This document shows, one piece after another, positions 1 through 64,000 of a DNA stretch of 64,000 nt (positions within the stretch are counted from its first letter, which is position 1; each line of letters opens with the position of its first letter). The stretch lies in contig CAJBNH010000173.1 of the NCBI GenBank assembly GCA_903955385.1, positions 1 through 64,000 on the forward strand. Direction: 5' to 3'. The position numbers were made by a program, and so were the translations under genes. Below the pieces are notes generated by a model. The model saw only the letters and a list, made by a program, of their open reading frames with translations, did no database searches and was not told the DNA's origin. The stretch comes from an uncultured Myxococcales bacterium (GTDB lineage: Bacteria; Myxococcota_A; UBA9042).

Positions 1-9
1 TCCGTTCGG

Positions 10-136
10 CGGTCCCACGCCTCTCCGGTCGTCTCCATCGGTCGGTCCCACTTCCCTCCGGTCGCGACCGCCCGGTGATTCCTCGCCCTTGCGATCCTGT
101 CCATTCGCCGGCTCACGCCCCTACGGTCGCGACTCC
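10..136. repeat. Degenerate ~33-bp tandem repeats at the window edge
   Basis: Units starting near 10, 43, 73 and 109 resemble each other. The first two share CGGTCCCAC, then a CT-rich stretch and CCGGTCG; the fourth reads CGGCTCACGCCCCTACGGTC. The palindrome CGGTCGCGACCG lies at 59-70. The period is about 33 bp, with 30- and 36-bp units, and the array probably continues left of the window. It ends before the first gene and looks like a GC-rich intergenic repeat family. Function unknown. Confidence 0.45.
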
Positions 137-202
137 CCAGCAAACGTCAGTTCCACTTGCCCCTACCCGACGCGCCTACTTTCTGCTATCTCGCGCGCCC
201 TC

Positions 203-1600
203 ATGACCGCCTCGACCCCACCCCCCGACTCTGCACTGCGCGCTACGGCGCTGGGCCCCGCGCTGGCCGCCGCGCTCGTCCCCGGCGCGGATCCCGACGA
301 CTGGGCCGCCGAAGGCCTGTCCGACCTGCTTTCCGCCGATGTGGACGCCGATTCCGTGCCGGCGTTGCGTTCAGCGCAGGCGGGCATGCCGTACTTCACG
401 CTGCTACGCGACCTGGTGCGCCTGGGCGAGGCGAGTTTCGTCTTGCGCTTGGCGGTGTTGACCGAGTTTGCCAGCTCGGATCGCACCCGCTGGGACCAGG
501 ACACGTTGGCCAGTCACTTCGCGTGGTTGCAGCCTGAGGCGCGCGCGGTCGTGCTGCGCTCGCTGCGCAAGGGCGGCTGGCTCGAGGTGATCGAGGGCTC
601 CCACCGCCTGACCGACCGGGGCGAGGCGCTGTACGCCGTCATCAGCCGCATCCTGGGCATCGAGGCACAGGAAGGCGATCTGGCGCTGGGCGTCGTCAAT
701 GTCGAATTGTCGAGAGATCTCGGTCAGGAAGCCACCCCGGCGCTGAAGCACTTGCACCACAACCTGCGACGCATCGTGGACGGGGCGGAAGAAGCCGTCC
801 GCAGCCACTCCGAAGTTCGCGTGCTCGAAGCCCGCGATCGCATCGGCCGCAACCTGGCCTGGGCCAAGCGCGCGCGCGCGTGCATGGAAGGGTTGGATCT
901 CGCGGACGATGACCGCTATCGCGTGGCACAGGAAGTGGGCCAGACGCTTGGGGAATTGCATCAGTGGCAAGCCGTTCTTCAGCGCGCGATCGGCGACCTG
1001 AGCGCCAAGCGACTGCAGCTCGGTCGGACGGGGCTGTCGGTGACGGACGTGACCTCGTTCCTGATGCGCTGCGATCTGGAGACGCTGGCCGACTTTGGCC
1101 GTCCGCTGGTGTCGATGCCGGTGCAGCCGCTGTTCCTGATTCTGGACAACGCCTTGAGCGAGGCGGAATACGAGTACACCCAAGCGCCGGACTACATCGA
1201 GGGCATCGACGGCGTGGGCTGGGCCGAAGGGCCGCCGCTCGAGTCGCCTGCTGGCGATTTGGAACTGCCTGAATTTACTGCGCTCGACCGCTTCGTCGCG
1301 GACATCGCCGCGCTGGCGGCGAAGGGTGGCAGCCAGAAACTGTCGACGTTCGTGCCGCGCCGCGAGTGGGCTGAGAGCGCGTACCGCCTGTCGCTCTTGG
1401 CGCTGGGCGAGACGGTGGGGGGCTACAGCGCCGCCACGGGAGCCCCGGACGCCGCGACGGCCGCCGTGCTGCACGCCTTTTCGGAGAAGCCGTTCGAGGT
1501 GGAGGTCGCTGGCGATGGCTCGGACCGCGACCGGATCTACACCGAGTCGGCCAGTGAAGTGTCGCGGGGCGTCGTCCGGATCCGCGTGCCCGGCCACTGA
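203..1600 (+). CDS. Hypothetical protein with winged-helix-like N-terminal half
   Basis: The product has 465 residues and I do not recognise the family. Around residues 55-155 a helical stretch is followed by a segment resembling a winged helix: an ASHFAWL-type helix, a recognition-like helix near VVLRSLRKGGWLEV, then a short wing and LTDRGEALYAV. The middle (about 170-290) is predicted helical, with many charged heptad-like stretches. The C-terminus is acidic. The layout recalls kleisin-like condensin partners of the MukF/MksF type, but that is only an impression. The ATG at 203 is chosen because the frame upstream lies in degenerate repeat DNA; no clear ribosome binding site is visible. It converges on the next gene with a 3-bp gap. 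Confidence 0.6.
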   Translation: MTASTPPPDSALRATALGPALAAALVPGADPDDWAAEGLSDLLSADVDADSVPALRSAQAGMPYFTLLRDLVRLGEASFVLRLAVLTEFASSDRTRWDQDTLASHFAWLQPEARAVVLRSLRKGGWLEVIEGSHRLTDRGEALYAVISRILGIEAQEGDLALGVVNVELSRDLGQEATPALKHLHHNLRRIVDGAEEAVRSHSEVRVLEARDRIGRNLAWAKRARACMEGLDLADDDRYRVAQEVGQTLGELHQWQAVLQRAIGDLSAKRLQLGRTGLSVTDVTSFLMRCDLETLADFGRPLVSMPVQPLFLILDNALSEAEYEYTQAPDYIEGIDGVGWAEGPPLESPAGDLELPEFTALDRFVADIAALAAKGGSQKLSTFVPRREWAESAYRLSLLALGETVGGYSAATGAPDAATAAVLHAFSEKPFEVEVAGDGSDRDRIYTESASEVSRGVVRIRVPGH

Positions 1601-1603
1601 CGG

Positions 1604-3337
1604 TCAGGGCGCCGGACTCGCCAGCTTCGCGTAGTCCATCATCGACCAACGCTGCCACGTGTCGTGAAACGCTTGGGTATCCGCGCGCTTCCACGCTGCG
1701 TCGAGCAGGCCCAGTCGCCTCTCGAGCTGGGCAAGGTGCGGGTCGTCCGGGGTCCAGTCGCGGGCCCTGTCGAGCTCGGCGCGCGCGATCGCCATCCAGC
1801 CTCGGCGCAGGGCGTGGGCGGCCTGAAGGGCGTGCTGCTTTCCCAGCATGGCGCGGGTGGTCGAGTCCAGACGCTCCCGAGGGCCCAGGCGCCTGTCGAT
1901 GGCGTCCCAAGCCTTCGTCCGTTTTTCGCGCAGGTCGACGAGGTCGTAGTCGATGCCTCGCTCATCCGCCGACAGCAAACGATGCACAAAGCCATGGAAC
2001 CCAAAGTACGGAATCGGGATCCGCAGATCGGGGTCCTGTTCGGCGAACACGGGCTGCTCCTCGACACGGTCCAACAGCTGTCCGACCGGCGACCGCTGCA
2101 GCTGCGCCGCCGCCACTGCCAGCTTGCGCCACTCCGGATGCAGGCGCGCAAAGCCCGTCAGCCACGCGAGGCCGTGGTCGCCGTCTTCGGTATGGAAGCC
2201 CAGCGGTACGGTGGTCACGTCGGGGCGGCGCCCTTCCGCCACCTGCCACGCGAGTCGATTGTCCAGCAGATTCGCATCGTTGGCCAAGAGCATAGCACCC
2301 GGTGACAGCACGCCGTCGGTCGCCTGTTGCACGCGGTCCGGGGCCTGCAAGTTCGCGAGGTTCGTCTCGGGATCCGACACAAGCCGCACGACCCGCTGAC
2401 CGCCGAATCCCAACGCCGTCGCGAGCACCAGACCTGCGAAGATCCGTTGCAGCCGCGGCTGGTTGTGCGTCGTCACGTCCACGGCTGCGGCGGCAAGGGC
2501 CACCCCCACCGCAACCAGCAACGACAGCATCGGCGCCCAACCGTCGATGGGCCAGCGCAGCAGCTCGTCGCTCCATGGCCGTCCGGCCTGCACCTGAATC
2601 GCCGCCAAGTGTCGAAGCGGAAACGAGAACCAGGCGAGCCCCAACGTCGCTGCGCCGGCGATCTCCAGCGCCAGAACGGTTTTCGCCTGTCGCCAGGCCC
2701 ACTTCAAGGCCGCCGCCGCCGCCAGCAACACCACCGGCAGCGCGACCGCCGCTCGCACCGGTTCGTTGGCGAACGCCATCGCCAGCGTCGTCAGGGAAAG
2801 GGCAAGCGGTCCCAGCACTTTGCGTGCATGACTGGGCGAAGTACCGACTGCGCGCGAGGCCGTGACCGCCGCCAACAGCGCCGCCGTCACCGCCACCAGC
2901 GTGACGCCGTGTACGTCGGCGTGCGTAGCGACGGGCCATAGGGTGCCGCTGACGAACCATCCCGCGGCCGCAAGCAGCGCCCACAGCCCCGGCCAACGCA
3001 CTGGGCGAGCCGTCCAAGCGAGCAGGTGGCGGACCAGACGAACCATCAGGAACAGCGCGAGTCCACACAGCAAAGCGCCGCTCCACGTCACTCGCGCGGC
3101 GTACGGTCCCAGAGGCAGCAGCTCAGCCACCGCGGACCAGGACAGCCAGGCAGGCGCGGCATGGCCCAGCTCGCGGGCGGCGGCGGTCAGCGCGCCCGAG
3201 CCGTGCCACGCCGGACCGGGCGCGCTGACGAGCGCAAGTGCGGATGCGCTCAAGGCTCCCACGCTCCACGCGACGCCATCCTGGGCCGCAGGCGGAACAA
3301 CGGAGTGCGGTGGCAACGGGGCGGCGGAGGTGGTCAT
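1604..3337 (-). CDS. DUF2723-like polytopic membrane protein
   Basis: 577 residues. The N-terminal 330 residues contain many hydrophobic segments. Near residues 45-90 a pattern resembles the DUF2723 (GT-C type, protein O-mannosyltransferase-like) core: GSGALTAAARELGHAAP followed by a loop and LLPLGPYAARVTWSGALL. In typical members this region contains an acidic residue and HPPG; here HAAPAW replaces it, so the catalytic motif is degenerate. The C-terminal 240 residues are soluble, with a helical, TPR-like end. It starts 6 bp after the PTPS-family gene, so the three minus-strand genes probably form one transcript. A role in glycan transfer is only inferred. Confidence 0.6.
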   Translation of the reverse strand: MTTSAAPLPPHSVVPPAAQDGVAWSVGALSASALALVSAPGPAWHGSGALTAAARELGHAAPAWLSWSAVAELLPLGPYAARVTWSGALLCGLALFLMVRLVRHLLAWTARPVRWPGLWALLAAAGWFVSGTLWPVATHADVHGVTLVAVTAALLAAVTASRAVGTSPSHARKVLGPLALSLTTLAMAFANEPVRAAVALPVVLLAAAAALKWAWRQAKTVLALEIAGAATLGLAWFSFPLRHLAAIQVQAGRPWSDELLRWPIDGWAPMLSLLVAVGVALAAAAVDVTTHNQPRLQRIFAGLVLATALGFGGQRVVRLVSDPETNLANLQAPDRVQQATDGVLSPGAMLLANDANLLDNRLAWQVAEGRRPDVTTVPLGFHTEDGDHGLAWLTGFARLHPEWRKLAVAAAQLQRSPVGQLLDRVEEQPVFAEQDPDLRIPIPYFGFHGFVHRLLSADERGIDYDLVDLREKRTKAWDAIDRRLGPRERLDSTTRAMLGKQHALQAAHALRRGWMAIARAELDRARDWTPDDPHLAQLERRLGLLDAAWKRADTQAFHDTWQRWSMMDYAKLASPAP

Positions 3338-3343
3338 GCGGGG

Positions 3344-3868
3344 CTATCCCTGCGAGGCGGCGGGCGCGAAGACCCGCTCGCAGTGGGCGGACTGACCGGG
3401 AGACTCTTGGACCTCGACCAGTACCCGCTTCAGGCGAAGCTCGGGCAGTGCCGCCGCGACCCGTTCGACGAAGCGCGAGCACAGCAACCGCGCCAGCAAC
3501 TCGCTGGACGTGTTCTCGATGTCCAGCAACGTCACGTCGCGGCGCGGGAACAGGTACTCGTCGCCGCGGTGCCAAGCGCGCACCGACACGTCATCAGCCT
3601 GCACGCGCAAGAACGGGTTGCGCAGGGGCAGCATCGTCCGGTGGTCCAGCTCGTCGCAGACGGACTTGAACAACGGTTTGACGACCAGGAAGTCGGCGAC
3701 CAGGTAGCCGCTGTCCAGATCAGCGTCGATCTCGACCGAGGCGCGGTAGTTGTGGCCGTGCAGCTCCTCGCGGTCGCCGTTGGCGAAGATCAGGAAGTGG
3801 GCGGACCCGAAGTTGAAGTACTCCTTGGTCACACGGATGCCGAAATGCTCTTGATAAGTCGGGGACAT
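3344..3868 (-). CDS. 6-pyruvoyl-tetrahydropterin synthase family protein without the catalytic Cys
   Basis: 174 residues with the T-fold signature of the PTPS/QueD family. The three zinc-binding histidines are visible at H24 (SAHF) and H37/H39 (LHGHNY), with a C-terminal VEVQES motif supplying the usual glutamate. The position of the catalytic cysteine, four residues before the first His of HGH in QueD, is Arg33 here. The protein is longer than QueD, with an insertion near RNPFLRVQADDVSVRAWHRG. It lies directly downstream of queD, so it is a diverged paralogue. It may use a different pterin or deazapurine precursor, or be structural; the reaction cannot be told from sequence. Confidence 0.75.
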   Translation of the reverse strand: MSPTYQEHFGIRVTKEYFNFGSAHFLIFANGDREELHGHNYRASVEIDADLDSGYLVADFLVVKPLFKSVCDELDHRTMLPLRNPFLRVQADDVSVRAWHRGDEYLFPRRDVTLLDIENTSSELLARLLCSRFVERVAAALPELRLKRVLVEVQESPGQSAHCERVFAPAASQG

Positions 3869-3922
3869 GCGGGGCGGTCCGTCCTGGGCGCGAAGGGAAG
3901 AAGCGGGGCAGGGTGCCGTTGT

Positions 3923-4291
3923 TCAGATGCCGGTGGGACCGCGATAGACGCACGCGTTGGTGCATGTCTCGCCGATGCGGACTGAGGTGAGGCCGGGCAG
4001 CTGCGGCGCCAGACGGTCCCAGATCCAGCGGCTCAGCACCTCAGCAGTGGGATTGTCCAAGCCTTCGATCTCGTTCAGGTAGTGATGGTCCAGTGCGTCG
4101 ATGATCGGACCCGCGACGGCCTTGAGGTCGCCGAAGTCCATCACCCAGCCCAACTTCGGGTCGAGCGGTCCCTTGACCTTGACGACACAGCGGAACGAAT
4201 GCCCGTGCAGCCGCGCGCACTTGTGGCCGTCGGGCACGTGCGGCAGGCGGTGGGCAGCTTCGAAACGGAAAGTCTTTTCGAGTTCGAACAT
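3923..4291 (-). CDS. queD: 6-carboxy-5,6,7,8-tetrahydropterin synthase QueD
   Basis: 122 residues, the usual QueD size, and close in pattern to the E. coli enzyme. It converts 7,8-dihydroneopterin triphosphate to 6-carboxytetrahydropterin in queuosine (7-deazaguanine) biosynthesis. Visible features are AAHRLPH (zinc His), HKCARLHGHSF with the catalytic Cys and two zinc His, the MDFGDLK motif, LDHHYLN, NPTAEVLS and the terminal ETCTNACVY. The in-frame ATG at 4291 starts exactly at the conserved MFELEKTF; upstream in-frame codons run into unrelated sequence. A TAGGCT box lies about 10 bp upstream (4300-4305), so the leader may be very short. No other queuosine genes are in the window. Confidence 0.95.
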   Translation of the reverse strand: MFELEKTFRFEAAHRLPHVPDGHKCARLHGHSFRCVVKVKGPLDPKLGWVMDFGDLKAVAGPIIDALDHHYLNEIEGLDNPTAEVLSRWIWDRLAPQLPGLTSVRIGETCTNACVYRGPTGI

Positions 4292-4358
4292 GGTTGGCGA
4301 GCCTAGCATGGGTAGGGGCCTTGACCCAGATGGGGAACGTGTGGGGCCGGATGCCACC

Positions 4359-5354
4359 TCAGGAAGTCGCTTGCTCCGGGGGGGCAGGGTCCTCAGGCTC
4401 CGGCAGCCCGGCCAGCCGCCTCGCACGGTCGTCCCACGCGGCCAGCAGCGAGACCGCAAGCATGAACGCAAGGTTGGCGTAGAACAGCCACAGCATCAGC
4501 GCGACGATACCGGTCAGTGCGCCGTACAGCGCGTCCATGCGGATAACGTCGCGCACGTAGATCGAGAACAGTCGCTGGCCCAGAAACCACAGCGCGCCGA
4601 ATCCCAGCGCCATGACGCCCAGCCTGCCCTTGCCGACATCTCGCACCGACCAGCGCACCTGCAGGAAGAACAGCCCAGCCACCGGCAGCACTTGCGACGC
4701 CCCCAGCAGCAAGGCGATGCCGTCCACTCGGCCCATCGACAGCGTCGTCATGCTGGCAGCGGCCAGACGCACGCCCCACTCGGTCAGCGGCGCGACGATC
4801 GACAGCAACAGCGCGGCCAGGGCCATCACGAACACGATCATCGTTGCGAATCCGGCCGCGCGCAGGGCTGATCGGCGACGTCGCCCGAACACCGCGCGCA
4901 CACCGGCGTCCAGCCGAGCGAACACCCCCAACGCCAACGAGATCGCCAGCACGGTGCCGACCACGCCGTTCGTCGTGCGGTCTTCGACCAACGCCGTTGC
5001 GAAGTCGCCAGGGTTCCAGGTCACGCCCGGCAACGCCTCTTGCAGCCACATCGACAGCCGCTGCAGCGTCGCGCCGCGCATCGCCAGGTCCAGGCCCGTC
5101 AGGCCGGTCGCCTCATCCACGGCGCCCATCACGAACCCGACGACAGAAAACGCAACGAACAGCGACGGAACGGCGGCGAACATGCAGTACATCGCAAGCG
5201 CAGCCGCGCGGTCCAGCACGTCGGCACGCAAGGCGATCACGACCGCGTCCGCCAGCACCGGCACACGGCGGCCAACGGCAGACGCCCACGCCTTCACTTG
5301 CGGAAGGAGTCGGGCGTGTAAGCCGCGTGGATCTTTCGAAGGGTGAGGCGCCAT
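4359..5354 (-). CDS. YihY/BrkB family inner-membrane protein
   Basis: 331 residues. The family was once called ribonuclease BN; its function is unsettled. There are six hydrophobic segments, the first about residues 45-70 (ALAMYCMFAAVPSLFVAFSVV), with the family's typical large periplasmic loop after it. The conserved C-terminal pattern YGALTGIVALMLWLFYANLAFMLA is clear. The ATG at 5354 is chosen because the hydrophobic core begins about 35 residues later and the longer open frame upstream is low in family character. The gene is divergent from the DUF4956 gene. Confidence 0.85.
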   Translation of the reverse strand: MAPHPSKDPRGLHARLLPQVKAWASAVGRRVPVLADAVVIALRADVLDRAAALAMYCMFAAVPSLFVAFSVVGFVMGAVDEATGLTGLDLAMRGATLQRLSMWLQEALPGVTWNPGDFATALVEDRTTNGVVGTVLAISLALGVFARLDAGVRAVFGRRRRSALRAAGFATMIVFVMALAALLLSIVAPLTEWGVRLAAASMTTLSMGRVDGIALLLGASQVLPVAGLFFLQVRWSVRDVGKGRLGVMALGFGALWFLGQRLFSIYVRDVIRMDALYGALTGIVALMLWLFYANLAFMLAVSLLAAWDDRARRLAGLPEPEDPAPPEQATS

Positions 5355-5544
5355 GTCCGGACAATGCAGAGGGGTTGGGTCGTTTTGGCGGTCGCGGGCA
5401 AGACGCGCTATCCTAGCACGCTCTGACCCGGGCTGCATTCTGGCGCCAACTGCTCGGACCCTGGTTTGCATCGGGTCTTGCGGTGTGCGCCGCCTCCCGC
5501 AAACGATCTGCCCCCTCGACCTCACCCTCGGCTGACGGAGCCCC

Positions 5545-6243
5545 ATGGAAACGGCAGTACAAGACCTCTTTGGCGGCACCGGCTCGGCGCCACTCGCCAT
5601 CATCGACCTGCTGATCAACCTGTGCATTGCGGGGGCGCTCGCGTTCCTGCTTGCCCAGCATTACCGGGTCTTCGGGTCCACGCTGGCCAGCCGCGAAACA
5701 TTCGGCAAGGTCTTTCCGTTCGTCGCGCTGACCACGGCCCTACTGATTGCGATCGTCAAGTCGTCGCTGGCCCTGTCGCTCGGTCTGGTGGGCGCGCTGT
5801 CGATCGTGCGCTTCCGCACCCCGGTCAAGGAGCCCGAAGAGCTCGCCTACATGTTTCTGGCGATCACCATCGGTCTGGGACTGGGCGCCGACTACCGCAT
5901 CGCAACCGTGTCGGCCGTCTTCGTGATCCTCGCGATCGTGACGCTGGTGCAGCTGCGATCGCGTCGGGTGGCGACGCGGAACCTCTACGTGAACCTGGGC
6001 ATTCCGACCGGCGAGGGCGAGCTGTCCTCGGGCGCCATCGAACCCGTTCACGAAATTCTTGGGCGCCATTGTCGCGCCGTCGACCTGCGTCGCATGGACA
6101 CCGAGCGCGAGCGGATCGAGCTGACCTACTTCATCGACGTGCCATCGGTCGACGCCCTCAGCGGGCTGACGGCCGAGCTCGAGAAGCGCTTCCCCAACGT
6201 CCGCGTGACCCTGCTTGATCAGGGCCGCATGCCGAGCCTGTAG
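5545..6243 (+). CDS. DUF4956 membrane protein
   Basis: 232 residues with about four transmembrane segments (roughly 18-38, 55-73, 75-90 and 103-135) and a soluble C-terminal domain of about 90 residues. The family hallmark SLGLVGALSIVRFRTPVKEP is present at residues 78-97. DUF4956 proteins are repeatedly found next to CotH-type and VTC-type genes, as here, where the next two genes are those partners, 0 and 8 bp apart. The biochemical role is unknown; a membrane scaffold or transporter working with the polyphosphate polymerase-like VTC protein is an inference. A weak promoter-like pair (TTGGCG at 5385, TATCCT at 5409) lies upstream. Confidence 0.85.
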   Translation: METAVQDLFGGTGSAPLAIIDLLINLCIAGALAFLLAQHYRVFGSTLASRETFGKVFPFVALTTALLIAIVKSSLALSLGLVGALSIVRFRTPVKEPEELAYMFLAITIGLGLGADYRIATVSAVFVILAIVTLVQLRSRRVATRNLYVNLGIPTGEGELSSGAIEPVHEILGRHCRAVDLRRMDTERERIELTYFIDVPSVDALSGLTAELEKRFPNVRVTLLDQGRMPSL

Positions 6244-8505
6244 ATGCGCGTCCCCTTGCGAAAGCCCGTCGTGGCGGTTCCCAAGCGCTCAGCCTTTCGC
6301 CGGGTTTTGCGTGTGGCTTTGGGCGTGCTCCTTCTGCTTGTCGCAGGTGGAGGCGTCGGGTTTCTGGTCGCCGTGCTGACCACGCCTGAGAACGCCAAGC
6401 GTGGTGCCGACATCAAGACCTACGCCCGCACCTTTGCCCAGTGGTTCGAGGTCACCCCGTCGGCCCCGGTCACGCCGCTTGGGATCGACATCAAATTCAA
6501 GAATCTGCAGATCCTTCGCGATCGGCGCGCCAGCTGGGTCGAGGCCGGCGTGCGGCTTTCCGGAGAGAACGACCCGACGACTGCGCGGGTGCGTCTGGAC
6601 GGCACCTCGACCGACGTCGCCATCAGCTTGGCAGGTGGCCCCGAGGACAAGGCGCCCGGCGATTTGGGTCGCGTGCGGCTGAACGTCAAGGGCGACGGGA
6701 CGCTGTTCGGGATGCGCCGGGTCGTGCTCGACAGTCCCAGCCGTCCCGGCCTGCAGCACGAGGCGTACTATTTCGCGTCCCTGGAGCGTGCGGGAGTGCT
6801 GGCGCCGCGAATGCGCGCGGTCGACTTGGAAATTAACGGAAAGTCGTGGGGTTACGCTGTGCTGGTCGAGCAACCGGGCGTCGAGGGCATGCTGGCCCAC
6901 GGTCGACCCGACGGCGTGATGGTCGGCTGGGATCCGACGCTGCCGGCGGGAGCAAACGCCGATGCCGCCGCGCTGCTGGACCCGCGCACCATCGATCCGC
7001 AGGTCGAGGGCGGAGCGAAACGCCTGGTGGGAACGCCCCTTGCCGCGCAGGCCGGTCTGGCGATCTCGATGCTGCGCGACCTGGTCAGCGGCCGCGTCGC
7101 CCCCGAAGTCGTGCTGGACATTCCCCGGACTGCTCGGTTCGTTGCGCTGTCAGAGCTCTGGGGCCTCGAGTCGGCCCTGCACTGGCAAGGGCCGCGCTGG
7201 GTGCTGCATCCCCTGACGCTGAAGCTCGAACCCTACGCGCGTTTGTCGGCGACGACCGGCGGTCCCGCGGGCGAGGGTCGGCTCTTCGTGCAGAAACTGA
7301 TGGAGTCCAAGGTGTTCCGCGCGGAGTATCAGCGGGCGCTACAGGAAGAGGCCGAGAAGCTGCGGTCCGCCGACCACATGAACCGCCTGCGTCAGGACGT
7401 CGCGGCTCTGGTGCCCGTGTTGTCGGCCAGCGCGCTGCCCGAGTCGCCGCCGCCGGTCTCGCGGGTCGCACGTCAGGCGATCGACGCGCGTTCGGTGCAG
7501 GTCGTTCGTCCCCCTGAGGTCGCTGCCGTGCCCAACCCGCTGCTCGTCAAGGTCGCGCCGCAGCAGGCGCTGCCGTTTGCGCTGGTCGACGCTGCCCGCG
7601 GCACCGTGCAAGTGCCTGCAGGTACGTGGGAAGTGCCGGGGCACGTGCTGTTGCCTCAGGGCTGGTCGTTCACTGCGCAGGCGGGCGCTCGGTTGCGGTT
7701 CGCCGCAGGCGCGTGGCTGATCGTGCGTGGCCCGTGCCAGCTGGCCGGCACGCCAGAGGCGCCAGTCGTGTTCGAGGGCCGCGAGGTCGAGGGCAAACCC
7801 CAGACGTGGGGCGGCATTGCCTTGCTCGACGGCGGAAGCTACCGGTGGACGCACGTATGGGTCCGCAACGCGACGGGCAGCCCGGTCGGCGTCTGGCAGC
7901 CCCAGGCCGCGGTCGTGTGGGTCGGGGGGGACGCGCAAGGATCGAACCTGACGCTGGAAGCCGTCGGGGGCACGCTTGCGTCGTTGCGGGCAATGGGCGG
8001 CACGGTGCGCATCCAGGACACGACGGTTCAGGGCCAAAACGGCGGCAGCGGACTGAATCTGGCAAGTCTGCAGGGAACGGTCGATCGTTTGCGGGTCGAC
8101 CGCGTCGGCGGCGACGGCATCGACGTCGTGGGCGGACAGGTTCAGGTCACCGACCTGCAGGTTCAGGACGCAGGCGGGGCAGCGGTCCGCGCAGGTGCCG
8201 GCGGCCGAGTGCAGGTGAATCGAGTAGTTGCGCAGCGCGTCGGCAACGGTCTGGTCGCCCGGGACGGAGCGCGGCTCCTCGCAATGGTCGGGCAGCTCGA
8301 CACCGTGCGCCACGTCGGCTTTCTGGCGTACCAGCAGGCCCCGGGAAAACCCGCACAGATCGAGGCGCGGGACGTGACCGTCCAGACCGCCGGTCAGGAT
8401 CACTTGTGCACGGGTGGAGCCCGCGTGTCCGTTCAAGGAAGGGCGCAGACGTGCTCGCCCGTGTCGGTTCAGCAGCTGGTGTCGGCCGGTATCGCCAGAC
8501 CCTGA
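6244..8505 (+). CDS. CotH-like protein with C-terminal beta-helix region
   Basis: 753 residues. A single N-terminal membrane anchor spans about residues 20-45 after a basic start. Residues about 60-400 resemble the CotH protein-kinase-like fold; the clearest match is VDLEINGKSWGYAVLVEQPG, the CotH strand pattern with NGxxxGxYxLxEQ. Residues about 465-745 are rich in V, G and Q with short repeating strands, typical of a right-handed parallel beta-helix. The start codon follows the DUF4956 stop directly, so translation is probably coupled. The position between DUF4956 and VTC genes matches a recurrent bacterial cassette. Kinase activity is not demonstrable from sequence. Confidence 0.7.
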   Translation: MRVPLRKPVVAVPKRSAFRRVLRVALGVLLLLVAGGGVGFLVAVLTTPENAKRGADIKTYARTFAQWFEVTPSAPVTPLGIDIKFKNLQILRDRRASWVEAGVRLSGENDPTTARVRLDGTSTDVAISLAGGPEDKAPGDLGRVRLNVKGDGTLFGMRRVVLDSPSRPGLQHEAYYFASLERAGVLAPRMRAVDLEINGKSWGYAVLVEQPGVEGMLAHGRPDGVMVGWDPTLPAGANADAAALLDPRTIDPQVEGGAKRLVGTPLAAQAGLAISMLRDLVSGRVAPEVVLDIPRTARFVALSELWGLESALHWQGPRWVLHPLTLKLEPYARLSATTGGPAGEGRLFVQKLMESKVFRAEYQRALQEEAEKLRSADHMNRLRQDVAALVPVLSASALPESPPPVSRVARQAIDARSVQVVRPPEVAAVPNPLLVKVAPQQALPFALVDAARGTVQVPAGTWEVPGHVLLPQGWSFTAQAGARLRFAAGAWLIVRGPCQLAGTPEAPVVFEGREVEGKPQTWGGIALLDGGSYRWTHVWVRNATGSPVGVWQPQAAVVWVGGDAQGSNLTLEAVGGTLASLRAMGGTVRIQDTTVQGQNGGSGLNLASLQGTVDRLRVDRVGGDGIDVVGGQVQVTDLQVQDAGGAAVRAGAGGRVQVNRVVAQRVGNGLVARDGARLLAMVGQLDTVRHVGFLAYQQAPGKPAQIEARDVTVQTAGQDHLCTGGARVSVQGRAQTCSPVSVQQLVSAGIARP

Positions 8506-8513
8506 GGCAAGGC

Positions 8514-9272
8514 ATGGACCACGGACGCAGCCAACGCCCCTCCACGCTTGACGTCCCCAAGGACCTGTCGTTCGACCCGGCGCGGTTGCCGCCCATCGAC
8601 GACCCGCGCTACGAGGTCAAGTTCACGGCTGACGTGATCGACCTGCCGCATGTCATGGCGTGGATCACTGCGCACCGCCTCGGGTTTCGGCTCAGCTACC
8701 CCGATCGCGTTGTCAACAACGTCTACCTCGACACCCCCGGTCTGGACGCCTATTACGAGAACTTGGCCGGAGTCAGCCGCCGCGAGAAGGCCCGCTATCG
8801 CTGGTACGGCGAGACCCACGCGCCGGCCAAGGGCACGCTGGAAATCAAGTGCCGGCGCGACAGCATCGGGTGGAAGTGGAATGCGCGGGTGAACCACCCG
8901 ATGGACTTGGACCAGCTGACCTGGATGGCCTTTCACGACCAGCTGCGCAGCCACGTCGACGTGCCTTTTCAGTTTCTGCTGGACTCGCAGGCCTTTCCCG
9001 CACTGATCAACCGCTATCGGCGAAGCTACTACGAGTCACGCGACGGCCTGTTGCGAGTGACCGTCGACCGCGACATCGAGCTGTATCCTCAGGTCGGTCG
9101 AGCCAGACCGTCGTTCCGGTTTCGCGCACACAGCGCTCGTGCGTTGGTGATCGAGGTCAAGTGCGCGGCGCGACACAGGAATATCGCAGCGGAGGCCCTG
9201 ACCCAGATGCCGTGGCGAGTCTCACGCCACTCGAAGTACGCGCTCGGGATCGAGTCGCTCGAGAACCTGTGA
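8514..9272 (+). CDS. VTC-domain (polyphosphate polymerase-like) protein
   Basis: 252 residues forming one CYTH-like triphosphate tunnel domain of the VTC family. Visible tunnel elements are RYEVKF (E34, K36), VNNVYLDTPG, the basic cluster RREKARYRWYG (R89-R96), LEIKCRR (E110, K112), and a late VIEVKCA strand. In eukaryotic Vtc4 this fold polymerises phosphate from ATP; bacterial relatives are mostly uncharacterised. The ATG at 8514 follows a GAGG at the end of the CotH gene (8503-8506). No SPX domain or membrane segment is present; the DUF4956 partner could provide membrane attachment. Confidence 0.85.
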   Translation: MDHGRSQRPSTLDVPKDLSFDPARLPPIDDPRYEVKFTADVIDLPHVMAWITAHRLGFRLSYPDRVVNNVYLDTPGLDAYYENLAGVSRREKARYRWYGETHAPAKGTLEIKCRRDSIGWKWNARVNHPMDLDQLTWMAFHDQLRSHVDVPFQFLLDSQAFPALINRYRRSYYESRDGLLRVTVDRDIELYPQVGRARPSFRFRAHSARALVIEVKCAARHRNIAAEALTQMPWRVSRHSKYALGIESLENL

Positions 9273-9309
9273 TCTGCGGTTCATCTCGGACCCTCCGCAC
9301 CCGTGTCAG

Positions 9310-9339
9310 GTTGCGCGCCAACGCCCCTGCATGGTAAGA
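9310..9339 (+). promoter_or_regulatory. Possible promoter of the suc-ndk-thiolase group
   Basis: TTGCGC at 9310-9315 and TAAGAG at 9334-9339 are spaced 18 nt apart, about 50 bp before the sucC start. Both boxes are imperfect. Confidence 0.3.
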
Positions 9340-9391
9340 GGCGCGCCGCTGCTCCCCCCAGAGCCCCAGTGTCGACCCGCCCGGAGAAGCC

Positions 9392-10582
<1,191 letters not shown>

Positions 10583-10619
10583 ACCACCCAGAGAACCCGT
10601 CCAGCACAGGGGGCCCATC

Positions 10620-11495
10620 ATGGCCGTACTCGTCGACAAGAACACTCGTCTGCTCGTCCAGGGCATCACCGGCGCGACCGGCGCGTTCCACACCCGTCAG
10701 GCCATCGCCTACGGCACCAACGTCGTCGCGGGCGTCACGCCGGGCAAGGGCGGCACCAAGTTCGATGACGTGGTGCCGATCTTCGACACCGTCGCTCAGG
10801 CCGTTGCCGCTACCGGTGCCAACGCCAGTGTCATCTACGTCCCGCCGCCGTTCGCCGCCGACGCCATCATGGAAGCGGCCGATGCCGGCGTGCAGCTCAT
10901 CGTCGCGATTACTGAGGGCATCCCGGTGGCCGACATGGTCAAGGCCAAGGTCTACCTCGAGGGCAAGCCGGTTCGCCTCATCGGCCCCAACTGCCCCGGC
11001 ATCATCACGCCCGACCAGTGCAAAATCGGCATCATGCCCGGCCACATCCACAAGGCCGGTCCCGTCGGCGTCGTGTCGCGGTCCGGTACGCTGACCTACG
11101 AGGCGGTGGGCCAGCTGACGTCGTTGGGCGTCGGCCAGTCGACGTGCATCGGCATCGGCGGCGACCCGGTCAAGGGCACCGACTTCATCGACGCGCTCGA
11201 GCTCTTCCAGAACGACCCCGACACCAAGGCAGTGATCCTCATCGGCGAGATCGGCGGCAGCGCCGAAGAGCTCGCTGCCGAGTGGATCAAGGCCAACATG
11301 ACCAAGCCGGTCGTCGCGTTCATCGCCGGACTCACGGCTCCTCCGGGACGCCGCATGGGCCACGCGGGTGCCATCATCTCAGGCGGCACCGGCACCGGTC
11401 AGGGCAAGGTCGCGGCGTTCGAGCGCTGCGGAGTCGTGGTCGCCCCGACCCCCGGTGACCTCGCGTCGACGCTGCTCAAGATTTGGAAGCCCTAG
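10620..11495 (+). CDS. sucD: Succinyl-CoA ligase (ADP-forming) subunit alpha
   Basis: 291 residues, full length. This subunit binds CoA and carries the phosphohistidine intermediate. Visible are the Rossmann-type CoA-binding start ([13 protein letters not shown]), [19 protein letters not shown], and the active-site His248 in [13 protein letters not shown]. It forms the heteromeric enzyme with sucC directly upstream; ndk follows after 40 bp, linking nucleotide triphosphate exchange to the same transcript. Confidence 0.97.
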
Positions 11496-11535
11496 TTTCT
11501 TCACCACAATCGCATCACTCAGGAGATTGCACCGC

Positions 11536-11958
11536 ATGGCCATCGAGTCCACGCTTTCCATCGTCAAGCCCGACGGCGTCGCCAACGGCCACATCGGCCA
11601 CGTGATCAGCCTCTTCGAGTCGAATGGCCTGCGCATTCGCGCCGCTCGCATGGTCCGGCTGACCCAAGCCCAGGCTGAGGGCTTCTACGCTGAGCACAAG
11701 GGCCGCGGCTTCTTCGGCGAGCTGATCGAGTTCATGACCTCCGGGCCCGTCGTGTTGCTGGTGCTGGAAGGCGACAATGCCGTGCTGCGCAACCGCGAGC
11801 TGATGGGCGCAACCGATCCGGCGCAGGCCGCCGACGGCACGCTGCGCAAGCTGTACGCCGAGAGCAAGGGCCGCAACACGGTCCACGGCTCGGACAGCCC
11901 CGCCAGCGCTGCCCGCGAGATCCACTATTTCTTCAGCGAGTGCTTCGACCTGGTGTGA
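11536..11958 (+). CDS. ndk: Nucleoside diphosphate kinase
   Basis: 140 residues, the standard size. It transfers the gamma-phosphate between nucleoside triphosphates and diphosphates through a phosphohistidine, H117 in the conserved NTVHGSDS. Also present are the N-terminal [10 protein letters not shown] and the Kpn-loop region GATDPAQA. A good ribosome binding site (AGGAG at 11521-11525) precedes the ATG. It probably belongs to the suc transcript. Confidence 0.97.
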
Positions 11959-12015
11959 CCGACCGGCCCAAAGCGTCGGACCGGCCGTGATGCCACACGT
12001 TCTTGGAGGTGACCC

Positions 12016-13194
12016 ATGCGTGAGGTTTGGATCGTCGGTGCCGCGCGCACCCCCATCGGTTCCTTCGGCGGTTCGCTCGCGTCCGTGGCTGCCCCTCGGC
12101 TCGGCGCCGTCGCGATCAAGGCTGCTCTCGAGCGCGCGGGCGTGAAACCCGAGGCGGTCGAAGAGGTCTACATGGGCTGCGTCCTGCCGGCCAACTTGGG
12201 CCAGGCCCCCGCTCGTCAGGCAGCCTTGTTCGCCGGAATCCCGCAGTCGACCCCTTGCACGACCGTCAACAAGGTCTGCGGTTCGGGCGTGAAGACCGTG
12301 ATGCTCGCCGCATCGCAGATCCGGGCGGGCGACGCCGACATCATCGTCGCGGGCGGCATGGAAAACATGAGTCAGGCGCCGTACTACCTCGACAAGGCGC
12401 GCGACGGCTATCGGCTGGGTCACGGCCAAGTCGTCGACGCGATGATCAAGGACGGTTTGTGGGACGTCTACAAGGACTTCCACATGGGCAACGCGGCGGA
12501 AATCTGCGCGGCCGACAAGGGCATCACCCGCGAGGCCCAGGACGCCTTTGCCGCCGACAGCTACGTCAAGGCCCAGAAGGCCGTTGCCGACGGCGCCTTC
12601 AAGGCCGAGATCGCTCCAGTGCCCGTGCCGCAGCGCAAGGGCGACCCCGTGATGGTCGACACGGACGAAGAGCCCGGACGCGGTGACCCCAAGAAATTCG
12701 CAAGTCTTCGTCCGGCCTTTGACAAGAACGGCACCGTCACGGCCGCCAATGCCTCGTCCATCAACGACGGCGGCGCAGCAGTGGTGTTGGTGTCCGCAGA
12801 AAAGGGCCGCGAGCTGGGGCTGAAGCCGTTGGCGCGCATCGTGTCCTACGCATCGTTCGCGCAGGCTCCCGAGTGGTTTACCACGGCACCCGTGTTTGCA
12901 GTGCAGGGCGCGCTGGCCAAGGCGAGGCTGGACGTCGCCGACATCGACCTGTTCGAGATCAACGAGGCATTCTCCGTCGTGTCGATCGCCTGCGCCCAAG
13001 GGCTGGGACTCGATCCGGCCAAGGTCAATGTCAAAGGCGGCGCCGTCGCTCTCGGTCACCCCATTGGGGCCAGTGGCACCCGAATTCTCGTGACCCTGCT
13101 GCACACCATGGCCGAGCGCAACGTTCGGCGTGGTCTGGTCAGTCTGTGCATCGGCGGCGGCGAGGCGGTGGCCTTGGTGGTGGAGAGGGACTGA
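12016..13194 (+). CDS. Thiolase (acetyl-CoA C-acetyltransferase)
   Basis: 392 residues, typical of the degradative/biosynthetic type II thiolases. The nucleophile is C88 in NKVCGSG, and the other active-site residues are H348 (GHPIGASG) and C378 (LCIGGGEA). It condenses two acetyl-CoA to acetoacetyl-CoA or cleaves the product. AGGTGACCC is positioned well before the ATG. The gene lies 57 bp after ndk on the same strand. Substrate chain length cannot be fixed, but the pattern (RTPIGSFGGSL start, 392 aa) fits acetoacetyl-CoA thiolases. Confidence 0.93.
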   Translation: MREVWIVGAARTPIGSFGGSLASVAAPRLGAVAIKAALERAGVKPEAVEEVYMGCVLPANLGQAPARQAALFAGIPQSTPCTTVNKVCGSGVKTVMLAASQIRAGDADIIVAGGMENMSQAPYYLDKARDGYRLGHGQVVDAMIKDGLWDVYKDFHMGNAAEICAADKGITREAQDAFAADSYVKAQKAVADGAFKAEIAPVPVPQRKGDPVMVDTDEEPGRGDPKKFASLRPAFDKNGTVTAANASSINDGGAAVVLVSAEKGRELGLKPLARIVSYASFAQAPEWFTTAPVFAVQGALAKARLDVADIDLFEINEAFSVVSIACAQGLGLDPAKVNVKGGAVALGHPIGASGTRILVTLLHTMAERNVRRGLVSLCIGGGEAVALVVERD

Positions 13195-13366
13195 CCGCGT
13201 GCCCAGCCGCCCCGGCCTCTGTGCTCGACCCGCGTTTCGCATCGGGTGGATTGCGGGTCCCTGTGGTGACTCGCTTTGCCGTAGGTTGACCTCAGAAGAA
13301 GTGACGGATTGCGCAGCCCCCTGACTCCCAATCGGTTCAAGTAAGCCGCTGTGCGGTCTGCCTCGC

Positions 13367-13394
13367 TTGACAGTTGGGCGGGTTGCCCTAGCCT
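13367..13394 (+). promoter_or_regulatory. Promoter of asnB
   Basis: TTGACA (13367-13372), 16 nt, TAGCCT (13389-13394). It lies about 50 bp before the GTG start and matches the TTGACA/TAGNNT pairs seen elsewhere in the window. Confidence 0.6.
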
Positions 13395-13442
13395 TCGCGT
13401 TCCGTCCTCTATCAAGGGCGCTTTCAACGTGGTGGTTCGGCC

Positions 13443-15347
13443 GTGTGCGGACTCGTAGGCATGTTCGATCGCCAGGGACACGCGGCGCGCCACCGTGATG
13501 CGGTGCAGCGCGCGACGAACGTGCTTGCCCACCGCGGCCCCGACGATTCCGGCTACCTGGACGATGGTCCCATCGCGTTTGGTTTCCGCCGCCTGTCGAT
13601 TCTCGACCTGACGCCGGCGGGTCATCAGCCGATGACCTCGCATGACGGCGAGTGGGCCGTCGTATTCAATGGCGAAATCTACAATTACCGGGAACTGCGG
13701 GCCGAGCTCGTCTCGGCGGGCGTGGTTTTTCGCAGTGATAGCGATACTGAAGTGCTGGTTCAGGCCCTGTGCCTTTGGGGACCGCGCAGCTTCGACCGCT
13801 TCAATGGCATGTGGGCCGTCCTTGCGTGGCACCGTCCATCGCAGACCCTGTACGCGTGCCGGGACCCGTGGGGCATCAAGCCGCTCTATGTCAGTGAACT
13901 GGGCGAGGCAACCGTTTTTGCTAGCGAGATCAAGGCCTTGCGATCGATCGGGTGCAGTACCCGCGAAGTCGACCCGGTGGCTGCTCGAAGGTTTCTGGAT
14001 GAAGGTGAGCTCGACGTCGATACGCGCACGATGTTCCGGGACGTGAAGCGTCTGCAGCCCGGCACCCTGTACAGGTATCGTGCGGGCGAACCCGTCTTCG
14101 AGAGTCGCTATCAGGAAGGCGCGCTGACGGCCAACGTTCCGCTGTACACCCACGACGAACAATCCGAGCAGACCTTCATCGAGCTGTTCCGCGAGGCGTT
14201 CCTCTCGTCCGTGCGCCTTCGTTTGCGCGCCGACGTCGAAGTGGGCACCTGCCTCTCCGGTGGGCTGGACTCCACGGCGATCGCTTGTGCGACCGGGCGG
14301 TTTCTGGACGAAGAGGGCGTTCCCGAGTGCCGTCATGCGTTCACCGCGCTGTTGCCTGAGTACGACGAGTCGGCGTTCATTCGTCCTGTTGTCGAGCAAG
14401 TGGGTGCGAACTGGCACGTCACGGTGGCCAGCGACGACCAACTGATGGCAGACGCTACCCGCTTCTTCGAGATTCACGACGAGCCGGTGCACAGCCTCAG
14501 CCCTCTGGCCGGTTTCATCGTGATGGGACTGGCGGCGCGTAGTCAGGTGAAGGTGCTGCTCAACGGTCAGGGTTCCGACGAGCTGCTGGCCGGATATGAC
14601 TCAAGCGTCCTGCCGCACTTGCGGTCGCTGATTCGCGAGGACGGCCTCGGTTACGCCTTCTCTGAGGGACGAGCGCAAGCAGACTCCGCGGCCATCGGAG
14701 TAGGACTTGTGGCAAGGGCGCAGGCGGGACTGCTGCTGAACGCGTTGCCCCCAGGCGTCGAGACGAGTCTTCGCAGGGCTTGGGCTGCGCTTGAACTCGG
14801 GACCGGCCACTACGCGATGCCCGGAGGACCTTTGGGGGCGCCGTTGGCCCAACAGCATCGCCCCTCAGAGGACCTGCAAGTCGCCTTGCTCGATCAGGTC
14901 TACCGCTCCCCATTGCCGCTCTATCTGCGCATCGAGGATGTGAACTCGTCGGCCTTCTCCCTCGAGGCCAGGCTGCCGTTCCTCGACCCGAATCTCGTTG
15001 CAGTGGCACACGCAGCGCCCGCGCGGCTGCTGCGTCGTAACGGTCTGAACAAGTACATGCTGCGGCAGATTCTTCCGGGGCTCGTCCCCGAGGTTGTGTG
15101 GCAACGACGCGACAAAATGGGCTTTCCCGTTCCGGTCGGCCGGTGGCTCCGGGGTCCGCTGCGCGAGCTCTTCACCGAAACGCTGTCCGAGGCGCGCTTG
15201 CGTCGACGCGGGTGGTATTCGGTCTCGCGGGTGACCCGCGACGTCGACCGGTTCTTGCAGGACCGGACTCCCGGGGCGCCGCCGCCGCCCGCGCTGATGC
15301 GACTGTTCCTGCTCGAGCGTTGGGCACGTAGCCAGCTCGATCAGTGA
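13443..15347 (+). CDS. asnB: Asparagine synthetase (glutamine-hydrolysing) or related amidotransferase
   Basis: 634 residues. The N-terminal class II glutaminase domain (1 to about 215) starts with the nucleophile Cys2 directly after the GTG start codon, so the start is certain. It contains LAHRGPDDSG and FNGEIYNYRELR. The synthetase domain (about 240-634) has the PP-loop SGGLDST (272-278), the NGQGSDELLAGYD motif and the LEARLPFLD motif. It makes asparagine from aspartate, glutamine and ATP, or amidates another carboxylate; family members of this length are also found in surface-glycan clusters. Here it stands alone with its own promoter, so ordinary asparagine synthesis is most likely. Confidence 0.9.
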   Translation: MCGLVGMFDRQGHAARHRDAVQRATNVLAHRGPDDSGYLDDGPIAFGFRRLSILDLTPAGHQPMTSHDGEWAVVFNGEIYNYRELRAELVSAGVVFRSDSDTEVLVQALCLWGPRSFDRFNGMWAVLAWHRPSQTLYACRDPWGIKPLYVSELGEATVFASEIKALRSIGCSTREVDPVAARRFLDEGELDVDTRTMFRDVKRLQPGTLYRYRAGEPVFESRYQEGALTANVPLYTHDEQSEQTFIELFREAFLSSVRLRLRADVEVGTCLSGGLDSTAIACATGRFLDEEGVPECRHAFTALLPEYDESAFIRPVVEQVGANWHVTVASDDQLMADATRFFEIHDEPVHSLSPLAGFIVMGLAARSQVKVLLNGQGSDELLAGYDSSVLPHLRSLIREDGLGYAFSEGRAQADSAAIGVGLVARAQAGLLLNALPPGVETSLRRAWAALELGTGHYAMPGGPLGAPLAQQHRPSEDLQVALLDQVYRSPLPLYLRIEDVNSSAFSLEARLPFLDPNLVAVAHAAPARLLRRNGLNKYMLRQILPGLVPEVVWQRRDKMGFPVPVGRWLRGPLRELFTETLSEARLRRRGWYSVSRVTRDVDRFLQDRTPGAPPPPALMRLFLLERWARSQLDQ

Positions 15348-15402
15348 AGCTTTCGTCTTCAATTCCAGACAATTGCTGCACAGGTTCGGCCGCCGATGCG
15401 GC

Positions 15403-15432
15403 TTGACTTTCGGGGTGCTGTCCGCCTAGCTT
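15403..15432 (+). promoter_or_regulatory. Promoter of Cys-rich lipoprotein gene
   Basis: TTGACT (15403-15408), 18 nt, TAGCTT (15427-15432), about 45 bp before the ATG. Confidence 0.5.
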
Positions 15433-15475
15433 GTACCCTCTCTCTTCCCCCCGCTCCCGTGATGTGGAGGATTCG

Positions 15476-16687
15476 ATGCACTGCCTGTCTCGCCTGCAGA
15501 ATTCGACGGTCGCCTGCTCTATGCCCTTGGTCCTCCTCGCAGCTCTGGCCTTCGGGACGGCGGCGTGTGGCGGTGGCGACGCCGCTGCGACGGACACCAC
15601 GGTTGCGGACTCGGCGACCGATGCGACCAGCGACACGGTGACCGAAACCGTTGACACGCAGGACGTCGCCGATTCCTCAGGAACCGATACAACGGCGCCC
15701 GATACTGCGGACACCACGTCGACGGGCGACCCTTGTGCAAGCCTTGTGGCTTGCGCAGTGAAGTGCCCGGCCAAGGGTGACGCGGCGTGTCTGACCAACT
15801 GCGCGGCGAAGGGATCGGCCACGGCAAAGGCTGCGTTGGCGTCCTACAACGACTGTGTGGTGGCGGAGTGCGCGGATGCAACGGAGACCCAGGCGCGCAA
15901 CGCGTGCGGTCTGCAGCAGTGCTGGGAGCCTTTGGCCGCGTGCGCCGGGCTGGGCCAGGGCGACTGGGACTGCGTCGACACGGGCGCCTGCGCGGCTCAG
16001 TGCGTGACCGGCGACCTGCCGTGCCAGTTCGCGTGCATGCAGGGCGGCACCAAGGAAGCTGCGGCGGGCTATGCCGGGGTCAGTGCCTGCATCCTCGCCA
16101 ACTGCGGGACCAAGCAGCCCGGTGCGCAGACGGACGAATGCATCGCCGCCTCGTGTGCCGGCGCTGCTCAGACGTGCACGGCCAACGGCGGCCTCGATTG
16201 TCTCGAGAGCGAGAGTTGCCTCAGCCACTGTCCTGAGTTCCTGCCCTCCAAGCCCAACCACTGTCCGGCCGTCTGCAACCTCGTCACGGGCGCCGGCGCG
16301 AAGGCGATTCGGGACAGCTATGAGGCGTGTACCGCCACTTGCGACACAAAGACCAACAAATTCGCTTGCATAGTGGAGACTTGCACCGCGGAGCAGCAGG
16401 CCTGCTTCGGCGGCACCGGAGCCGACACCTGCCAGATGGTCTACAACTGCGTGAAGGCGGACTGCGACGGCGTCGGGGGAACTCCGGCCTGCGTGCGTGC
16501 CTGTCTGGACAAGGGCTCGGCCGCTGCCCAGGACGCGTTTGTGCAGTACGAGGGCTGCCTGCTGAACCAGATGGACACGACCGCCGCACAGACGTACGGC
16601 TGCGCGTTCCCGTATGACGAGGTCACTTGCATCAAGCAGGTTGCCGGATACTGCAGTCCTGAGTACGCAGCCTGCTTCCCCAACTGA
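15476..16687 (+). CDS. Secreted Cys-rich repeat lipoprotein
   Basis: 403 residues, not matched to a named family. The signal peptide ends at a lipobox-like sequence (FGTAAC, lipidated Cys about residue 31), then a linker of about 50 residues made largely of Asp, Thr, Ala and Ser. The rest has more than 30 cysteines in a repeating layout of roughly 75-85 residues: C-x5-C-x3-C, C-x3-C, a helix rich in Ala, then DC-x4-C. Four units can be followed. Such disulfide-rich lipoproteins are common in Myxococcota. GTGGAGG is well placed before the ATG at 15476. It probably sits on the outer membrane; the ligand is unknown. Confidence 0.8.
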   Translation: MHCLSRLQNSTVACSMPLVLLAALAFGTAACGGGDAAATDTTVADSATDATSDTVTETVDTQDVADSSGTDTTAPDTADTTSTGDPCASLVACAVKCPAKGDAACLTNCAAKGSATAKAALASYNDCVVAECADATETQARNACGLQQCWEPLAACAGLGQGDWDCVDTGACAAQCVTGDLPCQFACMQGGTKEAAAGYAGVSACILANCGTKQPGAQTDECIAASCAGAAQTCTANGGLDCLESESCLSHCPEFLPSKPNHCPAVCNLVTGAGAKAIRDSYEACTATCDTKTNKFACIVETCTAEQQACFGGTGADTCQMVYNCVKADCDGVGGTPACVRACLDKGSAAAQDAFVQYEGCLLNQMDTTAAQTYGCAFPYDEVTCIKQVAGYCSPEYAACFPN

Positions 16688-16715
16688 TCTCGGGCTGGAT
16701 CGTCCTGCGAGGCAC

Positions 16716-17960
16716 ATGTCCAAGCATCGCGAAGGCGATCTGATGCCGGTGGGCGAGGCGCTCCGCATCGTTCTCGAGCACGTGCGCCCGCTGCCGGCTG
16801 AGGTCGTGTCGCTGCGCGATGCGTTACACAGCACGCTTGCCGCTGATGCCCTTGCGGACGCCGACCAGCCGGCCTTCGACCGCGCGGCGATGGACGGAAT
16901 TGCGGTGCGTTCTCAGGACTGCCGACAGTCCGGCACGCTGCTGCGCTCGATTGGCGAGGCCGTGGCCGGTCGCTCCTTCGTTGGCGAGGTCGCTGCCGGT
17001 ACCTGCGTGCGAACGATGACCGGGGCCATCGTGCCTGCGGGAGCGGACGCCGTGGTGCCCTTCGAGAAGGTCCTCCGCGAGTCCGAAGGTAGCGACGGAG
17101 AGGCACTTTGGCGCCTGCCAAGCCCTGTCCACGCCGAGGCCAACGTCGCGCGCAAAGGCAGCGAAGTTCACCAGGGCGAGGCAGTTGTGTCGGCCGGCAC
17201 CGTGTTGGACGGGCCCCGCATGGGTGCGCTGGCGGCGTTCGGTCATGCCCAAGTGACGGTCCACCGCCGTCCAGAAGTCGCGCTACTGCCCACCGGAAAC
17301 GAGCTCGTCGGCGTGGAGCAGACGCCGGGACCCGGACAAGTTCGCGACTCGAATCGCTGGGCGCTCGCTGGGCTGCTTCAGGCGGCAGGGGCGCACGTGC
17401 GACACGGTGAGGCCGTGCCCGATCGGCCGCAGGCGCTGCGAGAGGCGTTGGAGCACGCGCTGGCCGAGGCCGACGTTGTCGTCTTGTCGGGTGGCGTGTC
17501 GGCCGGGGATTACGATCTGGTCGCCGCGGCACTGCGCGAGGTCGGCGCCACCGCGCTGGTGCATCGCGTTGCCATCAAGCCGGGAAAGCCGTTTCTGTTC
17601 GCGGTGAAGGGCGACAAGCTGATCTTTGGGCTACCAGGCAATCCGGTCAGCGCCGCCGTGTGCGCCGTGCTGTTCCTGTTGCCCGCGCTGGCCAAGCTTC
17701 AGGGCGAAACCTCGCCGGCATGGCGGCTGATGCCGGTTGCCGCGGGTCATGCCGTCGGTGCGGGCGGGCCGCGAACCGAGATCCTGCCGTTTCGGCTGGT
17801 CTTCTCGCCGTCAGGGGCCGAGGCGCATTTGGTCCGCACTGCTGGTTCCGCCGACCTGACACACTTCGCCACCGCAGACGCGTGGGTCATGCGACCGCCC
17901 TCCGCTCCAGAGGTGTTGTCCGGCGGAGCCTTGGCGATGTTGTGGTGGCCGCGTCCTTGA
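16716..17960 (+). CDS. moeA: Molybdopterin molybdotransferase MoeA
   Basis: 414 residues. It inserts molybdate into adenylylated molybdopterin in molybdenum cofactor synthesis. Typical motifs are present: ADQPAFDRAAMDGIAVR (domain start), TGAIVPAGADAVV, the TGNEL turn, LSGGVSAGDYD and FGLPGNPVSAAVC. The domain order III-IV follows the family. The ATG at 16716 is 28 bp after the lipoprotein stop; an alternative ATG at 16743 has a better-spaced AAGG. No other moa/mob gene is nearby. Confidence 0.95.
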   Translation: MSKHREGDLMPVGEALRIVLEHVRPLPAEVVSLRDALHSTLAADALADADQPAFDRAAMDGIAVRSQDCRQSGTLLRSIGEAVAGRSFVGEVAAGTCVRTMTGAIVPAGADAVVPFEKVLRESEGSDGEALWRLPSPVHAEANVARKGSEVHQGEAVVSAGTVLDGPRMGALAAFGHAQVTVHRRPEVALLPTGNELVGVEQTPGPGQVRDSNRWALAGLLQAAGAHVRHGEAVPDRPQALREALEHALAEADVVVLSGGVSAGDYDLVAAALREVGATALVHRVAIKPGKPFLFAVKGDKLIFGLPGNPVSAAVCAVLFLLPALAKLQGETSPAWRLMPVAAGHAVGAGGPRTEILPFRLVFSPSGAEAHLVRTAGSADLTHFATADAWVMRPPSAPEVLSGGALAMLWWPRP

Positions 17961-17978
17961 GTCGTGATTGCCGATCGG

Positions 17979-18224
17979 TCAGTACGGGGACCGCAGCAGG
18001 GCCGCCCGCAGCTCGCCGATGGTCGCAAACGCGTTGTCGCGGAAGATGACCTCATCGCCGTCACCGAAGCCGGCCTTGCCGACGCCGGCCAGCACCAGAT
18101 CGACCGTCACGTTCAATGCGAGCTGGTCCTTGGTCACGGGCTCCCCGGGGCGCTCGGTCGCCTTCCAGACGTGGCCAGAGAATTTGCCGAACTGCTTCTT
18201 GATTTCGCACTTGTAGGTCGCCAT
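17979..18224 (-). CDS. Small conserved-looking protein of unknown function
   Basis: 81 residues starting MATYKCEIKK. On the minus strand AGGAG lies 8 nt before the ATG, which supports a real gene. The sequence has short strands and charged loops (FGKFSGHVWKATERPGE) with no signal peptide or membrane segment. It converges on moeA with an 18-bp gap. I recognise no family. Confidence 0.6.
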   Translation of the reverse strand: MATYKCEIKKQFGKFSGHVWKATERPGEPVTKDQLALNVTVDLVLAGVGKAGFGDGDEVIFRDNAFATIGELRAALLRSPY

Positions 18225-18353
18225 GGGGCTCCTGCTGCAAGGGTAGGTTCGGCCGGGGGGCCGTCGTGTGCGGTTCAGCCGTGTCTGCGGTGCTGCCGAC
18301 GATACTAGGGTGGGTATCCAAGGTTGTCGATGGTCGGCGACGCCGCCTTTGGA

Positions 18354-18381
18354 TTGACTTTCCCCGACGCAAGACTAGGAT
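18354..18381 (+). promoter_or_regulatory. Promoter of the calcium-loop lipoprotein gene
   Basis: TTGACT (18354-18359), 16 nt, TAGGAT (18376-18381), about 88 bp before the ATG. The leader is therefore about 80 nt; I see no structured element in it. Confidence 0.6.
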
Positions 18382-18468
18382 TTACCGCTTCCAGCGCGTT
18401 GCCTCGCCAAGGCACGCCGAACCTTCCAGCCCGATCCCGCGCGATGCGGCCGACCAGGAGCGACCACG

Positions 18469-19566
18469 ATGAAGCGTCTTTCCCTTCAGGCACTTGCCTT
18501 CCTTGGCGTGGCCGCTTTGGCCCTGACTGCTTGCGGCACCACCGACAACGCTGATGTCGACACGACCGCCGCCGGTGACGTCGTTGCCGACACCACGACT
18601 GGCGACACGACCCCGGCGGACACGACCCCGGTCGACACCGTGGTGCCCGTTCCTTGCGATGGCAAGTGCCCGGAAGCCCTGTGTGACACGGCCACCAACA
18701 CCTGCAAGGTTCCCTGCGACGGCAAGTGCCTCGCCGACGAGTCCTGCAACGCCGAGAACAAGTGCGTCAAGCAGATGTGCAAGGATCCGACGTTCGGCAC
18801 CAACCTGCAGAAGATGTCGAAGATCGAGATCGGCGTTGCGGACGATGGCTGCGACCTCAATGACGACGGTCTGGCAGACAACGCGTTGGGCAAGATCCTC
18901 AAGCAGCTCAACTTCCTCAGCAAGGCCAACGACACCCTGATCGAGCAGATCGCCACGGGCACGCTCGTCCTGATCTTCGAGCCTTCCGCGTACAAGACCG
19001 ATGGCACCCCGTTCGACATGAATCTGCTGCTGGGCGACGGCGACGCCGCGGCCGGTACCTGCGACTACACGACCGGCGCCTGCAAGTACACGGTCAAGAA
19101 GGCCAGCTACGACCTGCTCGCCCAAGTCACCGGCTTCTGCCCCGCGCTCGTCAACTTCGGCGGCGCCACCATCAAAGACCTGAAGCTGAAGGCCGGCAGC
19201 AAGGAGCAGAAGTTCGCGCTTTCGTTCCCGATTTCCGGCATTCCGCTGTCGCTGACCATCAGCCAGGCTCAGGTCGAAGGCACCGTCACGACGGCCGAGA
19301 AGTGGGTCGACACCAAGAGCGGCAAGGTCTGCGGCGTCATCGCCAAGGAAGACCTCGAGAAGGCCGTGGACGCGGTTCCGGACGAGACGATTCTCGCCCT
19401 CGGCATTGGCGACAAGGCGGCGGTCAAGGCCCTGCTGCAGACCATCATCCAGCCCGACATCGACCTCGACGGCGACGGCGTCAAGGACGCCGTGTCGATC
19501 GCCCTCAAGTTCGAGAGCGTTGAGGCGACGGTCACCGGCTTTACCCCCGAGACCACCACGCCGTAA
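18469..19566 (+). CDS. Secreted lipoprotein with EF-like DxDxDG loops
   Basis: 365 residues. A signal peptide ends at LTAC (lipidated Cys22), followed by an Asp/Thr-rich linker (about 25-62) of the same style as the other two lipoproteins in the window. Residues 62-105 hold two short Cys-rich modules with repeated CDGKC. Two Asp-rich loops, DLNDDGLADN and DIDLDGDGVKDA, look like calcium-binding thrombospondin-3/dockerin-type loops; between them lies a domain of about 220 residues that I do not recognise. GGAGCGACC precedes the ATG. A strong terminator follows. Confidence 0.75.
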   Translation: MKRLSLQALAFLGVAALALTACGTTDNADVDTTAAGDVVADTTTGDTTPADTTPVDTVVPVPCDGKCPEALCDTATNTCKVPCDGKCLADESCNAENKCVKQMCKDPTFGTNLQKMSKIEIGVADDGCDLNDDGLADNALGKILKQLNFLSKANDTLIEQIATGTLVLIFEPSAYKTDGTPFDMNLLLGDGDAAAGTCDYTTGACKYTVKKASYDLLAQVTGFCPALVNFGGATIKDLKLKAGSKEQKFALSFPISGIPLSLTISQAQVEGTVTTAEKWVDTKSGKVCGVIAKEDLEKAVDAVPDETILALGIGDKAAVKALLQTIIQPDIDLDGDGVKDAVSIALKFESVEATVTGFTPETTTP

Positions 19567-19589
19567 TCGCACGGACTCTGATTGAACGG

Positions 19590-19629
19590 GTGGCGGGGTT
19601 CCTTCGGGGGCCCCGCCACTCGCGTTTTT
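19590..19629 (+). terminator. Rho-independent terminator
   Basis: A 9-bp stem GTGGCGGGG (19590-19598) pairs with CCCCGCCAC (19611-19619) around a 12-nt loop, followed shortly by five Ts (19625-19629). It ends the lipoprotein transcript. Confidence 0.85.
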
Positions 19630-19699
19630 GCGTGCGAGCAGGGCAGGGAATCGCAAGCAGGCGCCTCGCTTCGGGGGGGGACAAATCCGGCACCGCGCC

Positions 19700-19728
19700 T
19701 TGACAGGGATCGCCTTTGCCCGTAGCTT
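19700..19728 (+). promoter_or_regulatory. Promoter of the tRNA cluster
   Basis: TTGACA (19700-19705), 17 nt, TAGCTT (19723-19728), about 40 bp before the first tRNA. It is the cleanest example of the window's promoter pattern. Confidence 0.7.
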
Positions 19729-19770
19729 ACCGCGTCGCTGAGCGGCATGTGCTGCTGCCCGGTCGCTCTT

Positions 19771-19847
19771 GGAGTGGTAGTTCAGTTGGTTAGAACGCTG
19801 GCCTGTCAAGCCAGAGGTCGCGGGTTCAAGTCCCGTCCGCTCCGCCA
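19771..19847 (+). tRNA. tRNA-Asp (GTC)
   Basis: 77 nt with encoded CCA. The acceptor GGAGTGG pairs with CCGCTCC (one G-U). The D-loop, the anticodon loop CTGTCAA (anticodon GTC) and the T-arm GGTTCAAGTCC are all clear. Confidence 0.95.
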
Positions 19848-19890
19848 ATCCCTGACCGTGCCTTGCAGCCGGAGCCGCCCCGCGGCGCAT

Positions 19891-19962
19891 GGGCGAATAG
19901 CTCAGAGGTAGAGCTTCGGCTTTACACGCCGCGGGTCGCAGGTTCGATTCCTGCTTCGCCCA
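19891..19962 (+). tRNA. tRNA-Val (TAC)
   Basis: 72 nt. The acceptor GGGCGAA pairs with TTCGCCC; the anticodon loop TTTACAC gives TAC. The outermost pair of the anticodon stem is a T-C mismatch. CCA is not encoded: CCC follows the discriminator A. Confidence 0.9.
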
Positions 19963-19981
19963 CCCTGTCAGGGAACCCTTT

Positions 19982-20058
19982 GGAGTGGTAGTTCAGTTGG
20001 TTAGAACGCTGGCCTGTCAAGCCAGAGGTCGCGGGTTCAAGTCCCGTCCGCTCCGCCA
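19982..20058 (+). tRNA. tRNA-Asp (GTC), second identical copy
   Basis: Identical over 77 nt to the copy at 19771, including the encoded CCA. The flanks differ, so the duplicated unit is little more than the tRNA itself. Confidence 0.95.
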
Positions 20059-20077
20059 AGTCCCCAACATTGAAACA

Positions 20078-20112
20078 GGAATTCCGCAACGCTGCTGTGC
20101 GATTGCGGTGTT
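20078..20112. terminator. Stem-loop between the tRNA cluster and the kinase gene
   Basis: GGAA-tt-CCGCAA pairs with TTGCGG-tg-TTCC, i.e. 10 base pairs with a symmetric internal loop. There is no T-run. It lies between convergent transcripts, so it may end both. Confidence 0.4.
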
Positions 20113-20138
20113 CCGGCTTGTAAGTGGTCGTGCGTCCG

Positions 20139-21722
20139 TCAGACCGGATGCAGGCTTGTCGCGTAGACTTGGGTCGGTCTTGGCTCGGGCAGCGTCGTCA
20201 ACCGCACCAACGCCCTTCGTCCAGCCCAGCGCGCTACGTGCTCATCGACGCGGATCTGGCTGCCTGCGGCGATTCTCAACAGCACCAGCGGGTCCAGTGC
20301 CTGTTCGACCACGCCAGCCACCGACGGCCGGTGCCCGACAAGGGCAGCTCGCAGCTCCAGCCGCGGCTCGGGAATGTGCGACAGTTGCAAGTGCATGCTC
20401 GCGATGGCGTCCAGCAGGTGGCAGACCGTCCCGCGCTCATCGCCGTTGCAGGGCACGCGCACCTCGATGTGGGCTCCCGCAGGCCCCGACACCTTCGCGC
20501 CCCACTCCCGCAGGTCGCCCAAGCTCCCGGCAAGGACGTGACGGGCGATTTGCTCCAGCGCCTCAGGACCATAGGTCATGCCGCCTGCTCGCAGCTGGCG
20601 CACTTCTATCAGGGCATGAACGGCAGCGATGTCGAAGTCACTGCGACGCACATCGACGCGCACGGCGGGCATGCCGGGGGGCGTGCGGCGCAACAGCGGC
20701 GCGGACGGCGGGCGCAGGTTGACGCGCTCCACGGGTTCTCCCGCCAGCTCACGCCGGTGGGCAAGGCGAAGCGTGCGCAGCGCCTGGCGAACTCCGTGGG
20801 TCGACAGGGGGCGTGCGGCGGCGTCCTTCTCCAGCAGGGGAGCGAGCCACGCTTCGAAGCCGCGCGGAAGCAACTCGGGAGAAATGCGGCTGGAAAGGGG
20901 CGGCGGCGGCGTGTACAGGTGGTGTTGGCACAGCTCGAAGGCGTTGCTGCCGATGAAGGGCGGCTCGCCGGTCAGCAGCTCATACGTGACACAACCCACC
21001 AGATACAGGTCGGTCCTGGCGTCGACATGCAAGCCGCGAATCTGCTCCGGGCTCATGTAGGCAGGGGTGCCGACGACACCGACGTCCTCAGACTGCACGA
21101 CGGGACCGGGTGCCTGAGCGATACCGAAGTCCACCAGCTTGCACTGTCCAGGAGTGCCGTCGCGGGGCAGCATCACGTTCTCGGGCTTGACGTCGCAGTG
21201 GACGACGTCGGCATCGTGGCACGCGGCCAGCGCTCCCAACAGGTTGTCCAGCACCATCAACCCCAGCGTCGGGTCCAGGCCGCGACCTTCCCGCAGCACC
21301 CGGTCACGGACGCTTTCGCCTTCGACCAGTTCCATGTCGATCAGCAGGCGACCTTCGCGGGTGCGGCCAAAGCGGTGCAGGCTGGCGACCGACGGGTGGG
21401 TGACCAGTCGGACGAGCTTGGCCTCCTGAAAGAAACGCTGTGCACTCGAGGCGTTACTGGCGTACTCGTCGTTCAGCAGCTTCAGGGCGACCACGCGCTT
21501 GGTCAGCCGGTCCTCAGCGCGGAACACGGTGCCCATGCCGCCGACTCCGACCTGCTGCACGAGCTCATAGCGCTCGTCCAGAACGTCCCCCGCTTGGCCG
21601 ACAAAAGCCGTCACCAGCTCCAGCGACGAGCCATCGGAAGGACAGACGCGTCTCTGACCGCGGAAGTGCCGGCGGCACTTGCGGCAGAACAGCAGATCAG
21701 GTTGGAGATTCAGGCTCTTCAT
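20139..21722 (-). CDS. Ser/Thr protein kinase with N-terminal zinc-ribbon-like motif
   Basis: 527 residues. Residues 10-32 have a CxxC...CPSDG zinc-ribbon-like motif (C13, C16, C27). The Hanks-type kinase domain runs about 52-310: glycine loop GVGGMG (59-64), Lys81, Glu100, catalytic loop HCDVKPEN (D177, N182), DFG (198-200) and GTPAYMSPEQ. HCD replaces the usual HRD, so the RD-type arginine is missing. The C-terminal 190 residues form a separate domain of unknown type, with no membrane segment, so the kinase is cytoplasmic. It lies 1.8 kb from an injection-system locus with two FHA proteins, which makes it a candidate partner; that link is inferred. Confidence 0.9.
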   Translation of the reverse strand: MKSLNLQPDLLFCRKCRRHFRGQRRVCPSDGSSLELVTAFVGQAGDVLDERYELVQQVGVGGMGTVFRAEDRLTKRVVALKLLNDEYASNASSAQRFFQEAKLVRLVTHPSVASLHRFGRTREGRLLIDMELVEGESVRDRVLREGRGLDPTLGLMVLDNLLGALAACHDADVVHCDVKPENVMLPRDGTPGQCKLVDFGIAQAPGPVVQSEDVGVVGTPAYMSPEQIRGLHVDARTDLYLVGCVTYELLTGEPPFIGSNAFELCQHHLYTPPPPLSSRISPELLPRGFEAWLAPLLEKDAAARPLSTHGVRQALRTLRLAHRRELAGEPVERVNLRPPSAPLLRRTPPGMPAVRVDVRRSDFDIAAVHALIEVRQLRAGGMTYGPEALEQIARHVLAGSLGDLREWGAKVSGPAGAHIEVRVPCNGDERGTVCHLLDAIASMHLQLSHIPEPRLELRAALVGHRPSVAGVVEQALDPLVLLRIAAGSQIRVDEHVARWAGRRALVRLTTLPEPRPTQVYATSLHPV

Positions 21723-21921
21723 GCGTCCGAGGCGAGCGGAATGGCAATGCGCCCGCTATCGGCGACGGTAGACGCGATCGGTCGAGGCGCAAGAAAATCA
21801 CCTTGCGCGGTCTGCGACTCCACCCTCGGAGCGTGGCGGCCCTCTTTACACTTCGCCGCCGCTGCACTACCAAGGCCCCTCCTTTCCAGACCCGACCGAT
21901 CGCCCAAGCCCAGCGGAACCC

Positions 21922-22710
21922 ATGCGCATCCTGTTGACCAATGACGACGGCATTCACGCCACCGGCATCGCCGTGCTCGCCCGCGTTGCGGAGCGCTTTG
22001 GTGAGGTTTGGGTGGTTGCGCCTGACACGGAGCGAAGCGGCGTCTCGCACGCCATCACCCTCTTCAAGCCGCTTCGGCTCAAGCAGATCCAGCCCCGCTG
22101 GTTCGCTTGCGACGGCACGCCGACGGACTGCATCTATCTCGCGCTGCACCAGATGCAGATCGCGCCGGATTTGGTGCTGTCGGGGGTCAACGCCGGGCCC
22201 AACCTCGCGCACGACGTGTTGTATTCCGGAACGGTGTCCGGGGCGCTGGAGGGGGCGCACTGGGGCGTGCCGAGCCTCGCGATCTCGCACTGCAACAGCA
22301 AGGAGACGGACATCGCCGCGCTGGAGCCGATGCTGGGAGAGATCCTGACGACCCTGCTGCCGACCGCACTCGAGTTGGGTGGGGCGTTGAACGTCAACCT
22401 GCCGTCGGTGCACCGCGCGCCCTACGCCGGCATCGCGGTGACCAGCTTGGGGCGCCGCTACTACTCGAACGAGGTCATCGAGCGCAACGACCCGCGCGGC
22501 CAGCCCTATTACTGGATCGGCGGAGCCAAGGTCACGATGCCGGACCTCGAGGGCAGCGATTGCAACGCGATCCGCGACAACCTCATCAGCGTCACGCCCT
22601 TGGGCGACGATCTGACGCGCCACGCCTCGGTGTCCCGCGCGGCCGAGCTCCTGGCCCACCACGGAATGCGCCCCGCCACCACCGCCTCCGCCCCGGACCC
22701 GGGAGCCTGA
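21922..22710 (+). CDS. surE: 5'/3'-nucleotidase SurE
   Basis: 262 residues. SurE is a divalent-metal-dependent phosphatase acting on nucleoside monophosphates. The metal site is visible as N7-D8-D9 in LLTNDDGI, S39 in APDTERSG, and SGVNAGPN. TPTDC and the SGTVSGALEG motif are also typical. It is divergent from the kinase gene across about 200 bp and lies 30 bp before apt, so the two nucleotide genes are likely co-transcribed. A weak promoter (TTTACA 21845-21850, TACCAA 21868-21873) precedes it. Confidence 0.95.
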   Translation: MRILLTNDDGIHATGIAVLARVAERFGEVWVVAPDTERSGVSHAITLFKPLRLKQIQPRWFACDGTPTDCIYLALHQMQIAPDLVLSGVNAGPNLAHDVLYSGTVSGALEGAHWGVPSLAISHCNSKETDIAALEPMLGEILTTLLPTALELGGALNVNLPSVHRAPYAGIAVTSLGRRYYSNEVIERNDPRGQPYYWIGGAKVTMPDLEGSDCNAIRDNLISVTPLGDDLTRHASVSRAAELLAHHGMRPATTASAPDPGA

Positions 22711-22740
22711 GGACGCCCACAGACCCATCGGAGAATCCCC

Positions 22741-23262
22741 ATGCCGCTCAAGCCCTTCACTGCTCTGGTCCGCGATGTGCCCGACTTTCCCAAGCCCGGC
22801 ATTCTCTTCAAGGACATCACTCCCTTGCTTCAGAGCGGCCCGGCCCTGCGCGCTGTGGTCGATGCGCTGGTGCACGAGAGCCGATCTCTCAACGCCGACG
22901 TCATCCTGGGGATCGAGTCGCGTGGCTTCCTGTTTGCCGCGCCGATGGCCTATGCGACTGGGTCTGGCATGGCGTTGGTCCGCAAGCCCGGCAAGCTGCC
23001 TGCCGATACCGTCAAGCTGAGCTACGCGCTCGAGTACGGCTCCGACCAGATCGAGATGCACGCCGACGCCATTCGTCCGGGCCAGCGCGTCCTCATCGTC
23101 GATGACGTGTTGGCCACTGGCGGCACGGCACTGGCGACCGCCCAGCTGGTGCGATCTGTGGGAGGCGTGGTGGCAGGCTTCGTGTTCCTGATCGAGCTGG
23201 ATGCGCTGGGGGGGCGCAAGCGGCTCGAGGGCACGCCGATCGTGTCACTGCTGCACTACTGA
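22741..23262 (+). CDS. apt: Adenine phosphoribosyltransferase
   Basis: 173 residues, standard for APT. It salvages adenine to AMP with PRPP. Motifs are the N-terminal [38 protein letters not shown] and the PRPP-binding [19 protein letters not shown] precedes the ATG. Confidence 0.97.
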
Positions 23263-23530
23263 GCCAGTGCCGCCGCCCGTTCTCATGGCCATCCAAGTGC
23301 CTGTGTTCGTGCCGCGCTTGGGGGACTCACCGGGCTTCCGTCTCGCCTTTCGGAGCCAAGCCGTTCGCCGCCCGGAAGTCGTTGACACCTGAGCGGTGCC
23401 TATGCGTTACTCCAACCTTGGTCCCGTCCCGACCCTTGTCGACAAGAGGACGCGCAGTCCCATCGGCAGTTCCGGGGACGCGTGACGGGGACCGCGTCGT
23501 GGTCGAAGTGTTCGAACCGTTGGGAGTGGC
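23263..23530 (+). promoter_or_regulatory. Leader region of the injection-system locus with a possible promoter
   Basis: This 268-bp gap separates apt from the first injection-system gene. TTGACA at 23382-23387 is a good -35 box, but the best -10 candidates (GTTACT at 23406, 18 nt away) are poor. An activator-dependent promoter would fit. I see no other gene or structured element. Confidence 0.35.
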
Positions 23531-24118
23531 ATGAGCCAGTTCGAGGTCATCCGTGACCTGGGAGAGACGCTGAAGGAACTCCTCAAGGAGGCCTTCAAGT
23601 CCTCTGGCTTCACCACGGTCACGGTGACCACCGACCGCCCCAAGAAGGACAACATCAAGAACCTGCCGATGGTGAGCAGCTATCTGTATCACGTCGGCTT
23701 CGCACAGAACTACCGCGAGCGCACCGAGTCGTTGGTATCCACCCATGACAAGCAGGGGAACATCGTCGAGTTCTTCCGAGACGCCCCCGTCTACTTGAAC
23801 GCGCATTACGTGGTATCGGTTTGGGGTAACTCGCCGGGTGAGGAGAACCTCCTGCTTGGCCTGATCATCAAGACGTTCCTGGAGCACACGATCCTGACGG
23901 GAGAGGACCTGCGCGGCGAGTCGTTCTATCCGGACGACAAGCTGAACATTTACCCGAACCTGCAGGCGGATCACAACGACCTGATGTCTTTCTGGCGTTC
24001 CATGAACGAGGAGATGCGTCCGGCGTTGTTCTACTACGTGCGTTTCCGGGTCGAATCCGACCGCAGGTCTTCCGAGGTGCGCCGCGTGATCGGCAAGGAC
24101 ATTGCCGTTCATCGGTAG
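23531..24118 (+). CDS. DUF4255 / Pvc16-like tail cap protein
   Basis: 195 residues. DUF4255 is the N-terminal domain of Pvc16/Afp16, the terminator that caps the end of the sheath-tube in extracellular contractile injection systems. The pattern fits: an N-terminal helix (ETLKELLKEAF), PKKDNIKNLPMVSSYLYHVGFAQNYRER, PVYLNAHYVVSVWGNSPGEENLLLG, then FLEHTIL and NIYPNLQADHNDLMSFWRSM. Afp16 is longer, so this is close to the minimal domain. GGGAGTGG precedes the ATG. It is the first gene of the cluster on the plus strand. Confidence 0.85.
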   Translation: MSQFEVIRDLGETLKELLKEAFKSSGFTTVTVTTDRPKKDNIKNLPMVSSYLYHVGFAQNYRERTESLVSTHDKQGNIVEFFRDAPVYLNAHYVVSVWGNSPGEENLLLGLIIKTFLEHTILTGEDLRGESFYPDDKLNIYPNLQADHNDLMSFWRSMNEEMRPALFYYVRFRVESDRRSSEVRRVIGKDIAVHR

Positions 24119-24132
24119 CTGAGGGGACCAAG

Positions 24133-24155
24133 CCCGGGCACACGTGCCTCCCGGG
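24133..24155. repeat. Hairpin in the leader of sheath gene 1
   Basis: CCCGGG (24133-24138) and CCCGGG (24150-24155) flank GGCACACGTGCC-like inner pairing. It lies in the 165-bp gap before sheath 1. No T-run follows; it may stabilise the sheath mRNA or pause transcription. Confidence 0.35.
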
Positions 24156-24283
24156 TCTAGCGAGCGAGCCCGGCGGCGCATCCGGGTGGACGGCACGAGT
24201 GGACTACGGCAGCCGTCGGGGCTGTCCGAGGGAGTTTCCTAGCAGGGGCCATGGGGGCTCCACGACAGAAAGGGGATGAAGCA

Positions 24284-25465
24284 ATGGCAACTTCTTATCT
24301 TTCGCCAGGTGTCTACGTCGAGGAAGTCGATCGGGGCACAAAGCCTCTTGAGATGGTCGGCACGAGCACCTGCGCCTTCTTGGGCGAGTGCACCGTGGGT
24401 CCTGTCAACGAGCCTATCCTGTGCACCAATTGGTCGCAGTACACGAAGCACTTCGGTGACTTCCAGAACAGCGAGTACTTGGCTCACGCGGTCTACGGCT
24501 TCTTCAACAACGGCGGTTCGCGCGCGTTCGTCCTGAACGTGGGCAATTGGGAAGAGGTCAGCAAGGCCGATCCCAAGGACGGCAAGCCGAAGCTCGCCAG
24601 CAAGGCGGCGCTTTACATCGGCACCGACAACGGCCCGGGCACCCGCACCGGTCTCAAGGCGCTCGAGGACGTCGACGAAGTCAACATCGTCGCTGCCCCC
24701 GGCCAGACCGACCCGGTCATTCAGGATGCCGTGCTCAGCCACTGCGAGAACATGCGCTATCGGTTCGCGGTTCTCGACTCTCCGGAAGTCATCGAGAAGG
24801 GTGGCGTCGACAAGCTGCCGAAGCCCCGTGACTCGAAGTACGGCGCGTACTACTTCCCGTGGGTTGAGATCTACGACCCCTTCAAGGGCAACATCTTCCA
24901 GCCCCCGAGCGGCTACATGGCCGGCGTCTACGCCCGCAGCGACTCTGAGCGCGGCGTGCACAAGGCTCCCGCGAACGAGATCGTGCGCGGCGCCATCGGC
25001 CTGAAGTACAACATCACCCGTGGCGAGCAGGACCTCCTGAACCCCAAGGGCATCAACTGCATCCGCAGCTTCCCGAATCGCGGCATCCGCGTTTGGGGCG
25101 CCCGCACCGTGTCGTCGGACGCCTCCTGGCGTTACGTCAACGTGCGGCGTCTCTTCAACATGGTCGAGCAGTCGATCGAGCTCGGCACCCAGTGGGTGGT
25201 CTTCGAGCCGAACGACCAGCGGCTGTGGAAGCGCGTTACCCGTGACATCAGCGCGTTCCTGCTTCGCCTCTGGCGTCAGGGCGCTCTGTTCGGCAAGACC
25301 CCCGAGGAGGCCTTCTTCGTCAAGTGCGACGACGAGACCAACCCCCCCGAGGTCATCGACGCCGGCCAGATGATCTGCGAGATCGGCATGTGCCCGGTGA
25401 AGCCCGCGGAATTCGTCATCTTCCGGATTGGCCAGATGCCCGCCGGCGGTGACGTCAGCGAGTAG
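24284..25465 (+). CDS. Contractile tail sheath protein 1
   Basis: 393 residues, the size of Pvc2/Afp2-type and phage-like sheaths. The N-terminal SYLSPGVYVEEVDRG strand and the C-terminal sheath core are unmistakable: PPSGYMAGVYARSD, HKAPANE, GINCIRSFPNRGIRVWGARTVSSD, YVNVRRLFNMVEQSI, FFVKCDDETNP and PVKPAEFVIFRIGQM. It forms the contracting outer layer around the tube. The ATG at 24284 follows AAAGGGGA; an upstream ATG at 24251 lacks support. A strong stem-loop follows, so sheath 1 may be expressed above the downstream genes. Confidence 0.95.
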   Translation: MATSYLSPGVYVEEVDRGTKPLEMVGTSTCAFLGECTVGPVNEPILCTNWSQYTKHFGDFQNSEYLAHAVYGFFNNGGSRAFVLNVGNWEEVSKADPKDGKPKLASKAALYIGTDNGPGTRTGLKALEDVDEVNIVAAPGQTDPVIQDAVLSHCENMRYRFAVLDSPEVIEKGGVDKLPKPRDSKYGAYYFPWVEIYDPFKGNIFQPPSGYMAGVYARSDSERGVHKAPANEIVRGAIGLKYNITRGEQDLLNPKGINCIRSFPNRGIRVWGARTVSSDASWRYVNVRRLFNMVEQSIELGTQWVVFEPNDQRLWKRVTRDISAFLLRLWRQGALFGKTPEEAFFVKCDDETNPPEVIDAGQMICEIGMCPVKPAEFVIFRIGQMPAGGDVSE

Positions 25466-25492
25466 TCGACCGGCCTGAGCCAGGTACTGAAG

Positions 25493-25540
25493 AGGACCCC
25501 GCTCCGGGTCGGACCTCGGTCTAGCCCGGGGCGGGGTTCT
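25493..25540 (+). terminator. Attenuator-like stem-loop after sheath 1
   Basis: AGGACCCCGCTCCGGG (25493-25508) pairs with CCCGGGGCGGGGTTCT (25525-25540): 16 positions, one mismatch and one G-U, 16-nt loop. The tract after it is CGCTTTCCCC, so termination is probably partial. The cluster continues 37 bp later. Confidence 0.65.
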
Positions 25541-25576
25541 CGCTTTCCCCCTCTCCACTCGCGTCAGGAGACCAAG

Positions 25577-25948
25577 ATGTCGTTCGTCACGCAGTTCGAG
25601 TTCACGCTTCCGCGCGGCTATGTCGACAAGGACGGCAACGTCCACAAGAAGGGTGTCATGCGGCTGGCAACGGCCAAGGACGAGATCCTTCCGCTGCAGG
25701 ACTACCGCGTGCAGAACAACCGCGCGTATTTGGTCATCATCCTGCTGTCGCGAGTGATCGAGACGCTGGGCAGCCTGAAGTCCATCAACCCGTCGATCAT
25801 CGAGTCGCTTTTCTCGACCGACCTTGCCTACCTGCAGGACTTCTATCGCCGCATCAACGAAGAAGGCACGGCCATGGTCAAGGCCAAGTGCCCTGAGTGC
25901 GGTCACCAGTTCGACGTCGATACGGGAGGTGGTCTGGGGGAATCGTGA
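25577..25948 (+). CDS. Tail assembly chaperone-like protein with C-terminal Cys pair
   Basis: 123 residues. The beginning (FEFTLPRGYVDKDGNVHKKG, then RLATAKDE) and the helical centre (VIETLGSLKSINPSIIESLFSTDLAYLQDFYRRINEE) follow the pattern of phage tail assembly proteins of the Mu gp41/gpE type (Phage_TAC). Its end carries CPECGHQFDVD, a half zinc-finger. In phages these chaperones coat the tape measure protein before tube assembly. It lies between the two sheath genes and its stop overlaps the start of the next gene (GTGA). A run of five Gs sits three codons before the stop. Confidence 0.7.
   Translation: MSFVTQFEFTLPRGYVDKDGNVHKKGVMRLATAKDEILPLQDYRVQNNRAYLVIILLSRVIETLGSLKSINPSIIESLFSTDLAYLQDFYRRINEEGTAMVKAKCPECGHQFDVDTGGGLGES
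25936..25948 (+). other. Candidate -1 ribosomal frameshift site
   Basis: GGGGG (25936-25940) is followed by AATCG and the TGA stop of the upstream chaperone-like gene. In-frame codons are CTG GGG GAA TCG TGA. A one-base backward slip on the G-run enters the frame of the next gene, which is open across the junction. It would give a fusion like gpG-gpGT of phage lambda. The heptamer is not a canonical X-XXY-YYZ site. Confidence 0.35.
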
Positions 25949-26106
25949 GCTACCCCCTGGATCGGCTCTACCAGGAGGTAGCTTACATCGGCTATCACTT
26001 TCACTGGGCGCTCGACGAGATCCTCGACATGGAGCACAAGGAACGCCAGCTCTGGGTCAAGGAGATTTCCGAGATCAACAAGGAAATCAACAAGTCGCGC
26101 AAGTAG
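25945..26106 (+). CDS. DUF6760-like small protein, probable second tail assembly chaperone
   Basis: 53 residues, starting at a GTG that overlaps the preceding stop (GTGA). The sequence YPLDRLYQEVAYIGYHFHW-LDEILDMEHKERQLWVKEI is the small DUF6760-type protein regularly found between sheath/chaperone and tube genes in contractile systems. The aromatic YHFHW plus LDEILDMEHKERQLW resembles the T part of G/GT tail chaperones. It can be made alone from the GTG or as a frameshift extension of the preceding protein. Confidence 0.75.
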   Translation: MSYPLDRLYQEVAYIGYHFHWALDEILDMEHKERQLWVKEISEINKEINKSRK

Positions 26107-26154
26107 ACAAGGGTGCCGGAGTCGTCGGAGCGATCGCGCGCTGCAGGAGCACCC

Positions 26155-27915
26155 ATGGTGATGACCAGACCCCCAGGTGTGCGGTTCGAGCGAGGCCCGG
26201 CCCGCGCGCCCGCACTTGATCTGCTGCCCAGCGGCGTCCCCGTGTTCCTCGGTCTGGCCGAGCGCGGGCCGACCAACGAGGCCGTGCGCATCACGGGCAT
26301 CGGCGAATTTCATGAAGTCTTCGGGCGGCTGGACGTCGGGTCGTACCTCGCCCCGTCGGTCGACGGCTTCTTTCTGAACGGCGGCACGGAGTGCTACGTC
26401 GTCCGGATCGCCCACTTGTTCGAGCGCGGTCGCAAGGAAATTGCAACCAAGGCCTCGGCCCGGCTGCGCGACGACGACAAGCAGAACACCTTGATGGTGC
26501 AGGCGATCTCTGAGGGAGCTTGGGGCAATCCGATTCGCGTGGGCGTCTTGCACCCGCCCCCGACGATGCAGACCTTCATCACGGTGGACGCGCACGTCGA
26601 CGACAACAGCGTGATGGTCAAGAGCACCTACGGGTTTGCCCGAGGCACGCTGGTGCGCATCTTTGATGACAACGAATCGGCCTACCGGGTGCTGACCCAT
26701 GTCGAGGGACGCACCCTGTGGTGGAACGAAAAGGAACCGCTGGACCGCGACTTCCTGTCGTCCGCGCCCACGATGATCGAGCCCGTCGGCTTCGACCTGA
26801 CCGTGGAGACCCACACCACGCGCGAAGTGTTCCGGTCGCTGAACCTTGCCCGTCAGTCGCCGCAGTTCATTGAGCGGGTGGTGAACGGTCGGTCGCGGCT
26901 CGTCACGGTGACCAGTCTGGACTCGGCCACGCCGATGCCTGGCAACATGCCGGTGGCCGTGCAGGATGTCGTGCTGGAGGGCGGTGAGGACGGTCTGTTC
27001 ACCGTGGCCGCCGAAGACTTCATCGGCGCTGATCTGGGGCCGGGAAACCGCTTCGGTCTTGCCGGGGTAGCAGAGATCGAGGCCGTCGATCTGGTCGTGT
27101 TGCCCGACTTGCCTTGGTGCGTGCAGAACTCCAGCGGCTTCAAGTCCGTCAAGGACATGGAGATTGTCCAGCAGGCGGCGATTGCTCAGTGCGAGGAGCG
27201 ACGCGACCGGATGGCGATCCTCGACTTTCCGCCCGACACAAACCCGACGGGCGCGATGCAGTGGCGTCGACTGTTCGACACGTCCTATGCGGCGTTCTAC
27301 TACCCCTACGTCATTCCCAGCGCGGGCACCAAGGGGCGGCCGATGCCCCCCAGCGGCCACGTGGCCGGTGTGTACGCCAAGTGCGACCACGAGCAAGGCG
27401 TCTACCGGGCGCCGGCGAATGAAGAGGTGGAGGGCGTCGTCGACCTGGAGCTGTTTCTGCAGCAGCAGGACATCGGCACGCTGAACTCCGAGGGCATCAA
27501 CTGCATTCAGGTCTTCTCGCAGCGCGGCATTCGGCTGTGGGGCGCGCGGACGGCGGCCTCGGACCCGGTCCTGCGCTTCGTCAATGTGCGTCGAACCATC
27601 GCGGCCATCTCGCGGGCGCTGAACAGCGGTCTGCAGTGGGTGATCTTCGAGAACAACGGTCCCGACCTGTGGGCGACGATCTCACGAGACGTGTACTTCT
27701 TCCTGGACCAGCTCTGGCGTCTGGGCTACCTGCGCGGTCAGGCCGCAGACGACGCCTTCTTCGTCAAGTGCGACGATGAGCTGAATACGGAGGAAACGCG
27801 CAAGGCCGGACAGGTGCTGATCGACGTCGGTCTGGCTCCCTTCCGTCCGGCAGAATACATTGGCATCCGCGTAGTTCAGGAAGTCGACGTGCTTTCTCGC
27901 GAAGACGGCATCTGA
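26155..27915 (+). CDS. Contractile tail sheath protein 2 (long form)
   Basis: 586 residues, almost 200 more than sheath 1. The C-terminal core is shared: MPPSGHVAGVYAKCDHEQGV, APANEEVEG, GINCIQVFSQRGIRLWGARTA, FVNVRR, FFVKCDDELNTEE and GLAPFRPAEYIGIRVVQE. The extra residues lie in the N-terminal half (about 95-330), an inserted beta-rich domain that should be exposed on the outside of the sheath. AGGAG precedes the ATG at 26155. Two or three sheath paralogues are usual in eCIS; the long one often adds surface domains or interacts with the baseplate. Confidence 0.93.
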   Translation: MVMTRPPGVRFERGPARAPALDLLPSGVPVFLGLAERGPTNEAVRITGIGEFHEVFGRLDVGSYLAPSVDGFFLNGGTECYVVRIAHLFERGRKEIATKASARLRDDDKQNTLMVQAISEGAWGNPIRVGVLHPPPTMQTFITVDAHVDDNSVMVKSTYGFARGTLVRIFDDNESAYRVLTHVEGRTLWWNEKEPLDRDFLSSAPTMIEPVGFDLTVETHTTREVFRSLNLARQSPQFIERVVNGRSRLVTVTSLDSATPMPGNMPVAVQDVVLEGGEDGLFTVAAEDFIGADLGPGNRFGLAGVAEIEAVDLVVLPDLPWCVQNSSGFKSVKDMEIVQQAAIAQCEERRDRMAILDFPPDTNPTGAMQWRRLFDTSYAAFYYPYVIPSAGTKGRPMPPSGHVAGVYAKCDHEQGVYRAPANEEVEGVVDLELFLQQQDIGTLNSEGINCIQVFSQRGIRLWGARTAASDPVLRFVNVRRTIAAISRALNSGLQWVIFENNGPDLWATISRDVYFFLDQLWRLGYLRGQAADDAFFVKCDDELNTEETRKAGQVLIDVGLAPFRPAEYIGIRVVQEVDVLSREDGI

Positions 27916-27970
27916 CCTGACACGCCCACCCGGATCAACCGGGGCCAGCAGACCACAGCCCGCACCGCCT

Positions 27971-28011
27971 TTGCACGTTTCCCTCTACGGGCGATGGCAC
28001 GCAACGTGCAA
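27971..28011. repeat. Perfect 9-bp inverted repeat upstream of the tube gene
   Basis: TTGCACGTT (27971-27979) and AACGTGCAA (28003-28011) with a 23-nt spacer, in the 165-bp gap between sheath 2 and tube. It could be a regulator site or an mRNA hairpin; no T-run follows. The rest of the gap shows nothing else. Confidence 0.5.
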
Positions 28012-28080
28012 TATTCGGCAGCGACAGGGGACCCGCGTGGCGGACCCTGACGGCTCCAGCGGGAACACGGAGGCACGGAC

Positions 28081-28881
28081 ATGGCAGCGACTGCAGCACG
28101 CAAGCGAACCGCGAAGATGGTGGCGCCCGAGGCAACGCGCGCGACGGGGCGGATGCAGGTCCTCCCTGCCGGTTCACCCGAAGTGGTTTCCGTGTCGGTC
28201 GACGAGCACGTCGCCGTGGCGGCGATGGTCGACAAGAAGACGTCGGGGTCGACCTCAACCAAGGGCAAGACGACCTCTGGTACTACCTCGACCAAGCAGG
28301 ACCCCAAGAAGGGGGCCTCCGTCACACTGAACGACACCGGTATGACCAACACGTCGAAGGCTAAGGTCGACGGATATGCCGGCCAGAGCCCCGCCGGCAT
28401 GGGCGGTTCCGCGTCCGGCAGCACGGGCCGTGACGGTGACCCCGACGTCGCCTACGCCTTCGAGGTCAAGATCGGCAGCATCTCCTACGGGATGTTCAGC
28501 GAGATCTCCGGGTTGTCGTGGAAGGCAGAGCCGGTGGCCATCCGGTCGGGCGGCAACAACGAGCATGGCCTCAACATGCGCGGCCCCGGCAAGTTCGAAC
28601 CGCTCGTCATGAAGCGCGGCTGGTTCGCCTCCAGCGGCGAGTTCTTCGACATGCTGCTCGAATCCCTGTCCGGCAGCGACCCGCGGGGCACGACACAGAC
28701 CGGTCGGGTGAACATCACGATTAGCGTTCTGAATCGCAAGTACTCGGAAATCGGAAGCTATCAGCTCAAGAACGCCTTCATCATCGAGTATACCGGGCCG
28801 ACGCTCAACTCGATGTCCGGCCAGGTGGGCTTCGAGCAGATCCGGATGGCCTACGACAACTTCATCTACCAGCCGAAGTGA
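28081..28881 (+). CDS. Inner tube protein with long N-terminal extension
   Basis: 266 residues. The tube domain is residues about 118-266: YAFEVKIGSISYGMFSEISGL, the KFEPLVMKRGWF strand, and the end NAFIIEYTGPTLNSMSGQVGFEQIRMAYDNFIY, as in Pvc1/Afp1 and gp19-type tubes (usually 145-160 residues). The first 117 residues are extra: a basic start, then a Lys/Ser/Thr/Gly-rich, probably disordered segment (about 52-115). Tube rings stack inside the sheath and carry the payload, so an extension could lie in the lumen. Only this one tube gene is seen. GGAGG precedes the ATG. Confidence 0.88.
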   Translation: MAATAARKRTAKMVAPEATRATGRMQVLPAGSPEVVSVSVDEHVAVAAMVDKKTSGSTSTKGKTTSGTTSTKQDPKKGASVTLNDTGMTNTSKAKVDGYAGQSPAGMGGSASGSTGRDGDPDVAYAFEVKIGSISYGMFSEISGLSWKAEPVAIRSGGNNEHGLNMRGPGKFEPLVMKRGWFASSGEFFDMLLESLSGSDPRGTTQTGRVNITISVLNRKYSEIGSYQLKNAFIIEYTGPTLNSMSGQVGFEQIRMAYDNFIYQPK

Positions 28882-28924
28882 CCGCGGCGCATTGGGGCGG
28901 GCGACTCAGGCAGAGAGGTGAACC

Positions 28925-31900
28925 GTGACAGGCCAGATGCCGACGACGGAACAACAGGACGTGCTGACGCTGCACAAGGGTATCCTGCGTCGTTGGGAGT
29001 CCACCGATGCAATGGCAGAGCGGCATCAGACCTCGGGCGGCGCCCTGACGGGAGCCGAACGACTGATGGCCGGGCTGCCGGGCCTCGCGACGTTGACTGG
29101 CACGTTCGGAACGCACGCATGGGAGCTCGCGACCTCTATCGCCAGCGACCCGATGATGCTGCAGCGCTTCTCGCTGGACGCCCGCGCGATGTCAGTGTCC
29201 GACCTCGCCGACCTCATCCAGCTGGTCCTCGAAGAAGAGGAAGTAGCTGCTGAGACAGACGAAATTGCGCCCAGTCGCCCCCGCGCGGTGGCCAAGTCCG
29301 CCACGGCAAAGTCGGCCAAGCCCTCGGCCCCGGCCCAGGCCAAGCGACGTACGGCCGCCCCGGGCATGGCGCGCAAGCTGAAGGCTGTTCGCAAGCTGGT
29401 CGCCGAGCTGAAGTCGGGCCAGCGAGCGGTCGCCCCTCCACCCGGACAGCAGGCAGGCCGCGACCCCGCGATGTCCGCCGACAGTTCGTTGGGTGGAGCC
29501 TCCAGACCCGAACCGGCTGGGCAGATGGGGTCCACGGACCCCGCTCGCGGACCTACCGACGCGGCCGTGGCACGCCCCTCGACTCGACCGGCGGCCGCTG
29601 CCGTACGTGTCGATCGTTGGCTGGATCCGCTCTCGACCGGCGTCGATCTGATGAACCGCGCGCCGCGCTCGCTGCGAATGGCTCAGGAGGCCGCGGACTT
29701 CGCGTTCCTCGCTCCCACCGCAGACGAGCCGTTCAGTCCGGCCGCGCAGCAGTCCGGGCGTTCTGTGGCCCCGCGTGCCGCCTCGATGTTCGCCGCCACC
29801 GCGGGCGCAGCCGACCTTCCCACTTCGGTGGCTTCCTCGACCTCTGGCGGCCCGCGTGCTCCGGCCTCCGGAACAGCGCAATCGGCTGTATCTGCTGCGG
29901 TTGCCTCGCCAGCTCGCTGGGCGGCAGCAGTCGCGCGAGCTGATGCGTACCGTCCGGTTGCCGCTGGTTCGGCGTCGTCGGGTCCGGCGGTTGCGACGCG
30001 CTCGGCGTCTCCGCTGGCCGCGCTTGCGCCCGCCGTCGCGTTCGCCGCGCGCAAGCTCGAGTCGCTGCGTCGTTGGGATGCCCGCTCCGATCGTCGTCCG
30101 GCCCAGGCAACGGCCGCCTCTGTCGCCGACGCGGCAGCGGTTGACGCGGCAGCGCGAGGGCCAGCAACCGCAGACCTTCGGACGCAATCCCAGTCAACGC
30201 CTCGCCTTTCTGGTGAACGCCTTGCTGCGAATGAAGGTTCCCCGGACCGATTCGCTCAGGTGATGGGAACGGCGGCGGCGCCGGCCTCTCGATGGGGTCG
30301 ATTGGTGCCACGGCTGGCTGCCTGGCTCGAGCGGTCCGACACCGCGCTGACGAATGCGCCGACCGCGACTGCAGAGCCGCGCCGTGCGTATGCCGCCAGT
30401 GAGACGGGAGCTGGCGAGTGGCTGGCGCAGGGAGCGAACGAAGCTCTCTCGACATCGGACGCGGAGACGACGGCTGCGCCGGTACGGTCGACTACCGCGA
30501 CTGCCACCGCGACCAGAGTTCCCGCTTGGATCGCTCCGCAGGCCGCTCGTCGGGCTGAGGTCGGTCGCGCGGAATCCGCACGTGTCGCAGCTGCCCGTAA
30601 CCCCGCATCGCGCATGGGGGCCGTCGCCGCAGGTGCGACAGAATCCGTCGCGCCACTTGGGACGTCCTCTGCCACATCGTTTGCCAGTGTCTCGTCGGAC
30701 CCGGCCTCGTCAGACCGCCCGCGCTCGCTCGGCTTCGCAGCCCTCGCAGCCGCAGGGCTCTCGCGTCGGTTGGCTGACCGGCTGATTGGAGGGCTCGATC
30801 CTCAGGTCGAGACGCCCTTCTGGCAGCCGCGGTCCGCGCAAGCGCCTGCTGCGAATGGAGTCGACACTGCTACTTCGATGGCCGCCGGAGCCTTCAACAC
30901 GGGCGCGACCAACGCTCGCGCCTACTCCGGAGAGCTCGCGGCCGCCGCGGGAGCCGGGGATTGGCTGGTGTCGGAGTCGGAAGCCGCTGAAGGTATTGTT
31001 GAAACTGCAGTTGCTGAACGGCGCGGGACGGCACCGGCCGCTCGTAGTGCAGCGGCGACGGGGCGGTCCGAAGTTCAGGCTTCCCGGCTGCAGTCTGGTG
31101 GCAGCACGGGCCCACGTGCGGGGCAGACGCTTCGTTCGGCTGGTGCCGTGCTTGCCCATGCGGCGGCCGCGGCGATCGAGCGCGTGGTGCAGCAGAGCCT
31201 GCGGTCCGATCGGCTGCGCTCCGCGATGGCACCAACGGCTGCGGGACGGACTCAACCCGGCGCCTCTGCGATGGATTTTGCCGGCATCGCCGACACGGGG
31301 CTGCTGGCCTCGGCTCCGAACGGTCTGCGGGATGTCCTGACGCCGTGGTTGGCCACTCGCGCAGGCGCAGCGCCCAGCACAGCAGTAGCTGGTGACCGCG
31401 CCGCTGCCGCTGCCGGTGTCGGCGCAGAGTTCGTGCAGCTCGCGCCGGGCGATGAGGCGGTTGGCCTTGATTCGTCTGTGGAATCGACCTCGACCCCAGC
31501 ATCAGGAACACGAGCTGCATCGGCGTCCATGACCCGGTCAGCCGCGACCGACAGGACGAGGACGGCGACCAGGTCCACGCCGGCCGAGCGCCGATTCGCC
31601 CAGCTTGCCGCCGCAGTGACCGATGCCAAGGAACCGGCCGCCTTGCGCGCGGCCCTCACCCTGTTCGGCACCCAGGCATCGGCGGTCGCGGGGACCGAGG
31701 TGGCGCGTGCCTTCCTCGCACGCTGGTTCGGCCGCCCGGAAGCTGCCAGGACTCTGGCTGCCGCCGTGGCTCCGTCCGGTGCTGCCGAGATGGTGGCGCT
31801 TCGTCGTGAGATGACCGCGGACGCTTCCCCAAGCTCGGGCTCAAGCGCGGTCGCCGTTGGCCGGGCGGCCGAAGCCAAGCCCGCGTCCTCCGACCAGATC

Positions 31901-32914
31901 GTGCTCACCGGGCTGGCTGCTCTGGCGGCCTTGGGCAAGCCAACTGCAGAGCGCGAGGCCGCTTTCCACGAGGCCGCCGGTCGACAGATGAGGTTTGGCG
32001 ACGTTGAGCGCGAGTTGTTGGCCCCCAGCGCCGAGACTGGCCTCGTCGACCCGTCTATGGCGGTGGCGGACGTGCCAGCTCGGGGCCTTGGCCGCAGCCT
32101 TTCCGGAAAGTCGACCGCCGTGCAGCTTCACGAGTTCGTGCCGGTTGGTTTGCGACGCGGACGCGGGTTGGTCAGCAGCCATCGCCGCTCGGGCAGCCTT
32201 GTGCGCATGTCGCCGCGGACTTCGACCTCCAGCAGGGTCGGTTACGGCGACTCGGCGTTGGGCGCAGGCGAGATGGTGGGGCTCGGAATGAGCGATGCCA
32301 CCGCTTTCCACGGCGACGTCGGCCCGATGCCGGCAGCGCTGCGAGGTGCGGACCGACTCGGCGGAATCGTTCAGGCTCGCAGGGCCATGCGAGGCGCGGG
32401 TCAGTCGGCGCCGATGCCGCTACCTGGCACGCGAGGCGAGGGTCCGGGCAGCGTGCCCTCGAATTTCACTTACGGTCAGCCGACGGAGTTCGTGAACCCC
32501 GCCGCCGCGGTGCAGAACGCAGTCGCGCAGCAGGGCCGCAGCTCTGGTGCGACCGCGGCCGGACGAAGCACGCAGGCCTCTGCAATGGCTCGGGTATTGT
32601 CGGTGACGGCGGCCCCGTCGGAGAACATGTTGCCGTTGGTGGCCCCGGCTGCACACGCGATGGTCGCAGCAGCCGCAGCCAAGCCGTTGAGCGAGTCGAT
32701 CATCACCAGCGGCGCCGATGCGACGCTGGGTATGCCCACGATGGGGCAGTCGAGCAGCAAGCACGGTGGCGGCAAGGGGCAGGAACAGGGCGGCAAGGAC
32801 GAGGCCGGTGGGCCGGGTGCGGCGCAGGATTTGGACGCGCTGGCCATGAAGATCGCGCGCTCGGTCATGATGCGACTGAAGCGCGAGCGAGAGCGAAGGG
32901 GGATCCATGGGTGA
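28925..32914 (+). CDS. Giant Ala-rich protein in the tape-measure position
   Basis: 1329 residues, starting at a GTG preceded by AGAGAGGTGA. I recognise no named family. Residues 1-110 are mixed helix (LHKGILRRWESTDAMAERHQ, FSLDARAMSVSDLADLIQLVLEEEE). Most of the rest is dominated by Ala, Ser, Thr, Arg and Gly with scattered Trp-containing helices (RWGRLVPRLAAWLERSD, FLARWFGRPEAART). The last 30 residues form a charged helix (DLDALAMKIARSVMMRLKRERERRG) after a Gly/Gln/Lys-rich linker. Its place after the tube and before the LysM and hub genes is that of the phage tape measure, and its reading frame is intact over 4 kb. No transmembrane segments are evident. Length-ruler function is an inference; a cargo or scaffold role is possible. 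Confidence 0.7.
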   Translation: MTGQMPTTEQQDVLTLHKGILRRWESTDAMAERHQTSGGALTGAERLMAGLPGLATLTGTFGTHAWELATSIASDPMMLQRFSLDARAMSVSDLADLIQLVLEEEEVAAETDEIAPSRPRAVAKSATAKSAKPSAPAQAKRRTAAPGMARKLKAVRKLVAELKSGQRAVAPPPGQQAGRDPAMSADSSLGGASRPEPAGQMGSTDPARGPTDAAVARPSTRPAAAAVRVDRWLDPLSTGVDLMNRAPRSLRMAQEAADFAFLAPTADEPFSPAAQQSGRSVAPRAASMFAATAGAADLPTSVASSTSGGPRAPASGTAQSAVSAAVASPARWAAAVARADAYRPVAAGSASSGPAVATRSASPLAALAPAVAFAARKLESLRRWDARSDRRPAQATAASVADAAAVDAAARGPATADLRTQSQSTPRLSGERLAANEGSPDRFAQVMGTAAAPASRWGRLVPRLAAWLERSDTALTNAPTATAEPRRAYAASETGAGEWLAQGANEALSTSDAETTAAPVRSTTATATATRVPAWIAPQAARRAEVGRAESARVAAARNPASRMGAVAAGATESVAPLGTSSATSFASVSSDPASSDRPRSLGFAALAAAGLSRRLADRLIGGLDPQVETPFWQPRSAQAPAANGVDTATSMAAGAFNTGATNARAYSGELAAAAGAGDWLVSESEAAEGIVETAVAERRGTAPAARSAAATGRSEVQASRLQSGGSTGPRAGQTLRSAGAVLAHAAAAAIERVVQQSLRSDRLRSAMAPTAAGRTQPGASAMDFAGIADTGLLASAPNGLRDVLTPWLATRAGAAPSTAVAGDRAAAAAGVGAEFVQLAPGDEAVGLDSSVESTSTPASGTRAASASMTRSAATDRTRTATRSTPAERRFAQLAAAVTDAKEPAALRAALTLFGTQASAVAGTEVARAFLARWFGRPEAARTLAAAVAPSGAAEMVALRREMTADASPSSGSSAVAVGRAAEAKPASSDQIVLTGLAALAALGKPTAEREAAFHEAAGRQMRFGDVERELLAPSAETGLVDPSMAVADVPARGLGRSLSGKSTAVQLHEFVPVGLRRGRGLVSSHRRSGSLVRMSPRTSTSSRVGYGDSALGAGEMVGLGMSDATAFHGDVGPMPAALRGADRLGGIVQARRAMRGAGQSAPMPLPGTRGEGPGSVPSNFTYGQPTEFVNPAAAVQNAVAQQGRSSGATAAGRSTQASAMARVLSVTAAPSENMLPLVAPAAHAMVAAAAAKPLSESIITSGADATLGMPTMGQSSSKHGGGKGQEQGGKDEAGGPGAAQDLDALAMKIARSVMMRLKRERERRGIHG

Positions 32915-33575
32915 GATGGCGCGGATCGCGATCCACAAGGACGACAAGGCCAAGTCCAAGTTGGGCAAGAAGTTCGAGTTCGTCGACTTCGCCTTCAACC
33001 CCGAGGCCGTGCGTGTCGCCAAGACGCTCAAGCCCAGGGAACAGAAGGTGGCCGGCCAGAACGCGCCTTCCCCCCAATTTACGGCGGGCGATGCGGCTAC
33101 CATCGAGTTCGGCGACCTCACGTTCGACACGTTCGAGACCCGAACGAATGTCTACCATGAGCACGTCTCGAAGCTCGAGGCGCTGATCCTCGTCGACGAG
33201 GACCTGCACCGCCCCGTGCGCGTCATGTTCACGTGGGGCCAGGGCTGGGGATCGGGCGACGGCCAGATCAACACCGGCATCTGGTTCGTCACGGGGCTGG
33301 ACGTCAACTACACGATGTTCCTGCCGAATGGCACCCCGGTGCGCGCGACATGCAAGCTGACGCTGACCGAGGTGCCGACCGAAGCGTCGAACAAGAACAG
33401 CCCGGACACGGCGCACGTGCATCTGGTGGGCCGCAGCGACACGCTGCAGAGCATCGCCTTCCGCGAGTACGATGACGCAGGTCAGTGGCGCCGCATCGCC
33501 GAGGCGAACGGCATCGACAACCCCTTGGAGCTGCAGCCGGGCCGCCGCCTGCTGATTCCGCCGATCCTGAAGTGA
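32907..33575 (+). CDS. Tube-baseplate adaptor with C-terminal LysM
   Basis: 222 residues. The first 160 residues match the CIS tube-adaptor type (Pvc7/gp53-like): FEFVDFAFNPEAVRVAKT, the FGDLTFDTFETRTNV strand, VMFTWGQGW and FLPNGTPVRATCKLTLTEV. A LysM domain follows at about 170-220 (VGRSDTLQSIAFREYDDAGQWRRIAEANGIDNP, GRRLLIPP). It fixes the tube to the hub and may grip the cell wall. It overlaps the giant gene by 8 bp, so translation is coupled. A second ATG at 32916 is possible. Confidence 0.88.
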   Translation: MGEMARIAIHKDDKAKSKLGKKFEFVDFAFNPEAVRVAKTLKPREQKVAGQNAPSPQFTAGDAATIEFGDLTFDTFETRTNVYHEHVSKLEALILVDEDLHRPVRVMFTWGQGWGSGDGQINTGIWFVTGLDVNYTMFLPNGTPVRATCKLTLTEVPTEASNKNSPDTAHVHLVGRSDTLQSIAFREYDDAGQWRRIAEANGIDNPLELQPGRRLLIPPILK

Positions 33576-33634
33576 GCCCCGGCTCGCCCTGAGGAACGGA
33601 GGCGGAAGCGCGACTGGCGCGGAGGAAGGCCCCC

Positions 33635-34789
33635 ATGGACAAGAATACACCGACCATCAACGTCAAGATCGCGGGCAACACCCAGATCGCGACCGACTCG
33701 GGCGAGAAGCTCGAGACTCGGGGAGGCTCAGGCATCCTGTCTGTGACCGTGGACTTGCGTCTGGACAATCCGGACATGTTCTCGGTCGAGTACGACATGA
33801 TGAAGCTGGAGAGTCTGAACCTGATTGACTCGTTCAAGCCCGGCGACACGGTCGAGATCTCAATGGGTTTGACGGAGGAGTCGGTCCTTTGCGAGGGCGA
33901 GATCGCCTACATCGAGCCCAGCTTCGACGTCGAGGCCGGCTACCGCACGACCATCTCGGGCTACCACAAGCTCCACCGCCTGACCCGCGGCCAGCGTTCG
34001 CGCGTCTGGGGCGACGGTCTGGCCGCTGAGACCGCTCCCACAACGGCCGTGCAGCAGGTCTTGAATGAGTCGAAGGCCAGCGTCGGCGGAGCGAGCGACA
34101 GCATCAGCGCCGGAGAAGTGACCGCGGCGCAAGTGAAGCTGAACTACATCCCGCAGCTCAACATGAGCGATTTCGAGTTCCTGCGGGCGATCGGCGCCAA
34201 CCTCGAGTACAAGGCCGACCGCAAGGACGGTCAGGCCGTCAAGTTCACCAAGCCCAATCCCAAGTCGGAAGCGGTGGCCAAGCTCTCGCGCGACCGCGCG
34301 GACCCGTCGGCCGGAGAGGACAGTCTGATTCTGTCGGCAAACTTCCGCCTGTCGACGGTGCAGCAGTACGCCGCCGTCGAGGTGCGAGGCTGGGACCCGA
34401 TCAAGAAGAAGGCGATCGTCGAGAAGGTCACCTCCAGCACCTATGTCTTCGACGAGTCGGTCAAGGGCCATCAGGACACGGGCAAGGGCTTGTACAACAG
34501 CGCGTCAGCAGGGCGGAAATACACCGTTGTTGACCAACCGGTGGAGTCTGCCGCGGAAGCCAAGCAGATCGCCCAAGCGCTGTTCGACCAGTTCTCGATG
34601 GACTTTCTGACGGGTGAAGCGGTCATCAAGGGCGACCCCAAGCTCATCCCAGGCGCCACGGTCGAGTTCGTCGGGTTCGGCAAGGCATTCAGCGGCAAGT
34701 ACCTGATCACCTCTGCGACGCACAGTTATCGCCCCGAGGAAGGCTACCGCACGGCCATCGCCTACGCCCGCAACGCAAAGGGCGCGTAA
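33635..34789 (+). CDS. Baseplate hub, phage late control gpD family
   Basis: 384 residues, like P2 gpD/gp27 and the N-terminal half of VgrG and Pvc8. Recognisable parts are the opening beta-domain (SVTVDLRLDNPDMFSVEYDM), IDSFKPGDTVEISMG, the TTISGYHKLHRLTRG strand, YIPQLNMSDFEFLRAIGANLEY and the closing LIPGATVEFVGFGKAFSGKYLITSATHSYRPEEGYRT. It should trimerise under the tube. It ends after the gp27-like part: there is no gp5/OB or beta-helix spike attached, and no separate spike gene follows. Confidence 0.88.
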   Translation: MDKNTPTINVKIAGNTQIATDSGEKLETRGGSGILSVTVDLRLDNPDMFSVEYDMMKLESLNLIDSFKPGDTVEISMGLTEESVLCEGEIAYIEPSFDVEAGYRTTISGYHKLHRLTRGQRSRVWGDGLAAETAPTTAVQQVLNESKASVGGASDSISAGEVTAAQVKLNYIPQLNMSDFEFLRAIGANLEYKADRKDGQAVKFTKPNPKSEAVAKLSRDRADPSAGEDSLILSANFRLSTVQQYAAVEVRGWDPIKKKAIVEKVTSSTYVFDESVKGHQDTGKGLYNSASAGRKYTVVDQPVESAAEAKQIAQALFDQFSMDFLTGEAVIKGDPKLIPGATVEFVGFGKAFSGKYLITSATHSYRPEEGYRTAIAYARNAKGA

Positions 34790-34903
34790 CCCATCAAGAA
34801 CACGTGTGAAGTGCGCGATGTCTGCCGTCAGGTCGGCGACGTCGTGTAGCTTGTCGTTCAACTGCGGGATCGTGCGGGGTTCTTTTCGTGAGTTGGCGGC
34901 AAT

Positions 34904-34921
34904 CCTGACCATTTGGTCAAA
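34904..34921. promoter_or_regulatory. Inverted repeat CCTGACC-N4-GGTCAAA, copy 1
   Basis: TGACC-ATTT-GGTCA with flanks CC and AA. The same 14 fixed bases occur at 44231-44248 upstream of nuoE with spacer GAAA. Here it lies about 140 bp before the gp25 promoter. The spacing is that of a dimeric helix-turn-helix regulator site. Confidence 0.5.
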
Positions 34922-35059
34922 TATGCCTTTGCGCGATCTCGCCAATTCCGGATCTTGCCCAACAAGACAACTATAGGGAATTGCAGGAAACGTCGGTATG
35001 CCGGGGGACCGCGGTGCCCGTTCAGAGGCAGGATCACGTCCACTCGCGGCGACCGTGCG

Positions 35060-35087
35060 TTGACAGGCCCAACCCCGTAGTTAGCAT
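35060..35087 (+). promoter_or_regulatory. Promoter of the baseplate gene group
   Basis: TTGACA (35060-35065), 16 nt, TAGCAT (35082-35087), 45 bp before the gp25 start. It matches the window's other promoters and suggests that gp25, gp6, gp7 and the fibre gene form a separate transcript. Confidence 0.6.
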
Positions 35088-35132
35088 GGCCGACTGCGCG
35101 ATGTGTTCAGCCGGTTGTTCCGGAGGGTGTTC

Positions 35133-35534
35133 ATGGCCAAGAGCTTTCTCGGTCGGGGCTTGAAGTTCCCGCTGCAGATCAATGCCTTCGGTGGCATGGC
35201 CACGTCTGACGGCGACGAGAACATCGAGGACGGTGTCCGCTGCATCATCGGCACTGCCGTGGGTGAGCGCGTGATGCGCCCCTCGTTCGGTTGCCGCATC
35301 CACGACTTCGTGTTTCATCCGAACTCGTCCACGACCGCGGGCATGGTGTCGTTCTACGTGCGCGAAGCCCTGCAGAAGTGGGAGCCGCGCATCACAGACG
35401 TCCAGGTCAGCGCCAACCCCGACCCCAAGAACGAAAACGTCTTGTCGGTCGAGGTGAAGTACAAGATCCGCTCGACCAACATCGACAAGAACTACGTCTA
35501 TCCGTTCTATCTCAGGCGGGAGCAAGACCTATGA
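35133..35534 (+). CDS. Baseplate wedge protein, gp25/GPW family
   Basis: 133 residues. T4 gp25/P2 gpW-like proteins nucleate sheath polymerisation on the baseplate. The motif NIEDGVRCIIGTAVGERVMRPSFGCRIHDFVF is typical, including the ERVMRPxFGC core, followed by YVREALQKWEPRI and the VEVKYKIRSTN strand. GGAGGG is well spaced before the ATG at 35133. Its stop overlaps the next start (ATGA). Confidence 0.93.
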   Translation: MAKSFLGRGLKFPLQINAFGGMATSDGDENIEDGVRCIIGTAVGERVMRPSFGCRIHDFVFHPNSSTTAGMVSFYVREALQKWEPRITDVQVSANPDPKNENVLSVEVKYKIRSTNIDKNYVYPFYLRREQDL

Positions 35535-38530
35535 TCCCGAGTCCGAATCTCGACGACCGCAGCTTCGAGGACATTGTCCAGGAAGCGATTCGCCTCATCC
35601 CGCAGTACTGCCCGGAGTGGACCAACCACAACCGGTCGGACCCCGGCATCACGCTCATCGAGCTGTTTGCCTGGATGACGGAGATGTCGCTGTACCGGAT
35701 GAACCGGGTGCCGGAGAAGAACTTCCTGGCGTTCCTGGAGCTGATGGGCATTTCGCTGACCCCTCCGCAGCCTGCGCGCACGGTGGTCAAGTTCGCGATT
35801 CACCCCAAGGCGGACCGGGTGGTGGTGCCGTCAGCGACGCGCGTGGGGACCAAGCCCGGTGTCGACGGCTCGTACGCGACGTTTGAGACCGATGCCGACG
35901 TCGTCGTGACGAACAACGATCTCGTGAAGTGCATGAGCCAGCACCACGACACGTTCGCCGACAACACGGGCCTGCTGGGCAAGCGTCGCGAGGGCGTGGC
36001 GCTGTGGTCGGGCGTGCGTGCGGTCGAGCGTTTCCTGTACCTGGGGGATAAGCGGCTCGAGTCCTTCGACGAGTCCAGCATCCTGACAGTGCGCACGACT
36101 TCCACGCTGGACGTCCCCCAAGCGCTGGTGCGGATGCTGGAGTGGGAGTACTTCGACGGCGAGCGCTGGCGCGAGCTGCAAAGTCCGTCGATCGAGACCG
36201 ACGAGGATCAGGTGGCGCTGATCGGCCCACCGGCCATCGCGCCGACCACCGTGGGCGAATCGACCGGCCTGTTCTTGCGCGGCCGTCTGTCCGAAGTGCC
36301 GACTGCGCCGACTGACACGATCTGCGATCTGGTCAAGATGCGCTTGGAGCTGACGGGCGAGGGGGAACGCCCCGACCTTGCGATGGCCAACATCGACGGC
36401 GGACTGTTCCTGAAGCTGGACCTCGACCGCAACACGCAGCCGTTTGGGCGTGCGCCGGCGGTCGATAGCGCCCTGTACCTCGCGTGCGACAAAGTGTTGG
36501 GCCATCCGGACGCCGATGTTCGCATCGACATCGAGCTGGCGGACCCGTCGATCGTACCGCTGCCGCTCGCCTCGCCCGACCTCGTGCTGGCGTGGGAGTA
36601 CTGGAACGGCAAGCGCTGGAAGCTGTTGGGTCGCGTGGGCTTTGGCGACTTCGACGAAGAAGACCCGGGCCTCGACTTCCGCGACGAGACGCTGTGCTTG
36701 ACGGCCAACGGACACGTGGCGTTTCGACGGCCCAAGGACATCAAGCCGGTCGAAGTCAATGGCAAGGAAGGCCATTTCATCCGTGCCCGCATCGAGCGAG
36801 GCGACTACGGTGTGGCGGGCACCTACGAGCTCGAGAACGATCGCTGGGTCTGGAAGGACCCGCGGCCGCTGCGCGCCCCCACGCTGAAGAGCGTCGCCCT
36901 GCGGTTCGTGGAAGCGGAGCACCCGTTTGAAAAGGTCATTTCTTACAACGACTTCGTCTACTCGGACCACACTGCGGTTGCCGCCGAGGAGATGAAGCCC
37001 TTCCAGCCCTTCCAGCCCGTGGCCGAAGAGAGCCCGACGCTGTACTTGGGCTTCAAGGACCCGTTCCCGAACGAGAAGGTGCAGCTCTTCTTCGACTTGG
37101 CGGAAGCTGAGGGGCCGGGGCGCCGCCTGCGCGCGGGTCCGGGGCAGACGTCGAAGCAGCTGAGCCAGGTGCACTCAGAGCAGGTCATCCACTGGGAATT
37201 CTGGAACGGCAAGGACTGGATGCCGCTGCTCGCCCGCGACCACACCCACGGCTTCACGCAGTCAGGGTTTGTCGAGTTCGTGGGGTCCAAGGAGCACCGC
37301 AGCAACAAGCGCTATGGCGAGAACCTGCACTGGCTGCGGGCCCGTCTGGAGTTCGGCGGCTATGACGAGCCGCCGATGTTGCGCAACGTGGTGTTGAACT
37401 GCGCCTACGCCAGCAACGTGACGACCTACGGTGAGACCATCCTCGGTTCGTCCAAGGGCACGCCCAACCAGAGCTTCAAGTTTGTGCGCGGCCCTGTGCT
37501 GCCCGGGCAGGAAGTGTGGGTGCGCGAGCGTGAGCGGCCGCCGTCCAACGAGCTGGAGGTCCTGACGTCCTGGTTTGGGGACAAGGCGTTGATGGACGAC
37601 CCGGACGGTGAAGGCGTTTTGGTGCAGTGGAAGGAGGTCGACAGCCTCTACGAGTCCGAGCCCGCGTCGCGCCACTACACCAAGGACGTGGTCACCAACA
37701 CGGTGCGCTTCGGCGACGGTATCCACGGCATGGTCCCGCCCAAGGGTGACCGCAACGTTGTGTGCAGGCGCTACCAGATCGGCGGCGGCGAGGACGGCAA
37801 CGTGCCCCCCGAGGCGATCACGGTGATGCTGCAGGCGGTGCAGTACGTCGAGTCGGTGCGCAACATCTTCGCGGCATCGGGCGGCTGCAATCTGGAGACG
37901 GTGGACGAGGCCAAGCTGCGCGGTCCGCACTCGCTGAAGGCGAAGGGCAGGGCGGTGACGGCGGAAGACTTCGAGTGGCTGGCCAAAGAGGCCTCGAACT
38001 CGGTCGCGAGGGTCTGCGCGCTGCCCGCGTATGAGCGCGAGGGCGAGATCGCCGTGGTCGTGGTGCCCAAGGTGGCCGAGAACCACCCGGACTTCATGGA
38101 CAAGCCGATTCCGTCGACGGAACTGTTGCGCAAGGTCCGCAACCACCTGTCCGATCGCAAGCTGCTCAGCACCGTGTTGCACGTACAGCGGCCGAAGTAC
38201 CGCGAGCTGTCGGTTCACGTCGAGCTGATCGTGCTGCAGACCGCGGCAAGCGACCGGGTGAAGGCGGAGATCGAGAAGCGAATCCGCGTGTTCCTGCACC
38301 CGCTGAAGGGCGGTCGCGACGGCAAGGGTTGGCCCTTTGGACGTGCCGTGTACCGCGTGGACCTGTACCACGTGATCGAGGACGTGCCGGGCGTTGACTT
38401 CGTGGATCGGGTGCGGCTCGTCGATGAGAACACCAAGATCGAGGTCGACCAGTTCAAGGTCGGCGCCGGCGAGCTGGTGCACGTCGTGCGGGTCGAGACC
38501 ATCGAGAAGGCGCACGAGCGCATCGTCTAG
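35531..38530 (+). CDS. Giant baseplate wedge protein, gp6/gpJ-like (Pvc11 type)
   Basis: 999 residues, like the large Pvc11/Afp11 wedge proteins. The start PNLDDRSFEDIVQEAIRLIPQYCPEWTNHNRSDPGITLIELFAWMTE is the family hallmark. The middle contains repeated beta-sandwich segments with similar EYWNGKRWK, EYFDGERWR and EFWNGKDWM motifs (about residues 210, 360 and 560), so it is internally repetitive. The C-terminal third (VTAEDFEWLAKEASNSVARVCALP, then YRELSVHVELIV, ending in a gpJ-like helix) is the baseplate J core. It starts by ATGA overlap with gp25, showing translational coupling. Confidence 0.9.
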   Translation: MIPSPNLDDRSFEDIVQEAIRLIPQYCPEWTNHNRSDPGITLIELFAWMTEMSLYRMNRVPEKNFLAFLELMGISLTPPQPARTVVKFAIHPKADRVVVPSATRVGTKPGVDGSYATFETDADVVVTNNDLVKCMSQHHDTFADNTGLLGKRREGVALWSGVRAVERFLYLGDKRLESFDESSILTVRTTSTLDVPQALVRMLEWEYFDGERWRELQSPSIETDEDQVALIGPPAIAPTTVGESTGLFLRGRLSEVPTAPTDTICDLVKMRLELTGEGERPDLAMANIDGGLFLKLDLDRNTQPFGRAPAVDSALYLACDKVLGHPDADVRIDIELADPSIVPLPLASPDLVLAWEYWNGKRWKLLGRVGFGDFDEEDPGLDFRDETLCLTANGHVAFRRPKDIKPVEVNGKEGHFIRARIERGDYGVAGTYELENDRWVWKDPRPLRAPTLKSVALRFVEAEHPFEKVISYNDFVYSDHTAVAAEEMKPFQPFQPVAEESPTLYLGFKDPFPNEKVQLFFDLAEAEGPGRRLRAGPGQTSKQLSQVHSEQVIHWEFWNGKDWMPLLARDHTHGFTQSGFVEFVGSKEHRSNKRYGENLHWLRARLEFGGYDEPPMLRNVVLNCAYASNVTTYGETILGSSKGTPNQSFKFVRGPVLPGQEVWVRERERPPSNELEVLTSWFGDKALMDDPDGEGVLVQWKEVDSLYESEPASRHYTKDVVTNTVRFGDGIHGMVPPKGDRNVVCRRYQIGGGEDGNVPPEAITVMLQAVQYVESVRNIFAASGGCNLETVDEAKLRGPHSLKAKGRAVTAEDFEWLAKEASNSVARVCALPAYEREGEIAVVVVPKVAENHPDFMDKPIPSTELLRKVRNHLSDRKLLSTVLHVQRPKYRELSVHVELIVLQTAASDRVKAEIEKRIRVFLHPLKGGRDGKGWPFGRAVYRVDLYHVIEDVPGVDFVDRVRLVDENTKIEVDQFKVGAGELVHVVRVETIEKAHERIV

Positions 38531-38569
38531 TCGGGAGGGACCTCTCAGGTCCACGTCAGCGAGGAACGG

Positions 38570-39457
38570 ATGGTCGAAGCCCGCCCCACCACGCGAAGTA
38601 CCTTGCCCCCTCGGGCTGGCGAAAGACGCGCCAAGAAGATCATCGTGCCAGAGCTGGCCGGCATGGCGTTTCAGGACGCGTGCATCGTGCTGGAGCAGGC
38701 CGGGTTCGGTCCGCCGCTGCCGCGCTATATCGACGCCTACGTCCCCGAGAACACGGTTGTTTCGCAGGCGCCCGTTCGCGGTCAGCTGGTCGACAGCACC
38801 ACGACGGTCGAGCTGAGTGTTGCCAAGGCGAGCTGGGTGCGGTTCCTGCCGCAGCTGTATCAGGAGCAGGGCTCGGGCGACAACACGATGTTGCACGAGT
38901 ACCTGTGGATCTTCCAACAGTTGCACGACAAGGTGACCCACAATCTGGACCGGCTGCCGCAGCTGTTCCGGCCACTGGAGACCGAGCCACGCTTCCTGGA
39001 CTGGCTGGGTTCCTGGATTGCCCTGCAGTTGGAGAGCGACTGGCCCGAGCAGAAGAAGCGCAAGTGGCTGAAGTTCGCCCCGGCGCTGTACAGCATGCGC
39101 GGCACCAAGGCGGCGATGACCGAGCTGCTGGAGATGTACATCGGCGTGCGTCCGGACATTCGCGAGAACGAGTGGCCTTTCGAGCCCTTCCGCGTCGGTG
39201 TCTCCAGCGAGATCGGCCTCACTTCGACCGTGTTGCCGTCGATGAACCTGTCGCACTGCTTCGTCGTTCACTTGCCGATGGCGCCGCAAGACGTCAGCGA
39301 CGACACCATCGTGCGCATCCATCGGGTGATTCAGGCCGAGAAGCCCGCTCACACCACGTACTTTCTGACCTTCCAGACCGACGAGGCCTTTGTGGACCTC
39401 GATCCCTTCATGACCATCGGCGAGGATTCCCTTGCCGACGAGTCCGCTCCCGAGTGA
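38570..39457 (+). CDS. Baseplate wedge protein gp7/gpI-like with N-terminal PASTA domain
   Basis: 295 residues. Residues about 90-295 follow the P2 gpI/Pvc12 tail protein pattern: SWVRFLPQLYQEQ, FLDWLGSWIALQLESDWPEQKKRKWLKFAPALYSMRGTKAAMTELLEMYIGV and HCFVVHLP. Residues about 24-86 are a PASTA domain: VPELAGMAFQDACIVLEQAGF, then ENTVVSQAPVRGQLVDSTTTVELSVAK. PASTA modules bind peptidoglycan or beta-lactam-like ligands in kinases and penicillin-binding proteins. Fusion to a wedge protein suggests attachment to a cell wall. AGGAA precedes the ATG. Confidence 0.87.
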   Translation: MVEARPTTRSTLPPRAGERRAKKIIVPELAGMAFQDACIVLEQAGFGPPLPRYIDAYVPENTVVSQAPVRGQLVDSTTTVELSVAKASWVRFLPQLYQEQGSGDNTMLHEYLWIFQQLHDKVTHNLDRLPQLFRPLETEPRFLDWLGSWIALQLESDWPEQKKRKWLKFAPALYSMRGTKAAMTELLEMYIGVRPDIRENEWPFEPFRVGVSSEIGLTSTVLPSMNLSHCFVVHLPMAPQDVSDDTIVRIHRVIQAEKPAHTTYFLTFQTDEAFVDLDPFMTIGEDSLADESAPE

Positions 39458-39507
39458 CCCACGCTGCATACGCCCGCCTCAGGCGGTAACCACGCAAGGA
39501 CACGACC

Positions 39508-41052
39508 ATGGCCGATATCTCTGCCCGAAACTACAAAAGGCTCAACTTCTTCCGCGGCTTCCGCACGACGGAGAAGGACTGGAACGACGGGGAGCAGTAC
39601 CACACCGACAAGCGCAAGCTGCACAACCGGATGATGCACGGCCCAGGCATTGTTCCCCAGGCGCTGGGCGGACTTCGCGCGTCCGGTCGCGGTCGCGGCG
39701 AGCTCGCGGTCGAGGTGCAGAGCGGCTACGCCGTCGACGCAGAAGGGCACGACATCTTCGTGTGGGAGCCTGAGATCAAGCAGCTGAATCCGGCGGACTT
39801 CAAGCTGCCGGCGACGGTGTACCTGGTCGCGCGGTACATCGAGGAGTTCTCGGACTTCATCTCCTACAAGGAGAATCTGGACTTTAAGGGCCACCGCCGC
39901 ATCACAGAGAGCGCCAAGGTCGAGTGGATCATCACCGAGCCCGACATCTTCAGCGAGGTCGAGCTGGCGCGCGTCAGCCTGACCAAGGACGTCAAGCGAG
40001 TCGTCGACGCCAAGGACCCCTTCAACCCACAGCCGAACGAGCTGGATCTGCGGTTTGTGCCGGTCGCGGGCATCACGGGCAGCTTCATCTCGCCCGCGCT
40101 GCTGTGGGAGATGCTGGAGATGATCCGGCGCTCCAAGACCGTGTATCAGTACATGTATCACCAGATGAAGATCCTGCCGGCCTCAGACGTGCTGCACGGC
40201 TTCCTGACGCTCGAGATGCTGTTGCACGCCCAGCTGGTCGACCTGCGCAACGTCTTCTCGCTGTACCTGATCATCCTGAACCATCAGTGGACGCTGGTGG
40301 GCGACATCGAGGCCAACGTTCCGCAGATCTCCAGCCAGCGTGACTTCGCGAACTTCAAGAAGCACGTCGAGATCGCGATGCAGAAGTACGAGGAGCGGCA
40401 CTTCAGCCTCGAGTTCCTCAACTCGCTGATGAATTACCAGACCGAGTGCTACAAGTTCATGGAGACGATGTTCGACAAGCACCTCAAGGCGCCCAAGAAG
40501 ATCGAGGTCAAGACGACCGACACCAACGCCTTGATCGAGAACATGAAGGTGCGGTCGGCGCAGTTCACCGACAACATGAGCCTCGAGGGCGAGAACCTCG
40601 CACTCGTCGACATGATCGATCCCATCGACCCCGAGAGCGAAAAGACGCACAACTGGCGTGTCTCAGGCGAGCGCGACAAGTACCGCACCCGCCAGAAGCT
40701 CAAGTACCCCGACGGCGTCATCGTCGAGGACGCGGGCATGGCGTTCGAGGGCGGCCAGCTGGACTTCGAACTGCGCAACATCGAGCCCGGCAAGGACGTC
40801 TACGTCGTGTGGCGCATGGACTACGTACACGGCGACTGGGAGGCGGAGGTCGAGGCCAACGAGCGACGCCTGGCGAACTGCATCTGCGCCGGGTCAGACC
40901 GCAAGTTCCGGTGGCGCAACTGGGTCTATGTCATTCCGGCCGAGCATGTTCGTGAGGTGGGTCTGCGCTTGCGACTCAAGCCCGTCACGGCCGACCGCGA
41001 CGTCAACGTGTTCAAGATGTGGGCGTATCAGCCGACGGCACGCAAGGCCTGA
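39508..41052 (+). CDS. Fibre-type baseplate-associated protein
   Basis: 514 residues. The N-terminal 90 residues match the domain common to eCIS and phage fibre/receptor-associated proteins: RLNFFRGFRTTEKDWNDGEQYHTDKRKLHNRMMHGPGIV, then VEVQSGYAVDAEGHDIFVWEP. A beta-rich part to about 190 is followed by a long helical region (about 195-350: LLWEMLEMIRRSKTVYQYMYHQM, FLTLEMLLHAQLVDLRNVF) and a C-terminal beta-sandwich (about 390-514). It lies after gp7 as tail-fibre genes do and may set target binding, but no known receptor-binding domain is visible. Confidence 0.7.
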   Translation: MADISARNYKRLNFFRGFRTTEKDWNDGEQYHTDKRKLHNRMMHGPGIVPQALGGLRASGRGRGELAVEVQSGYAVDAEGHDIFVWEPEIKQLNPADFKLPATVYLVARYIEEFSDFISYKENLDFKGHRRITESAKVEWIITEPDIFSEVELARVSLTKDVKRVVDAKDPFNPQPNELDLRFVPVAGITGSFISPALLWEMLEMIRRSKTVYQYMYHQMKILPASDVLHGFLTLEMLLHAQLVDLRNVFSLYLIILNHQWTLVGDIEANVPQISSQRDFANFKKHVEIAMQKYEERHFSLEFLNSLMNYQTECYKFMETMFDKHLKAPKKIEVKTTDTNALIENMKVRSAQFTDNMSLEGENLALVDMIDPIDPESEKTHNWRVSGERDKYRTRQKLKYPDGVIVEDAGMAFEGGQLDFELRNIEPGKDVYVVWRMDYVHGDWEAEVEANERRLANCICAGSDRKFRWRNWVYVIPAEHVREVGLRLRLKPVTADRDVNVFKMWAYQPTARKA

Positions 41053-41156
41053 CCCTGCTTGCTCGCGTCCGCGCGGCTGTGCCATTCTTGGCGCGCTTCG
41101 GGACGGCAGGACGGTGACGACCGCAGCGACTTGACCAAAGGGTACGGGAGGACGGC

Positions 41157-41798
41157 GTGATCTGGGACTTCTTCCGCGCCCTCGGTCAGGGACGCATCGA
41201 CAACGTCGTGAACACCGCAAACGCCAAGAAGGCGGGCGTCATCACCAAGGCGAAGACCGGCGCGGCCAAGCAGTTCAACAAGGCGGTCGATGCGCCGGGC
41301 AAAGCGGTCAAGGGTGCGGTCAAGGGCGGCAAGCAGGACGAGAAGCCCAAAGAGAAAGCCAAGGGAGGCGACATGGGGTGGTTCAGCAAGAAGCGCTCCG
41401 AGCCGGAGCGTCAGGATTCTCGCGGCGGCGGCGGTGACTATGCCGAGCCCGAGAAGACGGTCGCCATCGATTTGAATCAGATCAACCGCGGCACCTTCAA
41501 GCCCGTGGTCGGCTGGGTCGTCGTGATGAACGGCGAGCTGCGCGGGCGCGACTTTCGTCTGGTCGACGGCAAGAACGTGATGGGCACCGCCGCCGACTGC
41601 GACGTCGTTCTGACGGACCCCTACCTGTCGTCCAAGCACGCGGTCATTCGCCATGAAAACGGGGTGTTCACCTTGGTCGACCTCGACTCGACCAACGGCA
41701 CCTATCTGAACGAGCGCCGAGTCTCGAAGGAGGACTTGATCGACAACGACAAGGTCCGCCTCGGCCGCTCCGAGATGAAGTTCAAGTCCGTCGAGTAA
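41157..41798 (+). CDS. Cytoplasmic FHA-domain protein
   Basis: 213 residues from a GTG with GGAGG upstream. The N-terminal 70 residues are Lys/Ala-rich and helical, then a flexible acidic/Gly segment. The FHA domain runs about 118-210: GTAADCDVVL, YLSSKHAVI (S159, H161) and LDSTNGTYLN, which carry the phosphothreonine-binding Ser and Asn. The sequence EPEKTVAIDL (T101) just before the FHA domain resembles in position the regulatory Thr of GarA/OdhI, which folds back onto its own FHA domain when phosphorylated; this is a guess. It is followed 11 bp later by the VWA-FHA gene. Confidence 0.88.
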   Translation: MIWDFFRALGQGRIDNVVNTANAKKAGVITKAKTGAAKQFNKAVDAPGKAVKGAVKGGKQDEKPKEKAKGGDMGWFSKKRSEPERQDSRGGGGDYAEPEKTVAIDLNQINRGTFKPVVGWVVVMNGELRGRDFRLVDGKNVMGTAADCDVVLTDPYLSSKHAVIRHENGVFTLVDLDSTNGTYLNERRVSKEDLIDNDKVRLGRSEMKFKSVE

Positions 41799-41809
41799 CG
41801 GAGGAAGCC

Positions 41810-43333
41810 ATGCTGCCCTGGAAGCGCTGGAGCCTGGCTCTGGCTGCGCTTGCCCTGCTCCTGCCCGGTCTGGCCTTGGCCGACAGTCGCGTGGTCATCG
41901 ATCACGTCGCCTACGATGCCAAGGAAAGGACGTTGACGATGTACGTCGACGTGCTGGACGTGAAGGGCAACCCGGTCGAGAACCTATCGCCGGCCGACCT
42001 GAAGCTCACCGCAAGTGGCAAGCCGCTCGTCACCTCCGACATTCAGCTGCAGACGGCGCAGGACGCCGGTGAGCCGATCGCGGTCGTGCTGTTGCTGAAT
42101 GCGTCGCGGGCCTACCAAGCGATGGGGGAGTCCGAAGAACACTCGACCTATCAGCAGGAGAAGGAAGGCGCCGCAAGCTTCATCAAAATGCTGTCGGGTA
42201 ACGACAAGGTCGCGGTCGTGCAGTACCGCGAGGGCTTCCCCCACGAGGTGGTCTACTCGTTCGCCAGTGATTTCAAGCAGGCGGCAGAGGCCGTCAGCAA
42301 CGCGACCGTGCCCGACGGGGATGCCCTGCCGGAGAACAACCTGGGCAAGCAAGTCGGCACCCAGACGTTGTCGCCCGAAATCGTCCGCGCCATCGACAAG
42401 TCGATGAACTATCTGGCGGAAAACCTGGAGAAACTGGGTTCGGCGCGTCGGCGCTTCATCGTCATCATGTCGGACGGCAAGGACCGCGAGACGCGCAAGG
42501 ACAAGCTGATCTCGAAGATCCAGAACGTGTTGGACAAGTACGAGGAGTACAAGATCCGTATCCACGCCATCGGCTTCACCGCCGATGACCCGATGTACTT
42601 GCCGCTGCTGCAGACCATCGCGAACAGCACGGGTGGCGTCTACAAGGGCATCGACCCGGCGGCCAAGGAAGGCTTCGGCAGCATCCCGTCGGTCTGGGAC
42701 GGCATCGCGGGACGCATCAAGAAGCAGTACGTCATCAAGGCGGTACTGGCCGACATTCCCGAGGGAGGCGAGCCGGTCAAGGGCAAGGACGAGGTCAATC
42801 ACGTCATCGGCTTGAGCGTTGCGATGAAGGACGGCGCGGTGTCTGAGGCCGTGTTCAACGACGTCCGCATGCCCAAGCCCAGCATCGCCTGGGGCGCGAT
42901 CCTCAAGTGGGTCGGCATCGTGGTCGGCGGCCTGCTCGGCATCGGCCTGATCATCTTCCTGATCATTTTCGTTTCCCGTCGCAAGGGGTCAGACGAAGGC
43001 TCTGGCTCGGGCGGCAACCAGCGTCAGGAGTACGACGGACCCTCGCGTGGCAAGCTGGTCGTCCTGGCCGGGCCGCTGGCGGGCGAGACCTTCCCGCTCA
43101 TCGACGACGTCACCACCATCGGTTCGATGAAGGGCAACACCATCGTCATTCAGGACGGGTCGGTGTCACGCCGCCACGCCGCCATCAAGATCGACCAGAT
43201 GCGCTATGAAGTCGCGGATATGAACTCGACCAACGGCATCCTGGTCAACGGTCAGCGCGTCCACAAGGTGTTTCTGAAGGACGGCGACCGCATTCATATC
43301 GGCTCGACCGAAGTGCAGTTCAACCTGAAGTAA
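41810..43333 (+). CDS. Membrane VWA-FHA protein (periplasmic VWA, cytoplasmic FHA)
   Basis: 507 residues. A signal sequence (1-24, cut after LALA) leads to a periplasmic von Willebrand A domain (about 89-310). Its metal site is degenerate: NASRA (97-101) replaces DxSxS, although IVIMSDGKD (217-225) is normal. One transmembrane helix spans about 363-388, followed by RRKG and a cytoplasmic FHA domain (about 415-507) with GSMKGNTIVI, SVSRRHAAI and MNSTNG. It can pass a signal across the inner membrane by coupling VWA contacts outside to phosphothreonine binding inside. It has GGAGG upstream and ends the injection-system gene group. Confidence 0.92.
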   Translation: MLPWKRWSLALAALALLLPGLALADSRVVIDHVAYDAKERTLTMYVDVLDVKGNPVENLSPADLKLTASGKPLVTSDIQLQTAQDAGEPIAVVLLLNASRAYQAMGESEEHSTYQQEKEGAASFIKMLSGNDKVAVVQYREGFPHEVVYSFASDFKQAAEAVSNATVPDGDALPENNLGKQVGTQTLSPEIVRAIDKSMNYLAENLEKLGSARRRFIVIMSDGKDRETRKDKLISKIQNVLDKYEEYKIRIHAIGFTADDPMYLPLLQTIANSTGGVYKGIDPAAKEGFGSIPSVWDGIAGRIKKQYVIKAVLADIPEGGEPVKGKDEVNHVIGLSVAMKDGAVSEAVFNDVRMPKPSIAWGAILKWVGIVVGGLLGIGLIIFLIIFVSRRKGSDEGSGSGGNQRQEYDGPSRGKLVVLAGPLAGETFPLIDDVTTIGSMKGNTIVIQDGSVSRRHAAIKIDQMRYEVADMNSTNGILVNGQRVHKVFLKDGDRIHIGSTEVQFNLK

Positions 43334-43359
43334 CAGCGGACCGAGCGCCCCCTGCGCCT

Positions 43360-44124
43360 TCAGCCGATCAAGGCCGCGCGTGCCAGACTCCCGCTCCGCT
43401 GACTCAGCGCGTAGTGGCTTGCCCGCAGCACCTCGGATGGCGTGCCGCAGTCGTACCAAGCGCCTTGAGGCTCGACCCAGCGCACCTCGACCCCAGCTTG
43501 CATCGCCGGCAACAAGCCATGGCTGACGAGGCCGCTCTGCACTCGGGCGGGCAGCCAGTCGAGCATCTGCACGCCGTACACCGCAATTCCCGTGTAGATC
43601 GCCATGAAGTCGTGTGGTTGTGGCGCAGGCTTGCCGCCGATGTGCACGATGCGGCCGACGTCCACGCCATCCTTTGTGCACCCGACCGTATGGAGTTCCG
43701 GGCGCCGCGCTGTCCGGTGCATCGCCAGCGTGGCCAGCGACCCCGGCTGGTGCGAGGCGATCACCCCGCTCAGGTCGAAGTCGTGCCAGACGTCGCCGTT
43801 GACCAGCAGAAAAGCGCCAGCCGTTCCACCTCGCAGGAAAGTCTCCGCGTTCTTCAACCCGCCGCCAGTGCCCAAGATCTCTGGCCGTTCGTCGAACCAC
43901 GTCAGGCGCACGCCCAGCTGTCGGCCGTCGCCCATTCGGTCGCGGATTTGCTCGCCCAGATGAAACAAATTCACGCCGATATCCCGTACACCCGCTTTGG
44001 CCAGCTGGCGCACGGCGCGCTCGATCAGCGGCTCGCCACCGATCTCGACCAGCGGCTTGGGAACCCGGTCGGTCCAGGGTCGCAGCCGGGTGCCAAGGCC
44101 TGCCGCCAGAATGAATCCGCGCAT
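43360..44124 (-). CDS. Sugar-phosphate nucleotidyltransferase
   Basis: 254 residues, a single NTP-transferase domain. The signature LAAGLGTRLRPWTDRVPKPLVEIGGEPLI (nucleotide loop and catalytic Lys), EILGTGGGLKNA and the metal Asp in LLVNGDVWHDFD are all present. Small enzymes of this type include MurNAc-1-P uridylyltransferase (MurU) and mannose-1-P guanylyltransferases. No beta-helix acyltransferase domain follows. It converges on the VWA-FHA gene with a 26-bp gap and is divergent from nuoE. The sugar substrate cannot be assigned. Confidence 0.9.
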   Translation of the reverse strand: MRGFILAAGLGTRLRPWTDRVPKPLVEIGGEPLIERAVRQLAKAGVRDIGVNLFHLGEQIRDRMGDGRQLGVRLTWFDERPEILGTGGGLKNAETFLRGGTAGAFLLVNGDVWHDFDLSGVIASHQPGSLATLAMHRTARRPELHTVGCTKDGVDVGRIVHIGGKPAPQPHDFMAIYTGIAVYGVQMLDWLPARVQSGLVSHGLLPAMQAGVEVRWVEPQGAWYDCGTPSEVLRASHYALSQRSGSLARAALIG

Positions 44125-44230
44125 CTCGCTCTCCTCTTCGCAGGGGTCACCCGTCGGCTCCGGGCCAGGCGGGTGTTTCGGACTCTAGGCTGGGGCGCTG
44201 CATCACGCAAAAACCATGACTTGCACAAGA

Positions 44231-44248
44231 CCTGACCGAAAGGTCAAA
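44231..44248. promoter_or_regulatory. Inverted repeat CCTGACC-N4-GGTCAAA, copy 2
   Basis: TGACC-GAAA-GGTCA with flanks CC and AA, identical outside the 4-nt spacer to 34904-34921. It ends 55 bp before the -35 box of the nuoE promoter, so an activator or repressor could act there. Confidence 0.5.
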
Positions 44249-44303
44249 GATCGCCAACCCCGCATGGCGCCACGAACCTTGTGCTGTGGCGGGAGGGGGT
44301 GCC

Positions 44304-44332
44304 TTGACATTCGGCGGACCCCCGTCTAAGTA
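44304..44332 (+). promoter_or_regulatory. Promoter of the nuo operon
   Basis: TTGACA (44304-44309), 17 nt, TAAGTA (44327-44332). Confidence 0.55.
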
Positions 44333-44565
44333 GCCGCAGTCCGTTGCCGTCGTTGTTTCGGCGGGATCGGGCTCCCCGAATCGAGAGCGTCCGCGGCCGG
44401 TGACTGCTGGGAAGGGTCCTGGTCGGCGTTCGACAGCATCATGTGTTTCGCCCCCGGCCACGCCCGAGCGCGCTTCCCGTTTGGCGTGGCCCGTTCCTTC
44501 GGTCCAGACGACGGCGCGCCGGCATCCCGGCCGCCGCACGCGGTCACCCCCGGTCCGAGGTCTTC

Positions 44566-45090
44566 ATGATGGGTTCCCTGGCATTCTCGAGCACCTCGAA
44601 GCAGAGGATCGCCGAGTTGGTCGCGCGCTATCCGCGCAAGCAGGCAGCGTTGATTCCCACGCTGTACGTCGCTCAGGACCAGTTCGGTCATCTGTCGGAC
44701 GCCGTCATGCAGCTGGTCGCCGACGAGCTCGAGCTACCGCTTGCGTCGGTGTTCGCGACGGCAATGTTCTACACCATGCTCCGCAAGAAGCCGGTGGGGA
44801 CGTGGCACCTGCAAATTTGCGCAAATGTTTCCTGTGGCCTGCGCGGCTCGGACCATCTGGTCGGGCTGGTGCAGGACGTGCTGGGCATTGGCCCCGGCGA
44901 GACGACGGCAGACGGCCTGTTTACGCTCGAGATCGTCCAGTGCCTTGCGGCCTGCGGCTATGCCCCCGCGCTACAGGTCAACAAGAAGGACTACTTCAAC
45001 GTCACGCCCGACGGGCTGAAGGCGCTGATCGAAGAGCTGCGCACCCAGCGGACCGAAAAGTCGCCCGAGACGGAGGCCGCCCATGCCTGA
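44566..45090 (+). CDS. nuoE: NADH-quinone oxidoreductase subunit E
   Basis: 174 residues. NuoE is part of the NADH-dehydrogenase module of complex I and binds a [2Fe-2S] cluster, here by C85, C90 (ICANVSC) and C126, C130 (CLAAC). The helical start (IAELVARYPRKQAALIPTLYVAQDQFG) and VFATAMFYTML are typical. GAGG is spaced well before the ATG at 44566. It overlaps nuoF by 8 bp. Confidence 0.95.
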   Translation: MMGSLAFSSTSKQRIAELVARYPRKQAALIPTLYVAQDQFGHLSDAVMQLVADELELPLASVFATAMFYTMLRKKPVGTWHLQICANVSCGLRGSDHLVGLVQDVLGIGPGETTADGLFTLEIVQCLAACGYAPALQVNKKDYFNVTPDGLKALIEELRTQRTEKSPETEAAHA

Positions 45091-46354
45091 GCATCGCGTA
45101 CTGCTGCGCAACCACCTGGGCAAGGACCTGACCAAGCTCGACGAGTACAAGAAGCTCGGCGGCTTTGGCGTGTGGCCGAAGTGGGTTGCTCAAGGTCCCG
45201 CCGCCATCCACAACGAGGTCAAGGCGGCCAACCTGCGTGGTCGCGGCGGAGCTGGCTTTCCCGCTGGCGTGAAGTGGGGCTTCCTGCCGAACGACGGCCG
45301 CCCCCGCTACCTCGTCGTCAACGCCGACGAAGGCGAGCCCGGCACGTTCAAGGACCGCTACTTCCTCGAAGACGACCCTTTCCGGCTGATCGAGGGCTGC
45401 CTGCTGACCTCGTACGCCCTGAACATCCACACCTGCTACATCTACATCCGCGGCGAGTTCTGGCGCGCCATCGACGTGATGGAGAAGGCCATTGCCGACG
45501 CGCGCAAGGCCGGCTGGCTGGGCAAGGACATCCAAGGCTCCGGCTTCGACCTCGAGATCTATACCCACCCCGGTGCGGGCGCGTACATCTGCGGCGAGGA
45601 GACGGCGCTGATCGAGTCGATCGAGGGCAAGCCCGGACAACCGCGGCTGAAGCCTCCGTTTCCCGCCAACATCGGCCTGTTCGGGATGCCCACAATCGTC
45701 AACAACGTAGAGACGTTGGCGTGCGTGCCCGTGATCCTCGAGATCGGCGCAGACGGCTTCAACGCCCTGGGAACGCCCAAGAACGGCGGCACCAAGCTGG
45801 TCGGCGTCAGCGGCCACGTGAAGAAGCCGGGGCTGTTCGAGGTCAAGCTGGGCCTGTCGTTGCGCGAGATCATCTACGACCTCGCGGGCGGCATCCTCGA
45901 CGACCGCGAGCTGTTGGGGGTGATCCCTGGCGGCTCGTCGTGCCCGTTCCTGACCGCCGAGCAGGTGGATCAGGTCACGTCGATGGACTTCGACGGCTTG
46001 AAGGGCGTGGGTTCGATGTTCGGCACCGCCGGCATCGTCGTCATGCACGACGGCACCGACCTGATCGACGTGCTGAAGCGCGTCACTGGCTTCTACCGCC
46101 ACGAGAGCTGCGGCCAGTGCACGCCCTGCCGTCAGGGCACCGGCTGGCTCGCCGCCATCGTCGAGAAGATGGACCAAGGCCTTGCTGACGAGTCCCACAT
46201 CGACCTTCTGATCGACGCCTGCACCGGCATCGAGGGCAACACCATCTGCGCACTGGGAGAGGCCGCGGCCTGGCCGGTGCGCTCGGTCGCCACCCGGTTC
46301 CGTCCGCAGCTTGCAAAGGCCATTGCCGCCCGCTCCGCCGCTTTCGGCAGCTAG
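45083..46354 (+). CDS. nuoF: NADH-quinone oxidoreductase subunit F
   Basis: 423 residues. NuoF binds NADH and FMN and carries a [4Fe-4S] cluster at C343, C346, C349 (SCGQCTPCRQGTGW) and C389. The NADH/FMN glycine-rich loop LRGRGGAGFPAGVKW (residue 53 on), NADEGEPGTFKDR and GAGAYICGEETALIESIEG are visible. It is full length and translationally coupled to nuoE. Normally nuoG follows; here nuoJ does. Confidence 0.97.
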   Translation: MPEHRVLLRNHLGKDLTKLDEYKKLGGFGVWPKWVAQGPAAIHNEVKAANLRGRGGAGFPAGVKWGFLPNDGRPRYLVVNADEGEPGTFKDRYFLEDDPFRLIEGCLLTSYALNIHTCYIYIRGEFWRAIDVMEKAIADARKAGWLGKDIQGSGFDLEIYTHPGAGAYICGEETALIESIEGKPGQPRLKPPFPANIGLFGMPTIVNNVETLACVPVILEIGADGFNALGTPKNGGTKLVGVSGHVKKPGLFEVKLGLSLREIIYDLAGGILDDRELLGVIPGGSSCPFLTAEQVDQVTSMDFDGLKGVGSMFGTAGIVVMHDGTDLIDVLKRVTGFYRHESCGQCTPCRQGTGWLAAIVEKMDQGLADESHIDLLIDACTGIEGNTICALGEAAAWPVRSVATRFRPQLAKAIAARSAAFGS

Positions 46355-46388
46355 TTTCGTTTCACGTCCTCCGCTCCCAGAGGAAGCC

Positions 46389-46994
46389 ATGCCCACCGAG
46401 CTCCTCGTGTTCTACGTCCTGGCCGCTGGCGTCGTTTTGTCGACCGCCGCGATGCTGCTGCCGCCGATGGGTCGCAACCCGATCCACTCGGCCATCGCTC
46501 TCATCGTGTCGTTCTTCTTTCTGGCGGGGATCTACGCCCTGCTGTCGGCGCATCTGCTGGCGGCCGTGCAGATCATCGTCTACGCCGGCGCGGTCATGGT
46601 GTTGTTCACGTTTGTGATCATGCTGTTGAACTTGACGCCAGACCAGATTCGCGAGCCGCGCATCACCGCCACGACCCTCATCGGCAGCGGTCTGGGGCTG
46701 TTCGTGTTCGGCAAGCTGCTCAGCGCCTTGGCTCTGGCCAGCAACGGCGCCAAGTCCGTCGACTTGAACGATGGCACGCACGCGACGTTCGGCTCGGTGA
46801 CCGAGGTAGGGCGGATGCTCTACACGACGTTCCTGGTGCCGTTCGAGCTCGTGTCCGTGCTGCTGCTGGTGGCGGCGGTCGGCGCCGTTGTGCTGGCCAA
46901 GCGCAGCCTGAAGTACAAGGACCGGCCCAAGAAGGAAGCGCCCGCCGCGCACGCCGTCGCAGCCACCGACCACGACACGCACGCCGCTCACTAG
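46389..46994 (+). CDS. nuoJ: NADH-quinone oxidoreductase subunit J
   Basis: 201 residues, five transmembrane helices in the membrane arm of complex I. The conserved NPIHSAIALIVSFFFLAGIYALL and the helix VQIIVYAGAVMVLFTFVIMLLNL are present. The C-terminal tail is rich in Ala, His and Asp (DHDTHAAH). AGAGGAAG precedes the ATG at 46389. It directly follows nuoF with a gap of about 35 bp. Confidence 0.95.
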   Translation: MPTELLVFYVLAAGVVLSTAAMLLPPMGRNPIHSAIALIVSFFFLAGIYALLSAHLLAAVQIIVYAGAVMVLFTFVIMLLNLTPDQIREPRITATTLIGSGLGLFVFGKLLSALALASNGAKSVDLNDGTHATFGSVTEVGRMLYTTFLVPFELVSVLLLVAAVGAVVLAKRSLKYKDRPKKEAPAAHAVAATDHDTHAAH

Positions 46995-47024
46995 GCCCCG
47001 CAGTTCCGACCCGTCGAGGTTCCC

Positions 47025-47333
47025 ATGACCGCCATCCCGCTCGGCCACCTGCTCGGACTCGCCGCGATCCTCTTCACCATGGGGCTCGTGGGCGTGCTGA
47101 CCCGGCGCAACCTGCTGCTGATCCTCATGTCCATCGAAGTCATGCTGAACGCGGTGAACCTGACGTTTGTCGCGTTCTCCCGCTACAACGGCTGGACCGA
47201 GGGGCATGTGCTCGCCTTCTTCCTGATCGCCATCGCTGCTGCCGAGGCCGCCGTCGGACTCGCACTCGTGCTGTCGGTCTTCCGGCTCAAGAACGCCACC
47301 TACGTCGACGAGCTCCGCCTCCTCAAGAGGTAG
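47025..47333 (+). CDS. nuoK: NADH-quinone oxidoreductase subunit K
   Basis: 102 residues, three transmembrane helices. The two buried glutamates needed for proton pumping lie in LLILMSIEVMLNAVNLTFV and IAIAAAEAAVGLALVLSVFR. It is the usual size and follows nuoJ after about 30 bp. Confidence 0.97.
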   Translation: MTAIPLGHLLGLAAILFTMGLVGVLTRRNLLLILMSIEVMLNAVNLTFVAFSRYNGWTEGHVLAFFLIAIAAAEAAVGLALVLSVFRLKNATYVDELRLLKR

Positions 47334-47382
47334 CCGCTTCCGTGCCGAGAGGATCGCACCTGCATCCCGGAGAGCCCTTCCG

Positions 47383-49485
47383 ATGACGTACAACCCTTCC
47401 GCACTGCTGCCGGTGATCGTCCTGCTGCCGCTGCTGGGCGCCCTGTTCAACGGGCTGCTCGGTTCGCGCCTGTCGCGCCAGACGGTCTACGCGATCTCCA
47501 ACACCACGGTGCTCGCGTCGTTCCTGTTGAGCGTCATGGTGTTCCTGGGCCTGCGCGGCGCCATGGTCACCGCGCCCGACGCTGCCTTCCGCTACACGCT
47601 GTACGAGTGGATTGCGGCGGGAAGCTACAAGTTCGAGATCGCGTTCCTGGCTGACCAGTTGAGCGCCGTGATGCTGCTCGTCGTCACCGGCGTCGGCTTT
47701 CTGGTGCACCTGTACTCGACCGGCTACATGCACGAGGACCCGGGTTACGCGCGCTACTTCTCGTACCTGAATCTCTTCATCTTCTCGATGCTGATGCTGG
47801 TGCTGGGCAAGAACCTGGCCATGCTCTTCATTGGTTGGGAGGGGGTCGGCGCCTGCTCGTACCTGCTGATCGGCTTCTGGTTCAAGGACATGGACAAGGC
47901 CGCCGCGGGCCAGAAGGCGTTCATCGTCAACCGCATCGGCGACGTCGGCTTTCTGGCGGCGATGATGCTGCTGCTGGCGTATGGCAACGGTTCGGTCGAT
48001 TTTGACCACCTGCGGGTGGTGTTCTCCGACTCTGCCCACATGCTGGACCACGCGCCGACGGTTACCCTCATCGCGCTGCTGCTGTTCGTCGGCGCCGCGG
48101 GCAAGTCGGCGCAGATCCCGCTGTACATCTGGCTGCCGGACGCGATGGCGGGCCCGACGCCCGTGTCGGCTCTGATCCACGCAGCGACCATGGTGACGGC
48201 CGGCGTCTACATGATCGCCCGCATGAACTTCCTGTTCGCGCTGACGCCGCACGCCATGACCGTCGTGATGATGGTGGGCGCAACGACGGCACTGGTGGCC
48301 GCGTCGATCGGTCTGGTGCAGAACGACATCAAGAAGGTGCTGGCGTACTCAACCGTGTCCCAGCTGGGCTTCATGATCGTCGCCGTGGGGGCCGGTGCCT
48401 ATGCCGCCGGCGTCTTCCACCTGATGACCCACGCCTTCTTCAAGGGCGCGCTGTTCCTCGGTGCCGGCGCGGTCATCCACGCCCTGCACCACGAGCAGGA
48501 CATCCGCAAGATGGGCGGCCTGAAGAAGAAGCTGCCCATCATCCACTGGACGTTTCTGATCTCGTGCATCGCGATTGCGGGCCTGCCGCCGCTCGCCGGT
48601 TTCTTCTCCAAGGACGCGATCCTTGCGGAAACACTGGCCTTCCGCCCCAACACCGAGAAGATCGCCACCTACTACGGCGAATCGTTCGAGCGTCAGGCCC
48701 GCGTCAAGGTGATGGCCGACAAGGCGCCCGACCAGGCCAAACTGGCCGTCGCGGTCAAGGCTGAGCGCGATGCTTACGTGAAGTCGGTCGAAGACCTGGC
48801 GATCTGGCGCAAGGTGGCCTTCGCGCTGTGCCTGCTGGCCGCGTTCATGACCGCGTTCTACATGTTCCGCCTGTACTTCCTGACGTTCAGCGGCGACTAC
48901 CGCGGCGACCACCACACCTGGGACCACGCGCACGACGCGCCCTGGCCGATGGCGACCGCGCTTGTCCTGCTCGCGTTTCTGTCGTTCGTCGGCGGCTGGG
49001 TCGGGACGCCGTTCTTCCACAACCAGTTCAACTTCTTCTTCCATTGGCTGGAGCCGGTGCTCGCCCGTGGAGAGGAGTTGTTGGACGGTCACATGACTCC
49101 TGCGCTCGAGTACGGCCTGATGGCCGCCTCGACGGTCGTGGCGGCCTTGGGTGTGACGCTTGCGTGGTGGATGTACCGCAAGGGGCCCAGCGAACTGGGA
49201 GCCAACCTTGCGAACCGCATGAGCTTTATCTACGACGCCCTGCTGAACAAGTACTACGTCGACGAGTTCTACGACCGGGTCGTCGTCCGCCCGCTGCGTG
49301 CGGTGTCGCAGGCGGCGTTCCAGGTCATCGACCGCATCATCGTCGACTTGGTGATGGTGCGCGGACCCGGCTACGTCCTGCTCGGCGTCTCCCACGCCGG
49401 TCGCCTGCTGCAGAACGGCGAGGTTCAGACCTATCTCGTCGGCGTCGTCCTTGGCATCGCCCTTCTGGCCTACTACCTCGTCTGA
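47383..49485 (+). CDS. nuoL: NADH-quinone oxidoreductase subunit L
   Basis: 700 residues, the distal antiporter-like proton channel of complex I with its long C-terminal lateral helix. Typical motifs: GWEGVGACSYLLIGFW (with the conserved Glu), AGKSAQIPLYIWLPDAMAGPTPVSALIHAATMVTAGVYM, and KKVLAYSTVSQLGFM. The region about 425-475 is hydrophilic with many Lys and Ala, longer than in E. coli. GGAGAG precedes the ATG. Confidence 0.97.
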   Translation: MTYNPSALLPVIVLLPLLGALFNGLLGSRLSRQTVYAISNTTVLASFLLSVMVFLGLRGAMVTAPDAAFRYTLYEWIAAGSYKFEIAFLADQLSAVMLLVVTGVGFLVHLYSTGYMHEDPGYARYFSYLNLFIFSMLMLVLGKNLAMLFIGWEGVGACSYLLIGFWFKDMDKAAAGQKAFIVNRIGDVGFLAAMMLLLAYGNGSVDFDHLRVVFSDSAHMLDHAPTVTLIALLLFVGAAGKSAQIPLYIWLPDAMAGPTPVSALIHAATMVTAGVYMIARMNFLFALTPHAMTVVMMVGATTALVAASIGLVQNDIKKVLAYSTVSQLGFMIVAVGAGAYAAGVFHLMTHAFFKGALFLGAGAVIHALHHEQDIRKMGGLKKKLPIIHWTFLISCIAIAGLPPLAGFFSKDAILAETLAFRPNTEKIATYYGESFERQARVKVMADKAPDQAKLAVAVKAERDAYVKSVEDLAIWRKVAFALCLLAAFMTAFYMFRLYFLTFSGDYRGDHHTWDHAHDAPWPMATALVLLAFLSFVGGWVGTPFFHNQFNFFFHWLEPVLARGEELLDGHMTPALEYGLMAASTVVAALGVTLAWWMYRKGPSELGANLANRMSFIYDALLNKYYVDEFYDRVVVRPLRAVSQAAFQVIDRIIVDLVMVRGPGYVLLGVSHAGRLLQNGEVQTYLVGVVLGIALLAYYLV

Positions 49486-49495
49486 GGACCGCGAT

Positions 49496-51151
49496 ATGGA
49501 AACCACGTTCGCGCAAGCCTGGCTCGAGCTCAACGGTGTCGGCGGTTTTCCGCTGCTGACGCTTCTGACTGCGCTGCCACTGGTTTTTGCCGCCATCAGC
49601 CTGATGCTTCCTGGCGATCAGCCCGGCGCCCACAAGGCCCTGGGCTTCGCAGGCTCCATCGTCACGTTCCTGGTCAGCATGGTGGTCTGGTCGCGGTTTG
49701 ACACCGGTCTGGGGCACATGCAGCTGGCGGACGACTTTGCCTGGATTCCCGGCATCGGTGCGCGGTGGACGATGGCGGTCGACGGCCTTTCGCTGCCACT
49801 CGTGCTGCTGACCACGTTCCTGACGCCGCTGGTGTTTGTGGGCGCCTGGTCGGCGATCGACAAGCGGTGGAAGGAGTTCACGATTGCCATGCTGGTCCTC
49901 GAGACCGGCATGCTCGGCTCGCTGCTCGCGGTCGACCTGCTCGTGTTCTATGTGTTCTGGGAGATCATGCTGGTTCCGATGTACCTGATCATCGGCCTGT
50001 GGGGCGGCAAGGCCCGCATCTACGCGACCCTGAAGTTCTTCATTTACACGATGTTCGGCTCGCTGCTGATGCTCGTCGGCATCCTGTATCTGTACGGCAA
50101 GACTGGCGGATCGTTCTCGTTGCGCGAGTTCGCCGCGCTGCACCTCACGGACAAGGAGCAGCTCTGGCTGTTCGGCGCCTTCGCCCTCGCGTTCCTGATC
50201 AAGGTGCCGGTCTTCCCCTTCCACACGTGGTTGCCCGACGCGCACACCGAGGCCCCGACCCCCGGCTCCGTCATCCTCGCCGGCGTGCTACTGAAGCTGG
50301 GCACCTACGGCCTGTTGCGCTTTGCCATTCCGATGTTCCCGGCGGCGATGGGCACGTTTTCGCCCCTGCTGCTGTCGCTTGCGGTCATCGGCATCGTGTT
50401 CGGCGCCATGATGGCGTACGTCCAGACCGACGTGAAGCGATTGGTCGCCTACTCGTCCGTCAGCCACTTGGGCTTCGTGATGCTCGGCATCGTCATCTAC
50501 AACGAAGAGGCCTTGCAGGGCGCTGTGTTGCAGATGGTGAACCACGGCCTGTCGACCGGCGCGCTGTTCCTTCTGGTCGGCTTCCTGTACGAGCGACGTC
50601 ACACCCGGGAAATCGCCGACTTTGGCGGCATCGCCAAGCGCATGCCGGTCTACGCAGCGTTCTTCGTCTTCGTCACCATGTCCAGCATTGCGCTGCCCCT
50701 GACCAATGGCTTCGTGGGTGAGTTCCTCATCTTCGGCGGCTCGTTCAAGGAGGGCATCCACTCCGCGATGCTGCAGCCCGAGACCGGCATCGCCTGGCGC
50801 ACGACGGTGCTCGTCGGGGTCAGCATCGCGACCTCGGGCATCGTGCTGGGCGCCATTTACATGCTGTCCATGGTTCGTCGCGTGTTCTTTGGCGCCATTG
50901 GCAAGCCTGAGAACGAGGCGCTGCACGACCTGACGCTGCGCGAGAAGCTGCTGATGTCGGTGCTGGCGGTCATGATCGCCTGGATCGGCTTGGTTCCCGG
51001 CGGGTTCCTGAAGGTCAGCGAGGCGACCGTGCACGCTATGGTCCAGCCCAACCGGCCGGCCATCCTGCAGGTTCGGTCGCCTCTGGACTACCAACGTGAG
51101 CAGTCGCGCCGGGCCCCTGCCCAGGCGGCTGAAGAGGCCAAGGCCGAATAG
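49496..51151 (+). CDS. nuoM: NADH-quinone oxidoreductase subunit M
   Basis: 551 residues, a proton-translocating antiporter-like subunit. Signatures are WEIMLVPMYLIIGLWGG, IKVPVFPFHTWLPDAHTEAPTPGSVILAGVLLKLGTYG and DVKRLVAYSSVSHLGFV. The ATG at 49496 lies 10 bp after the nuoL stop with GAGG before it. The C-terminus ends in a basic/Ala tail. Confidence 0.97.
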   Translation: METTFAQAWLELNGVGGFPLLTLLTALPLVFAAISLMLPGDQPGAHKALGFAGSIVTFLVSMVVWSRFDTGLGHMQLADDFAWIPGIGARWTMAVDGLSLPLVLLTTFLTPLVFVGAWSAIDKRWKEFTIAMLVLETGMLGSLLAVDLLVFYVFWEIMLVPMYLIIGLWGGKARIYATLKFFIYTMFGSLLMLVGILYLYGKTGGSFSLREFAALHLTDKEQLWLFGAFALAFLIKVPVFPFHTWLPDAHTEAPTPGSVILAGVLLKLGTYGLLRFAIPMFPAAMGTFSPLLLSLAVIGIVFGAMMAYVQTDVKRLVAYSSVSHLGFVMLGIVIYNEEALQGAVLQMVNHGLSTGALFLLVGFLYERRHTREIADFGGIAKRMPVYAAFFVFVTMSSIALPLTNGFVGEFLIFGGSFKEGIHSAMLQPETGIAWRTTVLVGVSIATSGIVLGAIYMLSMVRRVFFGAIGKPENEALHDLTLREKLLMSVLAVMIAWIGLVPGGFLKVSEATVHAMVQPNRPAILQVRSPLDYQREQSRRAPAQAAEEAKAE

Positions 51152-51201
51152 CGATACGCCCACGCGGACCTGCGTCACGCAGGCGCCACGAGAGAATCGA
51201 C

Positions 51202-52845
51202 ATGCTGCACGATCTCGCCCTGACCACTCCGCTGCTGATCCTGCTGTTTGCGGGGCTGTTCACGCTCGTCGTCGACCCGTTCCTGCCTGCAGGGGACCAG
51301 TCGCGCCGCTTTTGGGGGCCCTTCAACGCCGCCATGTCTGCCGCCGCCATCGTGGCTGCCGCGCTGATGTGGAAGTCGGGCCACCACGAGATGCAGACGG
51401 TCGCCTTTGGCGCGCACTTGTCGGCATCGACCTATTCGCTGTTCTTCGTCTCGCTCGTGTCGCTGGTCGGCATGATGACGCACCTGTCGAGCCCCAAGTA
51501 CATGCTCGAGCAGGGCGTAGGCTACGGCGAGTACTTCGCGATGGTCAGCTTTGCGACGTTCGGCATGGCGACGATGGTCTCTGCTGAGAGCGTCATCACG
51601 CTGTTCATCAGCCTCGAGATCATGTCGATGGCCATCTACGTGCTGGTCGCGTTCAAGCGCACCTCGATCGCCTCGGTCGAAGCCGGCATGAAGTACTTCA
51701 TCATGGGCTCGGTCGCTTCGGCGCTGCTGCTCTACGGCATGGCTTTCCTGTACGGCCTGTCCGGCGGCACCACGTTTGTCGAGATCCAGCGCGCCCTTGT
51801 GACCGCCAAGCCTGACCAGGCTGTGTGGCTGGGCCTTGCGGTTCTGCTGACGCTTGCCGCCTTCCTGTTCAAGGTCGCGGCGGTGCCCTTTCACATGTGG
51901 GCGCCTGACGCCTACGAGGGCGCGCCCACCACCGTCACCGGCTTCATGGCCAGCGGCGTCAAGGTGGCGGCGTTCGGCGCGCTGCTGAAGATCCTGTACG
52001 CCGCGTTGGCGGGGCAGGGCATGGACGACCTGCATCTGCCCGTCGCAGCGATTCTTTCCACGGTGGCGCTTGTGACCATGACGGTCGGCAACTTGCTGGC
52101 GTTGGTCCAGAAGAACGTCAAGCGGATGCTCGCCTACTCGGCCATCGCCCACGCCGGCTACCTGCTGCTGGGCACGGTGGCCTCGACCGTCGACCCGGTG
52201 CTGGGCGCGCCCTATGCGGTTCCCGGCGGTGCGGTGCCGTTCTATCTCATCGGCTACTCGCTCGCGTCGCTGGCCGGCTTTGCTGCTTTGGCCTCCCTGG
52301 GCAAGAACGGCGAAGAGCTGACGACCGAGCACCAGCTGGCGGGCTTGGGTCGCCGCTATCCGTTCGCCGGCGCAGTGCTCAGCTTGGCGATGCTGTCGCT
52401 GGCGGGCGTTCCGCCGACGCTGGGCTTCTTTGGCAAGCTGGAGCTGCTGCGCGAGGTTCTGGCCGTCGACAACGCCAAGTACCTGCCGCACGCCATCATC
52501 CTGGTGCTCAACTCGGTGGTCAGCGCCTACTACTACCTGCGCGTCACCGTCTACGTCTACATGCGCCCTGAGCCCAAGGTCGAGCGCGAGTACGTGACCG
52601 AGCCCTCGCTGACGTGGGCCATGGGCTTGGCCGCGGCCGCGATTCTGGCGATTGGTGTCATGCCCGGCAAGGCAATCAACGTGGCGACCCTGTCGGCCCA
52701 CGCGGTTCGCACGGGCATCGCCACGAAGAATCTGGTGCACCTGCGCGGGCCCGATGCGCCGGCCAAGGTTGCCGAAGTTGCCGCCGCGCCTCAGGAAGCG
52801 CCCGCCGCTCCCGTCGCTGAGCCTGCCGTCATTCCGCAGCCCTGA
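51202..52845 (+). CDS. nuoN: NADH-quinone oxidoreductase subunit N
   Basis: 547 residues, the third antiporter-like subunit. Signatures are LFISLEIMSMAIYVLVAFKR, AAVPFHMWAPDAYEGAPTTVTGFMASGVKVAAFG and NVKRMLAYSAIAHAGYLLLG. The last 50 residues are an Ala/Pro/Glu-rich hydrophilic tail. It ends the operon. The following 291 bp hold GC-rich direct and inverted repeats near 53080-53120 but no gene and no clear T-run terminator. Confidence 0.97.
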   Translation: MLHDLALTTPLLILLFAGLFTLVVDPFLPAGDQSRRFWGPFNAAMSAAAIVAAALMWKSGHHEMQTVAFGAHLSASTYSLFFVSLVSLVGMMTHLSSPKYMLEQGVGYGEYFAMVSFATFGMATMVSAESVITLFISLEIMSMAIYVLVAFKRTSIASVEAGMKYFIMGSVASALLLYGMAFLYGLSGGTTFVEIQRALVTAKPDQAVWLGLAVLLTLAAFLFKVAAVPFHMWAPDAYEGAPTTVTGFMASGVKVAAFGALLKILYAALAGQGMDDLHLPVAAILSTVALVTMTVGNLLALVQKNVKRMLAYSAIAHAGYLLLGTVASTVDPVLGAPYAVPGGAVPFYLIGYSLASLAGFAALASLGKNGEELTTEHQLAGLGRRYPFAGAVLSLAMLSLAGVPPTLGFFGKLELLREVLAVDNAKYLPHAIILVLNSVVSAYYYLRVTVYVYMRPEPKVEREYVTEPSLTWAMGLAAAAILAIGVMPGKAINVATLSAHAVRTGIATKNLVHLRGPDAPAKVAEVAAAPQEAPAAPVAEPAVIPQP

Positions 52846-53136
52846 CGTCGGTTGCGCGGGCGATTGCGGCTCGTGGGCAAGCGCTTGTGCCGGCGATAGC
52901 GCCAACTTCACAGGACAAGAGATCAGGCGGGAAAGGACTCGCCCACCGGCCCGCGGCCGACGGCCACCGGGCAGATGCCCAGCCACTGACCTGGCGGGCT
53001 ATCTTTGCGGCGTCCAGCTCCGTGGACGACCCGGGGCCCGAGCCGCCCGCGGAGGCGGTCGGCGCAATCCTGGCCCGGGGGTTCAGCCCCTGGGATCCGG
53101 GATCCGGCAACCGGTCAAATCCACTGGGATCAGGGA

Positions 53137-55734
53137 CTAGTTGAACTCGACCTTGTCGACCAGCACGGCGGTGTCGTAGATCGAGTCGCCGACGTCGGTG
53201 GTGAACAGGCGCAGCATCACGTTGCCGTTGCCAGCAAACGGCGAAACGTCGGCCGTTGCGTTGACCCACGGCGTCATGAACACGCCGCCCTGGTCGAACT
53301 GGACGTCCGAGGGGGTCAAGCCCTTGGCCTGACTGCCGCAATTGAAGCAGCCGTTGTCGCCCTTGCCGCACAGATCGTCGACCTTGGTGTTGACGACGGT
53401 CTTGGCGCCGACCTTGCCCTCGAGCTTGCAAAGGAAGGCATCCTGATAGGTGGTGCCGCAGTACTCCTTGAATTCCTCGCTGTAGAAGCGCCACCAGAAC
53501 GAGTACGTCTTCTTGCCGGCGGGGACGCAGAACTTCTGGCTCAGTTCGCCGGTCTGCGTCGTGTAGCCAAGACCCGTCGAGATGATGCCCATGAACTTGC
53601 CTGCCACCGGCACGGACGAGCCGAGCTTGGCAATCACGCGTCCGTCGCCCTTCTTGGTCCAGCCCTGCAGGTTGCCGCTCTCCCAGCTGGGATTGATGAT
53701 GTCGGAACTCGCCGCATCCAGGTTCTGCGCGCCGACGAGCGAGAAGTAGGTGCCTGCGTTCTTGTCGTCCTCGATCTTCACATGGGCCACGCCCGAAAGC
53801 TGCTTCTGCGTAATGACGTTGGCGAAGAACGACGTCCCCCACTTGGTCGCAAATTCGTTGGCCACCGGGCCGTTGTAGCCCGCAACCGCTGCCGCACCAG
53901 CCGCGAAGAACTCGCCGGCCATCGATCCGTTCCACAGCGACTTGCAGGAGCCCAAGTAGACCAAGCTGCGAGGGTAGGACTGCTCAGCGTGGCGCCGGAC
54001 GAAGCCGGGCGTGATGCCGTAGGTGCCGTCGCTGCCCAGGATTGCGCGCCCTCGCCTGAGGTCGGCCGTCAGGTGGTCGACGCACACGCCGGTGCCGCCC
54101 GTCTTGTTCAGGAAGCACTCGGACTCGGGGCCGCACGCCTGGGACTCGCTGCAGGACTTGACGGAGCTGCTGGTCGCGAAATACGCGCAGCTGATGGCAT
54201 GGCCGGTCCAGACGACCTCTTGTGACCCCTGATGGTGGAAGTCGTAGGTGGCCTTGGCGTCGGCGGCCATGTCGCGGAAATACGCGTCGCCGTGGCTGGC
54301 GACCGCAACGACACCGTAGTCGCCCATCCGGCGGAAGGCACTGAAGTTCGCGCTGCTATCCTTGAAGGTGTCGACGGTGTACGCGGGGCAGTCCTGGGCG
54401 CTCATCTGCGCGGCAGCCGCCGAGATTTCGGTCGCTCCGAGCGAAGCCGCGAACGGGTCGAGCATCAGGGCGTTCTTCGACTGGACTTGCACGGTCGACA
54501 ACCCAAGCTCTGCGCTGGGGACATGCAGGCCACCCGGATCGGCCGGAGCACCGCGCTGACCGGCGGCGCCGAGTTGCACCGCGCCCAACAAGCCCGACTT
54601 GAATCGGACCCACACTGCCGTGCCAGACGCCGTACCCGAAGCCGGGCCCACCTCTGCGACTGCGTCATTGCTCTTCAGTGACGTCAGCGCCTCGTTCTGA
54701 CCGTCGACGGGATTGCCCGCGCCGACAGCCATGTCGCGCGCCGCCTTCAGAGCATCCACGGCCGCCTCGCACTCGATCTTCAGGATGTCTTCGACCACTT
54801 CCAGCGCGAGGATATCGGTGTACGCCGTGTAGAATTGGCCACCCAAGTCGACCTGAACCGACGCGCGCAGGCGCAGCAGGCCGGCCATCGCGGGATTCAC
54901 TGTGACCTTGCGCGAGTAGAGGCCGTCGCCCGAGATCTCGTCGCCCGACGTGTTGACCTGCCCGTCGTCGACCATGGGGCCGTCGGGAATCATCGACGTC
55001 TTGTTGCCGTCCTGGTCCACGCTGAAGAGCTTGATGCTGTTCTTGACGATGTTGCTGGCCTTGCCTAGCGCCAGCACCGCGTTGATGGCCGTTGCCGCAC
55101 CCTTCTTGATCACGCGCGGGTTGGCGCGCAGGCGATCCTGGAAGGCGAATGCGGGGTTGTACGTGATGGTGATGGTGTCGGTGACGGTCTCTTCGGCGTT
55201 CTTGGCGGTCACGGTAACGACGTTGTCGCCGGGGACGAGTGTGATGGGGCTGGTCTGGAAGAACGGGCTGCCCGAGGCCGAGCCGGAGCCAGTGGCGCTG
55301 GACCACGTGATCTCGTCGGCATTGCCGAACAGCACGCCGTTGACCTCGGCAATCGAGCCCGACACCGTGGCGTGGCCGCGTCCGCTGGGGCCGACGATGC
55401 GCAGGCGAAGCTCAGCCGACGGGTAGCCGGTGAACTTGGAACCGCTGGTGCTGCCGTCGGGATTGACGGTGCCGTCGGGATTGGTGGTGCCATCCGGGTT
55501 GGTCGTGCCGTCGGGCGAGGTCGTGTCGCCGACTGTGTCGGTGCCGTCTTGCGTGTCGGTGGGCGTGATCGTGCCGTCGTTGCCGGTCGTGTCCGCACCC
55601 GTGGCGCAGCCCGGTGTTCCCGGAATGCAGTAGGTGGTACTCGGAGTCGTCGTGTCCGAGCAGGCCGCGCCGGCGCCCGCGAGGACGACGAGAAGGGCGC
55701 GGGCGATGACGGCAGGCGTCGAACGTGCGAACAT
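53137..55734 (-). CDS. Large secreted lipoprotein with caspase-like core
   Basis: 865 residues. The signal peptide ends at AGAGAAC (lipid Cys25), then a linker of about 80 residues with Asp/Thr and NPDGT repeats. A beta-rich part (about 105-215) has an NADEITWSSATGSG stretch typical of IPT/Ig-like pre-domains; a further beta domain runs to about 340. Residues about 445-620 resemble a clan CD (caspase/gingipain-like) core: the strand YGVVAVASHGD with H481, and RSLVYLGSCKS with C597, followed by GEFFAAGAAAVAGYNGPV. A Cys-rich insert of about 60 residues lies between. Residues 690-865 form a jelly-roll-like domain (SWESGNLQGWTKKGDGRV, SFWWRFYSEEF). Proteolytic activity is inferred. Confidence 0.7.
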   Translation of the reverse strand: MFARSTPAVIARALLVVLAGAGAACSDTTTPSTTYCIPGTPGCATGADTTGNDGTITPTDTQDGTDTVGDTTSPDGTTNPDGTTNPDGTVNPDGSTSGSKFTGYPSAELRLRIVGPSGRGHATVSGSIAEVNGVLFGNADEITWSSATGSGSASGSPFFQTSPITLVPGDNVVTVTAKNAEETVTDTITITYNPAFAFQDRLRANPRVIKKGAATAINAVLALGKASNIVKNSIKLFSVDQDGNKTSMIPDGPMVDDGQVNTSGDEISGDGLYSRKVTVNPAMAGLLRLRASVQVDLGGQFYTAYTDILALEVVEDILKIECEAAVDALKAARDMAVGAGNPVDGQNEALTSLKSNDAVAEVGPASGTASGTAVWVRFKSGLLGAVQLGAAGQRGAPADPGGLHVPSAELGLSTVQVQSKNALMLDPFAASLGATEISAAAAQMSAQDCPAYTVDTFKDSSANFSAFRRMGDYGVVAVASHGDAYFRDMAADAKATYDFHHQGSQEVVWTGHAISCAYFATSSSVKSCSESQACGPESECFLNKTGGTGVCVDHLTADLRRGRAILGSDGTYGITPGFVRRHAEQSYPRSLVYLGSCKSLWNGSMAGEFFAAGAAAVAGYNGPVANEFATKWGTSFFANVITQKQLSGVAHVKIEDDKNAGTYFSLVGAQNLDAASSDIINPSWESGNLQGWTKKGDGRVIAKLGSSVPVAGKFMGIISTGLGYTTQTGELSQKFCVPAGKKTYSFWWRFYSEEFKEYCGTTYQDAFLCKLEGKVGAKTVVNTKVDDLCGKGDNGCFNCGSQAKGLTPSDVQFDQGGVFMTPWVNATADVSPFAGNGNVMLRLFTTDVGDSIYDTAVLVDKVEFN
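55451..55522. repeat. Four imperfect 18-bp tandem repeats inside the lipoprotein gene
   Basis: Plus-strand units start at 55451, 55469, 55487 and 55505 (GTGCCGTCGGGATTGGTG-like). They encode the NPDGTT hexapeptide repeats of the linker on the minus strand. Copy number may vary between strains. Confidence 0.8.
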
Positions 55735-55871
55735 GGGGGCCTCGTGGCAACTCGGTTGGACACCCGGTGGGGATGCCTGGGGAAACGGAGGAGCGGAGCC
55801 GGACTCGCTTGCCGTCCTGAAGGGGGGGCGCCGCTCTGATCCACCGCTGGAACAAGGCGCGGCAACGGCCG

Positions 55872-57149
55872 ATGAAGTCTACCGACCGGGGGCAGCAGCG
55901 TCAAACCCGCAAGGACGCGGAAGTGACGAAGGAAATGGCTGCCCCGGAGGGCCAGGCGAAGGGCATGGACGACCGACACCACCACAACCACCAAGCTAGC
56001 GTCGCCCAGCTGTGCTTTGCCGCTGCCGCCCCCGGATTCGAGCCGTGGGTCGCTCAGGAGCTTCGGGAGCTGGGGCTCGCGTCGCGAGAGGTCGAGGGCG
56101 GGGCGGAATTCCAAGCGAAGATCGAGCAGTTGGCCGCGATCGTGCGCCATTTGCGGGTGGCGTCGCGCGTGCTGGTCCGCATGGCCGAGGGGCGCGTGGA
56201 GGACCCTTCCAGTGTCCGAGGGCTTGTCGGTCGCGTGGCTTGGACCGTTCTGCCCGCCCATCCGACCAGAATCGCACTGAGACTCACCGCGCAGGGGGCA
56301 CCGCCGGACAGAATTCGCTGGGTGCAAGCGGAGTTGCTACGTGCTTTGTGCGAGCGGTTCGGTGCTGACCGGGTGGTGGCGTCCGCCGTGACTGAGGCAC
56401 CGGACGACGTGGCGTTGGTGGCGAGATTGGACGGGCGCATTTGTTCGCTTTCGGTCGATGCTGGCGGCAAGCCCTTGCACTTGCGAGGCTATCGGTTGGA
56501 AGCGGGCCCGGCGCCCATGCGAGAGACGGTGGCGGCGGCGATGCTGCGGGCGATCGGCTTTGGCGGTCACGGCACCGTTTGGGACCCGATGTGCGGCAGC
56601 GGCACAACCTTGATCGAGGCGGCGCTGTGGGGGCGAGAACTGCCGCGCGAGCTGGGCGACTTTGGTGTAGACCAGTGGAGAAGCAAAGACTTGTCTGTTC
56701 TGTCGGTGCGGGGGGCCGCGGACCCGGCCGACGGTGCAGTGCGGCTCGTTGGCGGCGACTTGGACCCTGACGTGCTGCAGATCGCCCGCCGCAACGCAGC
56801 CCGCGCTGGCGTCGCGGAGCGCATCACTTGGCTGGACGCTGAGTTGGCGGCGCAGCGGTTCGAGTCCGTCGAGCCCGGCTTCGTCGTGACCAATCCCCCG
56901 TATGGCCAACGGCTGGGCGGGCGCAACGCCGCACGGCGTCTGTATGAGCGACTGGGGGCCGTGCTGGCGCGACGCTGCGGCGGGTGGCGAGCGGCGGTGC
57001 TGGTGCCGGAGCAGGAGTTGGCGCGAGCCCTGCCGTTTCGGGACCTGCAGCTTTGCTCCGTCGACAACGGTGGCCTGAAGGTCTGGCTGGCGACCGGCGA
57101 GCTTGCGGCTGGCATCAGGCGCGGCCACGCAAGAACGCGACGTCCTTGA
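55872..57149 (+). CDS. RlmL/TrmN-like RNA methyltransferase with THUMP-like N-terminus
   Basis: 425 residues. Residues about 48-190 follow the ferredoxin-like/THUMP start of RlmL-type enzymes (CFAAAAPGFEPWVAQELRELG, then EFQAKIEQLAAIVRHLRVASRVLVRMA). The class I methyltransferase part has LHLRGYRLEAGPAPMRETVAAAMLRAIGF, the SAM loop WDPMCGSGTTLIEAAL and the catalytic NPPYG. Such enzymes methylate N2 of guanine in 23S rRNA or tRNA; the exact target cannot be set. The start is uncertain: ATGs at 55872, 55935 and 55965 are possible, and the first 40 residues are low-complexity with HHHNH. Confidence 0.85.
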   Translation: MKSTDRGQQRQTRKDAEVTKEMAAPEGQAKGMDDRHHHNHQASVAQLCFAAAAPGFEPWVAQELRELGLASREVEGGAEFQAKIEQLAAIVRHLRVASRVLVRMAEGRVEDPSSVRGLVGRVAWTVLPAHPTRIALRLTAQGAPPDRIRWVQAELLRALCERFGADRVVASAVTEAPDDVALVARLDGRICSLSVDAGGKPLHLRGYRLEAGPAPMRETVAAAMLRAIGFGGHGTVWDPMCGSGTTLIEAALWGRELPRELGDFGVDQWRSKDLSVLSVRGAADPADGAVRLVGGDLDPDVLQIARRNAARAGVAERITWLDAELAAQRFESVEPGFVVTNPPYGQRLGGRNAARRLYERLGAVLARRCGGWRAAVLVPEQELARALPFRDLQLCSVDNGGLKVWLATGELAAGIRRGHARTRRP

Positions 57150-57189
57150 GACACTTACAGCGTGCGGAGCGATGTCGCGGAGGGGCGGA

Positions 57190-58272
57190 TCAGGTATCCC
57201 GCTCGCGCACCAGCGTCCGCACATCGGTCGGCGTAATGAGCCGGATGTGCACGTGGTCGCGGTGGCCGGGCGACTGGCGGATCAGCGTGCCGCCTCTTGC
57301 CGGGCTGGGCGGGTACTGGAAGAGGATGTCCAGACGCTCCAGCGGCTCGCCTTGCTTCTTCGCGTAGGCCTGCAGGCGGCGCTGGATGTCCGGGCTCATG
57401 TAGACGGCGGCCATCAGGCCGGTGCGCTCCAGCGAGTCAATCAGGAACCACAGGCGTTGGTAGTCGATCTCGCCCAGACCCGGACGGCCCCACTGCTTGC
57501 GGTTGGACTCGAGCGTTGGGTAGCCGATGTCGATGTCCTGGCCCGAGCGGTGCGACTTGTGGTGGCCGAGTCGGCCGCCTGAGTTGCGAGAGAGCGAGCC
57601 GGCGAGCATCGGATGGCGGGTGGGCCAGCGCTTCTGCATCTCGCGGAAAGTCCTGCGGAACATCTCGACAGTCTCGGGCCGGCCCCAGTTGCTGTCGGGC
57701 TTGCCTGAGACGACGCCAGGACCCGTCAGCAGCTGCACGGCGTTGGGAAGGCCGGACGGAGCGCCGAATGCCAGCGGCACCTTGACCTTCGTGCCGGGGC
57801 GCACCGGGGCGTCGGACGTCGGGTCGAAAGGCAGGGCATTCACGGCGGCAATCGCGGCGGGTGAGGTGCAGTAGCGGTAGGCGATGTTCCGCAACGTGTC
57901 GCCCATCTTGGCGTTGTAGGTGGCCAGACTGGTGCGGGTGCGGACGTGGCCCCGGACGGGCTCGGTCGTCGTCGGCGCGGTGGTGGCCAACGGGGTGTCG
58001 AGGTCGTCCTCGTCGGCAAACTCGAGTTCGCGCAGGTTGGTGCCGGCGGGAAGCTGCAGCTCGGACGCGGCCTTGGCGTCGATGCCGTCGGAGTCCTGGA
58101 TGATCAGTTCGGCGTCCTCGGGCTCAGCCGCAGCGCGTCGCGGTTGGGCGCCGGCGCCGACCGACCAGAGGAGCAGCGTCCCCATCGCCATCAGTCCCAA
58201 GACGCGGCGGTACTGCTCGAGCGGACGCCCGAACATGTGCGGCATCTGGAAGGTGGTGGGGGGTGAAATCAC
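57190..58272 (-). CDS. LysM-MepA penicillin-insensitive murein endopeptidase
   Basis: 360 residues. A membrane-targeting segment (about 22-42) is followed by an acidic linker, a LysM-like domain (about 115-167: ATYNAKMGDTLRNIAYRYCTSPAAI, PVRPGTKVKVPLA), and a peptidase M74 domain (about 175-350). Zinc and catalytic residues are visible in GHHKSHRSGQDIDIG (H237-D248) and GHRDHVHIRL (H337, H340, H342). MepA cleaves the D-Ala-mDAP cross-bridge in peptidoglycan, so this acts in the periplasm. It follows a small gene on the same strand and converges on the methyltransferase gene. Confidence 0.9.
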   Translation of the reverse strand: MISPPTTFQMPHMFGRPLEQYRRVLGLMAMGTLLLWSVGAGAQPRRAAAEPEDAELIIQDSDGIDAKAASELQLPAGTNLRELEFADEDDLDTPLATTAPTTTEPVRGHVRTRTSLATYNAKMGDTLRNIAYRYCTSPAAIAAVNALPFDPTSDAPVRPGTKVKVPLAFGAPSGLPNAVQLLTGPGVVSGKPDSNWGRPETVEMFRRTFREMQKRWPTRHPMLAGSLSRNSGGRLGHHKSHRSGQDIDIGYPTLESNRKQWGRPGLGEIDYQRLWFLIDSLERTGLMAAVYMSPDIQRRLQAYAKKQGEPLERLDILFQYPPSPARGGTLIRQSPGHRDHVHIRLITPTDVRTLVRERDT

Positions 58273-58355
58273 GCAAGTCCTTGGAATCGTTTGCTTTTGA
58301 GTGAAACGGCCGCTGTGGGCCGGATCGCCACCTTACCCCACCCCGCGGGGGACGA

Positions 58356-58589
58356 TCAATGCTTCGTTGATGGGGAATCGCGTTCCGTCGCTTGCGATCG
58401 GACGTTATCCGGTAATTTCAGATGGTTGGCGAAATGCGTCCACAGGACGTCCAGCGCGCGCCGTGGCGGTGCCGATGGCCGGAGAATGGCTTGCAGTGTC
58501 GCGTTTGGCGGTAGAAATGTCGGCAGCGGGCGGTCGGGCTGCAACACGCAGGCGATCCGGACACGAAGTGCCTCGGAAAACGGCGTCAT
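58356..58589 (-). CDS. Small hypothetical protein coupled to rsmE
   Basis: 77 residues. Its ATG overlaps the rsmE stop as ATGA (58586-58589), as with coupled genes, and the frame is open for 231 bp. The sequence (MTPFSEALRVRIACVLQPDRPLP start) is rich in Pro and Arg with one helix (RRALDVLWTHFANHLKL). No family is recognised. Without this gene, the stretch 58273-58585 would be empty. Confidence 0.45.
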   Translation of the reverse strand: MTPFSEALRVRIACVLQPDRPLPTFLPPNATLQAILRPSAPPRRALDVLWTHFANHLKLPDNVRSQATERDSPSTKH

Positions 58590-59329
58590 CCAAGCGGGTT
58601 GGGCGGGTCGATGGCAAAACCATCGTGAAAGGCGGCACGGGCGATCGCCACTGCGATCATCGCCGCGGTCTCCGCGCGCAGAACGTGGGGGCCGAGCGTG
58701 ACGGCCACTGCGCCAGCGGTCCGGGCGCGGGCCTGCTCGGCTGCGGCAAGCCCGCCTTCCGGCCCCACCAGCAAGGCGAGTCGCGCGGGATGCCGGTCCT
58801 GCACCAGGTGCAGCAGTGACGTCGGCGGGCCGGTCTCATCGCACGCACAAAGGGTGACGTCGCCCAGGGCGTCGAGCCACGTGTCCAGCTTGGCGGGCGG
58901 CAGGATCTGCGGCAGCCGATCGCGACCGCACTGCTCGAACGCTTCGATGGCCACCGCTTGCCAGCGCTGCACCTTGTCGTTGGCACGTGCGGGGTCAACA
59001 CGCACAACGCAGTGGTCCAACTGCAGCGGAACCAGACGGTCTACACCAGCTTCCACGCACTTTTCGACCAGCCACTCCCAGCGGTCACCCTTGACCAGAC
59101 CGATGCCCAACTCGACCCAGGGACGCTCTCTGCACGACTGCAGCGGGCCATCCGGCTCGAAATGGTCGAGGTGCCAGCGCACCGGCAATCGCCAGCCAGA
59201 GCCGTCGGCGACCACCAGCCGGGCACCTTGGGGCAGCCGCAACACACGCTCCAGACGATGCCGGACGACCGAGGCCACCGCGAAAGGCTGCGCCGGGTTT
59301 GCGGGTAGGGGATGGTAGAGCTGCCTCAC
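58586..59329 (-). CDS. rsmE: 16S rRNA (uracil1498-N3)-methyltransferase RsmE
   Basis: 247 residues, SPOUT-class. RsmE methylates U1498 in 16S rRNA. The start is set at the GTG (59329) because RQLYHPLP is the family beginning and the GTG overlaps the prmA stop (GTGA); an ATG farther up at 59386 lies inside prmA. Visible are LGIGLVKGDRWEWLVEKCVEAGV, LLVGPEGGLAAAEQ (knot) and LGPHVLRAETA. It is coupled to prmA, a frequent pair. Confidence 0.92.
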   Translation of the reverse strand: MRQLYHPLPANPAQPFAVASVVRHRLERVLRLPQGARLVVADGSGWRLPVRWHLDHFEPDGPLQSCRERPWVELGIGLVKGDRWEWLVEKCVEAGVDRLVPLQLDHCVVRVDPARANDKVQRWQAVAIEAFEQCGRDRLPQILPPAKLDTWLDALGDVTLCACDETGPPTSLLHLVQDRHPARLALLVGPEGGLAAAEQARARTAGAVAVTLGPHVLRAETAAMIAVAIARAAFHDGFAIDPPNPLG

Positions 59330-60288
59330 GCGGGCGACCTCAGCCGCAACGAGCACCACTCGCCGTCGCGTTGAGTCTCCAGCCAAGAAAGGCCAGCAGT
59401 GACATAGGCTTCGCGCACGTCGTCGACCTCGCGATACAGGATGCCCGACAACACCAGTACGCCGCTTGGCGCCAATGCGGCGACCAGATGCGGCAGCAGC
59501 TCAAGCAGCACGCTCGAGATGATGTTGGCGATCACGAGCTCGAACTGCCCCAGCCCCGACGGATCCTCGCAGTGCAGCAGCCGCACGCGGTCGGCTACGC
59601 CGTTGAGGCGCAGGTTCACCGCGGCGTTTTCCAGCGCCTCCGCGTCGTTCTCGGTTCCGACCGCAGAGCCCGCACCCAGCAGCACCGCCTCGATGGCCAG
59701 AATGCCGCTGCCGGTGCCCACGTCCAACACGCGCTGCTGATGCAGGTTTTCGCCGGCACCTAGCGCAGCGTCGGCCCAGGCCTCCACCGTGCACAGTGCG
59801 AGCCGGGTCGTCTCGTGGGTGCCTGTGCCGAACGCCATGCCGGGGTCAATCGCAATCGACACGCGCTCTACCGATGCTGCGGCAAGGGCCCGGGCGTCGG
59901 CCTGCTGCTCCCATTCCGGCACGATGCGCAGGCGACGGCCCATGTCGAAGGCATGGAAGTGGGCCTTCCACACGCGGTTCCAGTCCTGGCGCTCGATGTC
60001 CTGCAGCTGGGGTGCAAACGGGGCGCCGTGGCGGGCCAGGGCCGTTCGCAGCTCCTCCAGCGCGACCGGCAGGTCGGCGGGAGAAACGTACACGGCGACC
60101 CGGCAGTCGCCGGCGGGTAGGTCCCGAGCGCCAAGCGTTCCAGCGTCTTCGGTCAGGATGCCGCCCGGCGACAGTGTCCACAGGACCGGCTCCAGCAGGG
60201 GCAGTGTCGTTGCGGGCAGGCTGAAGCGGACCTCGACGAACTCGGGCAGCGAGGCGACCTCGTCGGCGGTTTCTTGGGGGGAAGTCAT
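59326..60288 (-). CDS. prmA: Ribosomal protein L11 methyltransferase PrmA
   Basis: 320 residues. PrmA trimethylates several amino groups of ribosomal protein L11. The middle has the linker DIERQDWNRVWKAHFHAFDMG and the SAM-binding core: DPGMAFGTGTHETTRLAL, VLDVGTGSGILAIEAVLLGA, ENDAEALENAAVNLRLNGV and VIANIISSVLLELLPHL. It is full length, lies 47 bp after the biotin carrier gene and overlaps rsmE by 4 bp. Confidence 0.95.
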   Translation of the reverse strand: MTSPQETADEVASLPEFVEVRFSLPATTLPLLEPVLWTLSPGGILTEDAGTLGARDLPAGDCRVAVYVSPADLPVALEELRTALARHGAPFAPQLQDIERQDWNRVWKAHFHAFDMGRRLRIVPEWEQQADARALAAASVERVSIAIDPGMAFGTGTHETTRLALCTVEAWADAALGAGENLHQQRVLDVGTGSGILAIEAVLLGAGSAVGTENDAEALENAAVNLRLNGVADRVRLLHCEDPSGLGQFELVIANIISSVLLELLPHLVAALAPSGVLVLSGILYREVDDVREAYVTAGLSWLETQRDGEWCSLRLRSPA

Positions 60289-60335
60289 GGGGTTCTCGCG
60301 CCTGGGAGCCAGGCAGGGGGGACGCGGAAAGGCGG

Positions 60336-60857
60336 CTACTCGACGCCAATCGGCTCAAGTTGGACCAGAAGGGCTCCGGACTCGACGGCCACGCCCTCTT
60401 GCACCACTACGGCGGTGACACGCCCGCCACCCACCGACCGCACGTCGTTTTCCATCTTCATCGCCTCGAGCACGGCGACCACGGCGCCAGGGGCCACGAT
60501 GTCGCCCACCGCAACCGACAACCGCACCACCCGTCCGGGCATCGAGGCCGTGACTCGGCCGCTGCTATCGCCATGCCGTCCGCCGGTGCCGTGCAGCCAG
60601 CGCTCGCGGGCGTCGGTCAGCTTGAAGGCGTGCTGGGTCCAGCCCCGCACCACGACGGTCTCTTCGCCCGCACGGAAGGTCCGGTACAGCCGCCGCTGGT
60701 CGTCCTGGCTGACGGCGATGCGGCCATCCGGCAGCGTGCGCAACGTCACTTCCAGCCGACGGTCGCCGACCTGCAGGACGGCGCGGTCGCCGTGATCCTC
60801 CAGGACCGTGACCGACTTGTGGTGGGTGCCGTGTTCGAGCAGGTACTCCGTAGGCAT
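60336..60857 (-). CDS. Biotin carboxyl carrier protein of an acyl-CoA carboxylase
   Basis: 173 residues. The C-terminal biotinyl domain (about 100-173) carries K134 in VLEAMKMEND, the attachment lysine, with TASMPGRVVRLSVAVGDIV before it and GVAVESGALLVQLEP after it. The N-terminal 90 residues form a beta-rich domain like the BT linker of propionyl-/methylcrotonyl-type carboxylases. AAGGAA precedes the ATG. It pairs with the biotin carboxylase 27 bp upstream; the carboxyltransferase subunit is not in the window, so the acyl substrate is open. Confidence 0.92.
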   Translation of the reverse strand: MPTEYLLEHGTHHKSVTVLEDHGDRAVLQVGDRRLEVTLRTLPDGRIAVSQDDQRRLYRTFRAGEETVVVRGWTQHAFKLTDARERWLHGTGGRHGDSSGRVTASMPGRVVRLSVAVGDIVAPGAVVAVLEAMKMENDVRSVGGGRVTAVVVQEGVAVESGALLVQLEPIGVE

Positions 60858-60884
60858 GACAATTCCTTGCGGCGACGGCGACTT

Positions 60885-62372
60885 CTAGCGGGTGCGCAGG
60901 CCAGCTTGGCGCGCGGCGCGGGCCCAGGTGGACTCGTCGGCGGCGGGTTGGGTCAGCACGGTTTGGCGACGCTGCCGGTCGTGAAGCAGGACGGCAAGCG
61001 CCTCGGCGAACTCGTCCTCCTCCGGTTCGCTGTGCAGCGGCGGCAACGTGCCCACGATGCCCGTGTCGTAGCGCCCGGCGATGAAGCGCTCGCTGCCGAC
61101 GACCTGCAGCAAGTGCTCAATGTTGTGCTGGATGCCGCCGATCTCGAACGTGTTCAATGCCGCGCGGATCCGTCCGATGCAGGCCGGGCGGTCTGGGGCC
61201 CAAGCGCTCAGCTTCGCGATCATCGCGTCGTAGTGGTTCGAGACCACGTCGCCCTCGACCACGCCGTCGTCTACCCGCAACCCGGGACCGATGGGCGGAC
61301 GATACACGCGCAAGGGGCCGGGAGAAGGCAGGAAACCGCGAGACGGATCTTCGGCGTACACCCGGCACTCGATGGCGTGGCCGCGCTGCGACAGCGTCGC
61401 CTGCGAGACCGACATCGGTTGGCCCATCGCGATGCGCAGCTGCTCGACCACCAGATCCACGCCCGTGACGAGCTCGGTGACCGGGTGCTCGACCTGCAGG
61501 CGGGTGTTCATCTCCATGAAGTAGAAGCGCTCGTCGGGGTCGACCAGAAATTCGATTGTCCCCGCGCCCACATACTGCACGGCACGCGCCGCCTGAACGG
61601 CGACCTCTCCCATGGCCAGTCGGGTCTGGTTCGACAGCCCGGGTGCGGGAGATTCCTCAATGATCTTCTGGTTTCGACGCTGAACCGAGCACTCGCGATC
61701 AAACAGATGCACGGTGTTGCCGTGGCCGTCGGCCAGCACCTGGATCTCGATGTGGCGCGGTCGGATGATGGCCTTTTCGATGTACACGGTCGGGTCGCTG
61801 AACCACGCCGCTGCCTCGCGCCGGGCGCCGTCGAAGGCCGCCTCCAGCTCGTGCTCGGCCTGCACCAGTCGGATGCCGCGCCCTCCGCCGCCCGCCGCCG
61901 CTTTCAGCATGACGGGGTAGCCGATCTCCAGACACACGCGCTGGGCCTCGGCGAAATCCCGCAGCGGGCCCTCAGAGCCCGGCACGACCGGCACGCCCGC
62001 GGCCTTCATGGTGTCACGGGCCAGCGTCTTGATGCCCATCTGCCGCATCGCGTAGCTGCCGGGCCCTACGAAGGTGACTCCAGCGGCGTCGCACTGCTCT
62101 CGGAAAGACGCGTTTTCGCTAAGGAAGCCGTAACCCGGGTGGATCAGCGTCGCCCCGGTGTCCTTGGCCGCCTGCAGGATGCGCGGGCCGGACAGGTAGG
62201 ACTCGGCAGATGCGGCGGGACCCACACGCACGGCTTCGTCGGCGAGCCACACGTGGCGGGACTGGGCGTCCGCGTCCGAGTAGACGGCGACCGACGGCAG
62301 CCCCAGCTCCTTGCAGGCCCGGATGACGCGACAGGCGATTTCGCCACGGTTTGCGATCAGCACCTTGTGCAA
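60885..62372 (-). CDS. Biotin carboxylase subunit of an acyl-CoA carboxylase
   Basis: 495 residues from a TTG start. The TTG at 62372 is chosen because the family start HKVLIANRGEIACRV follows at once and AAGGAG lies 7 nt upstream; no ATG fits. It carboxylates biotin with bicarbonate and ATP. Visible parts: HPGYGFLSENASF, the ATP-grasp glycine loop AAAGGGGRGIRLV, EKAIIRPRHIEIQVLADGHGN, ECSVQRRNQKIIEESP, and FLVDPDERFYFMEMNTRLQVEHPVTE. It fits acetyl/propionyl-CoA carboxylase alpha subunits without a fused carrier. Confidence 0.95.
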   Translation of the reverse strand: MHKVLIANRGEIACRVIRACKELGLPSVAVYSDADAQSRHVWLADEAVRVGPAASAESYLSGPRILQAAKDTGATLIHPGYGFLSENASFREQCDAAGVTFVGPGSYAMRQMGIKTLARDTMKAAGVPVVPGSEGPLRDFAEAQRVCLEIGYPVMLKAAAGGGGRGIRLVQAEHELEAAFDGARREAAAWFSDPTVYIEKAIIRPRHIEIQVLADGHGNTVHLFDRECSVQRRNQKIIEESPAPGLSNQTRLAMGEVAVQAARAVQYVGAGTIEFLVDPDERFYFMEMNTRLQVEHPVTELVTGVDLVVEQLRIAMGQPMSVSQATLSQRGHAIECRVYAEDPSRGFLPSPGPLRVYRPPIGPGLRVDDGVVEGDVVSNHYDAMIAKLSAWAPDRPACIGRIRAALNTFEIGGIQHNIEHLLQVVGSERFIAGRYDTGIVGTLPPLHSEPEEDEFAEALAVLLHDRQRRQTVLTQPAADESTWARAARQAGLRTR

Positions 62373-62414
62373 CGGGGGGCTCCTTGGCGCAGTGTTGGGG
62401 GGGAAGCGGGCGGT

Positions 62415-62444
62415 ATCCTGCCGATGCGCAAGGTTCGCTGTCAA
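62415..62444 (-). promoter_or_regulatory. Promoter of the biotin carboxylase operon
   Basis: On the minus strand TTGACA (62444-62439), 18 nt, CAGGAT (62420-62415). It would serve the carboxylase, carrier, prmA and rsmE genes. Confidence 0.5.
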
Positions 62445-62484
62445 CGAGTGCGCGTCACCGGGACCCAGAACCGCTCTCCGGTGC

Positions 62485-62513
62485 TTGAATTGCCAAGGGA
62501 GTCGACCTACCTT
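62485..62513 (+). promoter_or_regulatory. Promoter of ftsY
   Basis: TTGAAT (62485-62490), 17 nt, TACCTT (62508-62513), about 60 bp before the ATG. Confidence 0.5.
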
Positions 62514-62574
62514 GCTGGCCCTCCGAACGCCCGGGTCGCCCGAACACGCCCCGCCCAACAAGGCCTGCGACGAC

Positions 62575-63921
62575 ATGCTCGATTCCATGCAACTCTTTGT
62601 CTCTTTGCCGCTTCTTCCCGCTCAGGCGGCGACCGACGGCGCTGTCGACTCGACCGGCTTGGCGATCGGCCTTGCCGTTCTGGTCGCTGCGGCCATCGCT
62701 GCCTACGCGATGCTGAAGTCGAAGTCTGGCCGTGTTGCCCCGACGGACGACACGCAGAAGGCGGCGCCCGCGGCGGTCGTGGACGTCCCGAGCGACGAAG
62801 CGCGTCAAGCGGCCAAGGCCCTGCGGCGTGCGGCCCGCGGCGGCGTGAAGGTGGGTGCCGACGGCGAGCTGAAGCGGCTGGATTCGTTCGACCTGGACCA
62901 GCAGACCCGTCGCGAGCTCGAGGATTCGGCGTCCCGTCGTTCGCAAGTCCGCGCCCCGCAAGCGGATGACGGGGAGCAGCGTGCCTATCTGGAGGCCGGG
63001 CTGTCCAAGACGCGGTCCGAGGGCTTTGTCGCGAGGCTAGGCAAGCTCTTTCAGGGCAAGCAGATCGACGCAGCCCTGCTGACCGAGATCGAAGAGGTGC
63101 TGTATCGCGCGGACCTTGGCGTGAAGACCGCCGACCGGCTGCTGGACGCGCTGAAGGTGGCGTCGTCGCGCAAGGAGCTGGAGGACACCGAACACGTCTG
63201 GAAGACCCTGCGCCAGAAGTCGCTCGAGATTTTGCGGTCCGTCGGCGAGCGGCCGCTGCAGGTCGAAAACGACTCCGGACCTGCCGTGCTGATGGTGGTG
63301 GGCGTCAACGGCTCGGGAAAAACGACGACGATCGGCAAGCTTGCCCATCGCTATGCCGCTGAGGGCCGCAAGGTCATTGTGGCCGCCGCTGACACCTTTC
63401 GCGCGGCTGCGGTCGACCAACTGGAAGTTTGGTGCCAGCGCGCCGGCGTCGAGCTGTTCCGCGGCAAGGAGAACGCCGACCCCGCCAGCGTGGTTTTTGC
63501 CGCCATCGAGAAGGCCAAGGCGGATGGGGCCGATCTGGTGATCATCGACACAGCGGGGCGCTTGCACACGAACTCGAACCTGATGGAAGAGTTGCGCAAG
63601 GTTGGCCGGGTCGCCGCCAAGGCGCAGGCGGGAGCCCCCCACGAGGTGCTGCTGGTGCTGGACGCCACCATGGGGCAGAACGCGGTGAAGCAAGCCGAGC
63701 TGTTCCGCGAGGCCATCGACGTCACAGGGATCGCGTTGACCAAGCTCGACGGTACGGCCAAGGGTGGCGTGGTTCTGGCGATCGCCGAAGCCCTGAAGCT
63801 GCCCGTCAAGCTGGTGGGGGTTGGCGAGCGGATGCAGGATCTGCGCGATTTTGATGCGGATCTCTTCGTCGAGACGCTGTTCGACGGCAAGGACGGCCAC
63901 GCCGCGGGTCCCGTCTCTTGA
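62575..63921 (+). CDS. ftsY: Signal recognition particle receptor FtsY
   Basis: 448 residues. FtsY docks the SRP-ribosome complex to the membrane. An N-terminal transmembrane-like segment (about 27-47: TGLAIGLAVLVAAAIAAYAML) is followed by a charged A region, unlike E. coli FtsY, which is only peripheral. The NG domain starts near residue 140: P-loop GVNGSGKTTTIGK (about 243-255), DTFRAAAVDQL, DTAGRLHTN and TKLDGTAKGG. It is complete. ATGs at 62575 and 62587 are both possible; the first is used. Confidence 0.95.
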   Translation: MLDSMQLFVSLPLLPAQAATDGAVDSTGLAIGLAVLVAAAIAAYAMLKSKSGRVAPTDDTQKAAPAAVVDVPSDEARQAAKALRRAARGGVKVGADGELKRLDSFDLDQQTRRELEDSASRRSQVRAPQADDGEQRAYLEAGLSKTRSEGFVARLGKLFQGKQIDAALLTEIEEVLYRADLGVKTADRLLDALKVASSRKELEDTEHVWKTLRQKSLEILRSVGERPLQVENDSGPAVLMVVGVNGSGKTTTIGKLAHRYAAEGRKVIVAAADTFRAAAVDQLEVWCQRAGVELFRGKENADPASVVFAAIEKAKADGADLVIIDTAGRLHTNSNLMEELRKVGRVAAKAQAGAPHEVLLVLDATMGQNAVKQAELFREAIDVTGIALTKLDGTAKGGVVLAIAEALKLPVKLVGVGERMQDLRDFDADLFVETLFDGKDGHAAGPVS

Positions 63922-63953
63922 CCGGCCGCTGCGTGAATCCGAAGCTCCGGGCC

Positions 63954-64000
63954 ATGCACACGTCAAACCTTGCAGCAAAGGCCCTTCTCGCGACGACCAC
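63954..64000 (+). CDS. Possible start of a truncated gene at the window edge
   Basis: An ATG at 63954 opens a frame (MHTSNLAAKALLATT) that runs off the window. It is hydrophobic like a signal-peptide start. No clear ribosome binding site. Evidence is weak. Confidence 0.25.
   Translation, partial: MHTSNLAAKALLATT

What the first reader, a model, noticed from the sequence alone, without database searches (positions are those of the whole stretch)
41157..43333. FHA pair with a periplasm-to-cytoplasm VWA-TM-FHA protein at the end of the injection locus
One cytoplasmic FHA protein and one protein with signal peptide, VWA, transmembrane helix and cytoplasmic FHA follow the structural genes on the same strand. 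In type VI secretion, FHA proteins and Ser/Thr kinases control firing after threonine phosphorylation. Here a membrane VWA could sense contact or cell-wall state and signal to a phosphothreonine-binding pair. I know of no described eCIS controlled this way.
Basis: inference. Interest (0 to 1): 0.75.

Follow-up and report, generated by a model that had tools for sequence, protein, structure and literature searches.

The report
Membrane FHA module of contractile injection systems
In uncultured relatives of myxobacteria, the genes for a phage-tail-like injection machine end with two genes for a protein pair that spans the inner membrane; this pair is inherited with the machine across many bacterial families and probably ties it to the membrane or tells it when to fire.

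Summary
Window 41157-41798 encodes a cytoplasmic FHA protein (213 aa). 41810-43333 encodes signal peptide, VWA, one TM helix and a cytoplasmic FHA (507 aa). They close an operon for a contractile injection system (CIS), directly behind the baseplate genes. The link is not chance: in 52 genomes of the class, the FHA gene is in 36 of 40 that carry the baseplate-adjacent protein (U514) and 0 of 12 that lack it, and follows it directly in 23 of 36. The same order recurs in five families outside the class.

The sheath is closest to the cytoplasmic CIS of Streptomyces coelicolor, where an unrelated membrane protein (CisA), encoded at the same place, is needed for firing. I think the pair is a membrane anchor and firing module of that kind. 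The phosphothreonine part is open: the canonical phosphate-binding Arg is missing from the soluble FHA in every parsed orthologue (0 of 55) and from both window FHAs, though Ser and Asn remain and a linker Thr is invariant. The VWA lacks its metal site. No T6SS adaptor gene (TssK) was found in the genome.

No held paper describes FHA proteins in a non-T6SS CIS. All function is inferred.

The parts
41157..41798 (+). Soluble FHA protein, 213 aa, GTG start with Shine-Dalgarno; conserved N-terminal basic helical segment, linker with invariant Thr101, C-terminal FHA domain
   Evidence: (FHA 1.1e-18; 24-orthologue alignment)
41361..41375 (+). Shine-Dalgarno-like AAGGGAGG and in-frame ATG (codon 73, 'MGWFSKK'): candidate internal translation start giving a ~141-aa short form
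   Evidence: ATG or GTG in all 24 orthologues; SD stronger than in 200 of 200 synonymous shuffles; a relative (G027) has only copies matching model positions 65-214
41457..41459 (+). Codon of Thr101 in the linker motif EKTVAIDL; invariant Thr in a variable linker, candidate phosphorylation site
   Evidence: invariant in 24; kept in other families
41577..41765 (+). FHA domain of the soluble protein; canonical Arg replaced by invariant Thr144, Ser158 and Asn180 kept
41810..43333 (+). VWA-TM-FHA membrane protein, 507 aa
41810..41881 (+). Signal peptide (residues 1-24, cleavage predicted after ALA by inspection)
   Evidence: sequence reading; conserved in orthologues
42149..42628 (+). VWA domain, periplasmic by topology; MIDAS DxSxS absent
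   Evidence: (PF00092 2.8e-6), alignment, fold matches to VWA proteins
42890..42982 (+). Transmembrane helix (residues 361-391), followed by SRRKG
43112..43303 (+). Cytoplasmic FHA domain; closest solved folds GarA/OdhI; Arg position is Ser
39508..41052 (+). U514: baseplate-adjacent protein, N-terminal CIS13-like, weak fold match to TssK; immediately upstream of the FHA gene
   Evidence: orthologues
38570..39457 (+). Cis12/Tail_P2_I-like baseplate protein with N-terminal PASTA domain
35531..38530 (+). Cis11/Baseplate_J-like protein
35103..35534 (+). gp25/Cis9-like protein
   Evidence: position in the operon and conservation with gpJ
33635..34789 (+). VgrG/gp27-like hub protein
32907..33575 (+). 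CIS_tube + LysM protein
28925..32914 (+). 1329-aa low-complexity protein in tape-measure position
   Evidence: no family match
28081..28881 (+). Inner tube protein
26113..27915 (+). Second sheath protein
25577..25948 (+). Small conserved protein, weak match to tail assembly chaperone
24251..25465 (+). First sheath protein, closest to S. coelicolor CIS sheath (8bky)
23531..24118 (+). Pvc16/Cis16-like cap protein

Best explanation
The two genes encode a dedicated accessory module of a cytoplasm-based contractile injection system: a membrane anchor and firing adaptor that stands where other CIS clusters encode tail fibres or CisA. VWA-TM-FHA sits in the inner membrane with its VWA in the periplasm and its FHA in the cytoplasm. 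The soluble FHA protein bridges it to the baseplate (U514 and the Cis12-like protein). A change perceived on the periplasmic side, or phosphorylation of the soluble FHA at linker Thr101, would dock or release the particle at the membrane and trigger the baseplate. Shown: gene order, co-inheritance, domain architecture, predicted topology, sheath kinship. Inferred: that the proteins touch each other and the baseplate, and that they control docking or firing. Open: whether docking depends on phosphorylation.
For: Order gpJ-gpI(PASTA)-U514-FHA-VWA-FHA in nearly all same-family genomes where contigs reach, in other families of the class, and outside the class in L096, L098-L105 (L106 ends within the FHA gene). 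FHA present in 36 of 40 U514+ and 0 of 12 U514- genomes of the class (Fisher p=9e-9; genomes are related, so read it as a description). In family f5 the pair lies on other contigs than the CIS but is still lost with it (8 of 10 against 0 of 3). In L101 the FHA genes lie between U514 and an AAA ATPase and an eCIS_core protein. Sheath closest to S. coelicolor CIS 8bky/8bl4 (470 bits against 204 for Pvc2; [quoted passage not shown] Membrane anchors are also known in tCIS (Cis13, PMC8894136) and proposed in haloarchaea (PMC11566945). U514 has a CIS13-like N-terminus and itself no strong TM segment (max KD19 1.43). TssK was not found in the genome.
Against: No interaction or phenotype data. VWA-FHA is not homologous to CisA as far as known and has the opposite topology (N-out/C-in against N-in/C-out). 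G022 keeps VWA-FHA with no CIS found; f41 and f48 have the FHA away from any CIS gene seen, so the pair may have other roles. G039, G050 and G051 have U514 but no FHA found (incomplete genomes). The U514-TssK fold match is weak (pTM 0.37, rmsd 13 A).
Confidence: 0.55

Rival explanations
1. Phosphothreonine switch as in the T6SS: a Ser/Thr kinase phosphorylates Thr101 (or a baseplate Thr); an FHA domain of the pair binds it and licenses assembly or firing. It can coexist with the anchor role.
For: Invariant Thr in a T-x-x-I/V motif in an otherwise variable linker, kept in other families. The FHA of VWA-FHA folds like GarA/OdhI, which are pThr switches with the Thr in an N-terminal tail. 15 of 51 parsed VWA-FHA orthologues keep the Arg. 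In f30 a kinase gene sits about 5 kb downstream of the pair on the same strand in 5 of 5 loci, including one without U514 nearby. Fha-phospho-TssL activates the T6SS of Agrobacterium (PMC3953482).
Against: Canonical Arg absent in every parsed soluble FHA (0 of 55) and Ser in the window's VWA-FHA. In A. tumefaciens Fha, R30A alone reduced and R30A/S46A abolished secretion (PMC3953482), so loss of Arg weakens but does not exclude binding. The window's nearest kinase (20139-21722, minus strand) is outside the operon, and its position next to SurE/APRT looks like housekeeping synteny.
Confidence: 0.3
2. A general envelope-stress or signalling module that became neighbour of the CIS and acts mostly elsewhere.
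For: 25 FHA domains in the genome; VWA-FHA without CIS in G022; pair on separate contigs in f5; FHA away from CIS in f41/f48.
Against: Co-loss with the CIS even where unlinked (f5, f8); same position behind U514 in eleven families.
Confidence: 0.1
3. The VWA protein is a secreted toxin or effector, as Geller et al. list VWA among eCIS-associated anti-eukaryotic domains (PMC8213781).
For: Position at the 3' end of the operon, where effectors often lie.
Against: Signal peptide, TM helix and cytoplasmic FHA make it an inner-membrane protein of the producer; no known toxin domain.
Confidence: 0.03

Closest known systems
CisA (SCO4242) of the Streptomyces coelicolor cytoplasmic CIS
   Same: Bitopic membrane protein encoded directly downstream of the baseplate genes, where eCIS encode fibres; the CIS of this window has its closest solved sheath in that system (PMC12237407, PMC10066040).
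   Different: CisA is described as N-in/C-out with a sugar-binding domain and no FHA mentioned; here N-out/C-in with VWA outside and FHA inside, plus a second soluble FHA protein.
T6SS Fha/TagH with PpkA-PppA (threonine phosphorylation pathway)
   Same: FHA protein encoded with a contractile machine; kinase nearby in family f30.
   Different: No TssK found here; the TagH model is far below its cut-off (40.8 against 120 bits); canonical FHA Arg missing; a VWA membrane partner is not part of that pathway as described.
Cis13/Cis12 anchors of thylakoid CIS (Anabaena)
   Same: Baseplate-bound proteins link the particle to a membrane; U514 has a CIS13-like N-terminus.
   Different: U514 has no strong TM segment; membrane insertion would be through the VWA-FHA protein.
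GarA/OdhI/FhaB FHA switch proteins
   Same: Closest FHA folds and profiles; Thr in the tail before the FHA.
   Different: Those keep the Arg and act on metabolic enzymes; here Arg is Thr or Ser.
Hbor_38620 membrane protein of haloarchaeal CIS
   Same: Membrane protein conserved with one group of CIS clusters, proposed anchor (PMC11566945).
   Different: Six TM helices, no FHA or VWA reported.

Membership tests
Contractile injection system locus | Sheath, tube, baseplate wedge, hub and cap genes in one array | tested here: met
Cytoplasmic CIS of the Streptomyces (IId) type | Sheath closest to CIS-Sc rather than Afp/PVC/tCIS | tested here: met
   8bky/8bl4 best for both sheaths; no tree was made
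Cytoplasmic CIS of the Streptomyces (IId) type | Particles stay in the cytoplasm and fire in the producer | not testable with these tools
   needs cryo-ET of cells
Extracellular CIS | Tail fibre, AAA ATPase and eCIS_core effector in the locus | tested here: inconclusive
   None seen between cap and VWA-FHA in the window; AAA and eCIS_core follow the FHA genes in L101
CisA | Sequence homology to CisA | not tested
   No CisA sequence was at hand; reported architecture and topology differ (PMC10066040, PMC12237407)
T6SS | TssK baseplate-membrane adaptor in the genome | tested here: not met
   PF05936 no match in G000 (control E. coli rings)
T6SS Fha/TagH | TIGR03354 over its cut-off | tested here: not met
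   40.8 and 35.2 bits against 120.25
Canonical pThr-binding FHA | Arg after the Gly of the beta3-4 loop | tested here: not met
   soluble FHA Thr/Ala/Lys/Ser, never Arg in 55 parsed; window VWA-FHA has Ser
Canonical pThr-binding FHA | Ser of SxxH and Asn of NG | tested here: met
   S158, N180 invariant; S453, H456 invariant
Metal-binding VWA | MIDAS DxSxS | tested here: not met
   NASRA in the window, no DxSxS in any orthologue aligned
tCIS Cis13 anchor | CIS13 family over cut-off with own TM helix | tested here: not met
   36.9 bits against 370, N-terminal part only; no strong TM segment in U514

The most novel reading that the evidence does not exclude
A lineage of cytoplasmic contractile injection systems has its own trans-membrane control module, unrelated to the T6SS membrane complex and to CisA: a periplasmic VWA sensor wired through paired FHA domains, and in some families a co-encoded Ser/Thr kinase, to the baseplate. 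The soluble FHA is made in a long and a short form from one gene by an internal start. This would be a third, independently evolved way of fixing a phage-tail machine to a membrane and deciding when it fires.
Probability: 0.35. Interest if true: 0.82.

Novelty: new variant of a known kind. Interest (0 to 1): 0.66.

Why it matters
How non-T6SS contractile systems find a membrane and decide to fire is open; CisA in Streptomyces is among the few examples, and the hot-spring study of Roseiflexus notes that the mechanism may differ where close CisA homologues are absent (PMC12998442). A conserved, nameable gene pair in a large Gram-negative group makes the question testable, points to a periplasmic input, and would show that FHA proteins were recruited to contractile machines outside the T6SS. 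It also suggests that some VWA proteins listed as eCIS toxins may be producer-side membrane proteins.

Tried and rejected
Chance neighbourhood: rejected by class-wide co-occurrence and order and by the recurrence outside the class. Housekeeping synteny with MurU/Nuo: these follow the pair only in part of family f1, not elsewhere. T6SS: no TssK. VWA as toxin: rejected on topology. U514 as TssK homologue: Foldseek gives TssK (6n38, 5mwn) at E about 2e-4 over the shoulder and neck, but TM-scores are low, the model is mediocre (pTM 0.37), and sequence profiles give nothing; kept as a lead. The viral fold library was uninformative for U514. Window kinase 20139-21722 as the cognate kinase: its synteny is with SurE/APRT, so not claimed. 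Sigma-70 promoter/terminator scan of 40900-43500: nothing above chance.

Full report
OBSERVATION. The two ORFs are real and exactly placed. The soluble protein has one FHA domain and no TM segment. The second has a signal peptide, VWA, one TM helix and FHA. The helix is followed by SRRKG, so by the positive-inside rule the VWA is periplasmic and the FHA cytoplasmic. They follow a run of CIS structural genes, with 104 bp and 11 bp gaps, and are followed by a gene on the other strand. FHA domains are frequent in this 5.3-Mb genome (25), so the domain alone is weak evidence.

LINKAGE. Orthologues of VWA-FHA (46-64% identity) occur in 20 of 22 genomes of the same family, counting the window's own. 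tblastn and profile maps show gpJ-gpI(PASTA)-U514-FHA-VWA-FHA in nearly every one where the contig is long enough. Over the 52 genomes of the class, the FHA (profile E<1e-35) is in 36 of 40 genomes with U514 (the protein directly upstream) and in none of 12 without it (Fisher p=9e-9, excluding the own family 1e-5; phylogeny not corrected). In 23 of the 36 the FHA starts within about 1.2 kb downstream of U514 on the same strand (coordinates). Exceptions in the own family are G003 (different contigs) and G009 (rearranged). In family f5 the sheath, U514 and FHA loci are all on different contigs, yet pair and CIS are still mostly present or absent together (8 of 10 against 0 of 3). Family f8 lacks both. 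The exceptions that count against a strict bond are G022 (VWA-FHA, no sheath, no U514) and G039, G050 and G051 (U514, no FHA; incomplete genomes).

BEYOND THE CLASS. A search of 379 genomes of the phylum found the soluble FHA in five further families directly behind U514: f30, f36, f38, f42 and f58. Outside the class the protein often carries an added zinc ribbon. In f38 the array runs FHA, VWA-FHA, a second VWA-FHA-like protein, a further FHA protein, AAA ATPase, DUF1257, eCIS_core, so the FHA genes are embedded inside the eCIS cluster. In f30 a Ser/Thr kinase gene lies about 5 kb downstream of the pair on the same strand in five of five loci (L096-L100). One of these (L097) has no U514 nearby, which suggests that the kinase goes with the FHA pair. 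In f41 and f48 the FHA was found away from CIS genes.

WHAT KIND OF CIS. Both sheaths match the S. coelicolor CIS best (8bky/8bl4; 470 bits for sheath 1, against 204 for Pvc2 and 172 for the Anabaena sheath; structure identity from PMC10066040). [quoted passage not shown] The Anabaena thylakoid CIS is anchored by Cis12 and Cis13 (PMC8894136); a haloarchaeal CIS has a six-helix membrane protein as proposed anchor (PMC11566945). The window cluster has no recognisable fibre, spike or AAA gene between its cap and VWA-FHA genes, U514 has a CIS13-like N-terminus without a strong TM segment, and the membrane protein sits at the CisA position. Hence the anchor/firing-adaptor reading.

PHOSPHOTHREONINE. 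Three observations pull in different directions. First, the canonical phosphate-binding Arg is not there: the soluble FHA has an invariant Gly143-Thr144 in 24 orthologues, and in the wider set the residue is Thr 47, Ala 5, Lys 2, Ser 1, never Arg (18 unparsed). VWA-FHA has Ser in 29, Arg in 15, other in 7. Second, the other contact residues (Ser158, Asn180, mostly His161) are kept, and in Agrobacterium Fha the single R30A mutation only reduced secretion (PMC3953482). Third, the linker has an invariant Thr101 in a T-x-x-I/V motif (EKTVAID, DKTQAID, SKTTVVD and so on) amid variable sequence, kept in other families with Leu or Phe also at the last position. This resembles the tail Thr of GarA/OdhI, whose FHA is also the closest fold. 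I leave phospho-dependence open (about 0.3).

VWA. The MIDAS motif DxSxS is absent from all aligned orthologues, so metal-dependent adhesion is unlikely; a scaffold or protein-binding role fits better.

INTERNAL START. Codon 73 of the FHA gene is ATG or GTG in all 24 orthologues (the five Val are all GTG) and begins the conserved motif MGWF/MGIF. A Shine-Dalgarno sequence lies upstream in most (mean duplex energy -9.4 kcal/mol; synonymous shuffles -7.5 +/- 0.4, 0 of 200 as low; internal Met background -2.7). G027 has two copies that match only model positions 65-214. A long and a short product are plausible; sequences are related, so the shuffle test overstates significance.

LITERATURE. No paper found in the held library joins FHA domains with a non-T6SS CIS; the library lacks most subscription journals, so novelty is provisional. 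Geller et al. list VWA among eCIS-associated toxin domains (PMC8213781); for this architecture a producer-side membrane role is more likely.

VERDICT. Observation confirmed; interpretation partly supported. New variant of a known kind: a CIS with its own VWA/FHA membrane module. Every functional statement is inference.

Noticed in passing
window 41361-41375: Likely internal translation start (SD + ATG at codon 73) in the FHA gene, conserved as ATG/GTG over families; suggests long and short FHA products.
   Followed up: partly
window 38570-39457: Cis12/Tail_P2_I-like baseplate protein with an N-terminal PASTA domain, conserved in other families (e.g. L043).
   Followed up: partly
window 39508-41052: U514: beta-helical-beta baseplate-adjacent protein whose model weakly matches T6SS TssK shoulder/neck; possible baseplate-to-membrane adaptor.
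   Followed up: partly
window 34789-35133: No spike/PAAR gene between the hub and gp25 genes, and no AAA ATPase recognised among the structural genes; not searched for elsewhere in the genome.
   Followed up: no
L096-L100: In family f30 a Ser/Thr kinase gene lies about 5 kb downstream of the FHA pair in 5 of 5 loci; in L096 it directly follows a TSP3-repeat protein gene.
   Followed up: partly
L101 9257-19403: Family f38 CIS cluster with four FHA-containing genes, AAA ATPase, DUF1257 and eCIS_core in one array.
   Followed up: partly
L040 10164-11651: VWA-TM-FHA orthologue in a genome with no sheath and no U514 found (G022): a copy without a CIS.
   Followed up: no
window 28925-32914: 1329-aa Ala/Ser/Arg-rich protein in tape-measure position, no family match, diverging fast.
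   Followed up: no
L034 3664-6948: 1094-aa Asp/Cys-rich repeat protein inserted between APRT and the CIS cap gene in a relative; absent in the window.
   Followed up: no
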